Of a DNA stretch of 64,000 nt, positions 1 through 64,000 are shown one piece after another. This DNA comes from Clostridium niameyense (GTDB taxonomy: Bacteria; Bacillota; Clostridia; Clostridiales; Clostridiaceae). Positions within the stretch are counted from its first letter, which is position 1, and each line of letters begins with the position of its first letter. Position numbers and translations under genes: made by a program. A model generated the notes under the pieces. The model made no database searches. It saw only the letters and a program-made list of their open reading frames with translations, and had not been told where the DNA came from. The DNA lies in the NCBI RefSeq assembly GCF_001243045.1, contig NZ_LN849007.1:896989-960988 (forward strand), read 5' to 3'.

Positions 1-172
1 ATTAAGTGAAAAATATAATCCAAATTTACTTATTGAGGTAGATGGAGGAATAAATAAAGAGAATATTAAAGAAGTAGTAGATGCAGGAGCTAATGTAATA
101 GTAGCAGGTTCCTCTGTATTTAAAAATGGAGAAGTAGAAAAGAATATAAAACTTTTAAAAGAGGCATTTTAA
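1..172 (+). CDS. rpe: Ribulose-phosphate 3-epimerase, C-terminal end (partial)
   Basis: Only the last 56 codons are in the window; the gene enters from the left edge, with the frame starting at base 2. The visible protein contains EVDGGIN and [10 protein letters not shown], the C-terminal phosphate-binding strands of the ribulose-5-phosphate 3-epimerase TIM barrel (pentose phosphate pathway, cytosolic). The stop lies one base before the thiN start, so the two are co-transcribed, as in the Bacillus cpgA-rpe-thiN-spoVM-rpmB order. The assignment rests on these motifs and the synteny. Confidence 0.9.
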
Positions 173-173
173 T

Positions 174-809
174 ATGAAAATAGTTGTAATAGGTGGAGGA
201 GATGAACCTTCTGAATCTATTTTAAAAGAAGAGATAAAAAATTCAAAATATATTGTATGTGCTGATAGTGGTGCCAATTGCTTATATAAGTATCATATAA
301 TTCCCGACTATATTATGGGGGATTTTGATTCTATAGATAAATCAGTATTAAATTATTTTAAAAATAAGAATGTAATTGTAGAAGATTTCCCTAAAGACAA
401 AGATTTTACAGACGGATGTTTAGCAGTTGAAAAAGCCATAGAACTTAAGGCTACAGAAGTTGTTTTATTAGGATGTACAGGCAATAGGGTAGATCACGTA
501 CTGGGAAATTTAGGATTGCTTGGTATATGTCTTGAAAATAATATTAGGGCTTATATGAGAGATAATAATAATAAAATAATGTTAACTAATAAAAGTTTAA
601 TATTGAAGTCTAATAGCAATAAATATTTTTCACTTCAAGCTTATGGTGAAGTAGTTAAGGGTGTAACATTGACAAATGCTAAGTTTCCTTTAAAAGATTA
701 CAATTTAAAAATGGGAGATACACTAACTACATCTAATGAATTTACAAAAGAAGATTTACACATAGATTTTAAATCTGGAATTCTTATGATAATAATAAGT
801 AATGATTAA
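174..809 (+). CDS. thiN: Thiamine pyrophosphokinase
   Basis: Protein of 211 aa, usual length for the family. It transfers pyrophosphate from ATP to thiamine to make the cofactor TPP in the cytosol. The N-terminus has CADSGANCLY and the metal-binding DYIMGDFDSI motif (about residues 31-55), followed by FPKDKDFTDG and GCTGNRVDH, all typical of the catalytic domain; the C-terminal part is the beta-rich thiamine-binding domain. The start codon follows the rpe stop by one base, indicating translational coupling. A terminator-like structure lies directly downstream. Confidence 0.95.
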   Translation: MKIVVIGGGDEPSESILKEEIKNSKYIVCADSGANCLYKYHIIPDYIMGDFDSIDKSVLNYFKNKNVIVEDFPKDKDFTDGCLAVEKAIELKATEVVLLGCTGNRVDHVLGNLGLLGICLENNIRAYMRDNNNKIMLTNKSLILKSNSNKYFSLQAYGEVVKGVTLTNAKFPLKDYNLKMGDTLTTSNEFTKEDLHIDFKSGILMIIISND

Positions 810-833
810 AAACCTTATATTAATAAAGATTTT

Positions 834-881
834 AAGCAAAAGACTTTAAAGTGACTAAGGCTTTTGCTTTGTCACTTTTTT
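834..881 (+). terminator. Terminator region after thiN with two crossing stems
   Basis: AAGCAAAAG (834-842) pairs with CTTTTGCTT (861-869), and AAAGTGAC (848-855) pairs with GTCACTTT (871-878), followed by T residues. The arms interleave, so the pairings are alternative or form a pseudoknot. The second stem is the one with the 3' T-tract expected of an intrinsic terminator. Confidence 0.7.
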
Positions 882-908
882 GATATCATTAACATATTAT
901 AGTATATA
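880..908 (+). promoter_or_regulatory. Candidate sigma-A promoter for the 51-aa protein and spoVM
   Basis: TTGATA at 880-885 and TATATA at 903-908 are separated by 17 bases, about 20 bases ahead of the small gene at 930. It overlaps the end of the thiN terminator T-tract. Sporulation promoters were not excluded. Confidence 0.45.
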
Positions 909-929
909 ACATATAAAGGGGGGGCTTCT

Positions 930-1085
930 ATGGGAAGAAGAAGAAATAGGAAATTTGGAATTGTGCTTGGATCTATCGGAATTGGAATTGTAGCTGCAGT
1001 TATACTACCTATATGGGGATGGCTTCTAGCTGTAGGAGCTGGGCTTATATATCTAGGTTGGTGGATATTAGGTAGGTGTAGGTAA
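930..1085 (+). CDS. Small glycine-rich membrane protein, 51 aa
   Basis: The ATG follows a strong ribosome-binding site (AAAGGGGGGG). The protein starts with a basic stretch (MGRRRNRKFG) and then has two hydrophobic segments, about residues 9-26 and 30-46, with a PIWGW turn between them; it ends in GRCR. This is the pattern of a small bitopic or hairpin membrane protein. I do not recognise the family. It sits between thiN and spoVM, where Bacillus has no gene, and probably shares the transcript with spoVM. Confidence 0.7.
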   Translation: MGRRRNRKFGIVLGSIGIGIVAAVILPIWGWLLAVGAGLIYLGWWILGRCR

Positions 1086-1108
1086 AATTAATATATAGGA
1101 GTGTTTAA

Positions 1109-1180
1109 ATGAAAATAGTAGCCATTAAGTTACCTAAGTTTTTATCTAATATAATTAAGAGGATAAGAAAAAAAAAATAA
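1109..1180 (+). CDS. spoVM: Stage V sporulation protein M (SpoVM)
   Basis: A 23-codon gene. The product has the IKLPKFLSNIIKRIRK pattern, matching the IKLPKFL core of the 26-aa Bacillus subtilis SpoVM, an amphipathic helix that senses positive curvature of the forespore outer membrane and recruits SpoIVA for coat assembly. Position supports this: in B. subtilis spoVM also lies between thiN and the oppositely oriented rpmB. The ribosome-binding site AGGAGTG lies just upstream. Residues outside the KLPKF core are more basic than in Bacillus. It is easily missed by gene callers because of its length. Confidence 0.9.
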   Translation: MKIVAIKLPKFLSNIIKRIRKKK

Positions 1181-1190
1181 TATAAAATAA

Positions 1191-1219
1191 AAAATGCAAT
1201 TGTTAAACAACTGCATTTT
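1191..1219. terminator. Bidirectional terminator between spoVM and rpmB
   Basis: AAAATGCA (1191-1198) pairs with TGCATTTT (1212-1219), extended inward by TTGT/ACAA, with A and T tracts on both sides. It serves the convergent spoVM (plus) and rpmB (minus) transcripts. Confidence 0.85.
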
Positions 1220-1224
1220 TTATT

Positions 1225-1416
1225 TTATATGGCACGTTGTACTTTTCCAGAACGAAGACATCTAGTACAAACATGAATTCTCTTTGGAGTTCCATCAACT
1301 ATAGCCTTAACTCTTTTTATGTTAGGAGCAAAGGATCTTTTTGATTGACGGTGTGAGTGACTATATTGTACACCAAAAGTAACACCTTTACCGCATATTT
1401 CACACTTTCTTGACAT
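1225..1416 (-). CDS. rpmB: 50S ribosomal protein L28
   Basis: Protein of 63 aa, full length for bacterial L28. It starts MSRKCEICGKG and has the CEIC / CTRC cysteine pairs of the zinc-binding form, plus the family motif SHSHRQSKR. It is a structural protein of the large ribosomal subunit. The ribosome-binding site AGGGAGGTG precedes the start on the minus strand. The gene is transcribed against its neighbours, as in B. subtilis between spoVM and yloU. A 13-base inverted repeat lies in its leader near 1440-1452. Confidence 0.97.
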   Translation of the reverse strand: MSRKCEICGKGVTFGVQYSHSHRQSKRSFAPNIKRVKAIVDGTPKRIHVCTRCLRSGKVQRAI

Positions 1417-1470
1417 TCAAAACACCTCCCTAAAATTGTGAAGTTAAACTTCTCAATTCAAACATTAATA

Positions 1471-1500
1471 ATTTTAACACAGAATATATATATTATGCAA
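1471..1500 (-). promoter_or_regulatory. Candidate sigma-A promoter of rpmB
   Basis: On the minus strand, TTGCAT (complement of 1495-1500) and TAAAAT (complement of 1471-1476) are 18 bases apart, about 55 bases before the rpmB start. Confidence 0.6.
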
Positions 1501-1551
1501 GCAAAATAATTAGTAATATACTAAAAAAAACATAAATAATAATATATTTCC

Positions 1552-1580
1552 TTGAATAAATCTTTTATTTAATATAAAAT
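1552..1580 (+). promoter_or_regulatory. Sigma-A promoter of the yloU-fakA operon
   Basis: TTGAAT (1552-1557) and TAAAAT (1575-1580) with a 17-base spacer, 35 bases before the yloU start. Confidence 0.65.
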
Positions 1581-1615
1581 AAACTATATGATATGATATT
1601 AAGGAGGTTTCTTTA

Positions 1616-1969
1616 ATGATAGGGAATATAACCAACGAATATGGATATATAGATTATGCGGAAGATGTAGTTGCAAATATTGTAGGAGTGTCTACTATGG
1701 AATGTTATGGAGTAGTAGGTATGGCTTCTAAAAATGCTACAGATGGTTTTTGGGAATTAATAAAAGGTGGAAGTTTTAACAAGGGAGTTAAAATACACAA
1801 GAATGAGGATAACAAATTAAATATAGAATTGTTCATAATAGTAGAATATGGAACAAAAATTTCAGTAATAGCCAATAACATAATACAAAAGATAAAATAT
1901 AATGTAGAAAACTATACAGGTATTAAGGTTTCTAGTATTACTGTAAATGTTCAGGGTGTTAGAGTTTAG
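1616..1969 (+). CDS. Asp23/Gls24 family protein (YloU-like)
   Basis: Protein of 117 aa of the Asp23 (DUF322) family, small soluble proteins of about 120 residues often found next to FakA. The motif GYIDYAEDVVANIVGVSTMEC near the N-terminus and the ending ITVNVQGVRV are typical. The precise biochemical role is not known; in staphylococci Asp23 is linked to cell-envelope homeostasis. It is preceded by AAGGAGGT and followed by the kinase gene 15 bases later, the conserved yloU-yloV pair. Confidence 0.85.
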   Translation: MIGNITNEYGYIDYAEDVVANIVGVSTMECYGVVGMASKNATDGFWELIKGGSFNKGVKIHKNEDNKLNIELFIIVEYGTKISVIANNIIQKIKYNVENYTGIKVSSITVNVQGVRV

Positions 1970-1984
1970 GGAGGTAATTCATAG

Positions 1985-3616
1985 ATGGAACATATAAATA
2001 TAACTGGTGAAGATTTTTACAATATGATAGTAAATGGAAGTAATAGTTTAGAAAGACAAAAGGATTTTGTAAATTCTTTAAATGTTTTTCCGGTACCAGA
2101 TGGTGATACAGGAACTAACATGTCAATGACTTTTAGGTCTGCAGTTACAGAAATGGATTCTTTTAATGGAAGAAATATAGGTGATATAGCTAAGAAAGTA
2201 GCAAAAGGAGCTCTTATGGGAGCTAGGGGAAATTCAGGAGTTATTTTATCACAAATATTTAGAGGAATTTCAAAAGGGTTAGAAGGAAAAGAAAAAGTGG
2301 ATGCGGCTGAGTTTGCAAATGCTCTATTAGAAGGTTCAAAATCTGCTTATAAAGCAGTAATGAGACCTACGGAAGGAACAATTTTAACTATAATAAGAGC
2401 AGCAGCAGAAAGTGCAATTAGATTTGAAGGTGAAGATGTAGCAAGTTTAATGAAAGAAGTATGTGAATATAGTGAAAATATTTTAAATAAAACACCAGAA
2501 ATGCTTCCGGTACTTAAAAAAGCTAAGGTAGTAGATGCAGGCGGTATGGGACTTCTTATAATACTAAAGGGGATGTATGAGGTCTTAGATAAAGATTTAA
2601 AAGTTAAACTACAAGGTGAAATGAGCTCTAGCACTACAAAAACAGCAGTTCAACAATGTAATGAAGAAATAAAATATGGTTATTGTACTGAATTTTTTAT
2701 ATTAACAGATAAGATAGATGTAGATTCTTTTAGAGCGGAATTAGAAACTTTAGGAGATTCTATGATAGTAGTTGCGGATGAAGATTTAGTAAAGGTTCAT
2801 ATACACACTAATGATCCAGGATACATATTATCAAAAGCTGTAAAACTTGGACCACTTTCAAAAATAAAAATAGATAATATGAGAGAACAACATAACCATA
2901 TAATAGATATGGAAAACAATGATAAATATAAAAGTGAAAATCAAGAAGAAGAGGAAACTAAAAGGTATGGGTTTATATCTGTAGCATTAGGAGAAGGTAT
3001 AAATGCTATATTTAAGGATTTAGGTGTAGATGAAGTTATAGAAGGCGGTCAAACTATGAATCCTAGTACGGAGGATATAGTAAAAGCTATAGATAAAATA
3101 AATGCAGAAAATATATTTATTTTCCCTAATAATAAGAATATAATAATGGCGGCTACTCAAGCTGTAGATATTGTAGATAAGAATGTAGTTGTAATTCCAA
3201 CTAAAACTATACCAGAAGGAATAACTGCTATAACAATGTTTAATTCAGAGGCAGATGTATCTGAAAATGAGAAACAAATGAAAGAAGCTATGGAAACTGT
3301 AGCTACAGGATCCATAACTTATGCAGTAAGAGATACAGAAATAGATGAAAAAATCATACATGAGGGAGATATATTAGGCTTAGTACAAGGTAAAATTAAA
3401 GAAGTAGGTAATGATATATTTGATGTATGTAGTAATATAATAAAAAGTATGGTAAATGAGGATAGTGAACTTATAAGTGTATTCTATGGTAAGGATTGTG
3501 ATTCTAATAAGGTTGAAGAATTTATAGATAAGTTAGAAGAAGAATATGAAGATATAGATGTACAATGTTATGAGGGAAAACAACCTTTATATTATTTTAT
3601 AGTATCTGTAGAGTAA
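1985..3616 (+). CDS. fakA: DAK2/DegV-type fatty acid kinase catalytic protein (YloV/FakA)
   Basis: Protein of 543 aa. The N-terminal DhaL-like kinase domain (about 1-200) shows PVPDGDTGTNMSMT, which holds the Mg-ATP aspartates, and GARGNSGVILSQI; a middle domain and a C-terminal domain (about 330-543) follow, as in FakA. In characterised homologues FakA binds ATP and phosphorylates fatty acids carried by a DegV-family FakB partner, feeding acyl-phosphate to PlsY for phospholipid synthesis. No fakB is seen here. Cotranscribed with yloU and ended by a terminator at 3615. Confidence 0.9.
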   Translation: MEHINITGEDFYNMIVNGSNSLERQKDFVNSLNVFPVPDGDTGTNMSMTFRSAVTEMDSFNGRNIGDIAKKVAKGALMGARGNSGVILSQIFRGISKGLEGKEKVDAAEFANALLEGSKSAYKAVMRPTEGTILTIIRAAAESAIRFEGEDVASLMKEVCEYSENILNKTPEMLPVLKKAKVVDAGGMGLLIILKGMYEVLDKDLKVKLQGEMSSSTTKTAVQQCNEEIKYGYCTEFFILTDKIDVDSFRAELETLGDSMIVVADEDLVKVHIHTNDPGYILSKAVKLGPLSKIKIDNMREQHNHIIDMENNDKYKSENQEEEETKRYGFISVALGEGINAIFKDLGVDEVIEGGQTMNPSTEDIVKAIDKINAENIFIFPNNKNIIMAATQAVDIVDKNVVVIPTKTIPEGITAITMFNSEADVSENEKQMKEAMETVATGSITYAVRDTEIDEKIIHEGDILGLVQGKIKEVGNDIFDVCSNIIKSMVNEDSELISVFYGKDCDSNKVEEFIDKLEEEYEDIDVQCYEGKQPLYYFIVSVE

Positions 3617-3638
3617 AAAAAGCCTAAGGGCTTTTTTT
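3615..3638 (+). terminator. Terminator after fakA
   Basis: AAAAAGCC-TAAG-GGCTTTTT with a run of seven T residues, starting at the fakA stop codon. Confidence 0.85.
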
Positions 3639-3670
3639 ATTGTATGGAATTAATTTGTAGGAGGAAAAAT

Positions 3671-5710
3671 ATGAATGTATATAGTCCTATAACTGTGTTA
3701 AAAGGAGTAGGTCCTAAAACTAGTAAAGAATTAGAAAAATGTATGATATTCAATATTATGGATTTACTTTTATATTTTCCAAGGGAATATGAATTTATAG
3801 ATCATTATAATAATAAAAATTCCCCAGGAAAAAAAGTAATGATAAAGGTTAATGTAGATAGTATAAATAAAGATAGAAAAACTAAAACAGGTAAGGTATT
3901 AACCACTATAAGTTTTAATGATGGAGAAAGAAAAATAATAGGTACTTGGTTTAATCAGCCCTATATGAAAAGAATGTTTATTATAGGGGAGAAGTATTTA
4001 CTCCAGGGAACTTTAAAAGAATATAAAGGAGTCTTAACCTTAACTAGTGGAAAAATATTAAAGGATGTAACTATTAAAAATGTAGAAAAAAAGAAAATAA
4101 TACCTAAATATTCTCTTAAAGCAGGACTAAACAATAATTTATTTATAAAATTAATAAGTAATGTACTTTCTAATATATCTATAGAGGAAAATTTGCCTTC
4201 TTATATTATAAATAAATATAAATTATGTTCTCTAGATAAGGCAGTTAGAAATATTCATAATCCTGAAAGTAATGAAATGTTAGAAGAAGCTAAGAGAAGA
4301 TTGAAATTTCAAGAACTTCTATCTTATTGTTTAAAAATAGACTTACTTAAAGATAAGATAAAGTATAAAGCACAAGGAATTTCATTTAAAATATCTGAAG
4401 AACTTGAATTATTAAAAGAAAAATTGCCTTTTAATCTTACAGAAGCTCAAAATAAAGTTCTACGAGAAATATTTAAAGATGAAAAAAGCATCAAACCTAT
4501 GAATAGGCTTCTTCAAGGAGATGTAGGCAGTGGAAAAACTATAGTAGCTTTGATAGCTTTATTCAATGTTATAAAAAATGGTTATCAAGGAACACTTATG
4601 GTTCCTACAGAAATATTAGCTTTTCAGCATTTTGAGGAGGCAAAAAAACTATTTCAAGATTTTGATGTTAATGTAGAACTTTTAGTAGGTAGTGTAAAAG
4701 TTTCAAAAAAGATAGAGATTAAGGAAAAACTAAAAAAAGGAGAAATAGATTTAATTATAGGAACACATGCTCTTATTGAGGAAGATGTAGAGTTTGAAAA
4801 TTTAGGTATGGTAATAACAGATGAACAACATAGATTTGGAGTTATGCAAAGAAATAAGTTATTAAATAAGGGTAGAAATGTAGACACTTTAGTTATGAGT
4901 GCCACCCCAATTCCAAGGACATTAACTTTAACTTTATATGGCGATCTGGATGTATCTATAATAGATAAATTACCACCAGGTAGGCAAAAAATTGATACTC
5001 ATTATGTTAACGAAAATTATAGACAAAGATTATATAATTTTGCATTGAAAGAAATAAAAGGCGGGAGACAGGTATATATTGTATGTCCGTTAGTAGAAGA
5101 CAGTGAAGAGTTAAAATTAAACTCAGTAGAAAAGTTATTTGATGAACTAAAAACTACTTATTTTAAAGACGTGCAAATTGCTATGCTTCATGGAAAAATG
5201 TCACCTAAAGAAAAAGAGAATATTATGCAACAGTTTAAAGAGGGAAACATAAAAGCGCTTATATCCACTACAGTAATAGAAGTTGGGGTAAATGTACCTA
5301 ATGCTACTATTATGATAATAGAAAATGCAGAACGTTTTGGACTTGCTCAGCTTCACCAATTGAGGGGAAGAGTAGGTAGAGGACAATATAAATCTTATTG
5401 TATATTGGTAGCTAATGTAAAAAATGATGTTATAAGAAAAAGAATGAATATCATGAAAAGTAGTAATGATGGTTTTCTTATTGCAGAAGAAGATTTGAAA
5501 TTAAGAGGAACTGGAGAATTATTTGGATTTAAGCAACATGGTTCAGATAATTTACTATTAGCTGATATAGTAGAGGATATACATATCTTAAAAATTGCTA
5601 GCATGGAGAGTAAAAAAATATTAAAGAGTGAAGACAAAGAGTCTATAAAAATTAAAGAGGAAATAGAAACTAAAATTAAAAATAATTCCAAACTTATATG
5701 CTTTAATTGA
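3671..5710 (+). CDS. recG: ATP-dependent DNA helicase RecG
   Basis: Protein of 679 aa, normal for RecG. It remodels stalled forks and Holliday junctions. Order of parts: N-terminal wedge/OB domain with LKGVGPKTSKELE (about 10-22), helicase motif I GDVGSGKTIVAL (about 285), DEQH motif II, SATPIPRTL motif III, and the C-terminal helicase lobe with TVIEVGVNVPNATIM and QLRGRVGRG. I chose the ATG at 3671 because it follows AGGAGG at the right spacing; an in-frame ATG at 3644 has no such site. In B. subtilis sdaAB/sdaAA lie between yloV and recG; here they are absent. Confidence 0.96.
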   Translation: MNVYSPITVLKGVGPKTSKELEKCMIFNIMDLLLYFPREYEFIDHYNNKNSPGKKVMIKVNVDSINKDRKTKTGKVLTTISFNDGERKIIGTWFNQPYMKRMFIIGEKYLLQGTLKEYKGVLTLTSGKILKDVTIKNVEKKKIIPKYSLKAGLNNNLFIKLISNVLSNISIEENLPSYIINKYKLCSLDKAVRNIHNPESNEMLEEAKRRLKFQELLSYCLKIDLLKDKIKYKAQGISFKISEELELLKEKLPFNLTEAQNKVLREIFKDEKSIKPMNRLLQGDVGSGKTIVALIALFNVIKNGYQGTLMVPTEILAFQHFEEAKKLFQDFDVNVELLVGSVKVSKKIEIKEKLKKGEIDLIIGTHALIEEDVEFENLGMVITDEQHRFGVMQRNKLLNKGRNVDTLVMSATPIPRTLTLTLYGDLDVSIIDKLPPGRQKIDTHYVNENYRQRLYNFALKEIKGGRQVYIVCPLVEDSEELKLNSVEKLFDELKTTYFKDVQIAMLHGKMSPKEKENIMQQFKEGNIKALISTTVIEVGVNVPNATIMIIENAERFGLAQLHQLRGRVGRGQYKSYCILVANVKNDVIRKRMNIMKSSNDGFLIAEEDLKLRGTGELFGFKQHGSDNLLLADIVEDIHILKIASMESKKILKSEDKESIKIKEEIETKIKNNSKLICFN

Positions 5711-5757
5711 TATTTTATAAAATAAAACAAAATTCTACATTGTAGTTATAAAATATT

Positions 5758-5786
5758 TTGTATGGAAACATTATATATGATAAAAT
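5758..5786 (+). promoter_or_regulatory. Sigma-A promoter of rsmD-coaD
   Basis: TTGTAT (5758-5763), 17-base spacer, TAAAAT (5781-5786), 54 bases before the rsmD start. Confidence 0.6.
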
Positions 5787-5840
5787 ATTATAATGATAAT
5801 AAAATTATTAGGTTAAGGATGAATTTTAAGGAGGATTATA

Positions 5841-6398
5841 ATGAGAATTATCTCAGGAAGCGCTAAGGGAAGAAAACTTTTATCACCTAAAAGTGGCATT
5901 ACAAGACCCACACTAGATAGAATTAAGGAATCTATGTTTGATATGATTCAAAACAGAGTGTATGGTTCTAAAGTTTTAGATGTGTTTGCAGGAACAGGAA
6001 GCTTAGGATTAGAATCTGCTAGTAGAGGAGCTAAAGAATGCTATTTAATAGATAGAAGTGATGAAACATATCCACTTTTAAGAGAGAATATTAGTAATTT
6101 AAAATTTGAAAATATATGTAAAAGCTTTAATATGGACTCCTATGAAGCTTTAAGAAACTTTGGAAAAAGGTCTTTAGTATTTGATCTAATATTTATAGAT
6201 CCACCTTATGCTAAGGAAATGATTCCACCAGCTATAGATATAATACAGCAGGAAGGGCTTTTACATAAGGAAGGTCTAATTGTAACAAAGATAGATTCAA
6301 AAGAAGAAATATATGAAGGTACAGATAAAATAGTTTTAATAAGACATAGAAGGTACGGAAATACTACAGTTTGTTTTTATCATTTTAAGGAGGACTAA
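5841..6398 (+). CDS. rsmD: 16S rRNA (guanine(966)-N2)-methyltransferase RsmD
   Basis: Protein of 185 aa, normal length. It methylates G966 of 16S rRNA using SAM. Visible motifs are the N-terminal [13 protein letters not shown], the SAM-binding [19 protein letters not shown] (about 45-63) and the catalytic DPPY (about 121-124). The start is preceded by AAGGAGG. It is separated from coaD by one base, the conserved rsmD-coaD pair (ylbH-ylbI in Bacillus). Confidence 0.95.
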
Positions 6399-6399
6399 A

Positions 6400-6885
6400 A
6401 TGAAAATAGGAGTTTACCCAGGAAGTTTTGATCCAGTGACTAATGGGCATTTAGATATAATCGAAAGAGCCTCAAAGGTATTTGATAAATTGATAGTAGG
6501 AGTTTTAGTAAATCCAGAAAAAAAAGGACTTTTTTCAGTAGAGGAAAGAGTAGAGATTATAAAAAAGGTTGTTAAAGATTATGATAATGTAGAGGTAGAA
6601 GCTTTCAGTGGTCTTTTAATAAATTTTTTAAAGGAAAAACAATCTAAAATTATTGTTAAAGGACTTAGAACAGTTTCCGATTTCGAATATGAATTTAAAA
6701 TGGCTCTTATGAATAATAAGCTAGATCCCTCTATAGAAACGGTATTTATGATGACTAGTGCAAAGTATTCTTATGTAAGCTCTTCCTCTGTAAAACAAGT
6801 GGCCATGTTTGGCGGATGTATAAAGGAGCTTGTACCAGATGAAATAATACCAGATATTATTAATAAATTACATAAAAGATTTTAA
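6400..6885 (+). CDS. coaD: Phosphopantetheine adenylyltransferase
   Basis: Protein of 161 aa, full length. It makes dephospho-CoA from 4'-phosphopantetheine and ATP. The nucleotidyltransferase signature [12 protein letters not shown] is at residues 8-19, and the SSSVKQVA segment corresponds to the ISSTxVR-like C-terminal motif. The start codon is one base after the rsmD stop, with AAGGAGG inside the end of rsmD. Confidence 0.97.
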
Positions 6886-6902
6886 AAGTGGGGGGGAAAC
6901 TA

Positions 6903-7427
6903 ATGGATGTTATTAAACTTTTAGAGTATTTTAATGAGGTTATAGACTCTGCATCACCAATACCACTAACGGGAAAGGTAGCTATAAATAAAAAAGAGGC
7001 GCTAGAAGTTATAGAAAAGATAATAAATTGTTTACCAGATGAATTAAAGAAAGCTAAATGGATATGTGGAGAAAAAGAAAGAATATTAAAGGATGCTATG
7101 GAAGAAGCGGAAAATATTAAAAGAGAAAATTTAATTCTTTTAAAAAGTCAAATAGAGAATCATAATATAACTAGGGCAGCCACTGTGAAGGCAGAAGAAA
7201 TAATACAAAATGCTAATGCAGAAGCTAGATTTATGAAAATCAGCGCAAGGGATTACGCAGATGAACTACTATCACAATTGGATATGGAAATAGAGGAAAA
7301 ATCTAACGCTATGCTAAATTTATTACAAAAAAATTCAGAAGCTTTTTTAGCTTCTTTAGAAGAAAGTATAGATTTAAAAACTGATGTTATAAGGGAAAAT
7401 ATAAAGGAACTTAGAAATATGAAGTAA
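6903..7427 (+). CDS. Coiled-coil protein, ATPase-subunit-like, unknown function
   Basis: Protein of 174 aa starting MDVIKLLEYFNEVID. From about residue 55 to the end it is predicted mostly helical, rich in Glu, Lys and Ala, with EEAENIKRENLILLKSQIE and AEEIIQNANAEARF resembling the stalk-type or DivIVA-like coiled coils seen in clostridial proteins annotated as ATPase. No signal peptide or membrane segment. The ATG at 6903 follows GGGGGGG; an upstream GTG at 6888 has no site. It is 17 bases after coaD, so the three form one operon. The function is not known. Confidence 0.75.
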   Translation: MDVIKLLEYFNEVIDSASPIPLTGKVAINKKEALEVIEKIINCLPDELKKAKWICGEKERILKDAMEEAENIKRENLILLKSQIENHNITRAATVKAEEIIQNANAEARFMKISARDYADELLSQLDMEIEEKSNAMLNLLQKNSEAFLASLEESIDLKTDVIRENIKELRNMK

Positions 7428-8591
7428 CTAATATTTGTTATGCCTTTTTACATTAAAAAATATTAAAGGGGCAATCAATAAAAATAATAATAGTATAAAT
7501 AAGATATTATTATAATAATATAAGAAGTTATTATTTTCTATAAAGGTGTTTAAGGTCAAATTAAATAAAGGAATTTTATATAATATTATAGAAACTAAAG
7601 AAGCTAATATTCCTTGTAAGAATTTTAGTTTAATGTATCTTTTCATATTTATATTATGTTTATAAGTGAAGGAGTATACTTGTGATATTATAGATAGTCC
7701 ACTAAAGGATAGAAGAAAACTTATTAAAATAATTTTTAAACTTAAGTTAACAGAGCTTTTAGATATTAAGTAACATCCATTAGTCATTTCTAGGATGCCT
7801 AAAATGAATCCTTCTATTAGATTTTTATCTAAATTAAATGTGGAGGAAAGCTGATTTAAAATCAACTGAAAAAATAGATTATTTTTTATTATACTAAGTA
7901 GTACAGAAAAAAGTATTACAAAACCTCCTACATTTAAACAAGTCTTTATAGAATTATCTACACTAGATTTTAACACCTCTCCTATATTGGGAATTTTATA
8001 AGGGGTGTTTTTTGAAAATCCTCTGTATTTAAATCTTTTTCTAGGTAATAATATACCCATTAATATACAAGATATATAGTTAGACAAAAGAAGTGTGTAC
8101 CCTGCATAAGTATTTGAAAGCATAGAGGTACCTACAGAACCTATAATAAATAAAGGGCCAGCATTAGAGGCTATATTTATTAATCTCTCACAACTTTCAA
8201 AAGTTATATCTTTATTTTCATATAGATCACAAGAATATTTAGCTCCTAAAGGATAGCCACAAATAGCACTAATAACTATAGGTAAACTACATTTTTTATC
8301 TAATTTTAAAGGAGGGCATAATATTTTACCAAATATTTTTGAATATATATGTACTCCATTGTAACTTATAATTACATTTGTAAAAATTAAAAAAGTAAAT
8401 AGTGAAGGGAAAACTTTATAAAAAAATAAATTAGCACCAGATAACGTAGCATTTATACAAGCTTTTGGAGATATTATTATATATACTATTAATAAGGAGG
8501 ATACAAAAGCTATTAATATACTTTTGTTTTTAAATAACATAAATAATAAAATTACTATAATTATTATTAAAATATTAAATAATAAATTCAA
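7428..8591 (-). CDS. ylbJ: Sporulation integral membrane protein YlbJ
   Basis: Protein of 387 aa with about eight to ten hydrophobic segments. Motifs ISAICGYPLGAKYSCDLYE and NIASNAGPLFIIGSVG match the YlbJ family (nucleoside-recognition/GATE domain), sporulation membrane proteins that in B. subtilis are made under sigma-E and needed for heat-resistant spores. The best start is a TTG at 8591 with AAGGAGAT upstream on the minus strand. It converges on the coaD operon, with the stop abutting the coiled-coil gene. In Bacillus ylbJ also lies just after coaD. Confidence 0.85.
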   Translation of the reverse strand: MNLLFNILIIIIVILLFMLFKNKSILIAFVSSLLIVYIIISPKACINATLSGANLFFYKVFPSLFTFLIFTNVIISYNGVHIYSKIFGKILCPPLKLDKKCSLPIVISAICGYPLGAKYSCDLYENKDITFESCERLINIASNAGPLFIIGSVGTSMLSNTYAGYTLLLSNYISCILMGILLPRKRFKYRGFSKNTPYKIPNIGEVLKSSVDNSIKTCLNVGGFVILFSVLLSIIKNNLFFQLILNQLSSTFNLDKNLIEGFILGILEMTNGCYLISKSSVNLSLKIILISFLLSFSGLSIISQVYSFTYKHNINMKRYIKLKFLQGILASLVSIILYKIPLFNLTLNTFIENNNFLYYYNNILFILLLFLLIAPLIFFNVKRHNKY

Positions 8592-8650
8592 AATTAATCT
8601 CCTTATATTACTTTAATATAAGTATATTTTTTTAGGGGATTATTATTACA

Positions 8651-9871
8651 TTATTTTATAATTATAGGGCTTTTTAAATAATCCTCATTAAAGCTTAAGT
8701 TAGAATTTATTAAACTATAAATTCGTGTGCTTTGTATATCTATTTTTAATGTATCTTCATTTATAGATTTTGGAATTTTAGTATAAAGATTTATATTTGA
8801 ATTTTTCTTTATCTTATTTAGAATTTCAGCACCTTTCCTATTAAAACCTAGTATTCTAGCATAACTAGGGGGTTCTTTTCTCAAATTTAAAATATCATAA
8901 TACTCAAAACCTATAAAATATTGACATAAAATTCTACTAATGCGGGAATATATATATCTTTTGCTTTTTATAGAAAGTACAGTTTCATTGAAATTTAAGT
9001 TTTGTTCTAAAAATTTGTATATTCTATTATCTAATCCTTCAGACACATCCGGGATATTGCCTATATTTTTCTCTCCTAAGGCATATTTATATCTTATATG
9101 TTTTATCATAGAATCTTCTAAAGAAAAACTAAAGCATTTATCTTTTAAACTTTTTAACTCATCAAAGCACTCATAGGGAAGGTGATTTGAAAGTTCATTT
9201 ATATCATTTGTTTTTTTTAGAAATTTTCTTATAGAAGAGGCACTGGAATATTTACTATGAAGTTGCTCATCTTTATAATCTGCCCCTTCTCTTTTAATAG
9301 TATAAGGTTTTATGCAGCTGTTTAGTTTTAATAAGGATTTAATATATTCTATACCTAATATATTATTAGAAGAATTTAATAATGTATCTATTGGCAAGTT
9401 AAGAAAATTAAATTTATTATTAAAATCTTTTAAAGCCATATTCCTAGCTTTGGCATAGGAAACTCCTTGATGTAGATACCTTTTTAACAATATTTTATAT
9501 TCATAAGGCTCATCTATAAGAATTTGTGATAGTTTTATTAAATTTTCTGTACTACCTATTTCACTACCAAAACAAATATTATCTACTACATTTAAGCTAT
9601 TTAAAATATTTATGGCACCAAAAGAAAAAAATTCTGCTGAAGATAGACTATATAATGTAGGTAATTCTATAACTAAATCAACACCATTTAATAAAGCTAT
9701 CTTAGCTTTAGTCCATTTATCTAAGATAGAAGGTAATCCTCTTTGTACAAAGTTACCGCTCATAATTGCTATTAATCCATCACAATTTGTTATTTTTTTG
9801 GTTTCATTAATATGTTTTAAGTGGCCATTATGCATGGGGTTATATTCCACTATAATTCCTGTTATATTCAT
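8651..9871 (-). CDS. tmcAL: tRNA(Met) cytidine acetate ligase (YlbM/TmcAL)
   Basis: Protein of 406 aa. It makes N4-acetylcytidine at the wobble base of elongator tRNA-Met, activating acetate with ATP. The nucleotidyltransferase signature [17 protein letters not shown] lies at the N-terminus, followed by [11 protein letters not shown] and DLVIELPT. The ATG at 9871 is preferred over the ATG at 9880, because the only AAAGGA site abuts 9880 but is well spaced for 9871. It is divergent from prdR across a 132-base gap. In Bacillus ylbM precedes ylbN-rpmF; here the prd island and pta-ackA separate them. Confidence 0.93.
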
Positions 9872-9947
9872 TTCAATCATTCCTTTTGTAGATTTATTTA
9901 TATAAGATTATAAATGTGATAAAATATATTATATAGATATTAACATG

Positions 9948-9988
9948 ATACCATAAACTTTATTTATTATATATAAAGTTTATGGTAT
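9948..9988 (+). promoter_or_regulatory. 41-base perfect hairpin just upstream of prdR
   Basis: ATACCATAAACTTTAT (9948-9963) and its exact reverse complement (9973-9988) flank a 9-base loop; the prdR ribosome-binding site TGGAGG begins at about 9991. It has no T-tract on either side. It could be a DNA operator in the tmcAL/prdR divergent region, or an RNA stem in the prdR leader next to the Shine-Dalgarno site. The structure is certain; the role is inferred. Confidence 0.7.
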
Positions 9989-10003
9989 GTTGGAGGAATT
10001 ACA

Positions 10004-11761
10004 ATGAATGGCGGTATAGAACTTATTTATACAGTTAAAAGTATTATGAGAAAAGACTTTGTTAAAATAACATCAAAAGAACAGGTTTCTAAGGCTATTT
10101 TAAATATAGATAAATGTGGAAAAGATGAACTAATTGTAGTAGATGAAAAAGATGAATTTATAGGCATACTTACTAAAGATCATTTATATAAGATACAAAG
10201 AAAAGAAAAAAATAGCGATAAAATAGTAGAAAATTATATAAACAAAAAATATGTAACAATTTTTTTAGAAGAATCTATTATTTCTGCTAAGGAGATAATG
10301 AGAAAAAACAAAATACATATATTGCCCGTATTAAATAAAAACAAACAAGTTATAGGAATTGTAAGATTAGATGATTTGAATAATGAATTATATTTCAGCA
10401 TAAAAGAACTATATAATCTACAAGATAAAATTCTTGAAAATATGCATGAAGCTGTTTGTATAACTAATGATAAAGGTGTCGTTATATATTGGAACAAAAG
10501 TTCTGAAGAGTTATATGGAGTAAAAAGGGAAGATATTATAAAGAAACCTATACACAAGGTATTTCCTAATCCTTTAATTTACAAGGTATTAAAAAATCCT
10601 AGAAAGATAACTAATGTATATAATGAGCCTTTTCCAGGAAAAACTGTAATATTAAGTACAGTACCTATATTTAATAGTAAAAATAAATTAGTAGCAGTAG
10701 TTTCTACGGATAGAGATATTACAGAAGTTATTTCTCTGTCAAAAGAACTTATGAAAGAGAAAAATAAAGTGGAGTTTTTTGAAAGTGCTTATAAAAAGGA
10801 AATAGCTTCAAATTATAATTTTTCTTCTATTATAGGTAGAAGTGCAAAAATTATTGAAAATATTATTATAGCTAAAAAAGTAGCTCCTACTTCAGCCAGC
10901 GTTTTAGTTACAGGTGAAAGTGGTACAGGTAAAGAGGTATTTGCAAAAGCTATTCATAAAGCTAGTGGAAGAACTGGAAATTTTGTTGCTATAAATTGTA
11001 GTGCTATACCGGAAAATTTATTTGAAAGTGAATTATTTGGTTATACAGGAGGAACATTTACAGGTTCATTAAAGGAAGGTAAAATAGGTAAATTTGAGTT
11101 TGCCAATAATGGAACATTGTTTCTTGATGAAATTGGAGATATGCCTTTGAGTATGCAGGCTAAATTGTTAAGAGTTTTGCAAGATGGTATGGTATACAGA
11201 ATAGGAAGCCAAAAAGGTGTAAAAGTAAACTGTAGAATTATAGCTGCAACTAATAGGGATTTGCCTTCTATGATAAAGAAAAATACTTTTAGAGAAGACT
11301 TATTTTATAGATTTGCTGTAGTTCAGATAGAATTACCTCCTTTAAGGGAGAGACAAGAAGATATAAAGGAATTTGTGGATTTATTTATAAGTCAAGTATG
11401 TGAAAAGGAAGGAATAAATATAAGTAATATAGATAAAGAAGTATATAAAGTTTTAACAGAGTATAAATGGGAAGGAAATATAAGAGAACTTAAAAATGTA
11501 GTGGAGAGAATGGTTGTTTTATCTACAGATGGAGAAGTTACATTAAAATCTGTTCCTGTCTATATAAGAGATTATGTAAGTGATATAGAAAGAGATACTT
11601 TTTATAAATATGATTTAAATCAAGTTGTTAAGAGTACAGAAAGGAAAATAATAAGAGAGGTTATGGCACTTACTAAAGGAAATAAGAAAAAAGCAGCAGA
11701 AATACTCAATATAAAAAGAAGTACTTTATATTATAAATTAAATCAATATGAACTTATATAA
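10004..11761 (+). CDS. prdR: Sigma-54-dependent transcriptional activator of the prd genes (PrdR)
   Basis: Protein of 585 aa. Two N-terminal CBS domains (about 8-120), a PAS domain (about 135-245, with CITNDKGVVIYWNKSSEELYG), an AAA+ sigma-54 interaction domain (about 275-505; Walker A GESGTGKE at 304-311) and a C-terminal Fis-type helix-turn-helix (about 548-583, TKGNKKKAAEILNIKRSTLY). The GAFTGA loop is GTFTGS here (350-355). In C. difficile PrdR switches on the prd operon in response to proline. It sits at the head of the island, and -24/-12 promoters precede both complete cassettes. The ATG follows GGAGG. Confidence 0.93.
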   Translation: MNGGIELIYTVKSIMRKDFVKITSKEQVSKAILNIDKCGKDELIVVDEKDEFIGILTKDHLYKIQRKEKNSDKIVENYINKKYVTIFLEESIISAKEIMRKNKIHILPVLNKNKQVIGIVRLDDLNNELYFSIKELYNLQDKILENMHEAVCITNDKGVVIYWNKSSEELYGVKREDIIKKPIHKVFPNPLIYKVLKNPRKITNVYNEPFPGKTVILSTVPIFNSKNKLVAVVSTDRDITEVISLSKELMKEKNKVEFFESAYKKEIASNYNFSSIIGRSAKIIENIIIAKKVAPTSASVLVTGESGTGKEVFAKAIHKASGRTGNFVAINCSAIPENLFESELFGYTGGTFTGSLKEGKIGKFEFANNGTLFLDEIGDMPLSMQAKLLRVLQDGMVYRIGSQKGVKVNCRIIAATNRDLPSMIKKNTFREDLFYRFAVVQIELPPLRERQEDIKEFVDLFISQVCEKEGINISNIDKEVYKVLTEYKWEGNIRELKNVVERMVVLSTDGEVTLKSVPVYIRDYVSDIERDTFYKYDLNQVVKSTERKIIREVMALTKGNKKKAAEILNIKRSTLYYKLNQYELI

Positions 11762-11865
11762 TAAATTAATGCCTTAGGGATAAAATTATTACATTTAAAG
11801 TATAATAAATATGACTAATATATGAATTACTTTATATCAGATATTTTTATTAGTATATTCTTTTA

Positions 11866-11894
11866 TTGTTACATCACATAAATTATGTTATTAT
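11866..11894 (+). promoter_or_regulatory. Candidate sigma-A promoter of the first prdC cassette
   Basis: TTGTTA (11866-11871), 17-base spacer, TATTAT (11889-11894), 31 bases before the prdC start. No -24/-12 element is seen in this gap. Confidence 0.45.
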
Positions 11895-11925
11895 AATAAA
11901 TAGGAATTTCCTAAGGAGTGGTAAA

Positions 11926-13239
11926 ATGTCAAATATATACAGATTTTATCTAAAAATGCACGTGGGGGTTCCGAGTAGTCCTATAGTAAACATAGGACAA
12001 AAAGTAAAAAGAGGAGAATGTATAGCAGAGCCAATTAAAGGCTTAGGAGCTAAAATTCATACTAGTGTATCTGGAATTGTAAAAAATATTACAGAAGATG
12101 AAGTAATAATAGAAAAGGACAAACTAGATAAAGAAGATTTTATAAAAATAAAAAAATGTGAAAGTATAATAGATACGGTTTATGAAGCAGGAGTAGTGGG
12201 AGCAGGTGGAGCAGGTTTTCCAACTCATATAAAATTAAAGTCTAAAATACCAGATGGTTATATAATAGCTAATTGTGCAGAATGTGAACCATCCTTTCAT
12301 CATAATATATATTTAGCAGAAAATTATCCTAATCTTATTATAAAAGGTATAAAATATGCTATGGAAGCTACTGATGCTCCAAAATCTTATATAGGTATAA
12401 AAGGAAAACATAAGAAAGCTATAAAATCTTTAAAAGAAACTATAAAACAAGAAGATAATATAGAAATAAAAGAAGTTTTAGACATATATCCAGCAGGAGA
12501 AGAAAGAGCATTAATTCACTCTATATTTGATGAATGGTTAGCGCCAACACAACTACCTATAGAAGCCAATTGTGTAGTTTTAAATGTAGAAACTTTAGCG
12601 AATATAACAAGAGCAATAGAATATGGAAAACCAGTTATAGATAAAGATTTAACTATTATGGGTAAGTTAAAGAATGGTATAGGTCCCTATATATTTTTAC
12701 AAATGCCTATAGGAAAATCTATGGAAGATATTTTACATGAATGCGGCGGAATTTCAAATAATTATGGAGAAATTATAATAGGAGGTCCTTATACAGGAGT
12801 ATCAAAACCTCTTGAAGAGTCTTTTATAACTAAAATATCTGGTGGTGCTATAGTAACTATTGAATTGCCACAGTATAAAGGACCTATAGGTCTTTTAATA
12901 TGCGCTTGTGCAGGACATGAGGAAAGACTTGAAGATATAGCAAGTAAGATGGGATCTAAGGTTGTAGCTATAGCTAGGTGTAAAAACTTAGTAGATATTA
13001 AAGGAAACTATAAATGTAAGACTCCAGGGAAGTGTCCAGGTCAAGCTGCGGCTGTAATGTATTTAAAGAATAAGGGTGCAGAAAGGATTATTGTATCTAA
13101 TTGTAGTGATTGTACCAATACAGTAATGGGGATAGCGCCTAAATTAAAATTACCAATTTATCATGAAACAGACCATGTGTTCAGAACGTTAAATTATAAG
13201 TTAACAAGGAGACTTCCAAAAGAGAAGCTCCATAAATAA
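11926..13239 (+). CDS. prdC: PrdC-like RnfC-family electron transfer protein, cysteine form 1
   Basis: Protein of 437 aa, the first of four PrdC paralogues here. The N-terminal lipoyl-like fold (MHVGVPSS...KVKRGECIAEP) is followed by the RnfC/NuoF-like flavin-binding motif GVVGAGGAGFPTHIKL (about 87-102) and C-terminal cysteine motifs CACAG, KCKTPGKCPGQAA and NCSDC. PrdC is proposed to pass electrons to proline reductase. At the position where two paralogues have selenocysteine this copy has Cys (TGT), and no hairpin follows. It is the most divergent copy. The start at 11926 follows AAGGAGTGG; the upstream in-frame ATG at 11866 lacks a site and lies in the promoter. Confidence 0.88.
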   Translation: MSNIYRFYLKMHVGVPSSPIVNIGQKVKRGECIAEPIKGLGAKIHTSVSGIVKNITEDEVIIEKDKLDKEDFIKIKKCESIIDTVYEAGVVGAGGAGFPTHIKLKSKIPDGYIIANCAECEPSFHHNIYLAENYPNLIIKGIKYAMEATDAPKSYIGIKGKHKKAIKSLKETIKQEDNIEIKEVLDIYPAGEERALIHSIFDEWLAPTQLPIEANCVVLNVETLANITRAIEYGKPVIDKDLTIMGKLKNGIGPYIFLQMPIGKSMEDILHECGGISNNYGEIIIGGPYTGVSKPLEESFITKISGGAIVTIELPQYKGPIGLLICACAGHEERLEDIASKMGSKVVAIARCKNLVDIKGNYKCKTPGKCPGQAAAVMYLKNKGAERIIVSNCSDCTNTVMGIAPKLKLPIYHETDHVFRTLNYKLTRRLPKEKLHK

Positions 13240-13277
13240 AAAATATTTAATATTTTAAATTTAGGAGGTATTTTATT

Positions 13278-13700
13278 ATGTCAATGACAGCAGAACACGC
13301 AGAAGAATTAAAAAATGAACCAGCAGTTGTATGTTGTAGAACAGAAGAAGGAACTATATTAGGAGCAGAAAATTTAGAAGATCCAGATATATTCCCAGAC
13401 ATGGTTGATTCTGGTTTATTAACTATTCCAGATAATAATCTAAAAGTAGGTCAAGTAATAGGAGCTAAGTTACTAAAAACTATTGATTCATTATCTCCAT
13501 TAACTACAGATATAGTAGAAGGATACAAAGAAATAGGCGGAGAAGATGATAAAAAAGAAGAGTCTAAATTAGAAGCGGTAGAAGAAGTAGCAGAAGAAGT
13601 TGAAGAATGCTGCGAAGACGCTACAGCTTATGTAGAAGGCGGAGTACTTAAGATCAAAATAGAAGAAGGTACAGGAATAGATATAGAATTACCTCTATAA
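13278..13700 (+). CDS. Free-standing PrdA N-terminal module protein, short form (140 aa)
   Basis: Residues 1-80 are nearly identical to the N-terminus of the two full PrdA proteins: MSMTAEHAEELKNEPAVVCC, then GTIL..ENLEDPDIFPDMVDSGLLTIPDNNLKVGQVIGAKL. An acidic linker (about 90-112) leads to the short beta segment GGVLKIKIEEGTGIDIELPL, which in PrdA sits between the N-modules and the reductase core. The catalytic core and the pyruvoyl-forming cysteine are absent, and the gene ends cleanly at a terminator, so this looks like a dedicated small protein, not decay. It has one module copy. It is paired with a cysteine PrdC 38 bases upstream. Function unknown. Confidence 0.85.
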   Translation: MSMTAEHAEELKNEPAVVCCRTEEGTILGAENLEDPDIFPDMVDSGLLTIPDNNLKVGQVIGAKLLKTIDSLSPLTTDIVEGYKEIGGEDDKKEESKLEAVEEVAEEVEECCEDATAYVEGGVLKIKIEEGTGIDIELPL

Positions 13701-13710
13701 TATTTCCTGA

Positions 13711-13737
13711 AAGCAAAGGCCAAAAGCCTTTGCTTTT
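13711..13737 (+). terminator. Terminator of the first cysteine cassette
   Basis: AAGCAAAGGC (13711-13720) and GCCTTTGCTT (13726-13735) with a 5-base loop and a T-tract. The remaining bases up to 13918 hold AT-rich inverted repeats around AAGCTTAT but no clear gene. Confidence 0.9.
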
Positions 13738-13918
13738 TTATTTTTTCTTCTAATAATGTTTGTTAAAAATATTTAAAATTTTTACAAGAGCTATAAGCTT
13801 ATTTTATAGATCTCTCAAAGCTTTATAGAATAAATTAATATAAGCTTTTTTTAGTAGTAAATAGTTCAATTTGTTTTTATAATGAATATGAGAGAATAAA
13901 ATTTAGGAGGTATTATAC

Positions 13919-15223
13919 ATGGAAAAAATATACAAGTTTCCTTTAAAAATGCATGTAGGAGCACCAGATAAACCATGTATTAAGGAAGGACAAAAAGTAA
14001 AAAGAGGGGAATGTATAGCAGAGCCAACTGGCTTAGGAGCAAAGATACATACTAGTATGTCAGGAATAGTTGATAAGATAACAGATACTGAAATAATAGT
14101 AAAAGCTGACGAAAATCAATCAAAAGATTTTGTTAAAATAAAAAAATGCGATAATATTTTAGATACAATATTTGAAGCAGGAATAGTAGGAGCGGGTGGA
14201 GCAGGTTTTCCAACTCACATTAAGTTAAAAGCTAATATACCAGATGGATATATTATAGCTAATTGTGTAGAATGCGAGCCAGCATTACATCATAATATAG
14301 AATTTATAGAAGAAAATCCACAAGTTTTGATAAATGGTATAAAATACGCAATGGAAGCTACTAAAGCACCAAAGGCTTTTATAGCTATAAAAGGAAAACA
14401 TGAAAAAGCAATAAAAATCTTAAATGATTGTTTAAAAGGTGAAAAAAATATCGAAATAAAAGAGTTAAAAGATATGTATCCAATGGGAGAGGAGAGAGCA
14501 ATAATTCATGCTATTCTTGACAAATGGTTAGAACCAACACAACTTCCATTAGATGCAAAATGTGTAGTTATAAATGCAGAAACTTTAGCAAATATAACAA
14601 GAGCTGTAGAGGATGGAAAGCCTGTAATTGATAAGGATATAACAGTAATAGGAAAATTAAAAAGTGGAAATAAGCCAAACATATTTATTCAAGTACCAGT
14701 AGGTACATCTGTAAAGGATTTAATTGAAGAATGTGGTGGAATAGATGGGGAATATGGTGAAGTTGTTATAGGCGGACCATATACAGGAAAAGCTGGAGAT
14801 TTAGAAACATCTACAGTGACAAAAATATCTGGAGGGGTAATAGTTACAATTCCTTTCCCAGAATACAAAGGACCTTTAGGACTTTTGGTTTGTGCATGTG
14901 GTGCTAATGAAGAAAGATTAAGAGATATAGCAGGTAAAATGAAGTCAGAAGTAGTAGGTGTTACAAAATGTAAAAATGTTGAAGAAATAAAGGGAAATAA
15001 TAAATGTAAAACTCCAGGAGATTGTCCTGGACAAGCAGCAGGAATAATGTACTTAAAAAAACAAGGAGCTAAGAGAATATTAATATCAAACTGTAGTGAC
15101 TGCTCAAATACAGTTATGTGTTGTGCACCAAACTTAGGATTGCCAGTATATCATCATACAGATCATGTATTTAGAACTTTAGATTATACTTTAACTAGAA
15201 GGCTTCCAATGGAAAACAAATAG
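13919..15223 (+). CDS. prdC: PrdC-like RnfC-family electron transfer protein, cysteine form 2
   Basis: Protein of 434 aa with the same layout as the other PrdC copies: MHVGAPDKPC and KVKRGECIAEP at the N-terminus, GIVGAGGAGFPTHIKL (about 85-100), ECEPALHHNIE, CACGANEERLRD, KCKTPGDCPGQAA and NCSDCSNTVM. Cys (TGT) replaces selenocysteine and there is no downstream hairpin. It lacks the GKGNGPG insertion present just before the selenocysteine in the other two copies. AGGAGG precedes the ATG. It is followed by a second free-standing PrdA N-module gene. Confidence 0.9.
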   Translation: MEKIYKFPLKMHVGAPDKPCIKEGQKVKRGECIAEPTGLGAKIHTSMSGIVDKITDTEIIVKADENQSKDFVKIKKCDNILDTIFEAGIVGAGGAGFPTHIKLKANIPDGYIIANCVECEPALHHNIEFIEENPQVLINGIKYAMEATKAPKAFIAIKGKHEKAIKILNDCLKGEKNIEIKELKDMYPMGEERAIIHAILDKWLEPTQLPLDAKCVVINAETLANITRAVEDGKPVIDKDITVIGKLKSGNKPNIFIQVPVGTSVKDLIEECGGIDGEYGEVVIGGPYTGKAGDLETSTVTKISGGVIVTIPFPEYKGPLGLLVCACGANEERLRDIAGKMKSEVVGVTKCKNVEEIKGNNKCKTPGDCPGQAAGIMYLKKQGAKRILISNCSDCSNTVMCCAPNLGLPVYHHTDHVFRTLDYTLTRRLPMENK

Positions 15224-15268
15224 TCAAAAAGTATTAAAATATTTATTAATAAGAGAGAGGGTTTTAAA

Positions 15269-15907
15269 ATGTCAATGTCAGCAGAACATGCAGAGGAGCT
15301 AAAAGATGAACCTGCAGTAGTGTGCTGTAGGACAGAGGAAGGAACTATATTAGGAGTGGAGAATTTAGAAGATCCAGATATATTTCCTGATATGATGGAA
15401 TCAGGACTTTTAACTATTCCAGATAATTGTTTAAAAGTAGGACAGGTTATAGGATCTAAGCTTATAAAAACTATTGATTCATTAACTCCGATATCTTCTA
15501 ACATAGTGGAGGTAGATAAAACTGGGGAAAAGTCAAATAGAGATTCAAAAGTAGAAAAAAGAAAGTTGAATCTACCACAAGAAAAAGCAGTTTTAAAGTA
15601 TAATCTGAAAAAAGGAGATATAATAAAGCCAGAGGATTTGGAAAATCCAATGCATTTTGAAAAATATGAAGATTCCTTATTAATTAAATTGAATAATAAG
15701 GTTCTTACAAGGGAAGAGGTTATAGGCACAAAATTAAAAGAAGATGTAGTTGCACTAACCCCACTTAATATTTGTATGATAGAAAGAACTGATAAACAAG
15801 TATCAAAGACATTTTCTTTTGATACAGAAGTAGATGGAAGTGGAAGGTTTTTGAGCCTTAAAATTAAAGAAGGAAAAGGAATATATATAGAATTACCTTT
15901 TAGGTAA
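15269..15907 (+). CDS. Free-standing PrdA N-terminal module protein, two-module form (212 aa)
   Basis: Residues 1-80 match the PrdA N-module with the VVCCRTEEGTIL cysteine pair; about 105-170 is the second, divergent copy (KAVLKYNLKKGDIIKPEDLENPMHFEKYEDSLLIKLN), as in PrdA. It ends with the PrdA-type beta segment (SLKIKEGKGIYIELPF). The reductase core is missing. A linker of about 20 charged residues replaces the acidic linker of the 140-aa protein. It is 45 bases after the second cysteine PrdC and ends at a terminator, repeating the PrdC-Cys plus N-module pairing. Function unknown; an electron-carrier or assembly partner of the upstream PrdC is possible. Confidence 0.85.
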   Translation: MSMSAEHAEELKDEPAVVCCRTEEGTILGVENLEDPDIFPDMMESGLLTIPDNCLKVGQVIGSKLIKTIDSLTPISSNIVEVDKTGEKSNRDSKVEKRKLNLPQEKAVLKYNLKKGDIIKPEDLENPMHFEKYEDSLLIKLNNKVLTREEVIGTKLKEDVVALTPLNICMIERTDKQVSKTFSFDTEVDGSGRFLSLKIKEGKGIYIELPFR

Positions 15908-15911
15908 ATAT

Positions 15912-15950
15912 AAAATAAACTGTCAGAAAATAAAACTGGCAGTTTATTTT
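15912..15950 (+). terminator. Terminator of the second cysteine cassette
   Basis: AAAATAAACTGTCAG (15912-15926) pairs with CTGGCAGTTTATTTT (15936-15950), 15 base pairs with one G-T, and A/T tracts on both sides, so it may work in both directions. Confidence 0.85.
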
Positions 15951-16260
15951 CTTAAAAACATAAAATATACAAAAAGAAGGGAATATTGGGAAAGGACAAG
16001 AATATTATAATAATATAACTTTAAAATTATATTAAAAATATTAAATGTGTCAATTAATGAAACATTAATGTCAAATAAAACTACAGTTGAAATAAAACTG
16101 ATTTCAATTGAAATATAGCGGTTTAGATTTAAAATTTTAAATAAAATTTTAAAAGTGTCAAAAAATAATACGTTAATTATAAAATTTCCCATTATAACAA
16201 AAAATTATAACTCTCTTATAAGCTTATAAATTAAGCTTATACCACTTAATAGTTTTTTTA
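15951..16260 (+). promoter_or_regulatory. Repeat-rich regulatory gap upstream of the first selenocysteine cassette
   Basis: No gene is seen. It contains ATTAATG-AAA-CATTAAT flanked by two TGTCA words (16048-16073), three copies of a TTGAAAT/ATTTCAA half-site forming a perfect 14-base palindrome at 16101-16114 with one further half-site at 16087-16093, and TGTCAAAAAATAATACG from 16156, which resembles elements upstream of the second cassette. These are candidate PrdR upstream activating sites; the protein contacts are not shown by sequence. Confidence 0.45.
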
Positions 16261-16267
16261 ACAAAGT

Positions 16268-16283
16268 TGGCATGTATTATGCT
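16268..16283 (+). promoter_or_regulatory. Sigma-54 (-24/-12) promoter of the first selenocysteine cassette
   Basis: TTGGCATGTATTATGCT: GG at 16269-16270 and GC at 16281-16282 with exactly 10 bases between, matching the TGGCAY-N5-TTGCW pattern except one base of the -12 box. It is about 35 bases before the prdC start, and an enhancer-binding protein gene (prdR) heads the locus. Confidence 0.8.
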
Positions 16284-16317
16284 AGTTATATTAATGAAAA
16301 CATTTGGAGGTGGGTTT

Positions 16318-17628
16318 ATGGAGAAGTTATACAAATTTCCTCTAAAAATGCATGTGGGGGCACCTGACGTTCCATGTGTAAAAGAGGGAAAACGTGTAAA
16401 AAGAGGTGAATGTATAGCAGAACCTAATGGATTAGGTGCTAAAATTCATACTAGTGTATCTGGATTAGTAGAAAAAATAACAGATAAAGAAATAATAATA
16501 AAAGCAGATAAAGAACAATCTAAAGATTTTGTGAAAATTAAAAAATGTAAAGATATTGTTGAATCAGTGTATGAAGCAGGAATAATTGGAGCTGGTGGAG
16601 CGGGATTTCCAACTCATATTAAGTTGAAAGCAGATATTCCAGATGGATATATTATAGCTAATTGCGTAGAGTGTGAACCAGCTCTTCATCATAATATAAA
16701 GATGATAGAAGAAAATCCTGAGATAGTTATAAATGGTATCAAGTATGCTATGAAGGCTACAAAAGCTCCAAAAGCATACATAGCTATAAAGTCAAAACAT
16801 GATAAAGCAGTAAGTATATTAAAGGAAGCATTAAAGGATGTAAAAGAGATTGAAGTAGCAGAATTACAAGATTTATATCCAATGGGAGAAGAAAGAGCAA
16901 TAATTCATGCTATATTTGATAAATGGTTAGAACCTACAGAGCTTCCTATAGAAGCTAAATGTGTAGTTGTAAATGCAGAAACATTAGCAAATATAACTAG
17001 AGCTGTTGAAGATAGAAAACCAGTTATAGACAAGGATGTAACAGTAATAGGAAAGTTAAAAACTGGAAATAAGCCAAATATATTTATGCAAACACCAGTA
17101 GGAACAGAGGTAAAAGAATTAATTGAACTAAGTGGTGGAATAGATGGAGAATATGGCGAAGTAGTTATAGGTGGACCATACACAGGAAAAGCTGGAGAAT
17201 TAGACGCATCTACAATAACAAAAACATCTGGAGGAGTAATAGTTACAATACCTTTCCCAGAATATAAAGGATCACTAGGATTATTAGTATGTGCCTGTGG
17301 AGCTAATGAAGACAGATTAAGAGATGTTGCAGGCAAGATGCATGCTAATGTAGTTTCAGTTGTAGATTGCAAGAATATAGAATATCCAAAGGGAAAAGGA
17401 AATGGTCCCGGAAAATGTAAGACACCAGGTGAATGACCAGGCCAAGCAGCTGCAGTTATGCAGCTAAAGAAAGATGGAGCAGAAAGAATATTAATATCTA
17501 ATTGCAATGATTGTTCAAACACAGTTATGCAAATAGCTCCAAAAGCTAAATTACCTGTATATCATCATACAGATCATATATTTAGAACAATAGACTATAC
17601 ATTAACTAGAAGACTTCCACAAGAATAA
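16318..17628 (+). CDS. prdC: PrdC, proline reductase-associated electron transfer selenoprotein (copy 3)
   Basis: Protein of 436 aa including selenocysteine at residue 373, encoded by the in-frame TGA at 17434-17436. Read-through is supported by uninterrupted homology on both sides (KCKTPGE-U-PGQAAAVMQLKK), by a hairpin starting 12 bases after the TGA and by two paralogues with Cys here. Other parts: KVKRGECIAEP lipoyl-like region, GIIGAGGAGFPTHIKL flavin-binding motif, CACGANEDRLRD and NCNDCSNTVM. It is thought to donate electrons to PrdB/PrdA. The ATG follows GGAGGTGGG; an upstream in-frame ATG at 16267 lies inside the sigma-54 promoter and is rejected. First gene of prdC-prdA-small-prdB. 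Confidence 0.93.
17434..17465 (+). promoter_or_regulatory. Selenocysteine UGA and SECIS-like hairpin in prdC copy 3
   Basis: TGA 17434-17436, then AGCTGC (17448-17453), loop AGTTAT, GCAGCT (17460-17465). A 6-bp perfect stem at this distance fits bacterial SelB-dependent recoding. The cysteine paralogues lack the stem. Confidence 0.8.
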
Positions 17629-17660
17629 AAAGAAAAAAATAAAGAAGGAGGTTATGCATT

Positions 17661-19760
17661 ATGTCAATGACAGCAGAGCATGCAGAAGAATTAAAGAATG
17701 AACCTGCAGTAGTATGTTGTAGAACAGAAGAAGGAACCATATTAACAGCAGAAAACTTAGAAGATCCAGAAATATTTCCAGATATGGTGGATTCAGGACT
17801 TTTAACTATTCCTGATAATCATTTAAAAGTTGGGGAAGTAATAGGAGCAAAATTGCTTAAGACTGTTGATTCATTAACTCCATTAACTAATGAAATTGTA
17901 GATGGGGCTAAAATATCAGAAAATGATGCTAAAGTTTCTGAAATTGAAGAGTTAACTGAAGGTAGTGAAAAGGCAGTTCTAAAATATAATTTAAAAGCAG
18001 GAGATACTATAAAGGCTAGTGATTTAGAAAATCCAATGCACTTTGAAAAACTTGTAGATTCTCTATTAATAGATTTAAATGATGGAGTTCTTACAAGAGA
18101 AGAAGTTGTTGGGGCTACACTAAAGGTAGACACACCAGCTTTAACTCCTGTAACACCTGATATATTAGAAGGATTTGAGGAGGAAGTAAACATGAGTGTT
18201 GATGCAAAAGCAACAGTGAATGGTGGAACTTTAAGAATCAAGATTTCTGAAGGAAAAGGAATCGATATAGAAGTTCCTTTAAATGGAAAAGTTGGTTCAG
18301 GAAATCAAGTTACAGTTCCAGCTGTTAAAGCTAAAGAAGGAAAAGTAGAATCAAATGTAGCAGCAAACGTAGAAGTAAAACAAGAAGAAAAAGTTATAAG
18401 ATCTCTTACAAGAAAACATTATAAAATAGAAGAAGTTAAATTTGGAAAAGAAACAAAACTAGATGGAACAACTCTTTATATAAGAGAAAATATTTGTGAA
18501 GATGCAAAATTGGCTAGCCCATTAGTTTTAGATGTTAAGGTTGATATTATAACTCCAGATAAATATGATACTTACAGTGAAACTATAATGGATGTACAAC
18601 CAATAGCAACTAAGGAGTCTATGGATGACAAATTAGGAACAGGCGTTACAAGAGTATTAGATGGTGTTATCATGATGGTAACAGGAACAGATGCTGATGG
18701 AGTACAAATCGGAGAATTTGGTTCATCTGAAGGTATATTATCAGAAAACATCATGTGGAATAGACCAAGCTGCCCAGATAAGGGAGAAATATTCATAAAA
18801 ACTGATGTAACTATAAAAGAAAAGACTAACATGGAAAGACCAGGTCCAATGGCTGCCCATAAAGCTACAGATGTTATTACTCAAGAAATAAGAGAAGCTT
18901 TAAAAGCAGTTAAAGATGACTCTTTGGTAGTTGATACAGAAACTTTTGAACAAGTGAGAAGACCTGGAAAGAAAAAAGTTGTAGTTGTTAAAGAAATAAT
19001 GGGACAAGGTGCAATGCACGATAATTTAATTCTACCAGTAGAACCAGTAGGTTATCTAGGAGGTAAACCAAACGTTGACTTAGGAAACGTTCCAGTAATG
19101 CTTTCACCACTTGAAGTATTAGATGGTGGTATACACGCATTAACATGCATAGGACCTGCATCAAAAGAATGTTCAAGACACTATTGGAGAGAACCTCTAG
19201 TTATGGAATGCATGAAAGATCCAGAATTAGATTTATGCGGAGTTATATTTGTAGGAAGTCCACAAATTAACACAGAGAAATTCTACGTATCTGAAAGAAT
19301 GGGTATGATAGTAGAAGCTTTGGATGTTGATGGAGCTTTTGTTACAACAGAAGGTTTTGGAAACAACCACATTGACTTTGCAAGCCATGTTGAACAAATA
19401 GGTATGAGAGATATACCATGTGTTGCATTCTCATTCTGTGCAGTACAAGGTGCTTTGGTTGTTGGTAATAAATACATGAAATACATGGTAGACAACAACA
19501 AATCAGAAGGCGGAATAGAAAATGAAGTATTAGGTTGTAACACATTATGTAAAGAAGAAGCTGTAAGAGGAGTTGCAATGCTTAAAGCAGCTATGGATGG
19601 AGAAACTGTTAAAAAACCAGAAAGAGCTTGGAACCCAAATGTTAAAGAAAATAACTTAGAATTAATAGAAAAAGCTTATAGCGTAAAGATAGATAGAGTT
19701 CCAAATGAAACTTCATTACCTGAAAGTCAAAAGAGAAAAGAAAAATATTCAACAAAATAA
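17661..19760 (+). CDS. prdA: D-proline reductase proprotein PrdA (copy 1)
   Basis: Protein of 699 aa, about 65 residues longer than the C. sticklandii protein as I recall it. Order: N-module with CC at 19-20 (about 14-80), a second divergent module copy (about 105-174), the beta segment (about 178-208), and the reductase core (about 235-699). The self-processing site is HALT/C at Cys496, which becomes the pyruvoyl group of the C-terminal subunit while residues 1-495 form the other subunit. With PrdB it cleaves D-proline to 5-aminovalerate. AAGGAGG precedes the ATG. An internal GAGGAGG and ATG occur at codon 178. Confidence 0.95.
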   Translation: MSMTAEHAEELKNEPAVVCCRTEEGTILTAENLEDPEIFPDMVDSGLLTIPDNHLKVGEVIGAKLLKTVDSLTPLTNEIVDGAKISENDAKVSEIEELTEGSEKAVLKYNLKAGDTIKASDLENPMHFEKLVDSLLIDLNDGVLTREEVVGATLKVDTPALTPVTPDILEGFEEEVNMSVDAKATVNGGTLRIKISEGKGIDIEVPLNGKVGSGNQVTVPAVKAKEGKVESNVAANVEVKQEEKVIRSLTRKHYKIEEVKFGKETKLDGTTLYIRENICEDAKLASPLVLDVKVDIITPDKYDTYSETIMDVQPIATKESMDDKLGTGVTRVLDGVIMMVTGTDADGVQIGEFGSSEGILSENIMWNRPSCPDKGEIFIKTDVTIKEKTNMERPGPMAAHKATDVITQEIREALKAVKDDSLVVDTETFEQVRRPGKKKVVVVKEIMGQGAMHDNLILPVEPVGYLGGKPNVDLGNVPVMLSPLEVLDGGIHALTCIGPASKECSRHYWREPLVMECMKDPELDLCGVIFVGSPQINTEKFYVSERMGMIVEALDVDGAFVTTEGFGNNHIDFASHVEQIGMRDIPCVAFSFCAVQGALVVGNKYMKYMVDNNKSEGGIENEVLGCNTLCKEEAVRGVAMLKAAMDGETVKKPERAWNPNVKENNLELIEKAYSVKIDRVPNETSLPESQKRKEKYSTK

Positions 19761-19778
19761 TAGAAGTAGGTAATTAAT

Positions 19779-20042
19779 ATGGATTTAAAATATGGCAACA
19801 GAATAATAGAAATGCAAGGTGTCATAGTAGAAGTTACAGATGGTTCTGTAGCGATAGATTTCAAGGGAAGGCTTGGATATTTAAGAGTTCCCAAAAGAAT
19901 GATAATATCTGATTACGAGCTAAAAGTAGGACAAGAAATTGGCCTTAACATGAGTTTTGTAGAAGTATTATCTGATGAAATAAATGAAAAATATGTAAGT
20001 AATTTAGAGTATCAAAAGAAAAAAGCTTTAAATAAAAAATAA
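19779..20042 (+). CDS. Small prd-associated protein (CBO2463/CBO2479-type domain), copy 1
   Basis: Protein of 87 aa. It begins MDLKYGNRIIEMQGVIVEV and continues DFKGRLGYLRVPKRMIISD, with an alternating hydrophobic pattern of a small beta-barrel. I recall a family of this kind named after two C. botulinum genes next to proline reductase; its function is unknown. It lies 18 bases after prdA and 36 before prdB, and an 80-90% identical paralogue occupies the same place in the second cassette, so it is likely part of the reductase or its maturation. No membrane segment or cysteine cluster is seen. Confidence 0.85.
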   Translation: MDLKYGNRIIEMQGVIVEVTDGSVAIDFKGRLGYLRVPKRMIISDYELKVGQEIGLNMSFVEVLSDEINEKYVSNLEYQKKKALNKK

Positions 20043-20078
20043 CAGTATGTTCGTTTTAGAAAGGAAGGTAAGGTTATA

Positions 20079-20804
20079 ATGAGTTTAACTATTGTAAAAG
20101 GATTACAATCTGAAATATTTGTTCCTATAACTCCAGATCCAGTATGGGCTCCAGTTACAAAGGAATTAAAAGATATGACAGTAGCAATAGCTACAGCAGC
20201 GGGAGTTCACTTAAAATCAGACAAGAGATTTAATTTAGCAGGTGATTTCACATATAGATTAATACCAGGAGATGCACCATCAAGTGATTTAATGGTATCT
20301 CACGGTGGATATGATAATTCAGATGTTAATAAGGACGTTAACTCAATGTTCCCAATAGATAGATTAAGAGAATTAGCAGATGAAGGATTCATAAAAGCAG
20401 TTGCTAAAACTCATGTAGGATTCATGGGTGGTGGCGGAAACCAACAAAAATTCAGAGAAGAAACTGGTCCAGCTATAGCTAAAATATTAAAAGATGAAGG
20501 CGTAGATGCAGTATTAATGACTGCTGGATGAGGTACTTGTCATAGATCTGCAGTGTTAGTGCAGAGAGCGATTGAAAAAGCAGGTATACCTACAATAATA
20601 ATAGCAGCCCTACCACCAGTTGTTAGACAAACTGGAACTCCAAGAGCAGTTGCTCCAAGAGTACCAATGGGTGCTAATGCAGGAGAACCAAACAATGTGG
20701 AAATGCAAACAGGAATAGTTAAGGATACATTAATAGAGTTAACTAAGATTCCTAGTGCAGGTAAAATAGTACCGCTTCCATATGAATATATAGCAAAAGT
20801 TTAA
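20079..20804 (+). CDS. prdB: D-proline reductase selenoprotein subunit PrdB (copy 1)
   Basis: Protein of 241 aa including selenocysteine at residue 151, encoded by TGA at 20529-20531 in the motif TAG-U-GTCHRSAVLVQRAIEK. It belongs to the glycine/sarcosine/betaine/proline reductase selenoprotein family; the selenol attacks the D-proline ring C-N bond bound as an adduct to the PrdA pyruvoyl group. Features include PDPVWAPVTKELKDM and HVGFMGGGGNQQKFREETGP before the active site. The frame is intact on both sides of the TGA and a hairpin follows. Last gene of its cassette, ended by a strong terminator. Confidence 0.95.
20529..20565 (+). promoter_or_regulatory. Selenocysteine UGA and SECIS-like hairpin in prdB copy 1
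   Basis: TGA 20529-20531, then TCTGCA (20547-20552), loop GTGTTAG, TGCAGA (20560-20565). The stem begins 16 bases after the TGA. The same structure is in prdB copy 2. Confidence 0.8.
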
Positions 20805-20843
20805 TATAGTGTAATTGATTTTGAGATTTGTTTTACGCAATTT

Positions 20844-20881
20844 AATAACGTTGTGCAACTTTTGATGCACAACGTTATTTT
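20844..20881 (+). terminator. Terminator of the first selenocysteine cassette
   Basis: A perfect 14-bp stem, AATAACGTTGTGCA (20844-20857) with TGCACAACGTTATT (20866-20879), 8-base loop, then T residues. Confidence 0.9.
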
Positions 20882-20906
20882 ATAAAATTTCTAGAAATTT
20901 GTTATC

Positions 20907-20955
20907 TTATTAACTATAAAGCTTGTACATTAATAAGAAATTTTATAGTTAATAA
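20907..20955. repeat. Inverted repeat in the gap before prdD
   Basis: TTATTAACTATAAA (20907-20920) is exactly complementary to TTTATAGTTAATAA (20942-20955), with a 21-base loop. No T-tract follows. It lies between the prdB terminator and the presumed prdD promoter; role unknown. The gap 20805-21115 has no gene. Confidence 0.6.
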
Positions 20956-20985
20956 TAAAAGCTCTCAATGGATTGAAAAATAATA

Positions 20986-21014
20986 TGTACAACTTATAAA
21001 AAAAATGGTATAAT
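20986..21014 (+). promoter_or_regulatory. Candidate promoter of prdD-prdE-prdF
   Basis: TGTACA (20986-20991), 17 bases, TATAAT (21009-21014) with an extended TGG before the -10. The same bases also read GG-N10-GC (21007-21020), a poor -24/-12 match. A TGTCGAAAAAAATA word lies at 21027. A weaker pair, TTGTTA/TATAAA, lies at 21041-21068. Confidence 0.45.
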
Positions 21015-21115
21015 AAAAGCTATCAGTGTCGAAAAAAATATTGTTATATACACATTTATAACTATAAATGTTAAACCTATATCAAAGTTTGTGTTATATT
21101 ATAGGAACATAAAGG

Positions 21116-21904
21116 ATGGTGAGGCTATTGGAACAAGAAATAAAATTAAGAAGATTAGTAATTAAAACCTTTCATATAACTAAAGTTAAATTTGCAGAAA
21201 AAACCTATATTGAAGATGGTGTTTTATATATAAGAAATAATATATTAGATAATATTTTAAGCCATGAAGATATGGAAGGTGCAAACTTAATAGAAAAAAT
21301 TGATTTAAATATAATCAATCCAAATGAAAGGCACAAATTTGTAAATTCTATTATGGATTTTTTTCCAGTGGCTACTAAAGTTTTAGGATCTTTAGGAGAA
21401 GGAATAACTCATGTACTAACAGGGGTTCAAGTAATGCTAACAGGAGTTGAAAAAGGAGGAATTCAAGTAGCCGAATTTGGATCTTCAGAGGGAATACTAG
21501 ATGAACAAGTAGTATTTGGGAGAAGAGGAACTCCAGCAGAGGAAGATATAATAATCCATATTGATGTTACTTTAAAAGATGGTCAAGCTACTAATAGACC
21601 TGGCCCTATGGCCGCTCATCGAGTTTCTGATTTGATAATACAAGAAGTGAGAAACTACTTGAAGAGAATAAATGGAAGAGATTGCAGTGAAAAGTACGAA
21701 TATTTTGATAAAATAAAACCAGGAAAAAGAAAAGTAGTAATTGTAAAACAAGTAGCAGGACAAGGTTGTATGTACGACACAGGATTATTTCCTAATGAAC
21801 CTTGTGGTTTAGTTGGAGGAAAATCTATAATTGATATGGGTAATGTACCCATGGTAGTAAGTCCAAATGAATTCAGAGATGGCGTATTAAGAGCTATGAA
21901 TTAA
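21116..21904 (+). CDS. prdD: PrdD, homologue of the PrdA N-terminal processed part
   Basis: Protein of 262 aa aligning with the PrdA core before the cleavage cysteine: FHITKVKFAEKTYIEDGVLY, GVQVMLTGVEKGGIQVAEFGSSEGIL, NRPGPMAAHRVSDLIIQEV, QVAGQGCMYDTGLFPNEP, GNVPMVVSPNEF. It ends at RAMN, the position of HALT that precedes Cys496 of PrdA. The PrdA N-modules are absent. PrdD is conserved in prd loci; its role is unproven. Start: ATG at 21116 abuts AAAGG, and a TTG at 21128 after GGTGAGG is an alternative. 25 bases before prdE. Confidence 0.88.
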   Translation: MVRLLEQEIKLRRLVIKTFHITKVKFAEKTYIEDGVLYIRNNILDNILSHEDMEGANLIEKIDLNIINPNERHKFVNSIMDFFPVATKVLGSLGEGITHVLTGVQVMLTGVEKGGIQVAEFGSSEGILDEQVVFGRRGTPAEEDIIIHIDVTLKDGQATNRPGPMAAHRVSDLIIQEVRNYLKRINGRDCSEKYEYFDKIKPGKRKVVIVKQVAGQGCMYDTGLFPNEPCGLVGGKSIIDMGNVPMVVSPNEFRDGVLRAMN

Positions 21905-21929
21905 TGAATTTAAGGGTAGGTGATATGAA

Positions 21930-22400
21930 ATGGGTATAGGACCATCAACTAAAGAAACTTCATTGCATCATTTTAGGGATCCACTATTAGAAATAGTTTC
22001 AAATGATGATGATATAGATTTATTAGGAATAATAATTGCAGGGACACCCCAAGCAAATATTGAGAAGGTTTTTACAGGACAAAGGATAGGAGCGTGGGTA
22101 GAAGCTATGAGAGCTGACGGTGCTATAGTATCTATAGACGGTTGGGGAAATAGTAATATAGATTTTGCATCTGCCCTAGAAGCTATTGGTAAAAGAAATA
22201 TACCAGTAGTAGGTATGAGTTTTGTAGGAACTCAAGCACAATTTGTAACAACTAATGAATATATGGATACCGTAGTTGATTTTAATAAATCGAAAGAAGG
22301 TATAGAGACAGAGGTTGTAGGTGAAAATAACGTTATGCCAATAGATGCTAAAAAAGCTTTAGCATTTTTAAAAATAAAAATGAATAAAAATGAAAAATAA
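21930..22400 (+). CDS. prdE: PrdE, homologue of the PrdA C-terminal (pyruvoyl) part
   Basis: Protein of 156 aa aligning with PrdA from just after the cleavage site: MGIGPSTKETSLHHFRDPLL corresponds to CIGPASKECSRHYWREPLV, then GWGNSNIDFASALEAIGKRNIPV corresponds to GFGNNHIDFASHVEQIGMRDIPC. The initiator Met stands where PrdA has the pyruvoyl-forming Cys, so this protein cannot form a pyruvoyl group by that route. PrdD plus PrdE therefore look like a split, pre-cleaved PrdA. GGTAGGTG precedes the start. 12 bases before prdF. Confidence 0.88.
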   Translation: MGIGPSTKETSLHHFRDPLLEIVSNDDDIDLLGIIIAGTPQANIEKVFTGQRIGAWVEAMRADGAIVSIDGWGNSNIDFASALEAIGKRNIPVVGMSFVGTQAQFVTTNEYMDTVVDFNKSKEGIETEVVGENNVMPIDAKKALAFLKIKMNKNEK

Positions 22401-22412
22401 GGAGGCTTTATA

Positions 22413-23420
22413 ATGAGAGCAATTAGAACAATTCAAACTATTGAATCACATACTGTTGGAGAGCCAACAAGAATTGTAACAGGAGGAATACCAAAGATTC
22501 CTGGAAAAACAATGGCTGAAAAAATGGAATATCTTGAAAAAAACATGGATGATTTAAGAACAATGCTTATGTCAGAACCAAGAGGACATAACGATATGTT
22601 TGGTGCTATATACACAGATCCAGCAGATGAAACAGCAGACATTGGTATAATCTTCATGGATGGTGGTGGATACCTTAACATGTGTGGTCATGGTTCAATG
22701 GGAGCTGCAACTTGTGCAGTAGAAATGGGAATAGTACCTGTTGAAGAACCATACACAAACGTTAAGTTAGAAGCTCCAGCAGGAATGATACATGCAAAAG
22801 TTAAAGTAGAAGATGGAAAAGCTAAAGAAGCTTCAATAGTTAATGTTCCAGCTTTCTTATACAAAAAAGATGTAGAAATAGATGTACCTGATTTTGGAAA
22901 ACTTACATTAGATATATCTTTTGGTGGAAGTTTCTTTGCAATGGTAGATGTTGAAAAGATTGGAATGGAAATTTCACCAGAAAATGCTCAAAAGTTAAAT
23001 GATTTAGGAATGAAGATAGTTCATGCAGTTAATGAACAAGTAGAAATTCAACATCCAGTATTAAATCATATAAAAACTGTTGATCTTTGTGAATTCTATG
23101 GAAAACCAAAGAGCAAAGATGCAGATGTTCAAAATGTAGTTGTATTTGGTCAAGGACAAGTAGATAGATCTCCATGCGGAACTGGTACAAGTGCAAAGAT
23201 GGCTCTACTTTATGCAGAAGGCAAAATGAAAGTAGGAGAAGAAATCATAAACGAAAGTATTATATGTACTAAGTTTAAAGGAAAGATATTAGAGAAAACT
23301 AAAGTTGGAGAATATGATGCTATAATACCAGAAATAACTGGTAGTGCTTATGTTACAGGATTCTCTCAATTCTTAGTAGATCCAGATGATCCAGTTAAAT
23401 ATGGATTTGTTTTAAAATAA
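22413..23420 (+). CDS. prdF: Proline racemase
   Basis: Protein of 335 aa, normal for the family. It interconverts L- and D-proline without cofactor, supplying the D-proline used by PrdA/PrdB. The two catalytic cysteines are visible: Cys91 in MCGHGSMG and Cys255 in DRSPCGTGTSA. The N-terminal ESHTVGEPTRIV is also diagnostic. AAGGAGG precedes the ATG. It ends the prdD-prdE-prdF unit and is the only racemase gene in the island, shared by both reductase cassettes. Confidence 0.97.
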   Translation: MRAIRTIQTIESHTVGEPTRIVTGGIPKIPGKTMAEKMEYLEKNMDDLRTMLMSEPRGHNDMFGAIYTDPADETADIGIIFMDGGGYLNMCGHGSMGAATCAVEMGIVPVEEPYTNVKLEAPAGMIHAKVKVEDGKAKEASIVNVPAFLYKKDVEIDVPDFGKLTLDISFGGSFFAMVDVEKIGMEISPENAQKLNDLGMKIVHAVNEQVEIQHPVLNHIKTVDLCEFYGKPKSKDADVQNVVVFGQGQVDRSPCGTGTSAKMALLYAEGKMKVGEEIINESIICTKFKGKILEKTKVGEYDAIIPEITGSAYVTGFSQFLVDPDDPVKYGFVLK

Positions 23421-23450
23421 TAAATATCTTAGCTTAATTTGGCTTGAAGG

Positions 23451-23484
23451 GATGGACTTTATGAAGTGTTTTATAAGGTCCATC
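23451..23484 (+). terminator. Hairpin after prdF, probable terminator
   Basis: GATGGAC (23451-23457) pairs with GTCCATC (23478-23484), extended by TTTAT/ATAAG pairs, about 30 bases after the prdF stop. The T-tract is short, so termination is likely but weak. Confidence 0.5.
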
Positions 23485-23710
23485 TTTAAATATATGATAA
23501 AAAGTTAAAATAACTTAAGATAATTAGTTGAACTAGCTAACTTTTTGACGCATTGTGAATAGGAATTTATGAACCTTTAAAAGTAACGTTTAGATTTTTT
23601 GTAATTAACAGAGGATAGGATATTATGAGAAATTTTAAACGTACCTTATACATTACCTATTGTAACAGAAGTATTTTTATGAAACAATTTAATATGTTTT
23701 AAAATAGTAA

Positions 23711-23759
23711 AAAACACACAGATAATAAATTTCTTTGTGTGTTTTTTTTTTTTTTTTTT
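23711..23759 (+). terminator. Terminator-like hairpin with 18-T run (repeat copy 1)
   Basis: AAAACACACA (23711-23720) and TGTGTGTTTT (23736-23745) form the stem; the T-run extends from 23742 to 23759. Confidence 0.7.
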
Positions 23760-23915
23760 AAATTATAATAATAAAACTATTTGTATTCAAAAAAAGATAT
23801 TTTTATAACATTTTCCTGGTAAAAAATACATTAATTTTATGAGAAAAAACTTATAAATTACCTATTGTAAAAAAAATATTTTTATGAAACAATTTAATAT
23901 TTTTTAAAATAGTAA

Positions 23916-23965
23916 AAAACACACAGATAATAAATTTCTTTGTGTGTTTTTTTTTTTTTTTTTTT
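23916..23965 (+). terminator. Terminator-like hairpin with 19-T run (repeat copy 2)
   Basis: Same stem (23916-23925 with 23941-23950), duplicated from the upstream copy; the T-run is 23947-23965. Confidence 0.7.
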
Positions 23966-24134
23966 AAATTATAATAATCAAACTATTTGTATTCAAAAAA
24001 AGATATTTTTATAACATTTTCCTGGTAAAAAATACATTAATTTTATTTTAAATGTTTTCATAAAAATTTAAATAAAAAAAGATACCTGAAATTTAGTTAA
24101 AATTTTACTATTATTGCTAAGTAAAAGTTGAAAG

Positions 24135-24308
24135 TGTCAAAAAATACGACATAAAATTATTTCTAAAATTTATAAAAATCTAAAATTATATATAGAAACC
24201 CTTATATTGTTATAAAAAAAACAAATAGCATTCCTTGGAATGTATAAAAAAATATTATAACGTCAGAAAAATGACATATACTTTTTAAAAATGACGATTT
24301 TTTGACAT
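24135..24308 (+). promoter_or_regulatory. Candidate upstream activating sites of the second selenocysteine cassette
   Basis: Three related words: TGTCAAAAAATACGACA (24135-24151; TGTC/GACA ends), CGTCAGAAAAATGACA (24261-24276), and ATGACGATTTTTTGACAT (24291-24308, TGTCAAAAAATCGTCA on the other strand). They lie 130-300 bases before the -24/-12 promoter, a usual distance for sigma-54 enhancers. Binding by PrdR is inferred. Confidence 0.5.
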
Positions 24309-24435
24309 GATTTATACTAAAATAAGAACCTAAAAAGTAAAAAAATGTTATTATGATAATATAATAACGAAATTAAAGGCAATTTTTAATGTTTTAATGT
24401 ATTTTTTTTAACTTTTTTAATTGTAATTATAAAAT

Positions 24436-24451
24436 TGGCATAAACTTTGCT
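24436..24451 (+). promoter_or_regulatory. Sigma-54 (-24/-12) promoter of the second selenocysteine cassette
   Basis: TTGGCATAAACTTTGCT: GG at 24437-24438 and GC at 24449-24450 with 10 bases between, an almost perfect match to TGGCAY-N5-TTGCW, 40 bases before the prdC start. Confidence 0.9.
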
Positions 24452-24491
24452 ATATAATAAAGTGTGTGTAAATAAGTCTAGGAGGGATATA

Positions 24492-25802
24492 ATGGTTAAT
24501 ATTTATAGGTTTCCTCTTAAAATGCATGTAGGAGCTCCAAATGTTCCTTGTGTAAAAGAGGGTCAAGTTGTAAAAAGAGGTGAATGTATAGCAGAGCCTA
24601 ATGGTCTTGGTGCTAGAATTCACACTAGTGTGTCTGGAATGGTAGAGAAGATTACAGACAAAGAAATAATAATAAAAGCAGAACAAAATACATCAACAGA
24701 TTTTGTTAAAATAAAAAAATGTAAGAAAATAGTAGATACTGTATATGAAGCAGGAATCGTTGGAGCAGGTGGAGCAGGATTCCCAACTCACATTAAGTTA
24801 AAAGCTGATATTCCAGATGGATATATTATAGCTAACTGTGTGGAGTGTGAACCAGCTCTTCATCATAACATTAAAGTTATAGAAGAAACTCCAGAAATTA
24901 TTATAAATGGTATTAGATATGCCATGGAAGCTACTAAAGCTCCTAAGGCATATATAGCTATCAAATCTAAGCATCCAGAAGCTATCAAATCTTTAGAAAA
25001 ATGTTTAAATGGTGCTAAAGATATAGAAATAAAAGCTCTTCCTGATTTATACCCAATGGGAGAAGAAAGAGCAATAATCAATGCTATATTTGATAAATGG
25101 CTAGAACCAACACAACTTCCAGTAGAAGCTAAATGTGTAGTATTAAATGCAGAAACGTTAGCAAATATAACTAGAGCTGTTGAAGACAGAAAACCAGTTA
25201 TAGATAAAGATGTAACAGTAATAGGAAAATTAAAAACTGGAAACAAGCCAAATGTATTTATTCAAGTACCAGTAGGAACTCCAGTAAAAGATTTAGTGGA
25301 ACAATCTGGTGGAATAGATGGAGAATATGGCGAAGTAGTTATAGGTGGACCATATACAGGAAAAGCAGGAAACTTAGAAGAAGATGCATTAACAAAAATG
25401 TCTGGGGGAATAATAGTTACAATACCTCTACCAGAATATAAAGGACCACTAGGATTATTAGTATGTGCCTGTGGAGCCAATGAAGATAGATTAAAAGATG
25501 TTGCAAATAAGATGAATGCTAGTATAGCAGGAGTAGTAGATTGTAAGAATATAGAATATCCAAAGGGAAAAGGTAATGGTCCTGGAAAATGTAAGACACC
25601 AGGTGAATGACCAGGTCAAGCAGCTGCAGTTATGCAGCTAAAGAAAGATGGAGCAGAAAGAATATTAATATCCAACTGTAATGATTGTTCAAATACAGTT
25701 ATGCAAATAGCTCCAAAAGCTAAATTACCTGTATATCATCATACAGATCATATATTTAGAACAATAGATTATACACTAACTAGAAGACTTCCACAGGAGT
25801 AA
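24492..25802 (+). CDS. prdC: PrdC, proline reductase-associated electron transfer selenoprotein (copy 4)
   Basis: Protein of 436 aa including selenocysteine at residue 373 (TGA 25608-25610), the same position as in copy 3, in KCKTPGE-U-PGQAA. It is very similar to copy 3, including the GKGNGPG insertion before the active site, with GIVGAGGAGFPTHIKL, ECEPALHHNIK, CACGANEDRLKD and NCNDCSNTVM. The ATG at 24492 follows AGGAGGG; an in-frame ATG at 24447 overlaps the sigma-54 promoter and cannot be used. Heads the second complete cassette. Confidence 0.93.
25608..25639 (+). promoter_or_regulatory. Selenocysteine UGA and SECIS-like hairpin in prdC copy 4
   Basis: TGA 25608-25610, stem AGCTGC (25622-25627) / GCAGCT (25634-25639), loop AGTTAT, identical to copy 3. 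Confidence 0.8.
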
Positions 25803-25831
25803 ACTGAAAAAATTTAAGGAGGTTATGTGAT

Positions 25832-27931
25832 ATGTCAATGACAGCAGAGCATGCAGAAGAATTAAAGAATGAACCTGCAGTAGTATGTTGTAGAACAGAA
25901 GAAGGAACAATATTAACAGCAGAAAACTTAGAAGATCCAGAAATATTTCCAGATATGGTGGATTCAGGACTTTTAACTATTCCTGATAACCATTTAAAAG
26001 TTGGGGAAGTAATAGGAGCAAAATTGCTTAAAACTGTTGATTCATTAACTCCATTAACTACTGATATTGTAGAAGGAGCTAAAACTGGAGAAGCTACCAG
26101 TGAAGAAACTTCAAACAATGAAGAAGTAACTGAAGAAAATGAAAAAGCAGTTCTAAAATATAATTTAAAAGCAGGAGATACTATAAAGGCTAGTGATTTA
26201 GAAAATCCAATGCATTTTGAAAAACTTGTAGATTCTTTATTATTAGATTTAAATGATAGAGTTCTTACAAGAAAAGAAGTTGTTGGAGCTACACTAAAAG
26301 TAGACACACCAGCTTTAACTCCTGTAACACCTGATATACTAGAAGGATTTGAGGAGGAAGAAAACATGAGTGTTGATGCAAAAGCAACAGTAACTGGTGG
26401 AATCCTAAAAATTAGGATTGCTGAAGGAAAGGGAATTGATATTGAAGTTCCTTTAAATGGAAAAGTAGGAGCTGGAAGTAAAGTAGCAGTACCAGCCGTT
26501 AAAGCTGAAAATGCAACTATTGAAGCAACACCAGCTATAGTAGAAGCAAAAAAAGAAGAAAAAGTTATAAGAACTTTAACAAGAAAATACTACAAAATAA
26601 ACGAAGTTAAATTTGGAAAAGAAACTAAAATAGAAGGAACAACTCTTTATATAAGAGAAGACATTTGCAAAGATGCTCTTCAAATAGACAAATTAGTTAA
26701 AGATGTTAAATTAGAAATCATAACTCCAGATAAGTACAACACTTATAGTGAAACTATAATGGACGTACAACCAATAGCAACTAAAGAGTCTATGGATGAC
26801 AAATTAGGAACAGGCGTTACAAGAGTAATAGACGGTGCTATAGTAATGGTAACTGGTATAGATGAAGATGGAGTTCAAGTTGGAGAATTTGGTTCATCTG
26901 AAGGTATATTAGAAGAAAATATTATGTGGAATAGACCAGGTGCACCAGACAAGGGTGAAATATTCATCAAAACTCAAGTAACTATAGCAAGAGGAACAGG
27001 AATGGAAAGACCAGGTCCATTAGCTGCTCATAAAGCTACAGACGTTATTACTCAAGAAATAAGAGAAGCTTTAAAAGCTATAGAAGATGATTCTTTAGTA
27101 GTTGATACAGAAGAATTCAAACAAGTAAGAAGACCTGGAAAGAAAAAAGTTGTAGTTGTTAAAGAAATCATGGGTCAAGGTGCAATGCACGACAACTTAA
27201 TCTTACCAGTAGAACCAGTTGGTATAATAGGTGCTAAGCCAAACGTTGACTTAGGAAACGTTCCAGTAATGCTTTCACCACTTGAAGTAATGGATGGTGG
27301 TATCCACGCATTAACATGCATAGGACCTGCATCAAAAGAATGTTCAAGACACTACTGGAGAGAACCATTAGTTATGGAATGCATGAACGATCCAGAATTA
27401 GATTTAGCTGGAGTATTATTTGTAGGAAGTCCACAAATAAACAGCGAAAAATTCTATGTATCTGAAAGAATGGGTATGATGGTAGAAGCCATGGATGTTG
27501 ATGGAGCTTTTGTTACAACAGAAGGTTTTGGAAACAACCACATTGACTTTGCAAGCCACGTTGAACAAATAGGTATGAGAGGTATACCATGTGTAGCATT
27601 CTCATTCTGCGCAGTACAAGGTGCTCTAGTTGTTGGTAACAAATACATGAAATACATGGTAGACAACAACAAATCAGAAGGTGGAATAGAAAACGAAGTA
27701 TTATCTTGTAACACATTATGTAAAGAAGATGCTATAAGAGGAGTTGCAATGCTTAAAGCAGCTATGTCTGGAGAAGACGTTAAGAAGCCAGAAAGAGCTT
27801 GGAATCCAAATGTTAAAGAAAGCAACTTAGAATTAGTAGAAAAGGTTACAGATAAGAAGATAGACAGAGTTTTAAATGAAACTTCAATACCAATGAGCGA
27901 AAAGAGAAAAGAAAAATACGCTACAAAGTAG
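25832..27931 (+). CDS. prdA: D-proline reductase proprotein PrdA (copy 2)
   Basis: Protein of 699 aa, same layout as copy 1: CC pair at 19-20, two N-modules, beta segment, reductase core and self-cleavage at Cys496 (GGIHALT/CIGPASKEC). The first 75 codons are almost identical in DNA to copy 1, the linker between modules (about 80-105) differs, and the core is strongly conserved. An internal GAGGAGG followed by ATG is kept at codon 179. AAGGAGG precedes the start. It lies 29 bases after prdC and 8 bases before the small protein gene. Confidence 0.95.
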   Translation: MSMTAEHAEELKNEPAVVCCRTEEGTILTAENLEDPEIFPDMVDSGLLTIPDNHLKVGEVIGAKLLKTVDSLTPLTTDIVEGAKTGEATSEETSNNEEVTEENEKAVLKYNLKAGDTIKASDLENPMHFEKLVDSLLLDLNDRVLTRKEVVGATLKVDTPALTPVTPDILEGFEEEENMSVDAKATVTGGILKIRIAEGKGIDIEVPLNGKVGAGSKVAVPAVKAENATIEATPAIVEAKKEEKVIRTLTRKYYKINEVKFGKETKIEGTTLYIREDICKDALQIDKLVKDVKLEIITPDKYNTYSETIMDVQPIATKESMDDKLGTGVTRVIDGAIVMVTGIDEDGVQVGEFGSSEGILEENIMWNRPGAPDKGEIFIKTQVTIARGTGMERPGPLAAHKATDVITQEIREALKAIEDDSLVVDTEEFKQVRRPGKKKVVVVKEIMGQGAMHDNLILPVEPVGIIGAKPNVDLGNVPVMLSPLEVMDGGIHALTCIGPASKECSRHYWREPLVMECMNDPELDLAGVLFVGSPQINSEKFYVSERMGMMVEAMDVDGAFVTTEGFGNNHIDFASHVEQIGMRGIPCVAFSFCAVQGALVVGNKYMKYMVDNNKSEGGIENEVLSCNTLCKEDAIRGVAMLKAAMSGEDVKKPERAWNPNVKESNLELVEKVTDKKIDRVLNETSIPMSEKRKEKYATK

Positions 27932-27939
27932 GGATTTAA

Positions 27940-28218
27940 ATGAATTTAAAATATGGTGACAAAGTTATAGAAATGCAAGGAGTCATCGTAGAAGTATCAG
28001 ATGGAGCTGTAGCAATAGATTTCAAAGGAAGACTAGGCTATTTAAGAGTTCCAAGAAGAATGATAATATCTGACTATGAGCTAAAGGTAGGCCAAGAAAT
28101 AGGTCTTAATATGAGTTTTGTAGAGGTATTATCTGATGAGATAAATGAAAAATATGTAAGTAATCTTGAGGTTCAAAGAAGAAGAGGATTAGAACCTGAT
28201 GATAGATGGAAAAAATAA
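27940..28218 (+). CDS. Small prd-associated protein (CBO2463/CBO2479-type domain), copy 2
   Basis: Protein of 92 aa, paralogue of the 87-aa protein in the first cassette; the two agree along IIEMQGVIVEV / KVIEMQGVIVEV, DFKGRLGYLRVP and ELKVGQEIGLNMSFVEVLSD and differ mainly at the basic C-terminal tail (RRRGLEPDDRWKK here). It follows prdA by 8 bases and precedes prdB by 30. Function unknown; its fixed place between prdA and prdB in both cassettes suggests a role with the reductase. Confidence 0.85.
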   Translation: MNLKYGDKVIEMQGVIVEVSDGAVAIDFKGRLGYLRVPRRMIISDYELKVGQEIGLNMSFVEVLSDEINEKYVSNLEVQRRRGLEPDDRWKK

Positions 28219-28248
28219 GTTTTAAATTTAGAAGGGAAGGTTAAGAGA

Positions 28249-28968
28249 ATGAGCATTGTAAAGGGATTACAATCTGAAATATTTGTTCCTATAACTCCAG
28301 ATCCAGTATGGGCTCCAGTTACAAAGGAACTAAAAGACATGACAGTAGCAATAGCTACAGCAGCAGGAGTTCACTTAAAATCAGACAAGAGATTTAATTT
28401 AGCAGGTGACTTCACATATAGATTAGTACCAGGAGATGCACCATCAAGTGATTTAATGGTATCTCACGGTGGATATGATAATTCAGACGTTAATAAGGAC
28501 ATAAATGCTATGTTCCCAATAGATAGATTAAGAGAGTTAGTAGATGCAGGATTCATAAAAGCAGTTGCTAAAACTCATGTAGGATTCATGGGTGGTGGCG
28601 GAAACCAACAAAAATTCAGAGAAGAAACTGGTCCAGCTATAGCTAAAATATTAAAAGATGAAGGTGTAGATGCAGTATTAATGACTGCTGGATGAGGTAC
28701 TTGTCATAGATCTGCAGTGTTAGTGCAGAGAGCGATTGAAAAAGCAGGTATACCTACAATAATAATAGCAGCCCTACCACCAGTTGTTAGACAAACTGGA
28801 ACTCCAAGAGCAGTTGCTCCAAGAGTACCAATGGGTGCTAATGCAGGAGAACCAAACAATGTGGAAATGCAAACAGGAATAGTTAAGGATACATTATTAG
28901 AATTAGTTAAAATTCCTAGTGCAGGTAAAATAGTACCACTTCCATATGAATATGTAGCAAAAGTTTAA
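28249..28968 (+). CDS. prdB: D-proline reductase selenoprotein subunit PrdB (copy 2)
   Basis: Protein of 239 aa including selenocysteine at residue 149 (TGA 28693-28695). Apart from a two-residue shorter N-terminus (MSIVKGLQ against MSLTIVKGLQ) and a few changes, it is the same as copy 1. From about codon 100 onwards the DNA is nearly invariant between copies, including a 231-base identical stretch around the active site. It ends the second cassette, before a terminator. Confidence 0.95.
28693..28729 (+). promoter_or_regulatory. Selenocysteine UGA and SECIS-like hairpin in prdB copy 2
   Basis: TGA 28693-28695, stem TCTGCA (28711-28716) / TGCAGA (28724-28729), loop GTGTTAG, identical to copy 1. 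Confidence 0.8.
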
Positions 28969-28973
28969 TATAA

Positions 28974-29014
28974 TAAAAAAAGAGCGTTTACTCTAAGGAG
29001 TAAAGCTCTTTTTT
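28974..29014 (+). terminator. Terminator of the second selenocysteine cassette
   Basis: GAGC and TTTACTC (28982-28993, one bulged G) pair with GAGTAAA and GCTC (28998-29008) around a TAAG loop, flanked by A and T tracts. Confidence 0.9.
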
Positions 29015-29164
29015 AAGGTAGTTTTCAAGAAGTTTTAATTATATGGTATTTTTTATAAAATATAGTTATTAAAAAGGCTTTAATTATTTTGATTAAAATA
29101 TAAAAAAACGCAGAAAATAATCATCAATACATTACAATATAAATTATACGAAAGAGGTGTCTTT

Positions 29165-30034
29165 ATGGTAAAAGTAGTTTTAGGATTATTAATATTATTA
29201 ACAGCTTATTTTACAGTATTATTTCTTAAAGATTATTTAAAGTGTCAAAGAGAAGGAAGACTTGAAAAGACTAGCTTTATTTCATTGGGAGCTGTGGGAT
29301 TTGTAACAAACTTTTTCGATACTTTAGGTATAGGAAGTTTTGCTCCAAGTACAGCATTGTTGAAAAACTTTAAATTATCTGCTGATAGAACATTGCCAGG
29401 TACATTAAATGCAGCATGTACTATACCAGTTGCAGTAGAAGCACTTTTATTTATAAATGGAATACAAGTTGAACCGCTTACATTATTTTCTTTATTAATA
29501 GCTGCTACAATAGGTGCTGTAGTAGGTGCTGGAATAGTTTCTAAACTAGATGAAAAGAAAGTTCAGTTTGGTATGGGAATAGCTCTTATAATAGTAGCTT
29601 TAGTTATGTTTGCGGGACAATTAAACTTAATGCCAGCAGGAGGAGAAGCAAGAGGACTTCATGGATATAAGCTTATAGTAGGTATTATAGGTAACTTTAT
29701 ATTTGGTGCATTAATGACACTCGGAATAGGCTTGTATGCTCCTTGTATGGCTTTAGTTTATGCTTTAGGCATGAGTCCAAAGGTTGCGTTCCCTATTATG
29801 ATGGGATCTTGTGCATTTTTAATGCCAGCCGCATCAGTTAAGTTTATAAAAGAAGGTGCTTATGATAGAAAGGCATCTATGGCTATAACTATTTTTGGAC
29901 TTATAGGAGTATTTATAGCATATTATTTAGTAAAATCATTACCACTTGATATATTAAAATGGTTGATAATAGTGGTTATATTATATACTTCTATAATGAT
30001 GTTCAGATCAGCTTTTAAAAATAAAAAAGCCTAA
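29165..30034 (+). CDS. TSUP (TauE/SafE) family membrane permease
   Basis: Protein of 289 aa with about eight hydrophobic segments and the duplicated family motif: GAVGFVTNFFDTLGIGSFAPS near residue 40 and MTLGIGLYAPCMALVYALGMSP near 190. Members of this family export or import small sulfur or organic anions; the substrate here cannot be read from sequence. It has its own ribosome-binding site (AGAGGTG) and lies between terminators, so it is a separate unit at the right edge of the prd island. Confidence 0.8.
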   Translation: MVKVVLGLLILLTAYFTVLFLKDYLKCQREGRLEKTSFISLGAVGFVTNFFDTLGIGSFAPSTALLKNFKLSADRTLPGTLNAACTIPVAVEALLFINGIQVEPLTLFSLLIAATIGAVVGAGIVSKLDEKKVQFGMGIALIIVALVMFAGQLNLMPAGGEARGLHGYKLIVGIIGNFIFGALMTLGIGLYAPCMALVYALGMSPKVAFPIMMGSCAFLMPAASVKFIKEGAYDRKASMAITIFGLIGVFIAYYLVKSLPLDILKWLIIVVILYTSIMMFRSAFKNKKA

Positions 30035-30085
30035 AAGGTAATAGAAAAATTTTTCTATGTAGGTTTAGGGAAGATATATAGTGTT

Positions 30086-30123
30086 AAAAAGCAGGCGTAT
30101 ATGTATCTATACCTGCTTTTTTT
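30086..30123 (+). terminator. Terminator after the TSUP permease
   Basis: AAAAAGCAGG (30086-30095) pairs with CCTGCTTTTT (from 30112), with TATA/TATA pairs inside the loop, followed by T residues. Confidence 0.85.
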
Positions 30124-30143
30124 CTAAATTTATAAAATTAACA

Positions 30144-30173
30144 TTGAAAAATGAAGTGAAAAGTGATTATATT
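30144..30173 (+). promoter_or_regulatory. Candidate sigma-A promoter of pta-ackA
   Basis: TTGAAA (30144-30149), 18 bases, TATATT (30168-30173), about 50 bases before pta. Confidence 0.55.
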
Positions 30174-30224
30174 ATATATGAATGTATTTTTATATATTTT
30201 ATATATTTGAAGGGAGTAATTTAC

Positions 30225-31229
30225 ATGAAATTAATGAAAACCTTATGGGAAAAAGCCAAAGTTGACAAAAAGACTATTGTACTTGCAGAAGGAGAGGAAG
30301 AAAGAAACTTAAAGGCTTGTGAAGAAATTATAAAAAATTCCCTAGCTAATATAGTTTTAGTTGGAAATGAAAAAGCTATTAAAGATAAAGTTAAAGAATT
30401 AAATATTTGTATAGATGGTGCAAAAATAGAAGATCCAGAAACTTCAGAAAAACTTTCTACATATACTAAAGAATTTTATGAGCTAAGAAAACATAAAGGA
30501 ATTACTTTAGAAAAAGCGGAGAAAATAGTAAGAGATCCCCTATATTTTGCTACTATGATGCTTAAAATGGGAGATGTAGATGGATTAGTATCTGGTGCTA
30601 TTCATACTACAGGAGATCTATTAAGACCTGGTCTACAAATTATTAAGACAGCTAAAGGTGCATCAGTAGTATCAAGTTCATTTATAATGGAAGTACCTAA
30701 TTGTGAATATGGAAAAGATGGACTTTTATTATTTGCAGATTGCGCAGTAAACCCTAATCCAACATCAGAACAATTAGCTTCAATTGCTATATCTACAGCA
30801 GAAACAGCTAAAGCTTTATGCGATATGGATCCTAAAGTAGCAATGTTATCTTTCTCAACTATGGGAAGTGCTAAACATGAATTAGTAGATAAAGTAGTAG
30901 AAGCTACAAAAATGGCTAAAGAACAAAGATCAGATTTAGACATAGATGGTGAATTACAATTAGATGCATCTATAGTTCCTACAGTAGCTAGCTTAAAAGC
31001 TCCAAATAGCAATGTAGCAGGAAAAGCTAATGTATTAGTATTCCCTGACCTACAAGCAGGAAATATAGGCTATAAATTAGTTCAAAGATTTGCAAAAGCA
31101 GAAGCTATAGGACCTATATGTCAAGGATTTGCAAAACCTATAAATGACTTATCAAGAGGTTGTAGCAGTGAAGATATAGTAAACGTAGTAGTAGTAACAG
31201 CAGTACAAGCACAAAGTATGGCAAAATAA
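30225..31229 (+). CDS. pta: Phosphate acetyltransferase
   Basis: Protein of 334 aa, the short, single-domain form usual in clostridia. It converts acetyl-CoA and phosphate to acetyl phosphate. Diagnostic stretches are VDGLVSGAIHTTGDLLRPGLQ (about 115-135) and NVLVFPDLQAGNIGYKL (about 269-285). The ATG at 30225 follows AAGGGAG; longer in-frame starts upstream run through the terminator and promoter and are rejected. Paired with ackA 32 bases downstream for ATP production. Confidence 0.96.
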   Translation: MKLMKTLWEKAKVDKKTIVLAEGEEERNLKACEEIIKNSLANIVLVGNEKAIKDKVKELNICIDGAKIEDPETSEKLSTYTKEFYELRKHKGITLEKAEKIVRDPLYFATMMLKMGDVDGLVSGAIHTTGDLLRPGLQIIKTAKGASVVSSSFIMEVPNCEYGKDGLLLFADCAVNPNPTSEQLASIAISTAETAKALCDMDPKVAMLSFSTMGSAKHELVDKVVEATKMAKEQRSDLDIDGELQLDASIVPTVASLKAPNSNVAGKANVLVFPDLQAGNIGYKLVQRFAKAEAIGPICQGFAKPINDLSRGCSSEDIVNVVVVTAVQAQSMAK

Positions 31230-31261
31230 TTAGTTATAAATATTGAAAGGTGGTAAATTAA

Positions 31262-32458
31262 ATGAAAGTTTTAGTTGTAAACTGTGGAAGTTCATCATTA
31301 AAATATCAATTAATAGATATGGAAACAGAAAAGGCTTTAGCTAAAGGGCTTGTAGAAAGAATAGGAATTGAAGGTTCTATATTAACACAAAAGGTAAACG
31401 GAGAAAAATACATAATAGAAGAACCAATGAAAGACCATAAAAAGGCTATAGAGTTAGTGTTAAAGGCATTAGTAGATGAAAAACATGGCGTTATAAAAGA
31501 CATGAGCGAAATATCAGCAGTAGGACATAGAGTTGTTCATGGCGGAGAAAAATATGCAGAATCTGTACTTATAGATGATGAAGTTATGAAAGCATTAGAA
31601 GAATGTGTTAAATTAGCACCACTTCATAACCCACCAAACATAATAGGAATAAATGCTTGCAGAGAAATAATGAAAGATACTCCAATGGTAGCAGTGTTTG
31701 ATACAGCATTCCATCAAACTTTGCCAGATTATGCTTATATGTATCCATTACCATATGAATTATATGAACAAAATGGCATAAGAAAATATGGATTCCATGG
31801 AACATCTCATAGATATGTTTCAGCTACAGTAGCAGATATGATGGATAAAGATATAAAAGATCTTAAAATTATAACTTGTCATTTAGGAAATGGAGCTAGT
31901 TTATGTGCAATAAAAGATGGTAAATCAATAGAAACTTCTATGGGATTTACTCCACTTGCAGGATTAGCTATGGGAACTCGATCAGGAGATATAGACCCTG
32001 CTATAATTCTTTTCATGGAAAAAGAATTAAAAATGTCTTCAGATGAAGTAAACAATGTTATAAATAAAAAATCTGGAGTATTTGGATTATCAGGAGTAAG
32101 TAGTGACTTTAGAGATATAGAAGAAGCTGCAGAAAAAGGAAATAAGAGAGCACAACTTGCTCTAGATGTATTCCACTATAGAGTAAAACAATTTATAGGT
32201 TCTTATGCTGCAGTATTAAATGGTGTAGATGCATTAGTATTTACAGCAGGTCTTGGAGAAAACTCAAAAGAAAGTAGAGAAGAAATCTGCAAGGGCTTAG
32301 AATACTTAGGTGTTAAAATTGATTTAGATAAAAATAATATAAGAGGAAAACAACAAGAAATAAGTGCACAAGATTCAAAAGTTAAGGTGTTTGTAATACC
32401 AACTAATGAAGAGTTAATGATAGCTAGAGATACTAAAGTTATAGTAAATAATAAGTAA
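31262..32458 (+). CDS. ackA: Acetate kinase
   Basis: Protein of 398 aa, standard length. It makes ATP and acetate from acetyl phosphate. Family signatures: [13 protein letters not shown] (7-19), [10 protein letters not shown] (about 145), [13 protein letters not shown] (about 177), HLGNGASL (about 206) and the late [17 protein letters not shown] precedes the ATG. Second gene of the pta operon. Confidence 0.98.
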
Positions 32459-32508
32459 TAAAATGTAGTTGTAAATAATTGTATTATGTCACTTTCAGCA
32501 TAAAATAC

Positions 32509-32537
32509 TTGACTTTTTAATAGGCAGTTTATATAAT
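32509..32537 (+). promoter_or_regulatory. Sigma-A promoter of yceD-rpmF
   Basis: TTGACT (32509-32514), 17-base spacer, TATAAT (32532-32537), 34 bases before the yceD start. One of the best matches in the window. Confidence 0.8.
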
Positions 32538-32570
32538 AAATTTTGTGGCTGCTATATTGAGGTGAATTTT

Positions 32571-33068
32571 ATGAAGTTAGATATATCAGATTTGAAAAGT
32601 AGAAATAATAAAACTGAGAAGGTTTCTTTAGTTTTGGAAGAAAAAGGTTTCTTCGACGGAAGTGAGGAAATTAATTATTTAGAGCCGCCAAAATTTGATG
32701 GGCTAGTTAGTATATCAGGAGACATAATTGATTTAGAAGGAAAAGTAACAGCTAAGGTTGAACTTTCATGTTCTAGATGTCTTGAAAAGTTTCCTTATGT
32801 GGTAGAAATTCATATCCACGAAAGTTTTACTAATAGCTTAGAAAGTCAAAGTGATGAAGTGGCATTGATAAAAGACGATGCCATAGATATTAATAAGGTT
32901 ATAGAAAATAACATAATTATACAGTTACCAATTAAGAGACTTTGTAGGGAAGACTGCAAAGGATTATGTCAAAAATGTGGTTCTAACCTGAATGCTTCAC
33001 AATGTAATTGTGAGGTAGAAGTTGATCCACGATTGGCTAAACTGAAAGATTTTTTTTCTACCAATTAA
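32571..33068 (+). CDS. YceD family protein (DUF177)
   Basis: Protein of 165 aa. The family is linked to 23S rRNA accumulation and almost always precedes rpmF, as here (13 bases away). Two cysteine pairs are visible: CSRC near residue 72 and, near the C-terminus, [16 protein letters not shown], a probable zinc site. The ATG at 32571 follows TTGAGGTG; a GTG at 32562 is part of that site. Confidence 0.88.
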
Positions 33069-33081
33069 GGAGGTGTTTACA

Positions 33082-33264
33082 GTGGGAAATCCAGCAAGAA
33101 AGACTTCAAAAGCAAGAAGAGATTCAAGAAGAGCTCAAACTTTTAAATTAAGTTTACCAGGAATAGTTGAATGTCCTCAATGTCACGAAATGAAACTTGC
33201 TCATAGAGTATGTAAAAATTGTGGTCATTACAAAAGCAAAGAGGTTGTTTCAACTGATAAATAG
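33082..33264 (+). CDS. rpmF: 50S ribosomal protein L32
   Basis: Protein of 60 aa, full length. It starts at GTG ([18 protein letters not shown]), 6 bases after AAGGAGGT. Zinc-binding cysteines CPQC and CKNC (about residues 31-48). Large-subunit protein, cotranscribed with yceD and followed by a terminator. Confidence 0.97.
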
Positions 33265-33265
33265 T

Positions 33266-33298
33266 AAAAGAAAGTCTTATGACTTTCTTTTATTTTTT
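33266..33298 (+). terminator. Terminator after rpmF
   Basis: AAAAGAAAGTC (33266-33276) and GACTTTCTTTT (33281-33291), loop TTAT, followed by a T-rich tract. Confidence 0.88.
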
Positions 33299-33362
33299 AA
33301 TAAATTTTTTATTGTTAATGGAAAAAATATAATATATACTTTATTGGAAGGGAGTGATAAAG

Positions 33363-34346
33363 ATGATTATAGCAGTAGATGGCATGGGAGGCGATTTTGC
33401 TCCAAAAGCAGTAGTAGAAGGATGTATTCAAGCAGTAAAAGAATATGAAGATATAGAGATTATAATAACTGGAAAAGAAGATTTAATAAAAAAAGAATTA
33501 AATAAGAATAATTATAATGGAAACAGAATAAGCATATTACATACAGAAGAAGTTATAACTACTAATGAAGCTCCGGTAAGGGCTGTAAGAAGAAAAAAAG
33601 ATTCAAGTATGGTACGTGCACTACAATTAGTAAAAGAAGATAAGGCTCAGGCTATTATATCTGCAGGAAGTACAGGAGCACTTATGGCAGGAGCTACATT
33701 TATATTAGGTAGAATAAAAGGTATACAAAGAGTAGCTTTAGCACCATTACTTCCAGGAGTAAAAGCTCCTTTTATGATAGTTGATGTAGGTGCTAATGTG
33801 GATTGTAAGCCAGATTATTTAGTGCAATTTGCCATGATGGGTAAAACTTATTTTGAAAATATATTAGGAGTAAAAGATCCTTCAGTAGGACTTGTAAATA
33901 TAGGTACAGAAGAAGAAAAAGGTAATGAACTTACAAAAGCTGCATATAAATTATTAAAGGAAGAAAATCTAAATTTCAAAGGGAACATAGAACCTAGAGA
34001 TATACCAGAGGGAAAAACAAATGTAGTAGTGTGTGACGGATTTGTAGGTAATAGTATATTAAAAACATATGAAGGAGTAGCTTCTAATATATTTAAAATG
34101 TTAAAAGAACAAATTTTATCATCTTTTGTGTCAAAACTAGGAGGAGTACTTTTAAAAGGTGTATTTAAGAATTTTAAAAAGAAATTTGATTATACAGAAT
34201 ATGGAGGATCTCCTTTCTTAGGTGCTAAAGGAATATGCATAAAGGCTCATGGAAGTTCTAATGCGAAAGCCTTTAAAAATGCTATAAGACAAGCAAAATT
34301 ATGTTATGATAAACAAATAATAGAGAAAATAGAGAATAATTTGTAG
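33363..34346 (+). CDS. plsX: Phosphate acyltransferase PlsX
   Basis: Protein of 327 aa, normal length. It forms acyl phosphate from acyl-ACP for phosphatidic acid synthesis. Motifs: [17 protein letters not shown] at the N-terminus, [12 protein letters not shown] (about 101-112), [12 protein letters not shown] (about 228) and [18 protein letters not shown] near the end. ATG at 33363 follows GGAAGGGAG; a GTG at 33354 is less well placed. In Bacillus fapR precedes it; here none is present. Confidence 0.95.
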
Positions 34347-34388
34347 TTTTAAATAGAAAATAATAAGTAAGTGTATTAAATAACTGTA

Positions 34389-34417
34389 TTGACGGTTAAA
34401 TGGTTATGTAATATTAT
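34389..34417 (+). promoter_or_regulatory. Sigma-A promoter of acpP
   Basis: TTGACG (34389-34394), 17 bases, TATTAT (34412-34417), 33 bases before acpP. Confidence 0.7.
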
Positions 34418-34449
34418 TTATTTATATAGAAGCATTAGGAGGTGAGACC

Positions 34450-34683
34450 ATGATATTTGAAAAAATAAGAGCTATAATTGCAGAACAACTAAGTTTAGAT
34501 GAAGAAGATGTTACAATGGAGTCATCTTTCATTGATGATTTAGGAGCTGATTCATTAGATATAGTTGAATTAATAATGGCACTTGAAACTGAATACGATT
34601 TAGAAATACCTGATGAAGAGGCAGAGAAGATTTCTAGTGTTGGAGATGTAGTGGAATACATAAAATCTCATACTGAAGAATAA
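34450..34683 (+). CDS. acpP: Acyl carrier protein
   Basis: Protein of 77 aa, acidic, with the [17 protein letters not shown] motif in which the serine (about residue 36) carries 4'-phosphopantetheine. It carries growing acyl chains in fatty acid synthesis and supplies PlsX. AGGAGGTGAG precedes the ATG. It lies between its own promoter and terminator. Confidence 0.97.
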
Positions 34684-34696
34684 TATTTATTTTATG

Positions 34697-34723
34697 TCCC
34701 CGCTAGCTTTGCGGGGATTTATT
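34697..34723 (+). terminator. Terminator after acpP
   Basis: TCCCCGC (34697-34703) and GCGGGGA (34711-34717), one of the few GC-rich stems in the window, then a T-rich tract. Confidence 0.88.
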
Positions 34724-34794
34724 TAAGCATAAGTTTATTCTTGAATTTATTTTACAAATGAATTGAAGAATGAACTTTTTAAGGAGTGAGACAT

Positions 34795-35499
34795 TTGAGA
34801 AATAGAACAGATTTTTTAAAAGAAGTTCAGTATAAAATGGGAATATATTTTAAAAATGAGGAACTTTTAAATGTAGCATTAACACATAGTTCCTATGCTA
34901 ATGGTAAAAAAAATATAAAATATAATGAAAGACTTGAATTCTTAGGGGATTCCGTACTTCAACTTACAATATCTGAATATTTGTTTTCAAAATATAAAGA
35001 TAAATTAGAAGGAGAACTTACAAGGAAAAGAGCTATAATTGTTTGTGAAAATTCATTATATTCTGTGGGAAAAAAGTGGGATATAGGAATTTATTTAAAC
35101 ATGAGTAAGGGAGAAGAACTTACAGGCGGAAGAGAGAGAGTGTCTATTATAGCAGATGCTGTAGAAGCTATAATAGCAGCTATATATGTAGATAGAGGAA
35201 TGGATGAGGCTAGAGCTTTTATCATGAAAAATTTTAAAGATATAATAGAAAGAGCCATGAAAGATGAAATAATATTAGATTACAAAACTAGACTTCAAGA
35301 ATTAGTACAACAAAATAATGATAGTCACATAAATTATGAAATATTAAAAGAAGAAGGACCACCACATAGAAGAAAATTTTATACTAAAGTATTTATAGAT
35401 GGAAAGTCAAAGGGTACAGGGGTTGGATATACAAAGAAAGAATCAGAACAAAATGCAGCAAAAGAAGCATTAAAAAGTTTAGGTGATAAGAATGAGTAG
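34795..35499 (+). CDS. rnc: Ribonuclease III
   Basis: Protein of 234 aa, normal length. It cuts double-stranded RNA in rRNA maturation. The catalytic motif ERLEFLGDSVLQL (about 43-55) and DAVEAIIAAIYVD (about 119-131) are followed by a C-terminal double-stranded RNA-binding domain (from about 160, ending GVGYTKKESEQNAAKEALK). The TTG at 34795 lies 8 bases after AAGGAG; the GTG at 34786 abuts the site and is unlikely. Its 3' end overlaps the next gene by 8 bases. Confidence 0.94.
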   Translation: MRNRTDFLKEVQYKMGIYFKNEELLNVALTHSSYANGKKNIKYNERLEFLGDSVLQLTISEYLFSKYKDKLEGELTRKRAIIVCENSLYSVGKKWDIGIYLNMSKGEELTGGRERVSIIADAVEAIIAAIYVDRGMDEARAFIMKNFKDIIERAMKDEIILDYKTRLQELVQQNNDSHINYEILKEEGPPHRRKFYTKVFIDGKSKGTGVGYTKKESEQNAAKEALKSLGDKNE

Positions 35500-36565
35500 A
35501 AAACACTATATAATACCTATATTTGTACCTCATGAAGGATGCCCTCATAATTGTGTGTTTTGTAATCAGGATAAAATTACAGGTATTAATGAAAAAGTTG
35601 ATGTAGCCTATACAATAAATACTATAGAGAAATATATAAAAACAATTCCTAGAGAAAATTCTACTATAGAAGTTTCTTTTTTTGGAGGAACTTTTACTGC
35701 AATTCCTATAGAGAGGCAAAATAGCTTTTTAAAAGTAGCAAAGGATTATAAAGATAAAGGAATTATAGATTATATACATATGTCTACAAGGCCAGATTAT
35801 ATAGATGAGGATATACTAGATAATTTAAAGAAGTATTCTGTAGATATAATTGAACTTGGGGTTCAATCTTTAGATGAAGAAGTTTTGTTAAAATCTGGTA
35901 GGGGTCATAGTATAGATAGTGTTTATAAAGCTTCTAAGCTAATAAAAGATTATGGTATAACTCTAGGACATCAAATAATGCTAGGACTTCCAAGTGATAG
36001 TTTCAAAAAGGATATAGAAACTGTTAGAAAATCTATAGAAATGAAACCAGACATAGCTAGAATATATCCTGCATTAGTAATAAAACAAACTCCTATGGAG
36101 TATATGTTAAATGAAGGTATATATAAACCTTATACTTTAGAAGAAGCTATAGATATAACAAAAATACTTTATTCTATGTACGTAGCAAATGATGTACAGG
36201 TTATAAGAATAGGACTTCAGCCAACAGAAGAAATAAACAAAGGTAGAGAATTAGTAGAAGGACCTTTTCATCCAGCTTTTAGAGAACTAGTAGAGGGAAA
36301 AATCATGAATGAAATGATTTTAGATAATATTATTAAAAATTATAAAAAAACAGTAGAAATTACTATAAATAATAAAGATTTATCTAAGCTCTATTGCAAT
36401 AAAAAGAAATATTTTAAAGAATATTTAGGTAAGTATACTGTGAAGGTTGTTCAAAGTAATGAATTAGAAAGAGGAAGTATTATACTATCTATAGAAAATC
36501 ATAAACGAAAATTATCTTTGTTGGAATATATGTTAAAATTAAATAAAGAGGTCAAAAGTATATAA
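35492..36565 (+). CDS. Radical SAM protein, Elp3/HemN-like
   Basis: Protein of 357 aa. CPHNCVFCNQ (about residues 17-26) has the CX3CX2C 4Fe-4S cluster motif of radical SAM enzymes. ISMSTRPD-type and LGVQSLDEEVLLKSGRGH (about 126-143) segments match the Elp3/coproporphyrinogen oxidase-like subgroup (YhcC/YtqA relatives). The gene has a clostridial position between rnc and smc and overlaps rnc by 8 bases. ATG 35492 chosen over GTG 35483. The substrate is unknown; a tRNA modification role is only suggested by relatives. Confidence 0.82.
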   Translation: MSRKHYIIPIFVPHEGCPHNCVFCNQDKITGINEKVDVAYTINTIEKYIKTIPRENSTIEVSFFGGTFTAIPIERQNSFLKVAKDYKDKGIIDYIHMSTRPDYIDEDILDNLKKYSVDIIELGVQSLDEEVLLKSGRGHSIDSVYKASKLIKDYGITLGHQIMLGLPSDSFKKDIETVRKSIEMKPDIARIYPALVIKQTPMEYMLNEGIYKPYTLEEAIDITKILYSMYVANDVQVIRIGLQPTEEINKGRELVEGPFHPAFRELVEGKIMNEMILDNIIKNYKKTVEITINNKDLSKLYCNKKKYFKEYLGKYTVKVVQSNELERGSIILSIENHKRKLSLLEYMLKLNKEVKSI

Positions 36566-36642
36566 CAATAAATTATACCACTATATAAACTCTATAAAAT
36601 TAGTATATAAAATAAAATAATATAAAATGAGGGGGAATATAA

Positions 36643-36903
36643 GTGGAAGTGTTAAAAGTATCATCTAAATCTCAACCTAAATCAGTGGCAGGGGCTTTAG
36701 CTGTAGCATTACGAGAAAAATCTTCTGTAGAAATACAAGTAGTTGGTGCTGGAGCAGTGAATCAAGCTATTAAAGCTATTGCTATATCTAGAGGATTTAT
36801 AACACCTAATGGTATTGACTTAACTGTAGTGCCTTCATTTTCTGAGGTTAATATAGGAGGAGAAAAAAGAACTGCTATTATTCTTTTGGTAGAACCTAAG
36901 TAG
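36643..36903 (+). CDS. spoVS: Stage V sporulation protein S
   Basis: Protein of 86 aa with a GTG start after GAGGGGG. It matches the highly conserved SpoVS (Alba-like) family: EVLKVSSKSQPKSVAGALA, ALREKSSVEIQVVGAGAVNQ, AIAISRGF and the ending KRTAIILLVEP. In B. subtilis it affects septation and progress past stage V of sporulation. It has its own terminator. Confidence 0.96.
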   Translation: MEVLKVSSKSQPKSVAGALAVALREKSSVEIQVVGAGAVNQAIKAIAISRGFITPNGIDLTVVPSFSEVNIGGEKRTAIILLVEPK

Positions 36904-36918
36904 TTTCTACATTTTATT

Positions 36919-36945
36919 AAAAACCGTGTAACCACGGTTTTTAAT
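36919..36945 (+). terminator. Terminator after spoVS
   Basis: AAAAACCGTG (36919-36928) and CACGGTTTTT (36933-36942), loop TAAC. Confidence 0.88.
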
Positions 36946-37024
36946 TTTATAATTGATATTTTTAGTTAAATATACTAAACTATAAAATATCATTACATAG
37001 TAAAAATAAGGGGAGTGCTTAATT

Positions 37025-37123
37025 ATGAAAAAAGAAAAAAGAGAAAAGATGACAAAAATACTAGTTATATTTATGTCAATAGTATTTATTGTAAGCTTAG
37101 TACCAATGTTATTTGGCAGATAG
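37025..37123 (+). CDS. Very small membrane protein, 32 aa
   Basis: MKKEKREKMTKI followed by one hydrophobic segment (about 13-29, VIFMSIVFIVSLVPMLF) and GR. Preceded by GGGGAGTG. The basic head and single transmembrane helix resemble DUF4044-type short proteins, but I am not sure of the family. It ends 10 bases before smc, and its stop codon is part of the smc ribosome-binding region (TAGGAGTGG), so it probably belongs to the smc transcript. Confidence 0.65.
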   Translation: MKKEKREKMTKILVIFMSIVFIVSLVPMLFGR

Positions 37124-37133
37124 GAGTGGACTT

Positions 37134-40100
37134 ATGTTTTTAAAATCCATTGAAGTGAGAGGTTTTAAGTCTTTTGCAGATAAAACAGAACTAATATTTA
37201 AAAAAGGGGTTACGGGTATTGTAGGCCCTAATGGTAGTGGAAAAAGCAATATATCTGATGCAGTAAGATGGGTTCTTGGAGAACAAAGTGTAAAAAGCTT
37301 AAGGGGAAGTAAAATGGAAGATGTTATTTTTGCAGGAACCCAGTATAGAAAATCTTTAGGACTTTGCCAAGTTTCTTTAATGCTTGACAATAGTGATAAA
37401 AAGCTTCCTTTAGATTATTCGGAAGTTACTATATCAAGAAGACTTTATAGATCAGGAGACAGTGAATATTATATAAATAATACACAATGTAGACTTAAAG
37501 ATATTCAAGAACTTTTTATGGATACGGGTATAGGAAAAGAAGGCTATTCTATAATAGGACAAGGTAAAATAGATGCAGTTTTAAGTGGAAAACCAGAAGA
37601 GAGAAGAAGTCTTTTAGAAGAAGCAGCAGGTATTGTAAAATTTAAAACTAGAAAACAAGAAGCAGATAAAAAATTAGCAAATACAGAACAAAATTTAATA
37701 AGAATAGATGATATATTAAATACTTATAATGAAACTATAGAACCTTTAAAAGAGGAAAGTGAAAAAACTAAGATATTTTTAAAGATGTCTGAAGAACTTA
37801 AAGAAAGAGAAGTCAATTTAACAATATTATTTATAGAAAAAATAGAAGCAAAATTAAAGGAAATAAATGAAGCGTATAATTTATTAAAAAATAATGAAGA
37901 AAAGTTAAAAAAAGAAAGAGAAGAATATAAAGAAAAAATTATAAAACTTAATAATGAGTTAGAAGTTTTAGATAAAGATAACTCTCAAAAGAGAGAAAAC
38001 TATTATGATTATAAGTCTAAGGTTAAAGATATAGAAAATGAGGTTATAATATTAAAAGAAAAAATAAATAATCTAAACGAATCTATAAATTTAAGAGAAA
38101 AAAAATTAAAAATAAATAAAGAAAAAATAACTCAATTAAAAGAAGAAAAAGATATTTTAGAAAATGACACAAAAGAATTAAAAGCAAAATTAGAAGCAAT
38201 ATGCAAAAACATAGAAACTACTAACAAAGAAGTAAAGGATTTTAATGATTTATTTGAACATAAAACTATGGAACTTAAAAAGTTAAAGGAAAATCAAATA
38301 GAAATAGTAAGTGCCATAGCCAACGAAAAAAATAATGTGATGGTTTTAGAAAATGAAAAAAACAATTTAAAAAATAAGGAAGAGAATATAAATAGATCTT
38401 GTAACACTTATAGAAATTCTATAAATATAAATTTAAAAACTAAAGTAGACATAGAAGAAGAAATAAAAAAGATAAAAAATAATATAGAGAATTTAGAAAA
38501 AAATCTAAAAGAAAATACTAAAAGTATAGTTGGACTTAAAAATTCCCTTTATCATAAAGAAAAAAATTTAAAACAATACAGTGCAACCCATAGTAAATTT
38601 GAAGCAAACTATCAAATGCTTTGTAATTTAGAAAAACACTATGAGGGTTATAATAGAAGTGTTAAAACATTAATGGAACATATAGACAAAGGTAAAATCC
38701 TAAATGTTACAAAAGGTTGCTTTTTATTAGGAGATATAATAAAGGTAGATGAATATTTAGAAAAAGCTATGGAAGTAGCTTTAGGAGGAGCTATTTCTAA
38801 CATTATAACTAAAGATGAAAATATAGCTAAAACCTTAATTAAGTATTTGAAGTATAATAATATAGGAAGAGCTACTTTCCTACCGTTAACTATAATAAAG
38901 GGTAAAAAAATAAACTTACCATATTTACATAAAGAAGCTGGCTTTGTTGGTATAGCTAGTGAACTTATTAAATTTAATAGCAAATTTAGCAATATAATAG
39001 ATTATGTGCTTGGGAAAACTGTTATAGCTAAAGATATGGATAGTGCTTTAAATATAGCAAAAAAATTAAATTATTCTGTTAGAATTGTTACTTTAGAAGG
39101 AGAAGTTATAAATCCAGGAGGTTCTCTTACAGGCGGAAGCATAAAATATAGAACAGGTAGCAGTATAATAGGTAGAAAAAGAGAAATTGAAGAAACAAAA
39201 CAAAAAATTGAAGAAACTAAGGTTATCGTAGAAAGTCTTATGGAAGAAATATCAAAGGTAAGAAGCAATATTAAAGCATTAGATGAGGAAAATCTTAATA
39301 TAAAAGATAGCATTTATCATAATAATATAGATATTACAAAATTTGAGGGTAAATTAAATTCTGTAATAGATGAAACTCAAAAATTAAAAAGTACACTAAA
39401 TACATCTAAAGATGAAATTGCTTTAATAGAAAATAAAATAGAAAAATTAGATTTTGATATACATAATAAAAATGAAAAGTTACAAGAGTCTATAAAAAAC
39501 CAAGAATTAAATAGTTTTAATATAGAAAATTTAGAAAAATTACTTTTAAGTAGAGAAGAAGAAGCTAAAAAATCAAGAGAGATTTTAACTAATATAAAGA
39601 TAGAAAAAGCGAAATTGGAAGAAATGCATTCCAATAGACTAAGGGAAACAGAAGATAGAAGGCAAGCTATAGAAGAAATATCTATGGAAATTAATAATTT
39701 TAATAAAGAAAATAAGTATAGTATGAATTCTATAGAAAATTTTAAATATACCATAATAAGAAATGAAAAAAGTGTTGAGAATCTATTAAAGTATATAAAA
39801 ATTTTAGAAAATGAATTTAAAGAATATGATATAAATAGAATAAAGATAAAAGAAACATTAGATAATTTAAAAAATAAAAAAGAGAATTTAGATTTAATTT
39901 TGTCTAAAAAGCAACAAGAACTTCATAAGCAAGATATACAAAATGCTAAGTATGAAGCAGAAAAAGAGAATTTATATATTAAGTTAAATGAAGAATTTTC
40001 ATTAACTTATGCTGAAGCCTTAGACTACAAAAAAGAGATAAAAGATATGACATCTTATAAGAATAAAATCTATAGTTTAAAAGAAGAGATTTCAAAATTA

Positions 40101-40715
40101 GGAACTATAAATTTAAAAGCTATAGAAGAATACAAGAAATTAAATGAAAAAATTACTTTTATGGAAGAACAAAAACAAGATCTTATAAAATCAAAAGAGC
40201 AGCTTATTAATGTAATAGATGAAATGACAAATAAAATGAAAAGGGTATTTAGTGAAAACTTTAATATACTTAGAAAATATTTTAATGAAACCTTTAAAGA
40301 ATTATTTAAAGGTGGAAGTGCAGATTTAATTTTATGCGAGGGAGATGAGCTTACAGCGAATATAGATATAAAAGTTCAACCTCCAGGCAAAAAACTTCAA
40401 AATATAAATCTTATGTCTGGCGGAGAAAAAGGATTGGCAGCTATTGCACTACTTTTCGCTATTTTAAAAATGAAGCCTACACCTTTTTGTATATTAGATG
40501 AAATTGAAGCAGCATTAGATGATATAAATGTAGTGCGCTATGCAGAATTCTTAAATCAACTTTCCAGTAACATTCAGTTTATAGTTATAACTCATAGAAA
40601 GGGAACCATGGAAGCTTGTGATGCTTTGTATGGAATTACTATGGAGGAAAAAGGAGTATCAAAAATTATTTCAGTAGACCTAGCTTCGGAAAGAGAAGTG
40701 GCAGCTACTATATAA
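37134..40715 (+). CDS. smc: Chromosome segregation protein SMC
   Basis: Protein of 1193 aa, full length. Order: N-terminal ATPase half with GPNGSGKSN (about 32-40), coiled coil (about 170-500), hinge (about 510-660, with GGAISNIITKDENIA and the GGSLTGGS motif), returning coiled coil (about 670-1020), and C-terminal half with signature LMSGGEKGLAAIALLFAI and Walker B FCILDEIEAALDD. With ScpA/ScpB it condenses the chromosome. ATG 37134 follows GGAGTGG. It heads the smc-ftsY-ylxM-ffh group, as in Bacillus. Confidence 0.97.
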   Translation: MFLKSIEVRGFKSFADKTELIFKKGVTGIVGPNGSGKSNISDAVRWVLGEQSVKSLRGSKMEDVIFAGTQYRKSLGLCQVSLMLDNSDKKLPLDYSEVTISRRLYRSGDSEYYINNTQCRLKDIQELFMDTGIGKEGYSIIGQGKIDAVLSGKPEERRSLLEEAAGIVKFKTRKQEADKKLANTEQNLIRIDDILNTYNETIEPLKEESEKTKIFLKMSEELKEREVNLTILFIEKIEAKLKEINEAYNLLKNNEEKLKKEREEYKEKIIKLNNELEVLDKDNSQKRENYYDYKSKVKDIENEVIILKEKINNLNESINLREKKLKINKEKITQLKEEKDILENDTKELKAKLEAICKNIETTNKEVKDFNDLFEHKTMELKKLKENQIEIVSAIANEKNNVMVLENEKNNLKNKEENINRSCNTYRNSININLKTKVDIEEEIKKIKNNIENLEKNLKENTKSIVGLKNSLYHKEKNLKQYSATHSKFEANYQMLCNLEKHYEGYNRSVKTLMEHIDKGKILNVTKGCFLLGDIIKVDEYLEKAMEVALGGAISNIITKDENIAKTLIKYLKYNNIGRATFLPLTIIKGKKINLPYLHKEAGFVGIASELIKFNSKFSNIIDYVLGKTVIAKDMDSALNIAKKLNYSVRIVTLEGEVINPGGSLTGGSIKYRTGSSIIGRKREIEETKQKIEETKVIVESLMEEISKVRSNIKALDEENLNIKDSIYHNNIDITKFEGKLNSVIDETQKLKSTLNTSKDEIALIENKIEKLDFDIHNKNEKLQESIKNQELNSFNIENLEKLLLSREEEAKKSREILTNIKIEKAKLEEMHSNRLRETEDRRQAIEEISMEINNFNKENKYSMNSIENFKYTIIRNEKSVENLLKYIKILENEFKEYDINRIKIKETLDNLKNKKENLDLILSKKQQELHKQDIQNAKYEAEKENLYIKLNEEFSLTYAEALDYKKEIKDMTSYKNKIYSLKEEISKLGTINLKAIEEYKKLNEKITFMEEQKQDLIKSKEQLINVIDEMTNKMKRVFSENFNILRKYFNETFKELFKGGSADLILCEGDELTANIDIKVQPPGKKLQNINLMSGGEKGLAAIALLFAILKMKPTPFCILDEIEAALDDINVVRYAEFLNQLSSNIQFIVITHRKGTMEACDALYGITMEEKGVSKIISVDLASEREVAATI

Positions 40716-40760
40716 ATATTTTATTTTGCAGATTTAAAAACATAAAAAGGAGAGATGAAA

Positions 40761-41672
40761 ATGTTTGGTAATTTCTTTGATAAATTAAAACAGGGACTTA
40801 CAAAAACTAAGGATAATTTTACAGATAAGGTAACAAGTATATTAAATTTAGCTATAACTATAGATGAAGATCTATATGAAGAATTAGAGGAAATACTTAT
40901 AACTGCAGATATTGGAGTGGAAACTTCTTTAAAAATTATAGAGAGATTAAAAGAAAAGGTAAAAGAAGAAAAGATAAAAGATCCTGCAGAAATTAAACCT
41001 TGTCTAAAGGAAGTAATACTAGAAATTATAGGAAAGGAAAACGGAACTATAGAACCTAAGTCTACTCCAGCTATAATGCTTGTAATAGGGGTAAACGGAG
41101 TAGGTAAAACTACATCTATAGGAAAAGTATCTTCAAAATTAAAAAATAAGGGGTATAAGGTTATTATGGCAGCAGCAGACACCTTTAGAGCAGCAGCCAT
41201 AGATCAATTAGAAATATGGAGTAATAAGGCCTCTGTAGATATAATAAAACATCAAGAAGGTTCAGATCCTGGAGCGGTAGTATTTGATGCAATTCAAGCT
41301 TCTAAATCTCGTGGAGCAGACGTTCTTATATGTGATACTGCAGGAAGATTACATAATAAAAAGAATTTAATGAATGAGCTTTCAAAAATAAATAAGATTA
41401 TAGATAGAGAGTATGGTGAGGCTAGTAAAGAAACATTATTGGTATTAGATGCTACTACAGGGCAGAATGCAGTGCTACAAGCTAAACAATTTATGGAGGT
41501 GTGTCCTATAGATGGTATAATACTTACAAAATTAGATGGAACGGCTAAGGGTGGAATTGTAATATCTATAAAGGATCAATTAGATATACCTGTAAAACTT
41601 ATAGGAGTAGGAGAAGGTATAGAGGATTTACAAGAATTTAATCCGGAAGAGTTTGTAGAAGCTTTATTTTAA
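40761..41672 (+). CDS. ftsY: Signal recognition particle receptor FtsY
   Basis: Protein of 303 aa. The short N-domain begins MFGNFFDKLKQGLTKTKDNF, without the long acidic A-domain of E. coli. The NG GTPase domain shows GVNGVGKTTSIGK, DTFRAAAIDQL, DTAGRLHNKKNLM, TKLDGTAKGG and GVGEGIEDL. It docks SRP-ribosome complexes at the membrane. ATG 40761 is 8 bases from AAGGAG; ATG 40755 is too close. Followed by a terminator although ffh is two genes on. Confidence 0.95.
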   Translation: MFGNFFDKLKQGLTKTKDNFTDKVTSILNLAITIDEDLYEELEEILITADIGVETSLKIIERLKEKVKEEKIKDPAEIKPCLKEVILEIIGKENGTIEPKSTPAIMLVIGVNGVGKTTSIGKVSSKLKNKGYKVIMAAADTFRAAAIDQLEIWSNKASVDIIKHQEGSDPGAVVFDAIQASKSRGADVLICDTAGRLHNKKNLMNELSKINKIIDREYGEASKETLLVLDATTGQNAVLQAKQFMEVCPIDGIILTKLDGTAKGGIVISIKDQLDIPVKLIGVGEGIEDLQEFNPEEFVEALF

Positions 41673-41678
41673 AAAAAT

Positions 41679-41713
41679 AAGTCTGTTAAGTAAAAATGCT
41701 TGACAGACTTTTT
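41679..41713 (+). terminator. Terminator after ftsY
   Basis: AAGTCTGT (41679-41686) and ACAGACTT (41703-41710) with an additional AAG/CTT pair inside and a T-tract. Confidence 0.85.
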
Positions 41714-41790
41714 ATAGTTTGATATTATATAATTCGTCAAGTAAAAAGAATAGTTTGTTAAAGGAGTTAGATTAAAATCTGTGATATTTT

Positions 41791-42123
41791 ATGGAAGAAA
41801 TAGTGGAGATGTCTTTATTATTAGACTTTTATGGTGAATTGCTTACAGAAAAGCAAAGCAGAATAATGGATTTATATTACAATAAAGATTTTTCATTATC
41901 AGAAATATCGGAGTTCACTAATACTAGTAGGCAGGCAGTATATGACATAGTTAAAAGATGTCATAAAATTCTTTTGCAGTATGAAAACAAATTAGGTTCA
42001 ATGAAAAAGTTCAAAAAACTTCAAGATTCTAAAGAAAAATTATTAGATATGCTAGATACGATAAATGAAGATAATATAAAAGAAATTGATAATATAAAAA
42101 AATATATAATTGAAAATATTTAG
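41791..42123 (+). CDS. ylxM: YlxM, SRP-associated helix-turn-helix protein
   Basis: Protein of 110 aa. [49 protein letters not shown] is a sigma-70 region-4-like helix-turn-helix typical of the YlxM/p13 family, which is encoded next to ffh and in streptococci modulates SRP. The ATG lies after an in-frame TGA and has only a weak local ribosome-binding site; AAAGGAG is 26 bases upstream. It is 11 bases from ffh. Confidence 0.92.
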
Positions 42124-42134
42124 GAGAGGATTAT

Positions 42135-43484
42135 ATGGCCTTTGATGGATTAGCTTCTAAGCTTCAAGATGCTTTAAAAAAGCTAAAAGGTAAAGGGAAG
42201 CTTTCAGAAAAAGATATAAAGACAGCTATGAGGGAAGTTAAACTTGCATTATTAGAAGCTGACGTTAATTATAAAGTAGTTAAAAACTTTGTAAAATCCG
42301 TTAGTGAAAAATGTATGGGAAAAGAAGTGCTAGAAAGTTTAACACCAGGTCAACAGGTAGTTAAAATAGTAAATGATGAGCTAACAGAGCTTATGGGGAG
42401 TACAGAAAGTACTTTGAGTTATTCTTCTTCAGGTATTACAGTTATAATGCTTGCAGGACTTCAAGGTGCAGGAAAAACTACTATGGCAGGTAAGCTTGCT
42501 CTTCACCTTAGAAAGAAAAATAAAAAACCACTTCTTGTAGCTTGTGACGTTTATAGACCAGCAGCTATAAAACAACTTCAAGTAGTAGGTAAACAAATAG
42601 ATATACCTGTATTTACTATGGGAGATAAATTAAATCCTGTAGATATTTCTAAGGGAGCTATTGAATATGCTAAAAACAACAAACATAATGTGGTTATAAT
42701 AGATACAGCTGGTAGACTTCATGTAGATGAGAATCTTATGGAAGAACTAAAAAACATAAAGGATGAGGTAAATCCTTCAGAAATATTATTGGTAGTTGAT
42801 GCTATGACAGGTCAAGATGCTGTAAATGTAGCAAATAACTTCAATGATAAATTAGATTTAACAGGAATAATACTTACAAAGTTAGATGGTGACACTAGAG
42901 GTGGAGCTGCCCTTTCTATTAAATCTATGACAGGCAAACCTATTAAATTTGTAGGTGTAGGAGAAAAAATGAATGATCTAGAAGTGTTCTATCCAGATAG
43001 AATGGCATCTAGAATATTAGGTATGGGTGATGTGCTTTCACTAATTGAAAAAGCTCAGCAATCTATTGATGAGGAGAAAGCTAAAAAAATTGGTGAAAGA
43101 ATGTTAAACCAAGAATTTAATTTTGAGGATTTTTTAGATTCCATGGAACAAATGAAGAAATTAGGACCGCTTAATAAGTTAATAGAAATGATTCCAGGAG
43201 TTAATTCTAAAGAGTTAAAGAATTTAGATTTAAGTGGTAGTGAAAAAGAGCTTAAAAGAACAGAGGCTATTATAAGCTCTATGACTAAAAATGAAAGAAC
43301 AAATCCTTTATTGATATCTTCATCTCCTTCAAGAAAAAGAAGGATAGCTAAAGGATCAGGTACAACAGTACAACAAGTAAATAAGCTTTTAAAAGATTTT
43401 GAGGCTTCTAAAAAGATGATGAAACAAATGAAAGGAATGCAAAAAGGTTTTAAAAAAGGTTTATTTGGTAAATTACCATTTTAG
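42135..43484 (+). CDS. ffh: Signal recognition particle protein Ffh
   Basis: Protein of 449 aa, full length. N-domain, then G-domain with [15 protein letters not shown] (about 107-121), [39 protein letters not shown] and [10 protein letters not shown], then the methionine-rich M-domain (about 325-449; [16 protein letters not shown]) that binds 4.5S RNA and signal peptides. No 4.5S RNA gene is seen in the window. Operon with ylxM and rpsP. Confidence 0.97.
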
Positions 43485-43513
43485 ATAAAAACTTTTTAAA
43501 GGAGGTGAAACAC

Positions 43514-43762
43514 ATGGCAGTAAAAATAAGATTAAGAAGAATGGGTGCTAAAAAAGCTCCATTTTACAGAGTTGTAGTTGCAGATTCTAGATCTCCAAGA
43601 GATGGTAGATTTATAGAAGAAATAGGATACTACAATCCTATATCAGAACCAGTAGAAATAAAATTTAATGAAGAAAAAGTAGCACAATGGATTAAAAACG
43701 GTGCTCAACCTACTGATACAGTTAAAAAGTTATTAGGAAGAGCTGGAATAGCTAATAAATAA
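43514..43762 (+). CDS. rpsP: 30S ribosomal protein S16
   Basis: Protein of 82 aa, beginning [20 protein letters not shown], the S16 signature, with [22 protein letters not shown] 43514 is 8 bases after AAAGGAGG; the GTG at 43505 belongs to that site. Small-subunit assembly protein, first of rpsP-khpA-(rimM-trmD-rplS). Confidence 0.97.
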
Positions 43763-43790
43763 GCTATACAAAGTACTGGGGGTGTAGTAA

Positions 43791-44018
43791 ATGAAAGCTT
43801 TGGTTGAAACTATAGCAAAAGCATTAGTGGATAACCCAGAAGATGTTCAAGTTAATGAAGTGGCTGGAGAACAGTCTATAATTATTGAACTAAAAGTTGC
43901 ACCTGACGATATGGGAAAAGTTATAGGAAAACAGGGAAGGATAGCAAAGGCTATCAGAACTGTGGTTAAGGCAGCAGCTATAAAAGAAAATAAAAGAGTT
44001 GTTGTTGAGATAATATAA
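43791..44018 (+). CDS. khpA: KH domain RNA-binding protein KhpA (YlqC)
   Basis: Protein of 75 aa consisting of a single KH domain with the GKVIGKQGRIAKAIRTVVKAAA motif region (about 43-63; GxxG is GKQG). In other Firmicutes KhpA pairs with KhpB as an RNA chaperone affecting cell length. Preceded by GGGGGTG and followed at once by a perfect palindromic terminator. Position between rpsP and rimM is conserved. Confidence 0.94.
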   Translation: MKALVETIAKALVDNPEDVQVNEVAGEQSIIIELKVAPDDMGKVIGKQGRIAKAIRTVVKAAAIKENKRVVVEII

Positions 44019-44046
44019 AGAGTTAGGTGCACCTAACTCTTTTATT
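44019..44046 (+). terminator. Terminator after khpA
   Basis: 44019-44040 is a perfect 22-base palindrome (arms AGAGTTAGGTG / CACCTAACTCT) followed by TTTTATTTT. Confidence 0.85.
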
Positions 44047-44084
44047 TTATAAATTATACTTGGTATTTTAAGGAGAGTAAGTAA

Positions 44085-44573
44085 ATGGAAGGTTTCTTAT
44101 CTATAGGTGAAATAATAAATACTCATGGTATAAAAGGAGAAGTAAAAGTTTATCCTTTAACTGATGATATTAAAAGATTTAAAAATTTAAAAAAAGTATT
44201 TATAAATGGGCAAGAAAAAAATATACTAGGGTGTAAGTTTAAAAACAAATTTCCAGTATTAAAGATAGAAGGAATAGATTCAATAGAAGAGGCTAATAGA
44301 TACAGAAATAAATACTTAGAAATAAAGAAGGAAGATGCAGTAAAGCTTCCAGAGGGAAGTTATTTTATAGCGGATTTAGTAGAATGTACTGTAGTAGATG
44401 AAGAAGGTAATACTATAGGAGCTATGAAAGATGTAATGGAAACTGGTAGTAATGATGTTTATGTAGTACAAGGAGAAAAAGAAATATTAATACCTGCTAT
44501 AAAACAAATTATAACTAATATAGATATAGAAAATAAAATTATTACTATAAAGCCATTGGAGATGTGGCAATGA
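44085..44573 (+). CDS. rimM: 16S rRNA processing protein RimM
   Basis: Protein of 162 aa. N-terminal RimM barrel ([22 protein letters not shown], about 6-27) and C-terminal PRC-barrel (from about 88; [17 protein letters not shown]). It assists maturation of the 30S head by binding S19. AAGGAGAG precedes the ATG. The stop overlaps trmD by 4 bases (ATGA). Confidence 0.95.
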
Positions 44574-45295
44574 AGATAGATATTCTAACCCTATTTCCAG
44601 AAATGTTTAGTATATTTAATCATAGCATTATAGGAAGAGCCAAAGAAAAAGGAATAGTAGATATAAATGCTATAAATATAAGGGATTATACAAAAGATAA
44701 ACATAAAAAGGTAGATGACTATCCTTACGGTGGTGGTGCAGGTATGGTTATGTGCGCTCAACCAATAGTGGATAGTATAAGACAAGTAAAAAACTCTAAT
44801 AAGGGTAAGATTATTTTTTTAGGACCTAAGGGGAGAACTTTTAATCAAGAGTTGGCTAAAGAATTAGCTAAAGAAGAAGAGTTAATATTTTTATGTGGAC
44901 ATTATGAGGGAATAGATGAAAGAGCTTATGAATATATAGATATGGAAATATCTTTGGGGGACTTTGTATTAACTGGAGGAGAAATGGCATGTATTCCCAT
45001 AGTTGATTCAATTTTAAGGATGATACCAGGAGTTTTAAAAGGTACTGAAAGCTATGAAGAAGAATCTTTTTATAGTGGACTTTTAGAGTATCCACAATAC
45101 ACAAGGCCAGAAGTGTTTGAAGATAAAGAAGTACCTAAGGTTCTTTTATCAGGGCACCATCTAAATATAAAAAAATGGAGAAAAGCAAAATCTCTTGTAA
45201 TTACAAAAGAAAAAAGACCAGATCTTTTTAAAAAGTATAACATATCTAAAGAAGATAAAAAAATATTAAAAGAGTATTTTGAGAAATATAGATAA
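44570..45295 (+). CDS. trmD: tRNA (guanine(37)-N1)-methyltransferase
   Basis: Protein of 241 aa. SPOUT-type fold with [10 protein letters not shown] at the start, [11 protein letters not shown] (about 52-62), [21 protein letters not shown] and [13 protein letters not shown] (the trefoil knot). It methylates G37 of tRNAs next to the anticodon, preventing frameshifts. ATG 44570 overlaps the rimM stop and lies 8 bases after GGAG. Confidence 0.97.
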
Positions 45296-45353
45296 AAATA
45301 AGTATATTAATATAGAAAAAGACATAGTAACCGATAAATTTTATATAAAAATA

Positions 45354-45382
45354 TTGATTAAAAAATTTTACTGTGGTAAAAT
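45354..45382 (+). promoter_or_regulatory. Sigma-A promoter of rplS
   Basis: TTGATT (45354-45359), 17 bases, TAAAAT (45377-45382); transcription would begin near 45389, at the start of the L19 leader. Confidence 0.65.
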
Positions 45383-45390
45383 AAATTTTG

Positions 45391-45460
45391 TGCTAGTACG
45401 GGCGGTCCTCTACCTATTTTACATAAGCTAGGTAAGAACGTCAAAAAATAAGAGGAGGGA
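45391..45460 (+). promoter_or_regulatory. Structured L19 leader upstream of rplS
   Basis: CCTCT (45407-45411) can pair with AGAGG (45451-45455), which is part of the rplS Shine-Dalgarno site, and ACCTA (45412-45416) pairs with TAGGT (45429-45433). This matches the type of autoregulatory leader described for L19 in Firmicutes, where L19 is thought to repress its own translation. The pairing is visible; binding is inferred. Confidence 0.7.
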
Positions 45461-45466
45461 ATGCAC

Positions 45467-45814
45467 ATGTTAGAAATTATAAAAGAAATAGAAAAAGAAC
45501 AACTAAGAAGCGATTTACCTAAATTCAATGTAGGAGATACTGTAAAAGTTCACCAAAAGATCAAAGAAGGAACAAGAGAAAGAATCCAAGTATTTGAAGG
45601 AACAGTTTTAAAAAGACAAAATGGTGGAGCAAGAGAAACTTTCACAGTAAGAAGATTAGCATCTGGTGTAGGAGTTGAAAAAACTTTCCCAGTTAACTCT
45701 CCATTAATAGAAAAAATAGAAGTAGTAAGAAGAGGTAAAGTAAGAAGAGCTAAATTATACTACTTAAGAGATAGAGTTGGTAAAGCAGCAAAAGTTAAAG
45801 AATTAATGAGATAA
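45467..45814 (+). CDS. rplS: 50S ribosomal protein L19
   Basis: Protein of 115 aa, full length, starting [53 protein letters not shown] is the family core. The ATG at 45467 is 8 bases from GAGGAGG; the ATG at 45461 is too near. The protein lies at the 30S/50S interface. It has its own promoter and leader although it follows trmD. Confidence 0.97.
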
Positions 45815-45825
45815 TAAAGAAAGTT

Positions 45826-45851
45826 AGGGGCTTGAGTAAGTCCCTTTTTTT
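45826..45851 (+). terminator. Terminator after rplS
   Basis: AGGGGCTT (45826-45833) pairs with AAGTCCCT (45838-45845) around GAGT, followed by seven T residues. Confidence 0.85.
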
Positions 45852-45872
45852 CATACCAAGGGGGTACAATTT

Positions 45873-46403
45873 ATGGTGAAAGAATTATTAGAAATTATAA
45901 AATCCATAGTGTTGGCGGTAATTGCAGCCTTTTTAATTATAACTTTTGTACTTGAAACTGTAAGTGTAGAAGGACACTCTATGGAGCCTACTTTACAAAA
46001 TAAAGATAGATTAATAGTAGAAAAAGTTTCTTATTATTTTAGAAAACCAAAACCTGGTGATATAGTAGTAATTAAATATCCTGCAGACACTAGAGAAAAA
46101 TTTATAAAAAGAGTAGTGGCAGTAGCTGGGGATAAGGTTTCTATTCATAATAATAAGTTATATATAAATGGAAAAGAAAAAAATGAACCTTATATATTAG
46201 AAAATTATATGGAAGATTTTAATGAAGTTAAGATACCTTCTAATACTGTCTTTGTAATGGGAGATAACAGAAATCATAGTAGAGATAGCAGATTTGAGGA
46301 TGTAGGATTTGTGGATTTAAAATTAGTAGTTGGAAGAGCAGCCTTTAGAATATATCCTTTTAATAATATGGGTAGTTTATCCTATTCTGAAGCTAATAAA
46401 TAA
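45873..46403 (+). CDS. lepB: Signal peptidase I
   Basis: Protein of 176 aa. One N-terminal membrane helix (about 8-30, IVLAVIAAFLIITFVLETV), then GHSMEPTL with the catalytic serine (about 36), FIKRVVAVAGD with the catalytic lysine (about 75) and GDNRNHSRDSR (about 129-139). It removes signal peptides on the outer face of the membrane. AAGGGGG precedes the ATG. Placed between rplS and rbgA, as in many Firmicutes. Confidence 0.96.
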   Translation: MVKELLEIIKSIVLAVIAAFLIITFVLETVSVEGHSMEPTLQNKDRLIVEKVSYYFRKPKPGDIVVIKYPADTREKFIKRVVAVAGDKVSIHNNKLYINGKEKNEPYILENYMEDFNEVKIPSNTVFVMGDNRNHSRDSRFEDVGFVDLKLVVGRAAFRIYPFNNMGSLSYSEANK

Positions 46404-46445
46404 TTAAAGGTAATATAATCAACAAAAGAAAGGATAGATAAAACT

Positions 46446-47294
46446 ATGAATATAAATTGGTTTCCAGGTCATATGGCTAAAACTAGAAGGGAAATAAAAG
46501 AGAATTTAAAAAAGGTTGATGCGGTAATAGAAATAAGAGATGCTAGGATAGTAAATTCAAGTAAAAATCCTAACATTGAAGATATTTGCGAAAATAAACC
46601 TAGAATAATTTTATTAAATAAAAAAGATCTAGCTGAAAAAGAAGTTACTATAGATTGGATAAATTCATTATCTAAAGATAATATAAAAGTTTTAGCGGTA
46701 AATTCTAATACTGGAGAAGGATTAAATAAAATAAAACCTACATTAAATGAATTATTAAAAGATAAGCACGAAAGAATGAAAAATAAAGGAATAGTAAATA
46801 TAGTAGATAGAGTAATGGTAGTTGGTATACCTAATGTAGGTAAATCATCTTTTATTAACAAAATGGCTAAAAACTCTATAGCTAAAGTTGGAGATAGACC
46901 AGGAGTTACAAAAAGTAAACAATGGATAAAAACTAAAATAGGTATAGAACTTATGGATACACCAGGAGTTTTATGGCCTAAATTAGATAGTGAAGAGGTA
47001 CAACTTAATTTAGCTTTTACAGGGGCTATAAAAGATGAAATTATGGATATAGAAACTTTAGCCTTAAGACTTATAGAAAAATTACAAAATTCTTATGGAG
47101 ACAGATTAATGAAAAGATATAAGTTAAGTGAGCTAAGTGAGAATGGACTTGAAAATATGGAGAACATAGCAAGAAAAAGAGGAGCTATAATATCTAGAGG
47201 AGAAGTAGACTATAATAGAATAGCAGTAACTATTTTGGATGAATTTAGAGGTGGAAAATTAGGTGTTATATCTTTAGAAAAACCTAATAATTAA
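46446..47294 (+). CDS. rbgA: Ribosome biogenesis GTPase RbgA (YlqF)
   Basis: Protein of 282 aa with circularly permuted GTPase motifs: N-terminal [19 protein letters not shown] (G4, about 59-63), then [12 protein letters not shown] (G1, about 125-136) and DTPGVLWPK (G3). It promotes late 50S assembly in Firmicutes. Followed by rnhB 14 bases later, the conserved pair. Confidence 0.96.
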
Positions 47295-47308
47295 AGGGAG
47301 ATATTATT

Positions 47309-48124
47309 ATGAATATAAATACTGCGGAAGATTTTCAAGATATAAAGTATGTTGAAATAAAAAAGTTTACGGATACCTTAAAGAAAAACTATGAAACTTC
47401 TAAGGAAAATGAAGTAAAAAGAATCATAAATTTACTAAATTTAGATAAAAGAAAAAATGTAAAATCTCTAGGGGAAAGTTTACTTAAATTTTTAAACAAA
47501 TATAATAAAGAAACAGATAGGGTTACTAATATGTATAACTTAGATAAAAGCTTTTATCCCTATGAAATAATAGCAGGAGTAGATGAAGTGGGAAGAGGAC
47601 CACTAGCAGGTCCTATAGTAGCTGCATCCGTAATATTGGATTTAAATACAGTCCAAAATCTAATATTAGATATAAAAGATTCTAAAAAATTATCTCCACA
47701 AAAGAGAAAAGAATTAGATGTCATTATAAGAGAAAAAGCTTTAAGTTATAATATAGCTATAATTAGCAATAATATTATAGATGAAAAGGGTATTGCATGG
47801 AGCAACAATGAAGTTTTAAAAAGAGCAGTACAAGGACTTAAAATAAAACCAGATTTAGTGTTATCTGATGGGTATGCCGTAAAAAATATGAATTTACCTA
47901 ATAAATTTATAGTAAAAGGTGATAATAAAAGTGCTAGTATAGCTTGTGCATCTATTATAGCAAAAGTATATAGGGATAATCTTATGGAAGAGTATGCTAA
48001 AGTTTATCCTCAATATGGTTTTGAGCATAATGCAGGTTATGGTACTCAAGAGCATATAGAATCCATACAAAAATATGGACCGTTAAAAATACATAGGAGA
48101 AGTTTTTTAAAGAATATAATTTAA
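47309..48124 (+). CDS. rnhB: Ribonuclease HII
   Basis: Protein of 271 aa. An N-terminal extension of about 75 residues precedes the catalytic domain, which starts [20 protein letters not shown] with the first acidic residues; later [17 protein letters not shown] and [10 protein letters not shown] carry the rest of the active site. It removes ribonucleotides from DNA. AAAGGGAG precedes the ATG. It converges with yraN across a long inverted repeat. Confidence 0.95.
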
Positions 48125-48131
48125 AAGCCTC

Positions 48132-48246
48132 AAATAACCTTTAAGATATATTAAAAATAATATGAAGCTATAAAAGTTTTAAATAAATTAAGAGTTTTTT
48201 AGCTACATATTTAATTTTTAATATATCTTATTTTAGTTGGTTATTT
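48132..48246. repeat. Long inverted repeat between convergent rnhB and yraN
   Basis: AAATAACC (48132-48139) and the following AAGATATATTAAAAAT (48143-48158) are matched by ATTTTTAATATATCTT (48214-48229) and GGTTATTT (48239-48246). The loop is 55 bases. It may act as a bidirectional terminator, or be the remnant of a small inverted-repeat element. Confidence 0.6.
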
Positions 48247-48257
48247 AAAAACTGTAT

Positions 48258-48638
48258 TTATAAATAATCTAACTGAAAAGCATTTTTTATTAGCTTTATG
48301 GAGGGTTTATTAGTATTTTTGTTAAATACTACTTCCACAACATCAAACCTAAAATTGAATTTATTAAATAAGTGATTTTTAATTATGTACATCTGGGCTG
48401 TTTTATATAGTTTCTTTTGTTTATAATAATTTACAGCTTCACAAGGACTACCATAACAGGTGGAATATCTACTTTTTACTTCAATAAAGCATATATAGTC
48501 ATTATCCTTAGCTATTATATCAATTTCTCCAATTTTACATCTAAAGTTTTTTTCAATTATTATATAAGAAGAATTTTGAAGATACTTAGAAGCTATGGCT
48601 TCGCCGAAATAACCTATGTCTTTATTAAAGTAGTGCAT
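48258..48638 (-). CDS. yraN: YraN family (UPF0102) endonuclease-like protein
   Basis: Protein of 126 aa. The predicted nuclease core is present: GEAIASKYL, EIDIIAKDNDYICFIEVKSR (a PD-(D/E)XK-type D..EVK arrangement, about 39-58) and AQMYIIKN. The function is not established. AAAGGAG precedes the ATG on the minus strand. It follows comM by 15 bases, giving a comM-yraN operon on the minus strand. Confidence 0.88.
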   Translation of the reverse strand: MHYFNKDIGYFGEAIASKYLQNSSYIIIEKNFRCKIGEIDIIAKDNDYICFIEVKSRYSTCYGSPCEAVNYYKQKKLYKTAQMYIIKNHLFNKFNFRFDVVEVVFNKNTNKPSIKLIKNAFQLDYL

Positions 48639-48653
48639 GAATATGATCTCCTT

Positions 48654-50168
48654 TTACAATATTTTATTATCTATAAATTTTCTATACTGAAGAGCCTCAA
48701 TTATATCTTCATCCTTTATTTTTTCATTTCCATTTAAATCTGCAATAGTTCTAGATACTTTTAATATACGACAATAAGCTCTTGCACTTAAATTGAATTT
48801 TGTATAAATTTTTCTTAAAATTTTAGACCCACTTGAAGTTAAATCACAATATTTTTTCAGTTGTTTCCTTTTCATTTGAGAGTTTGTATATATAGAATCC
48901 TTAGAGAATCGTTCAAGTTGAATTTCACGAGCTTTTACTACTCTTTCTTTTATAGTTTTAGAACTTTCAGATTTGCTAAATTTCTTTACTTCATCAAAAG
49001 ATAACTGTGCCACAAAAGTAAATATATCTATTCTATCTAAAATTGGCTTTGAAAGTTTATTTATATATCTTTTAATTTCATATTCACTACAGGTGCAATC
49101 AGAGGTACCATACATACCACATGGACAAGGGTTTAAGGATGACACTAACATAAAGTTACAAGGATAGGTTACATTTCCATTATATCTAGTTATTTTTATA
49201 CATCTATCCTCTAAAGGTTGCCTTAAAACCTCTATTACATTTTTTTTGAATTCTAAAATTTCATCTAAAAATAAAACTCCATTATGAGCTAGAGAAATTT
49301 CTCCAGGAGTTAAGCTACTACCTCCACCTACTAAAGCAATCTTTGATGAAGTGCTATGAGGACTTCTAAAAGGTCGCTGTTTAATTAGAAAGTTTTTATC
49401 TAGTTTTCCTGCTACACTATAAATTTTAGTTACTTCCAAGGCTTCTTCGTAATTTAGAGAAGGAAGTATAGTTGGAATTCTTTCTGCCAACATAGTTTTT
49501 CCACAACCAGGGGGACCAAACATAATAATATTATGACCTCCTGATGCTGCTACTTCTAAAGCTCTTTTACAACTTTCTTGACCAGATATTTCTGCAAAAT
49601 CTATATTAGATTCCTGTAGACTATTATTTTTAAGTGTAAGTTTATAAGGAAGTAAATCCTTATAGTGTATATAATGAACTACTTCATTTAAATGAGAAAA
49701 GGGAAAAATGTTAGCTTTTTTTACTAAGGCACATTCATCTTTATTCAAAGAGGGAATTATGAAGTTATTTATATTGTTATCTAATCCATCTAATATTATA
49801 GGAAGAGCACCTCTTATTTTATTTATATCACCAAATAAGGATAACTCACCTATAACTATATAGTCTTTAAAAAAATCACCATTTAATTGATTTGTAGCTA
49901 CCAAAATAGCTAAGGCTATAGGTAGATCAAATAAAGAACCTTCTTTTTTAATATCTGCAGGAGATAAGTTGACAGTTATTTTACTTATGGGAATTTTATA
50001 ACCAGAATTAATTAATGCAGATTTAACTCTTTCCTTTGACTCTTTAATTGAAGTAGCTGCAAGTCCTACTATATTAAAAGAAGGTAGACCAGATCTAATA
50101 TCTACTTCTACAGATATTAGATTGCTAGAACAGCCATTAAGTGAAGCTGTAAATACTTTACCTATCAT
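48654..50168 (-). CDS. comM: ComM/YifB family Mg-chelatase-like AAA+ ATPase
   Basis: Protein of 504 aa. An N-terminal Lon-protease-like domain (about 1-170; NLSPADIKKEGSLFDLPIALA) precedes an AAA+ domain with Walker A GPPGCGKTM (about 217-225), LFLDEILEF (Walker B) and a CPCG...C cysteine cluster (about 350-365). Homologues are helicases that aid branch migration in natural transformation. Nearby dprA points the same way. It is divergent from dprA. Confidence 0.9.
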   Translation of the reverse strand: MIGKVFTASLNGCSSNLISVEVDIRSGLPSFNIVGLAATSIKESKERVKSALINSGYKIPISKITVNLSPADIKKEGSLFDLPIALAILVATNQLNGDFFKDYIVIGELSLFGDINKIRGALPIILDGLDNNINNFIIPSLNKDECALVKKANIFPFSHLNEVVHYIHYKDLLPYKLTLKNNSLQESNIDFAEISGQESCKRALEVAASGGHNIIMFGPPGCGKTMLAERIPTILPSLNYEEALEVTKIYSVAGKLDKNFLIKQRPFRSPHSTSSKIALVGGGSSLTPGEISLAHNGVLFLDEILEFKKNVIEVLRQPLEDRCIKITRYNGNVTYPCNFMLVSSLNPCPCGMYGTSDCTCSEYEIKRYINKLSKPILDRIDIFTFVAQLSFDEVKKFSKSESSKTIKERVVKAREIQLERFSKDSIYTNSQMKRKQLKKYCDLTSSGSKILRKIYTKFNLSARAYCRILKVSRTIADLNGNEKIKDEDIIEALQYRKFIDNKIL

Positions 50169-50332
50169 AATATCACCCTTTAATATAAATTTAACTAGAG
50201 TATTGACAGTAAAGTTATATATTATTATGTAATTTAAAAATTAATAAAAAATTTACTTTTAAGGTTTAATGAATAAAATTTTTAAATTTGACAAAAATTC
50301 AAGAAAAATAATAATTTAAGGGGTTATAAATT

Positions 50333-51418
50333 ATGATAGAATTAAATTTATGGTTTTCAAGAGCAAAGCTTTCAAGTAAATTAAAAATAATATTGCTAAA
50401 AGAATTTAAAAGTATAAAAAATATTTTTGAATACACAAAGAATTTTGACAACAATAGAAATTATGATATTATGAATTATAAAATAGTTAGTGAATTGAAA
50501 AAAGCTTGGAATGAGGATATTATATATAAAACTAAAGAAAAAATATTGAAAGAAGATATAAATGTTATAAACTTTAATGATAGTTTATATCCTTATAAGC
50601 TAAAATATTATGAAGATTCTCCAGCAGTACTTTTTTATAAAGGGAATATAGAACCTTTAAATAAATCGAAATCTGTAGCTATTGTTGGTTCTAGAAAAAG
50701 TACTTTTTATGGGGAAAAAGTAACTAAAATTGTAAGCAAAGCTTTATCAGAAAATAATATTTCTATAATAAGTGGTATGGCAAAGGGAATAGATTATAAT
50801 GCGCAGTTAAGTTCTATAAATAGTAATGGCTATACTTGTGCTGTTTTAGGATCAGGCATTGATGTAATTTATCCTAGGCAAAATAAAGAGTTGTATAAAT
50901 CTATTTGTGAAAAGGGTTGTGTTATATCTGAATTTTATCCTGGAACGCCACCATTTTCTTATAATTTTCCAATGAGAAACAGAATAATTAGTGCATTAAG
51001 TGATGTGGTTATAGTTGTAGAGGCATCTTATAAAAGTGGTTCTTTAATAACTGCCACATTAGCTTTAGAACAAGGAAAAGATGTATTTTCTGTTCCAGGT
51101 TCTATATTTTCAAGAGAAAGTATAGGTACAAATAAATTAATAAAAGAAGGAGCTTTTGTACTTACATCTTTAGACGATATTTTTCAATATTTAGGTTTAG
51201 AAAATCATAAAATTAAGGATAATAAAGTTAATAAAAATAATAATAAGATTGGATTAGAAAAACAAATATATAATGTTCTAACTGATGAGCCTATACATAT
51301 AGACGATATAATTAGACTTATTAATATTGACATAAAACGTTTGTATGAGGTATTATTTGAATTGCAGCTTAGAGAAGAAGTAATTTGTCTAGCTGGGAAC
51401 TATTATGTGAAGGCATAA
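50333..51418 (+). CDS. dprA: DNA processing protein DprA
   Basis: Protein of 361 aa. The Rossmann-like core shows VAIVGSRKSTFYGEKV (about 115-130), SGMAKGIDYNAQ, VLGSGIDVIYPRQN, EFYPGTPPFSYNFPMRNRII and GSLITATLALEQGK. A C-terminal winged-helix-like region (from about 305) follows. It loads RecA on incoming single strands during transformation. A TTGACA box lies at 50288, but no strong -10 follows it. Next to topA, as in many Firmicutes. Confidence 0.94.
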   Translation: MIELNLWFSRAKLSSKLKIILLKEFKSIKNIFEYTKNFDNNRNYDIMNYKIVSELKKAWNEDIIYKTKEKILKEDINVINFNDSLYPYKLKYYEDSPAVLFYKGNIEPLNKSKSVAIVGSRKSTFYGEKVTKIVSKALSENNISIISGMAKGIDYNAQLSSINSNGYTCAVLGSGIDVIYPRQNKELYKSICEKGCVISEFYPGTPPFSYNFPMRNRIISALSDVVIVVEASYKSGSLITATLALEQGKDVFSVPGSIFSRESIGTNKLIKEGAFVLTSLDDIFQYLGLENHKIKDNKVNKNNNKIGLEKQIYNVLTDEPIHIDDIIRLINIDIKRLYEVLFELQLREEVICLAGNYYVKA

Positions 51419-51484
51419 AAAAAATTTAATTATATATAATACTTATAGTTAATTATAAAAAACTAATCACATTAAAATAAGGGG

Positions 51485-51519
51485 GTGCAATCTCTGGTTG
51501 AATTTTTCCAGAGGATGAC
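51485..51519 (+). promoter_or_regulatory. Hairpin overlapping the topA ribosome-binding site
   Basis: CTCTGG (51492-51497) pairs perfectly with CCAGAG (51508-51513), and the topA Shine-Dalgarno site AGAGGA starts inside the second arm. A GTG at 51485 after AAGGGG opens a 16-codon out-of-frame reading frame that runs over the hairpin into topA. The pairing is visible; a regulatory role is inferred. Confidence 0.45.
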
Positions 51520-53604
51520 ATGGGACAAAATTTAGTAATAGTAGAATCACCGGCAAAAGCTAAGACTATAAAAAAATATTTGGGTAAAAATTATGTAGTT
51601 CAAGCATCTATGGGACATGTTAGAGATCTTCCCAAAAGTCAATTAGGGGTCGATATAGAAAACAATTATAATCCTAAGTATATAACTATAAGAGGGAAGG
51701 GAGAGCTTTTAGATAAATTAAAAAAAGAAGCTAAAAAAAGTACTAAAATATATTTAGCTACAGACCCTGATAGAGAAGGAGAGGCTATTTCTTGGCATTT
51801 AGCTCATGCATTAAAGATAAAAGAAGATGAAAAATGCAGAATAGAATTTAACGAAATAACAAAAACCGCAATAAAGTCTGCTATAAAAAAGCCAAGAAAA
51901 ATAAACGATAATTTAGTAGATGCTCAACAAGCTAGAAGGGTTTTAGATAGATTAGTAGGATATAAAATAAGTCCTATACTTTGGAATAAAATAAAATGGG
52001 GATTAAGTGCAGGTAGAGTTCAATCTGTAGCTTTAAGAATGATTTGTGATAGAGAAAATGAGATTTCTAAGTTTACTCCTAAAGAATATTGGACTATAGA
52101 ATGCGAATTATGCAAAGAAAATTGTGTGAAATCTTTTTTAGTAAAACTTACAACTAAAAATGGTAAAAAAATAGAAATCAACAATGAAGAAGAAGCATTA
52201 AAAATAAAAAAAGAACTTGAATTAGGTAAATTTGTTGTAAAAAATATTAAGAGAACTGCTAAGAAGAAGAATCCATTGGCACCTTTTACTACTAGTACAC
52301 TTCAACAAGATTCTTACAAAAAATTAAATTTCCCTACTAAAAAAACTATGTCTATAGCTCAGCAACTTTACGAAGGAATAGATGTAAAGGGCTTTGGAAC
52401 TGTTGGACTTATAACTTATATGAGAACAGATTCTACAAGAATATCTGAAGATGCTCAAAATGCTGCTTTAGATTATGTAAAAAATAATTTTGGAGAAGAA
52501 TATGTTCCTAAAATTCCTAGAGTATTTAAAGGAAAGAAAAATATTCAAGATGCTCATGAAGCTATAAGACCAACTAACGTAGATATAAATCCAGAAGTAG
52601 CCAAAGAGAATTTAACACCACAGCAATATAAATTATATCAACTTATTTGGAAAAGATTTATAGCAAGTCAAATGGCTTCTTGTATATTAGATTTTACATC
52701 AATACTTATAGAAAACGGAGAATATAATTTAAGAGCCAGTGGTTCTGTAGTTAAGTTTGATGGATTTATGAAAGTATATGAATATTCTACAGAGGAAGAT
52801 AAAGAAGCAACAAAAATACCAACTTTAGAAGAAAAACAGGTTTTAAAAGAAAAATCCATAAATGAGACACAACATTTTACTCAACCACCAGCTAGGTATT
52901 CGGAAGCATCTTTAGTAAAGACATTAGAGGAGAATGGTATAGGAAGACCAAGTACTTATGCACCTATTATATCTACTATAATAGATAGGAAATATGTAGA
53001 ACGTGAAAAGAAAACTTTAAAGCCTACAGAACTTGGAGAAATAGTAAATAATATAGTAAGTGAATATTTCAAACAAATTGTAGATTTGGAATTTACTGCA
53101 GGCATGGAAAATAAATTAGATGAGGTAGAAGAAGGTAAAAAGCCTTGGGCAAAAGTTGTAGATGATTTTTATAAGCCTTTAAGTAAATCTATAGATATAG
53201 CTGAAAAGGAAATATCAAAGATAACTATAGAAGATAAAGTTACAGATGTAATTTGTGAAAAGTGCGGAAAAAATATGGTAATAAAGCAAGGGAGATATGG
53301 AGAATTTTTAGCATGTCCAGGATATCCAGAATGTAAAAATACAAAACCTATAGTAGAAGAGTTGAATGTGAAATGTCCTAAATGTGACGGAAAGGTTTTG
53401 GTTAAAAGAAGCAGAAAAGGAAGAAGATTTTATGGATGTAGTAATTATCCAGAATGTGATTTTGTAAGTTGGTTTCCACCAGTAGATGAAAAATGTCCAG
53501 AGTGTGGAACTTATATGGTTAAAAAACAAAGCAAATCCAAAGGGGAATATTATGAATGTACTAATACTGAATGCAAATTTAAAAAATATTTAAACAATAA
53601 ATAA
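51520..53604 (+). CDS. topA: DNA topoisomerase I
   Basis: Protein of 694 aa. TOPRIM domain at the start (LVIVESPAKAKTIKKYLG, then DPDREGEAISWHL), active-site tyrosine in TYMRTDSTRIS (about 305-315), EENGIGRPSTYAPI, and three C-terminal four-cysteine zinc fingers (about 580-694). It relaxes negatively supercoiled DNA. The ATG lies 5 bases after AGAGGA within a possible hairpin. Confidence 0.97.
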   Translation: MGQNLVIVESPAKAKTIKKYLGKNYVVQASMGHVRDLPKSQLGVDIENNYNPKYITIRGKGELLDKLKKEAKKSTKIYLATDPDREGEAISWHLAHALKIKEDEKCRIEFNEITKTAIKSAIKKPRKINDNLVDAQQARRVLDRLVGYKISPILWNKIKWGLSAGRVQSVALRMICDRENEISKFTPKEYWTIECELCKENCVKSFLVKLTTKNGKKIEINNEEEALKIKKELELGKFVVKNIKRTAKKKNPLAPFTTSTLQQDSYKKLNFPTKKTMSIAQQLYEGIDVKGFGTVGLITYMRTDSTRISEDAQNAALDYVKNNFGEEYVPKIPRVFKGKKNIQDAHEAIRPTNVDINPEVAKENLTPQQYKLYQLIWKRFIASQMASCILDFTSILIENGEYNLRASGSVVKFDGFMKVYEYSTEEDKEATKIPTLEEKQVLKEKSINETQHFTQPPARYSEASLVKTLEENGIGRPSTYAPIISTIIDRKYVEREKKTLKPTELGEIVNNIVSEYFKQIVDLEFTAGMENKLDEVEEGKKPWAKVVDDFYKPLSKSIDIAEKEISKITIEDKVTDVICEKCGKNMVIKQGRYGEFLACPGYPECKNTKPIVEELNVKCPKCDGKVLVKRSRKGRRFYGCSNYPECDFVSWFPPVDEKCPECGTYMVKKQSKSKGEYYECTNTECKFKKYLNNK

Positions 53605-53791
53605 TAATTGAATATTTAAAAGGATATATTGAAATGTAATATTCCATATGTTATTATAGATAAGGAAAGGCAATAATTCAAAATATTTTTAATAGTCGCA
53701 ATTTTTAATAACTATACAAAGTAAATGGAAAAATAAGGATTTTACATTTATGTAAAGTAAATAATATGAGGCAATATAAGGAGGAATATAA

Positions 53792-54568
53792 ATGCATTCA
53801 CTATTAGACAAAACAAGAATGTTAAATAGGATATTACAAAAATCTGGAACAGAACCAGTAGATTTTAATGATATAGGAAATTTATTAAGTGATGTTTTAT
53901 GTTGTAATGTATATATAATAAGTAGAAAAGGAAAATTATTAGGATATAAGTTATATTCAGGTTTTGAATGTGATGAAGTTAAAAATTACGTGTTAAAAGA
54001 TAAAAGATTCCCGGATAACTATAATAACAAATTATTAAATATTCATGAAACTTTAGCTAACTCACCTAATCATGACAAATGTGTTTTTGAAGGTGGAAAA
54101 GATTGTGTAATTAAAAATAAATTGTCCACTATAGTTCCTATAAATGGCAACAGAGAGAGATTAGGTACATTATTAATTGCTAGGTTTGATAATCCTTTTA
54201 CAGATGAGGATTTAGTATTAGCAGAATATAGTGCAACTATTATAGGTCTTGAGATATTAAGATCAAAACAAGATGAGATAGAAGAAGAAACTAGAAAAAA
54301 AGCAGTAGTTCAATTAGCTATTGGAACTTTATCTTATTCAGAATTAGAAGCTGTGGAACATATATTTAATGAATTAGATGGAGATGAAGGTTTACTTGTA
54401 GCTTCTAAAATAGCAGATAAGGTAGGCATAACTAGATCTGTAATTGTTAATGCATTAAGAAAATTTGAAAGTGCAGGAGTAATTGAATCAAGATCTTTAG
54501 GTATGAAGGGAACTCATATTAAAATATTAAACGACAAGCTTTTAGATGAATTAAAGAAAATAAAATAA
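53792..54568 (+). CDS. codY: GTP-sensing transcriptional repressor CodY
   Basis: Protein of 258 aa, full length. N-terminal GAF domain (about 1-155) binding branched-chain amino acids, then a winged-helix domain with [37 protein letters not shown] (about 202-239), which is nearly invariant in CodY. It adjusts amino-acid and virulence gene expression to nutrient status and could oversee Stickland genes. A TTTACA-TTTA-TGTAAA inverted repeat lies at 53741-53756 upstream. AAGGAGG precedes the ATG. Confidence 0.97.
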
Positions 54569-54577
54569 TAAAATTGG

Positions 54578-54606
54578 AGAAGCCTTAATGGCTTCTTTAA
54601 TTTTAA
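54578..54606 (+). terminator. Terminator after codY
   Basis: AGAAGCC (54578-54584) and GGCTTCT (54590-54596), loop TTAAT, then a T-rich tract. Confidence 0.85.
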
Positions 54607-54643
54607 TTTAAATTAAAAAATCTAAATAAAAAAATTAAAATTA

Positions 54644-54672
54644 TTGTTGAATAAGAATACTGGTTATGATAT
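54644..54672 (+). promoter_or_regulatory. Candidate promoter of rpsB-tsf
   Basis: TTGTTG (54644-54649), 17 bases, TGATAT (54667-54672); TATACT at 54670 is an alternative -10. A leader of about 100 bases follows before rpsB. Confidence 0.4.
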
Positions 54673-54776
54673 ACTACATAAGGATAAAATACACACATTA
54701 TCTAATTTATAAATGGTGCCTAAAGGTAGTTTATATATATGAAGATAATGGAGGAAAAAACCAAGGAGGTAGAAAT

Positions 54777-55478
54777 ATGTCAGTTATATCAATGAAACAA
54801 TTATTAGAAGCAGGTGTTCACTTTGGACATCAAACAAGAAGATGGAACCCTAAAATGGCTCCATACATATTTACAGAAAGAAATGGAATATACATTATCG
54901 ATTTACAAAAAACAGTTAAGAAGGTAGAAGAAGCTTATGACTTCTTAAGAAAAGTATCAGAAGAAGGAAAAGATGTTCTATTCGTAGGAACTAAAAAACA
55001 AGCTCAACAAGCTATTGAAGAAGAAGCTAAAAGATCTGGAATGTATTTTGTAAATAACAGATGGTTAGGTGGAATGTTAACAAACTTCACAACTATCAAA
55101 ACAAGAATAGGTAAATTAGAAGAATTAGAAAAAATGGAAGAAGACGGAACATTTGAAGTTCTTCCTAAAAAAGAAGTTATAAAATTAAAGAATGAAGAAG
55201 AAAAATTAGAAAAGAACTTAGGCGGAATAAAAGAATTAAACGCTAGCAACTTAGGTGCTATGTTTATTGTTGATCCAAGAAAAGAAAAGAATGCAATATT
55301 AGAAGCTAAGAAACTTGGAATTCCAGTAGTAGCTATAGTTGACACAAACTGTGATCCAGATGAAGTTGACTATGTAATCCCAGGAAACGATGATGCTATA
55401 AGAGCCGTAAGACTTATAACAGCTAAAATGGCAGATGCAGTTTTAGAAGGAAGACAAGGCGAACAAATAGAAGAATAA
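54777..55478 (+). CDS. rpsB: 30S ribosomal protein S2
   Basis: Protein of 233 aa. [27 protein letters not shown] is the S2 start, with [24 protein letters not shown] and [15 protein letters not shown] later. The ATG at 54777 follows AAGGAGG; an upstream in-frame ATG at 54666 runs through the leader and is rejected. Cotranscribed with tsf. Confidence 0.97.
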
Positions 55479-55503
55479 TATTGTATGGATAAATAAAAAA
55501 TAT

Positions 55504-55535
55504 AAGGTAGGTGAGATGTAAATTTCATTTACCTT
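55504..55535 (+). promoter_or_regulatory. Hairpin between rpsB and tsf
   Basis: AAGGTA (55504-55509) pairs with TACCTT (55530-55535), and GTGAGAT with ATTTCAT inside, loop GTAA, followed by TTTAAATT. It could reduce transcription into tsf (partial terminator) or protect the rpsB 3' end. Confidence 0.5.
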
Positions 55536-55565
55536 TTAAATTAGAAAAAACAGGAGGAATATAGA

Positions 55566-56486
55566 ATGATCAGTGCTAAAATGGTAAAAGAATTAAGAGA
55601 AAAAACTGGCGCAGGAATGATGGACTGTAAAAAAGTTTTAACAGAAGCTAATGGTGATATGGAAAAAGCTGTAGAATTATTAAGAGAAAAAGGATTAGCA
55701 GCAGCTGCTAAAAAATCAGGAAGAATTGCTGCTGAAGGTCTTGTATGCACATACATATCAGAAGATTCAAAGGTTGGATCTATAGCAGAAGTTAACTGTG
55801 AAACAGATTTTGTATCTATAAATGAATCTTTCGTTGAATTAGCTAACAATATAGCAAAACAAGCAGCTTTATCAAAAGTAGAAGATGTTGAAGCTTTAAT
55901 AGATGAAAAATATATAAATGATGAAAATTTAACTGTAAAAGAAAAAGTTACAGAATTAATTGCTAAATTAGGCGAAAACATGAATGTAAGAAGATTCAAA
56001 AGGCTTACAGTAGAAAATGGAGTTATTCAAAGCTATATACACGCAGGTGGAAGAATCGGAGTTCTTGTTAAATTAGCTTGTGAAAAAGATAGTGAACAGT
56101 TAAAAGAAATAGCTAAAGATGTAGCTATGCAAGCAGCAGCTACAAATCCATTATTCTTAAACAGAGAAGCTGTAGATCAAGAAACTTTAGAAAAAGAAAA
56201 AGAAATCTACAGAGTTCAAGCTTTAAATGAAGGAAAGCCAGAAAAAGTAGTAGAAAAAATGGTTATGGGAAGAATGAACAAATACTATAAAGAAAACTGC
56301 TTAGTAGAACAAATATGGGTTAAAAATGGAGATTATACTATTGCAAAATACCTAGAAGAAAAATCAAAAGAAATAGGTGCTAAAATAACTGTAGAAGCTT
56401 TTGTAAGATTCGAAAAAGGCGAAGGTATAGAAAAGAAAGAAGAAGACTTTGCTGAAGAAGTAAAAAAACAAATGCAAGGTAAATAA
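55566..56486 (+). CDS. tsf: Translation elongation factor Ts
   Basis: Protein of 306 aa. N-terminal UBA-like [24 protein letters not shown] and the core [13 protein letters not shown] and [14 protein letters not shown]. It recharges EF-Tu with GTP. AGGAGG precedes the ATG. Ends at a strong terminator, separating it from pyrH. Confidence 0.97.
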
Positions 56487-56492
56487 TAACTT

Positions 56493-56524
56493 AAAAAAGA
56501 GAACACGGCGTGTTCTCTTTTTTT
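56493..56524 (+). terminator. Terminator after tsf
   Basis: AAAAAAGAGAACACG and CGTGTTCTCTTTTTT around a central G; the effective loop is CGGCG. Confidence 0.9.
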
Positions 56525-56626
56525 AAAGAATTAGCTATACTATATATACTTTATTGAAATTAAAATATAAACTTTAGTTTGTTAAATTATATTTGTAATT
56601 TCAAATTTTTTGGAGGTATAATATAA

Positions 56627-57340
56627 ATGAAAGAACCAAAATATAAAAGAGTAATGCTTAAGTTATCGGGAGAAGCTTTAGCTAGTGATAAAGGTTATGG
56701 AATTGATTTTGAATTTACAAAAAAAATATCAGAACAAATAAAACAATTAGTGGATATGGGCATAGAAGTAGGTGCTGTTGTAGGTGGAGGAAATATTTGG
56801 AGAGGAAGAAGTGGCTCCGATATGGATAGAACTACAGCGGATTATATGGGAATGTTAGCTACTTGTATAAATGCTTTAGCACTTCAAGATTCTTTAGAAA
56901 ATATAGGTGTTAATACCAGAGTACAAACAGCTATTGAAATGAAAGAGGTAGCAGAGCCTTTTATAAGAAGAAGAGCTATGAGACACTTAGAAAAAGGAAG
57001 AGTAGTAATTTTTGCATCAGGAACAGGTAACCCTTATTTTTCAACAGATACAGCAGCAGCTTTAAGAGCAGCTGAAATTGAAGCAGATGTAATATTACTT
57101 GCTAAAAAAGTAGACGGAGTTTATGATAAAGATCCACATAAATATGATGATGCTAAAAAGTATGATAAGCTATCTTATATAGAAGTGTTGGATCAAGGAC
57201 TTCAAGTTATGGATTCTACAGCTACTTCATTATGTATGGATAATAATATACCTATATTAGTTTTTGCCCTAGATAAACCAGAAAATATTATAAAAGCAGT
57301 TAGAGGCGAGGATATGGGTACTTTAGTTACTAATTTATAA
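56627..57340 (+). CDS. pyrH: Uridylate kinase
   Basis: Protein of 237 aa, bacterial UMP kinase of the amino-acid kinase fold: [10 protein letters not shown] (10-19), [48 protein letters not shown] and [10 protein letters not shown]. It makes UDP from UMP. TTGGAGGT precedes the ATG. Followed 20 bases later by frr, the conserved pair. Confidence 0.97.
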
Positions 57341-57360
57341 TAAAGGAGGTTATTAATTTT

Positions 57361-57915
57361 ATGAAATCTATTATTTCAAAAGCTGAGGAAAAAATGAGTA
57401 AAACAATTTCTGTGTTAAGACAAGAACTATCTTCTATGAAAGCTGGAAGAGCAAATCCTGCTATACTTGACAAAATAGAAGCAGAATACTATGGAACTTT
57501 AACACCTTTAAATCAATTAGCAAATATATCAGTACCGGAGGCTAGAGTTTTATTAATTCAACCTTGGGACAAGAATTCACTATCTGCTATAGAAAAAGCT
57601 ATTTTAAAATCTGATTTAGGATTAAATCCATCAAGTGATGGTTCTGTTATAAGACTTGTTATACCAGAACTTACTGAAGAAACAAGAAAAAATTTAGTTA
57701 AGTCTGTTAAAAAGACAGGAGAAGATTCTAAAGTAGCTATAAGATCTATAAGAAGAGAATGTAATGATGATTTGAAAAAGTTAAAAAAAGAACAAGAAAT
57801 TTCAGAAGATGAAATAAAAAAATCAGAAGAAAACATTCAAAATAAAACGGATAAATTTATTAAAGAGATAGATAATATTATACTAGCAAAAGAAAAAGAA
57901 ATATTGTCTATATAG
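57361..57915 (+). CDS. frr: Ribosome recycling factor
   Basis: Protein of 184 aa, full length. Contains LRQELSSMKAGRANPAILDKI, the PEARVLLIQPWD segment and VIPELTEETRKNLVK. With EF-G it splits ribosomes after termination. AAAGGAGG precedes the ATG. Confidence 0.97.
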   Translation: MKSIISKAEEKMSKTISVLRQELSSMKAGRANPAILDKIEAEYYGTLTPLNQLANISVPEARVLLIQPWDKNSLSAIEKAILKSDLGLNPSSDGSVIRLVIPELTEETRKNLVKSVKKTGEDSKVAIRSIRRECNDDLKKLKKEQEISEDEIKKSEENIQNKTDKFIKEIDNIILAKEKEILSI

Positions 57916-57920
57916 CTTAT

Positions 57921-57948
57921 AAAAACCTGCTAATATGCAGGTTTTTAT
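57921..57948 (+). terminator. Terminator after frr
   Basis: AAAAACCTGC (57921-57930) and GCAGGTTTTT (57937-57946), loop TAATAT. Confidence 0.88.
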
Positions 57949-57978
57949 AATAACAAATTTAATACGGGGGTAAATTTT

Positions 57979-58737
57979 ATGAAAAATTTTTTTACATCTA
58001 AAAAGCAAGAAGTATCTCATATAAAATTAGATGAAAATAATATACCAAAACATATTGCAATTATTATGGATGGTAATGGAAGATGGGCTAAAGAGAAAAA
58101 GCTTCCAAGAACTATGGGACATAAGGCTGGTGTTGAAACTATTAGGGAAATAGTTAAAGAATGTAGTAATTTAGGTGTAGAATATTTAACTTTGTATGCT
58201 TTCTCTACAGAAAATTGGAAAAGGCCTAAAGATGAAGTGAGTGCTCTTATGAATTTACTCGTACAATATTTAAGAAAAGAAATACAAGAATTACATAAAA
58301 ATGACGTAATAGTAAATGCTATAGGCAATATAGATGAGCTACCTGCAATTTGTATAGAAGAACTAAAAAAAGCTTATAATAAAACTAAAAATAATAAAGG
58401 TTTAACTTTAAATCTGGCACTTAACTATGGTGGACGAGATGAAATAACTAGAGCTATAAAAAATATGTATAAAGATATTAAAATAGGTGTATTAAAAGAA
58501 GAGGATATAGAAGAAGGTACTATAGAGAATTATCTTTATACAAAAAACATGCCAGATCCAGATTTGATAATAAGACCAAGTGGAGAACAAAGACTTAGTA
58601 ATTTTTTATTATGGCAATGTGCCTATTCCGAATTTTGGTATTCAGATATAAAGTGGCCAGATTTTAAAAAGGAAAATCTTTATAAAGCTATACATGATTT
58701 TCAAAATAGAAATAGAAGATTTGGATCAATAAAATAA
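57979..58737 (+). CDS. uppS: Undecaprenyl diphosphate synthase
   Basis: Protein of 252 aa. Catalytic motif IAIIMDGNGRWAK (about 27-39), GHKAGVETIREI, LYAFSTENWKRP and the C-terminal PDPDLIIRPSGEQRLSNFLLWQ. It builds the C55 lipid carrier for peptidoglycan. GGGGG precedes the ATG. 26 bases before cdsA. Confidence 0.96.
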   Translation: MKNFFTSKKQEVSHIKLDENNIPKHIAIIMDGNGRWAKEKKLPRTMGHKAGVETIREIVKECSNLGVEYLTLYAFSTENWKRPKDEVSALMNLLVQYLRKEIQELHKNDVIVNAIGNIDELPAICIEELKKAYNKTKNNKGLTLNLALNYGGRDEITRAIKNMYKDIKIGVLKEEDIEEGTIENYLYTKNMPDPDLIIRPSGEQRLSNFLLWQCAYSEFWYSDIKWPDFKKENLYKAIHDFQNRNRRFGSIK

Positions 58738-58763
58738 AAACCCAACGGATAAGGGGGAAAAAA

Positions 58764-59555
58764 ATGAATAAAAGATATATAGGAGCTTTAATATTGGCAC
58801 CTTTTGTAATATTTTTATTTTTAGGTGGACTTTATTTAAAGTATGGAATTTTAGTTCTTTCATTAATGGGTATGTATGAATTTTATAAAGTTGTAAGAAG
58901 TAAAGATATACATCCTATAAACATAATTGGATATATATTATGTATGCTTTACTATTATACTTTAAGTGATACTGTAAATTATAAATTTTTCTTTTATACA
59001 AGCATTTTTGCTGTGTTTATAATGCTTATTATCCCTATATTAAATTTAAAATACAATTTTATAGATGTAGCTATTACAATTTTCGGATTTTTATATGTAG
59101 CTGTATTTTTTAGCTTTATAGTTTTAGTAAATAGAAAGGTTTATGGAAATTACCTAGTTTGGATTATATTTATTTCTGCGTGGCTTTGTGATACTACAGC
59201 TTATTATGTAGGAAAGTATTTTGGTAAAAATAAACTATGTCCTAAGGTTAGTCCTAAGAAAACTATTGAAGGTTCTATAGGAGGAATGTTAGGAAGTGCT
59301 ATAGCTTGTGGTTTATTTGGATTATTTGTTATTAGATTTAAAGTTAATATAGCTTTTTATAATTTTATAATTATAGGACTTATAGGTGGTATAGTATGTC
59401 AATTTGGAGATTTAATAGCATCTTCTATTAAAAGATATGTTGGTGTAAAAGACTATAGTAATTTAATACCAGGTCATGGTGGAATATTAGATAGATTTGA
59501 TAGTATATTGTTTTCAGCTTTATCTGTATATTATTACTTAACTTTTATAGTGTAG
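58764..59555 (+). CDS. cdsA: Phosphatidate cytidylyltransferase
   Basis: Protein of 263 aa with about seven membrane segments. The C-terminal signature SSIKRYVGVKDYSNLIPGHGGILDRFDSILFS (about 222-253) is diagnostic; CPKVSPKKTIEGSIGG lies before it. It makes CDP-diacylglycerol for phospholipids. AAGGGGG precedes the ATG. Confidence 0.95.
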   Translation: MNKRYIGALILAPFVIFLFLGGLYLKYGILVLSLMGMYEFYKVVRSKDIHPINIIGYILCMLYYYTLSDTVNYKFFFYTSIFAVFIMLIIPILNLKYNFIDVAITIFGFLYVAVFFSFIVLVNRKVYGNYLVWIIFISAWLCDTTAYYVGKYFGKNKLCPKVSPKKTIEGSIGGMLGSAIACGLFGLFVIRFKVNIAFYNFIIIGLIGGIVCQFGDLIASSIKRYVGVKDYSNLIPGHGGILDRFDSILFSALSVYYYLTFIV

Positions 59556-59588
59556 ATTTAATCATAATATAATTCACAAACTTAAGAA

Positions 59589-59625
59589 TTCTCGGATACT
59601 TAATTAAAATCCGAGAAATTTTTTT
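59589..59625 (+). terminator. Terminator after cdsA
   Basis: TTCTCGGAT (59589-59597) and ATCCGAGAA (59609-59617), then a T-tract. Confidence 0.85.
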
Positions 59626-59744
59626 ATTATAAAGTTATAATATCATAAAATTATAATAAATTTTAATGAATAGACTTTATTATCTATGGATTACTTTATT
59701 TTAAAATGTAAATATGGTATATTAAAACATATTAAAAATAAATC

Positions 59745-59771
59745 TTAGTTAGTTCAAAATGAACCAATTAA
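59745..59771. promoter_or_regulatory. Palindromic candidate operator upstream of dxr
   Basis: TTAGTTAGTTCA-AAA-TGAACCAATTAA: 12-base arms with 10 matching pairs, a shape typical of MarR-type or similar dimer sites, about 80 bases before dxr. It lies in the otherwise gene-free 59556-59848 stretch. The binding protein is unknown. Confidence 0.45.
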
Positions 59772-59848
59772 CAGCTTAGATTTAATATTTTATATTCAGT
59801 TTATATTAATATACAAATTTGTTAAGACTAAAGTTAGGAGAGATATAA

Positions 59849-61006
59849 ATGAAGTATATAAGTATACTAGGAGCTACAGGTTCTATAGGGACGCAAACCT
59901 TAGAAGTAATTAGAAAAGATAGGGATAATTTTAAATTAATAGGTATATCTGCTAATAAAAATTATAAAAAGATTATAGATATAATAAAGGAATTTAATCC
60001 TTTATATGCAGTTTTAATGGAAATAGATGCTTTTAATGAAGTTAAAAAGTTTTGTGAAAGTAAAAATTTAAAAACACAGGTTCTTTGTGGTGTAGATGGT
60101 ATGATTAAAATATCTACTTTAAAAGAAGTTAATATAGTGGTTACTTCTGTAGTTGGAATGATAGGTCTTGTACCTACCATTAAGGCTATAGAAGCGGGTA
60201 AAGATATAGCTTTAGCCAATAAAGAAACTTTAGTAGTAGCAGGGGAGCTAGTTATGAAAAAGGCTAAAGAAAACAATGTGGCTATATTACCTGTAGATTC
60301 TGAACATGGGGCTATATTTCAATGCCTTTTAGGAAACAAAAAAGAGGAAGTACATAAATTACTTTTAACAGCTTCCGGAGGTCCCTTTAGGGGAAAAAGT
60401 ATGGAGGAACTTTCTAATGTTACAGTAGAGGAAGCTTTAAAACACCCAAAATGGAATATGGGTAGAAAAATATCTATAGATTCAGCTACTTTAATGAATA
60501 AAGGATTAGAAGTTATAGAAGCACATTGGCTGTTTGGTGTGGACTATAGTAATATACAAGTAGTGGTTCATCCACAAAGTATTGTACATTCTATGGTAGA
60601 ATATGTAGATGGTAGCGTTATAGCTCAAATGGCAGTTCCAGATATGAAATTACCTATACAATACGCTTTAAATTATCCTTATAGAAAAGATGCTGTAATA
60701 TCTAATTTAGATTTTTATAAAATAGGCAGCTTAACCTTTGAAGAACCAGACATGAATACATTTATCCCATTAAAGTTAGCTTATGAGGCAGGAAATAAAG
60801 GTGGCTTAATGCCAACTATATTAAATGCATCCAACGAGATAGCGGTGGAATTGTTTTTAAACAAAAAAATTAAATTTTTACAGGTAGGTGAAATATTAAA
60901 AGACTCTATAGAAAGGTTTGATTATAATAAAGAAGTAACTGTAGATAACATAATTAATATGGATAATAGGGTTAGAGAATATATTAATAACAAATTTAAT
61001 ATTTAG
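59849..61006 (+). CDS. dxr: 1-deoxy-D-xylulose 5-phosphate reductoisomerase
   Basis: Protein of 385 aa. NADPH-binding GATGSIGTQTLEVI (about 7-20), ANKETLVVAGELV, PVDSEHGAIFQCL, LTASGGPFRG, HPKWNMGRKISIDSATLMNK and EVIEAHWLFGV. Second step of the MEP isoprenoid pathway. AGGAGAG precedes the ATG. It forms an operon with rseP and ispG. Confidence 0.97.
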   Translation: MKYISILGATGSIGTQTLEVIRKDRDNFKLIGISANKNYKKIIDIIKEFNPLYAVLMEIDAFNEVKKFCESKNLKTQVLCGVDGMIKISTLKEVNIVVTSVVGMIGLVPTIKAIEAGKDIALANKETLVVAGELVMKKAKENNVAILPVDSEHGAIFQCLLGNKKEEVHKLLLTASGGPFRGKSMEELSNVTVEEALKHPKWNMGRKISIDSATLMNKGLEVIEAHWLFGVDYSNIQVVVHPQSIVHSMVEYVDGSVIAQMAVPDMKLPIQYALNYPYRKDAVISNLDFYKIGSLTFEEPDMNTFIPLKLAYEAGNKGGLMPTILNASNEIAVELFLNKKIKFLQVGEILKDSIERFDYNKEVTVDNIINMDNRVREYINNKFNI

Positions 61007-61018
61007 GGAGGTTAAATA

Positions 61019-62029
61019 ATGTATATAATAGCGGCTATTATAGCTTTTGGGGTATTAGTTATAGTGCATGAATTTGGACATTTTATAATGGCTAAAGCAA
61101 ATGGCATAAAAGTAGAGGAGTTTTCTATAGGTATGGGACCTAAGCTTTTTGGAATAAAAGGTAAGGAAACAGAATATTTAATAAAGCTTCTTCCTATAGG
61201 TGGTTATGTAAAAATGCTTGGGGATGAAGGTAAAAGCGATGATGACAGAGCCTTTAATAATAAATCACCTTTAAGAAAATTAAGTGTAGTAGCAGCAGGA
61301 CCTTTTATGAATTTAGTTCTTAGTATACTTTTATTTGCTATACTAGCATCTCAAAGAGGATACTTAGCTCCTATAGTTCAAAAAGTAGTACCTAATGGTC
61401 CAGCAGCAGTGGTAGGAATAAAAAATGGAGATGAAATATTAAAAGTAAATAATAAAAATGTATCTACTTGGGAGGATTTTGTTACAGAGGTTTATATGTC
61501 TAATGGTAGTTCTTTAGATATAACTATATCAAGGGATAATGAAAAGAAAAATATAAAGGTATTGCCTATAAAAGATAAAGAAGAAAATAGATTTATGATA
61601 GGAATTTATCCTACACAAGTTACAAATCCTACAGTAGGCCAGTCTATAAAATATGGTTTTACAGAAACAGGATCTTTAGTAAAACAAACTTTTGGATTTT
61701 TTAAGACTTTGTTTACTGGAAGAATATCAAAAAATGATGTAGGAGGACCTCTTACTATAATAAAGGTTTCTGGAAAAGCAGCAAAAGCTGGTATTATGAG
61801 TTTAATGGCCTTTGCAGCTTATATAAGTTCTCAGCTTGCTATATTTAATATCATCCCTTTCCCAGCTTTAGATGGAGGATATATAGTATTATTTATAAGT
61901 GAGATTATTACAGGTAAAAAGATAGATGAAAATAAGTTAGGTGTACTAAATTATATAGGATTTTCTATATTAATGGCACTTATGGTGTTGGTTACTATAA
62001 AAGATATAGTATATCCTATAAATTTCTAA
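61019..62029 (+). CDS. rseP: RseP-family site-2 metalloprotease
   Basis: Protein of 336 aa. Membrane-embedded zinc protease: HEFGHFIMAKANGIKVEEFSIGMGP (HExxH at about 18-22), a PDZ domain (about 110-190), and the second metal motif NIIPFPALDGGY (about 280-291). It cleaves membrane anti-sigma factors and signal-peptide remnants. AGGGAGG precedes the ATG. Located between dxr and ispG, the usual clostridial arrangement. Confidence 0.94.
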   Translation: MYIIAAIIAFGVLVIVHEFGHFIMAKANGIKVEEFSIGMGPKLFGIKGKETEYLIKLLPIGGYVKMLGDEGKSDDDRAFNNKSPLRKLSVVAAGPFMNLVLSILLFAILASQRGYLAPIVQKVVPNGPAAVVGIKNGDEILKVNNKNVSTWEDFVTEVYMSNGSSLDITISRDNEKKNIKVLPIKDKEENRFMIGIYPTQVTNPTVGQSIKYGFTETGSLVKQTFGFFKTLFTGRISKNDVGGPLTIIKVSGKAAKAGIMSLMAFAAYISSQLAIFNIIPFPALDGGYIVLFISEIITGKKIDENKLGVLNYIGFSILMALMVLVTIKDIVYPINF

Positions 62030-62046
62030 AATTGGAGATGGCTTAA

Positions 62047-63096
62047 ATGGACAGAATAATAAAAAGAAAAGTTAATATAAAAGATAGTTATATAGGTGGA
62101 GATGCACCTATATCTGTTCAATCTATGACGAATACAGATACAAAAGATATAGAAAGCACATTAAATCAAATAAATCAATTGGAAGAAGCTGGTTGTGATA
62201 TAATAAGATGTGCAGTACCAAATATGGAGGCGGCTAAAGCTTTAAAAATAATAACAAATAAATCAAAATTACCAATCGTTGCAGATATACATTTTGATTA
62301 TAAATTAGCTTTAGAAGCTATAAAAAATGGAGTTTCTGCTTTAAGAATAAATCCTGGTAACATAGGTAGCGAAGAAAAGGTTAAGATGGTAGCTAATGCT
62401 GCTAAAGAAAAGAACATACCTATAAGAATAGGAGTTAATTCTGGTTCTTTAAAAAAGGAAATACTAAATAAGTATGGGAAGGTTTGCCCAGAAGCTTTAG
62501 TTGAAAGCGCTCTAGAACATGTAGCTATATTAGAAAAAAATAATTTTTATGATATAGTAATTTCTATAAAGTCATCAAACGTTACACAAATGATAGATAG
62601 CTATAGATTGATAAGCAAAAAGGTTGATTACCCTCTTCATTTAGGAGTAACAGAAGCTGGAACTTTATTTAGTGGTACAATAAAATCTAGTATAGGTATA
62701 GGAACTCTTTTATCAGAAGGCATAGGAGATACTATAAGAGTTTCTATTACGGGGGATCCTGTAGAAGAAGTTAGAATAGGTAGACAAATATTAAAATCTT
62801 TAGGTTATCTTAATGATGGTATAGAATTTATATCGTGTCCAACTTGCGGAAGAACCAATATAGACTTAATTTCTATAGCAGAGGAAGTAGAGAGAAAGCT
62901 TCAAAATTGTAATAAAAATATTAAGGTAGCTATAATGGGATGTATAGTTAATGGACCAGGAGAAGCAAGAGAAGCTGATATAGGTATAGCTGGAGGATCT
63001 GGAGAAGGGATTATATTTAAAAAAGGAGAAATTATAAAAAAGGTAAAAGAAGAATATATAATAGATGAGCTAATAAAGGAAATAGAGAATATGTAA
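62047..63096 (+). CDS. ispG: 4-hydroxy-3-methylbut-2-enyl diphosphate synthase
   Basis: Protein of 349 aa, the two-domain bacterial form. It contains PISVQSMTNTDT, LPIVADIHFDYKLAL, ALRINPGNIG and the 4Fe-4S cysteines in CPTCGR (about 267) and GCIVNGPGEA (about 299). It is the reductive penultimate step of the MEP pathway. TTGGAG precedes the ATG. Confidence 0.96.
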   Translation: MDRIIKRKVNIKDSYIGGDAPISVQSMTNTDTKDIESTLNQINQLEEAGCDIIRCAVPNMEAAKALKIITNKSKLPIVADIHFDYKLALEAIKNGVSALRINPGNIGSEEKVKMVANAAKEKNIPIRIGVNSGSLKKEILNKYGKVCPEALVESALEHVAILEKNNFYDIVISIKSSNVTQMIDSYRLISKKVDYPLHLGVTEAGTLFSGTIKSSIGIGTLLSEGIGDTIRVSITGDPVEEVRIGRQILKSLGYLNDGIEFISCPTCGRTNIDLISIAEEVERKLQNCNKNIKVAIMGCIVNGPGEAREADIGIAGGSGEGIIFKKGEIIKKVKEEYIIDELIKEIENM

Positions 63097-63133
63097 ATAT
63101 TTTAATGTACTATTCATCCTTAGGGGGAATAAT

Positions 63134-64000
63134 ATGAGAAACCATGTTGTTAATGATATACAACAACATATAAATTATAATGAACTTTTAGATGATAATG
63201 AAAATACAAAGTTAATAAAAGTTCAATATTTTAAAAAAAGAAAAAAATTAAAAATAATAATTAAATCAAAAGAAGAGTTTAATAAAGAAGTAGAATTAAA
63301 AATAAAAAAGAGTATTAAAAGCAAAATAAGAGCATTAAAAGATGTAGAGATTGTATGTTATAAAGATATATCTAATATAAGCTTACAACAAATGTGTAAT
63401 AAATATTGGTTAGATTTATCTAAACTTATATGGGAGGCAGTGCCTATAGCTAGAGATTGCCTTTTAAAAGCTAATAAGAATATAAAAGATAATACTATGG
63501 AACTTACTTATGGGAATGAATTTCTATGTAAATTTCTACACAAAAATAAATTTGAAAGTAAATTAAAATATTATATAGAGTCCATTTTTGGAATAAAGGC
63601 CAATATTATTTTAAAATATGATCCTTCTTTTAAGGAGGAGGATTATTTTAAGGCTATGGATTATAAAGAAAAATCTATAATGAAAAATATAATAAAAGAA
63701 AACAAAGTGAAAAATAAAAAAATTACTAAAACCATTGATTATAATCCTGAGGATAAGAGGGATAGTTCTATAATATATGGAAGAAGTATAAAAGAAGATT
63801 CTATTTTAATGAATTCTTTAAGTGAAAGTTCAGGGGTTGTAGTAGTTTGTGGAGATGTATTTAAAAAAGAAGTAATAGAAACTAAAACTGGTAGAAAAAT
63901 AGTAACTTTTTTTATAACAGATTATACAAACTCCATGATTGTTAAATTTTTTCCAAGACCTAAAGATGCAGATAGGATTATAGAAGAGATAAAGGAAGGG
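63134..64000 (+). CDS. polC: DNA polymerase III PolC-type, N-terminal part (partial)
   Basis: The first 289 codons are present; the gene leaves the window at the right edge without a stop. The start ATG follows TAGGGGG. The visible region includes the variable N-terminal domain and, near the end, the OB-fold strand GDVFKKEVIETKTGRKIVTF followed by DYTNSMIVKFFPRPKDAD, typical of PolC just before its exonuclease domain. Position after ispG supports the call. It is the main replicative polymerase of low-GC Firmicutes. Confidence 0.9.
   Translation, partial: MRNHVVNDIQQHINYNELLDDNENTKLIKVQYFKKRKKLKIIIKSKEEFNKEVELKIKKSIKSKIRALKDVEIVCYKDISNISLQQMCNKYWLDLSKLIWEAVPIARDCLLKANKNIKDNTMELTYGNEFLCKFLHKNKFESKLKYYIESIFGIKANIILKYDPSFKEEDYFKAMDYKEKSIMKNIIKENKVKNKKITKTIDYNPEDKRDSSIIYGRSIKEDSILMNSLSESSGVVVVCGDVFKKEVIETKTGRKIVTFFITDYTNSMIVKFFPRPKDADRIIEEIKEG

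What the first reader, a model, noticed from the sequence alone, without database searches (positions are those of the whole stretch)
13278..15907. Free-standing PrdA N-terminal modules, each paired with a cysteine-type PrdC
Genes at 13278 (140 aa) and 15269 (212 aa) encode only the PrdA N-module(s) plus the short beta segment, with no reductase core. Both follow a PrdC-Cys gene and end at a terminator, so the pairing occurred or was kept twice. They are not simple decay, because the frames and regulatory ends are intact. A new two-protein system, PrdC-Cys with a small conserved CC-motif carrier, is possible, for example an electron relay or a decoy/assembly partner for the reductase.
Basis: partly seen in the sequence, partly recalled or inferred. 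Interest (0 to 1): 0.85.

Follow-up and report, generated by a model that had tools for sequence, protein, structure and literature searches.

The report
Detached cysteine-pair module of proline reductase
Two small genes in this Clostridium genome encode only the cysteine-pair front piece of the enzyme that breaks down proline, and some related bacteria keep the same piece as a separate, selected gene, probably a loose part of that enzyme that passes on electrons or holds its partner.

Summary
Genes 13278-13700 (140 aa) and 15269-15907 (212 aa) encode only the N-terminal part of PrdA, each behind an intact Cys-type PrdC and ending at a strong hairpin. They are not decay: 20 of 119 module-bearing genomes have a free-standing copy, the CC motif is in 122 of 122 modules, and dN/dS is mostly 0.05-0.2.

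An independent PrdC/N system is not supported. All 20 genomes also carry a long PrdA-type gene; of 22 free genes 16 stand directly before prdA and 11 directly behind prdC. In two genomes the operon's PrdA lacks the CC module, which a separate gene encodes.

Best reading: a detached CC-SAF module of D-proline reductase acting in trans as a mobile subunit; that it takes electrons from PrdC, or docks it, is inferred. In one family the CC module tracks the PrdA of its own genome while the tail does not, so both forms probably meet the same partner. In the window both pairs lack the sigma-54 promoter of the full prd operons.

In print I found only the label "partial proline reductase" for C. botulinum ATCC 3502. 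New variant of a known kind.

The parts
11926..13239 (+). PrdC1, Cys type (437 aa); longest branch of the window's four PrdC
   Evidence: TIGR04481 629 bits, cut-off 490; motif CKTPGKC, no TGA; PrdC tree
13278..13700 (+). N1, free-standing PrdA CC module (140 aa): module about 13278-13523, CC codons 13332-13337, acidic linker, beta tail about 13635-13697
13709..13737 (+). terminator hairpin after N1
13919..15223 (+). PrdC2, Cys type (434 aa)
   Evidence: TIGR04481 670 bits; motif CKTPGDC
15269..15907 (+). N2, free-standing double module (212 aa): CC module about 15269-15514 (CC codons 15323-15328), CC-less module 2 about 15572-15784, beta tail about 15842-15904
15912..15950 (+). terminator-like hairpin after N2 (15-bp stem, 9-nt loop)
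16268..16283 (+). sigma-54 type promoter match (1 mismatch) before PrdC3; none within 350 bp before PrdC1, N1, PrdC2, N2
16318..17628 (+). PrdC3, Sec type (TGA at residue 373)
17661..19760 (+). PrdA1 proprotein (699 aa): CC module, CC-less module 2, beta segment, core
19779..20042 (+). small CBO2463/CBO2479-domain protein between prdA and prdB
   Evidence: NF041553 90.9 bits, cut-off 50
20079..20804 (+). PrdB1, Sec type
21116..23420 (+). PrdD, PrdE and the PrdF proline racemase homologue
   Evidence: PrdD by TIGR04482; PrdE and PrdF named from gene order, recall and the annotated Enterococcus cluster
10004..11761 (+). PrdR-type sigma-54 activator
   Evidence: upstream of prdC in relatives; name from position and recall, no family search made
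24436..24451 (+). sigma-54 type promoter, perfect match, before the second prd set
24492..28968 (+). second prd set: PrdC4 (Sec) 24492-25802, PrdA2 25832-27931, small protein 27940-28218, PrdB2 (Sec) 28249-28968

Best explanation
The two genes make a detached CC-SAF module of D-proline reductase PrdA. Anatomy (shown): a compact module of about 80 residues with an invariant Cys-Cys pair, a linker (acidic and predicted disordered in N1), and a C-terminal beta tail, encoded as a separate gene, mostly next to prdC or prdA. Function (inferred): it works in trans as a mobile small subunit of the Prd system, using the same partner surface as the CC module that PrdA carries on a flexible tether. Most likely it accepts electrons at Cys-Cys from the CxxC/CxxU end of PrdC and hands them to PrdA/PrdB, or at least docks PrdC to the reductase. 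In this window two such modules, each made with its own Cys-type PrdC, have left the sigma-54/PrdR regulon. I infer that they supply module and PrdC when the main prd operons are not induced.
For: (1) Recurrent and intact: 22 complete free-standing proteins, 20 from 20 of 119 module-bearing genomes plus two in the window; in one family all 6 module-bearing genomes of 119 sampled have one. (2) Natural split: in BL-3 (L002) and UMB00080 (L003) the order is prdC-N-prdA, and the operon's PrdA starts at the CC-less module 2, so in that operon the CC module is encoded only separately. (3) CC present in 122 of 122 modules, free or fused. (4) Purifying selection: dN/dS 0.10 (drakei/carboxidivorans), 0.14 (BL-3/UMB00080), 0.09 (N1/PrdA1 module), 0.11 (N1/N2). 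(5) The module tracks the PrdA of its own genome: label-shuffle p 0.003 (6 pairs), 0.00025 (7) and 0.018 (5) in three groups; in the 6-of-6 family the beta tail instead joins the free genes, 0.807 among free genes against 0.649 to own PrdA. (6) Position: directly behind prdC in 11 of 22, directly before prdA in 16 of 22. (7) Models: module blocks pLDDT 85-96, residues 88-115 under 50, tail about 58; in PrdA1 both modules are flanked by low-confidence linkers. (8) Sigma-54 sites before PrdC3 and PrdC4, none before the two N units; background 1.55% per 350 bp.
Against: No direct evidence for electron transfer or binding. BL-3 and UMB00080 also carry a second, shorter PrdA paralogue with its own CC module elsewhere, so the genome as a whole is not without a fused CC module. 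No complete free gene was seen in 99 of 119 module-bearing genomes, nor in Acetoanaerobium noterae, so it is optional. Both window copies sit beside two PrdA genes that have their own module, so they do not replace a missing one there. One close pair (G985/G987) gives dN/dS 0.37 for N against 0.05 for PrdA, on few changes. The N2 beta tail gives 0.66 over 30 codons. 11 of 21 N units tested have no sigma-54 site, so leaving that regulon is not special to the window.
Confidence: 0.55

Rival explanations
1. N is an assembly, docking or maturation factor rather than an electron carrier: it holds PrdC on PrdA, or occupies PrdC as a decoy, and the CC pair is structural or metal-binding.
For: The beta tail is poorly defined alone and may need a partner strand; position next to prdC or prdA; opposite regulation of N units and full operons after cold shock in ATCC 3502 (PMC3933689, passages).
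Against: CC is present in 122 of 122 modules, more than a purely structural role would need; nothing separates docking from electron relay in the data.
Confidence: 0.27
2. N1 and N2 are leftovers of duplicated prdC-prdA units whose core was deleted, still translated but without function.
For: Tree and order fit an origin by duplication; the window has two such units beside two full ones.
Against: No core remnant behind N1 or N2 above chance level, intact frames and hairpins, low dN/dS, the same kind of gene in 20 genomes of three families and in 6 of 6 module-bearing genomes sampled in one.
Confidence: 0.06
3. N carries selenide or a metal to PrdB or PrdC during maturation, the CC pair being the binding site.
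For: Vicinal cysteines can bind metals or selenide (general knowledge); PrdB and some PrdC carry Sec.
Against: PrdC directly before N is Cys type in 10 of 11 cases. Selenium genes beside N were not searched for systematically.
Confidence: 0.07

Closest known systems
PrdA, D-proline reductase proprotein (TIGR04480), N-terminal part
   Same: Same CC module and beta segment; N1 is 91% identical to the PrdA2 module over 85 columns
   Different: No reductase core and no pyruvoyl-forming region; separate gene; the tail ends the protein
cbo2488 (prdA4) and cbo2483 (prdA3) of C. botulinum ATCC 3502, called partial proline reductase
   Same: Behind a prdC gene in the same cluster; very probably the same genes (PMC3933689, passages); not compared by sequence
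   Different: Named only as partial; no function or family was described in the passages read
SAF domain (PF08666)
   Same: 14 of 42 members of the N alignment match at E up to 0.01; PrdA1 and PrdA2 pass the gathering score (27.2 and 27.6 bits, cut-off 21)
   Different: Invariant Cys-Cys pair; N1 itself is just under the cut-off (20.6 of 21); 28 of 42 members do not match at E 0.01
SuyA/SuyB and split UxaA enzymes, SAF domain as a separate small subunit (recalled, not tested here; one search found nothing useful)
   Same: A SAF domain that is fused in some enzymes and a separate gene in others (recalled)
   Different: Sulfo-lyase or dehydratase, not a selenoprotein reductase; no CC pair as far as recalled

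Membership tests
D-proline reductase PrdA (TIGR04480) | whole-protein score over the curated cut-off (700 bits) | tested here: not met
   N1 143.7, N2 154.9 bits
D-proline reductase PrdA (TIGR04480) | reductase core with the internal cleavage region | tested here: not met
   only the N-terminal part of the model matches; no core remnant behind N1 or N2 above chance
PrdA N-terminal CC module (defined here) | Cys-Cys pair and the conserved module columns | tested here: met
   122 of 122 modules including N1 and N2; alignment A3
PrdC (TIGR04481) | score over the cut-off (490 bits) | tested here: met
   PrdC1 629, PrdC2 670 bits
SAF domain (PF08666) | score over the gathering cut-off (21 bits) | tested here: inconclusive
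   N1 20.6, N2 21.7, PrdA1 27.2, PrdA2 27.6; 14 of 42 relatives at E up to 0.01
SAF domain (PF08666) | beta-clip fold | not tested
   model made but fold search busy, then switched off
Electron carrier of the Prd system | redox cycling of the CC pair with PrdC and transfer to PrdA/PrdB | not testable with these tools
   bench test needed

The most novel reading that the evidence does not exclude
The free CC-SAF protein is a general diffusible redox carrier, comparable in role to a free-standing lipoyl or thioredoxin-like carrier. It serves PrdC and proline reductase and also other low-potential reductases: in two genomes, away from prd, it sits directly beside a double-cubane-cluster reductase.
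Probability: 0.12. Interest if true: 0.85.

Novelty: new variant of a known kind. Interest (0 to 1): 0.55.

Why it matters
How electrons pass from NADH through PrdC to the selenoprotein D-proline reductase is a proposal, not a demonstrated path, in the passages I read (PMC3091704 proposes direct exchange between PrdC and PrdB). A naturally detached, conserved Cys-Cys module gives a small protein with which that step can be tested, and a natural split (BL-3 type) in which the PrdA module is already separate. It also points to a PrdC/N branch outside sigma-54 control in the window's lineage.

Tried and rejected
Independent PrdC/N system: rejected because all 20 genomes with a complete free N also have a long PrdA-type gene. 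One ancient free-standing family: rejected for all 22 together (AU p 1.3e-67), for Clostridiaceae plus window (9.9e-5) and for family B (3.8e-6); family C only borderline (0.042), and there the tails group the free genes. Recent gene conversion as the cause of module tracking in family C: not shown, synonymous sites are near saturation. Rows are related, Sec/Cys needs 4 changes on the tree, and one N partner is Sec (L141). Core remnants: behind N1 and N2 nothing better than E 0.4; one 27-base reverse-strand blastn match (E 2e-4) lies before PrdC1 and was not followed up. Rfam: nothing in 9900-30100 at gathering scores. Defence families: none at E 0.1. Plasmid collection: 21 records, 20 listed; those with an annotated gene under the match are called prdA; Acetoanaerobium noterae read, no free N; four Enterococcus raffinosus records without annotation, the second place in the Enterococcus gilvus record and the unlisted record not checked. 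Left out before counting as cut by contig ends: L027 and L131 (G077), L134 and L050 (G150). L107 and L109 have identical modules and both count in the 22. One search left out L107, L001 (near copy of L010) and L002/L003 (no module in PrdA), and set both window copies against PrdA1; its Clostridiaceae beta permutation is void because of a missing value. One search had two errors, a repeated label (its row 'PrdA same pair' is G985/G987) and an out-of-frame 'core' row; redone. The beta-segment pattern failed; redone. The groups F and P are my own length and score cut. A search for a SAF-subunit precedent found nothing useful. The PrdH paper (PMC11229817) is not held; I know of it from passages of PMC13410763. 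dN/dS between strains of the window's species was not run: none turned up in the collections searched.
Full report
What is there. The window holds a proline reductase region: prdR-type activator (10004-11761), PrdC1-Cys, N1, PrdC2-Cys, N2, PrdC3-Sec, PrdA1, a small CBO2463-domain protein, PrdB1-Sec, PrdD, PrdE, PrdF, then a second set PrdC4-Sec, PrdA2, small protein, PrdB2-Sec. The make-up resembles the gene list given for C. botulinum ATCC 3502 in PMC3933689 (passages), so the window is probably from the C. botulinum group I / C. sporogenes lineage; this is an inference, as no genome is held for the window and no sequence comparison was made. N1 and N2 match only the front of TIGR04480. Both are open, have ribosome-site-like sequence upstream and end in strong hairpins.

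Anatomy. Module 1, about 80 residues, carries an invariant Cys-Cys pair. PrdA of many Clostridiaceae has a second module of the same kind without CC; other PrdA proteins have only the CC module. After the module(s) come a variable linker and a beta segment of the type EGKxIxIEIP. All 22 complete free-standing proteins are module(s) + linker + beta segment and end within 13 residues after it. CC occurs in 122 of 122 modules (22 free, 35 in two-module PrdA, 49 in one-module PrdA, 16 in short PrdA paralogues; the last two split by my own cut). Module 2 has no Cys in its first 31 residues in 33 of the 35 two-module PrdA. The AlphaFold model of N1 gives block means of 85-96 for residues 1-80, under 50 for residues 88-115 and 58-59 for the last 20. 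The PrdA1 model shows two modules with the same order of helices and strands, flanked by low-confidence linkers, and a low-confidence hairpin before the core; no error map was given, so their placing is open. PrdA1 and PrdA2 pass the SAF cut-off; of 42 N sequences 14 match SAF at E up to 0.01.

Distribution. Profile searches found the module in 35 of 206 genomes of the family of C. drakei, 41 of 225 of its order (which contains the first set), 21 of 391 sampled in the class, 16 of 398 sampled in the phylum, 47 of 71 in family B (family of G388 and G513) and 6 of 119 sampled in family C (family of G564). The union is 119 genomes; 20 have a complete free-standing gene: 6 in Clostridiaceae, 8 in family B, 6 in family C, where every module-bearing genome sampled has one. 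All 20 also have a long PrdA-type match in the same tables. Four frames cut by contig ends, in two genomes, were left out. The class, phylum and family C draws are samples, so the shares are not rates for the whole groups.

Context. In Clostridiaceae (C. drakei, C. carboxidivorans, OS1-26, BL-3, UMB00080, G178) the order is prdC-N-prdA; in family B N stands directly before prdA in 8 of 8; in family C two are prdC-N-prdA, two stand beside prdF, and two lie away from prd beside a double-cubane-cluster reductase. Together with the window, 11 of 22 follow prdC directly (10 Cys, 1 Sec) and 16 of 22 precede prdA directly. In BL-3 and UMB00080 the operon's PrdA starts at module 2, so in that operon the CC module exists only as the separate gene; both genomes have a second, shorter PrdA paralogue with CC elsewhere.

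Evolution. Free modules do not form one clade: 16 label changes, at least 12 forced by well-supported branches, on a tree of only 85 columns; AU tests reject one clade for all 22, for Clostridiaceae plus window and for family B, and are borderline for family C. Many free modules sit nearest the PrdA module of their own genome or its close kin. In family C the tails tell another story: identity among free tails 0.807, to own PrdA 0.649, whereas for the module it is 0.645 and 0.794. I read this as an old free gene whose CC module is kept in step with its own PrdA, by conversion or by shared constraint; synonymous sites are too saturated to choose. In family B module and tail both track the own PrdA, as expected for younger duplicates. 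In Clostridiaceae the module tracks (0.861 against 0.780 among free genes) and the tail does not clearly (0.671 against 0.716). In the window PrdA1 and PrdA2 have nearly identical modules (ps 0.05-0.07) against 0.31 in the core, so exchange between copies probably happens at this locus. Selection on N: dN/dS 0.10, 0.14, 0.09, 0.11 and 0.19 in the main comparisons; G985/G987 0.37, G513/G987 0.20.

Regulation. The PrdC3 and PrdC4 units have sigma-54 type promoters (1 and 0 mismatches); the 350 bp before PrdC1, N1, PrdC2 and N2 have none; chance is 1.55% per stretch. In five of the six other Clostridiaceae N lies in a unit with such a site. Over all 21 N units tested 10 have one; family C has none, its PrdC included where tested (G564, G1116, G1132); G987 was not tested. 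In ATCC 3502 the two prdC-partial-prdA units went down after cold shock while the full operons went up (PMC3933689, passages). This fits two differently controlled branches. Read-through from prdR into PrdC1 was not excluded.

PrdC partners. PrdC1 and PrdC2 pass the PrdC cut-off and keep the cysteine motifs. In the PrdC tree the Clostridiaceae N-linked rows fall in two groups with some Sec rows among them; the window's Sec PrdC3 and PrdC4 come out of the same group as its Cys PrdC1 and PrdC2. That Cys type plus N is the older state in this lineage is my reading, not a test.

Mechanism. Shown: a separate, selected CC module; gene neighbourhood with prdC and prdA; module tracking. Predicted: a flexible tether in PrdA. 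Inferred: it works in trans in the Prd system and the CC pair is the functional site. Not shown: electron transfer, binding, or need for the protein.

Literature. Searches for PrdA with PrdC, PrdH, 'partial proline reductase', D-proline reductase structure, C. sporogenes with Rnf, and SAF or vicinal-cysteine terms gave the ATCC 3502 label and, for C. sporogenes DSM 795, a 'second copy of PrdH2' beside a non-Sec PrdC (PMC4517662, passages), which may be the same kind of gene under another name. Of PMC3091704, PMC6615313, PMC13410763 and PMC10564238 I also read passages only. In these listings and passages nothing describes the free-standing module as a family; most subscription papers are not held.

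Noticed in passing
L145:8683-10380 and L148:6234-7915: In two family C genomes the free N gene lies beside a double-cubane-cluster reductase gene (NF040772, 510 and 474 bits, cut-off 350), same strand but opposite order; each genome has two genes over that cut-off. Not seen beside the four other family C copies.
   Followed up: partly
17661-19760 and 25832-27931: PrdA1 and PrdA2 share nearly identical modules (first 60 codons ps 0.05, pn 0) but diverged cores; PrdB1/PrdB2 are also close (dS 0.10) while the small proteins between them are far apart (dS 0.71): patchy, conversion-like.
   Followed up: partly
16318-17628, 24492-25802; L141, L149-L154: The Sec of PrdC sits at two different places: residue 369-374 (CKTPGx-U) in Clostridiaceae and residue 391-395 in other families; PMC3091704 (passages) noted a deviation for C. 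botulinum.
   Followed up: partly
L133:4863-10598: A second, PrdA-like system in BL-3: PrdC type, 590-aa PrdA paralogue with CC, small protein, 241-aa PrdB-like without an internal stop, 434-aa PrdD-like; substrate unknown.
   Followed up: no
29165-30034: A gene for a probable membrane protein that recurs near the end of many prd clusters, 46-77% identical; a proline or 5-aminovalerate transporter is possible.
   Followed up: no
19779-20042: The CBO2463/CBO2479-domain protein recurs between prdA and prdB in the clusters read, the Enterococcus gilvus plasmid included.
   Followed up: no
13278-13700 and L014:2086-2544: N1 and the OS1-26 protein carry a second Cys-Cys pair in the linker, and the G178 protein has four extra linker cysteines; no such pair in the other free proteins.
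   Followed up: no
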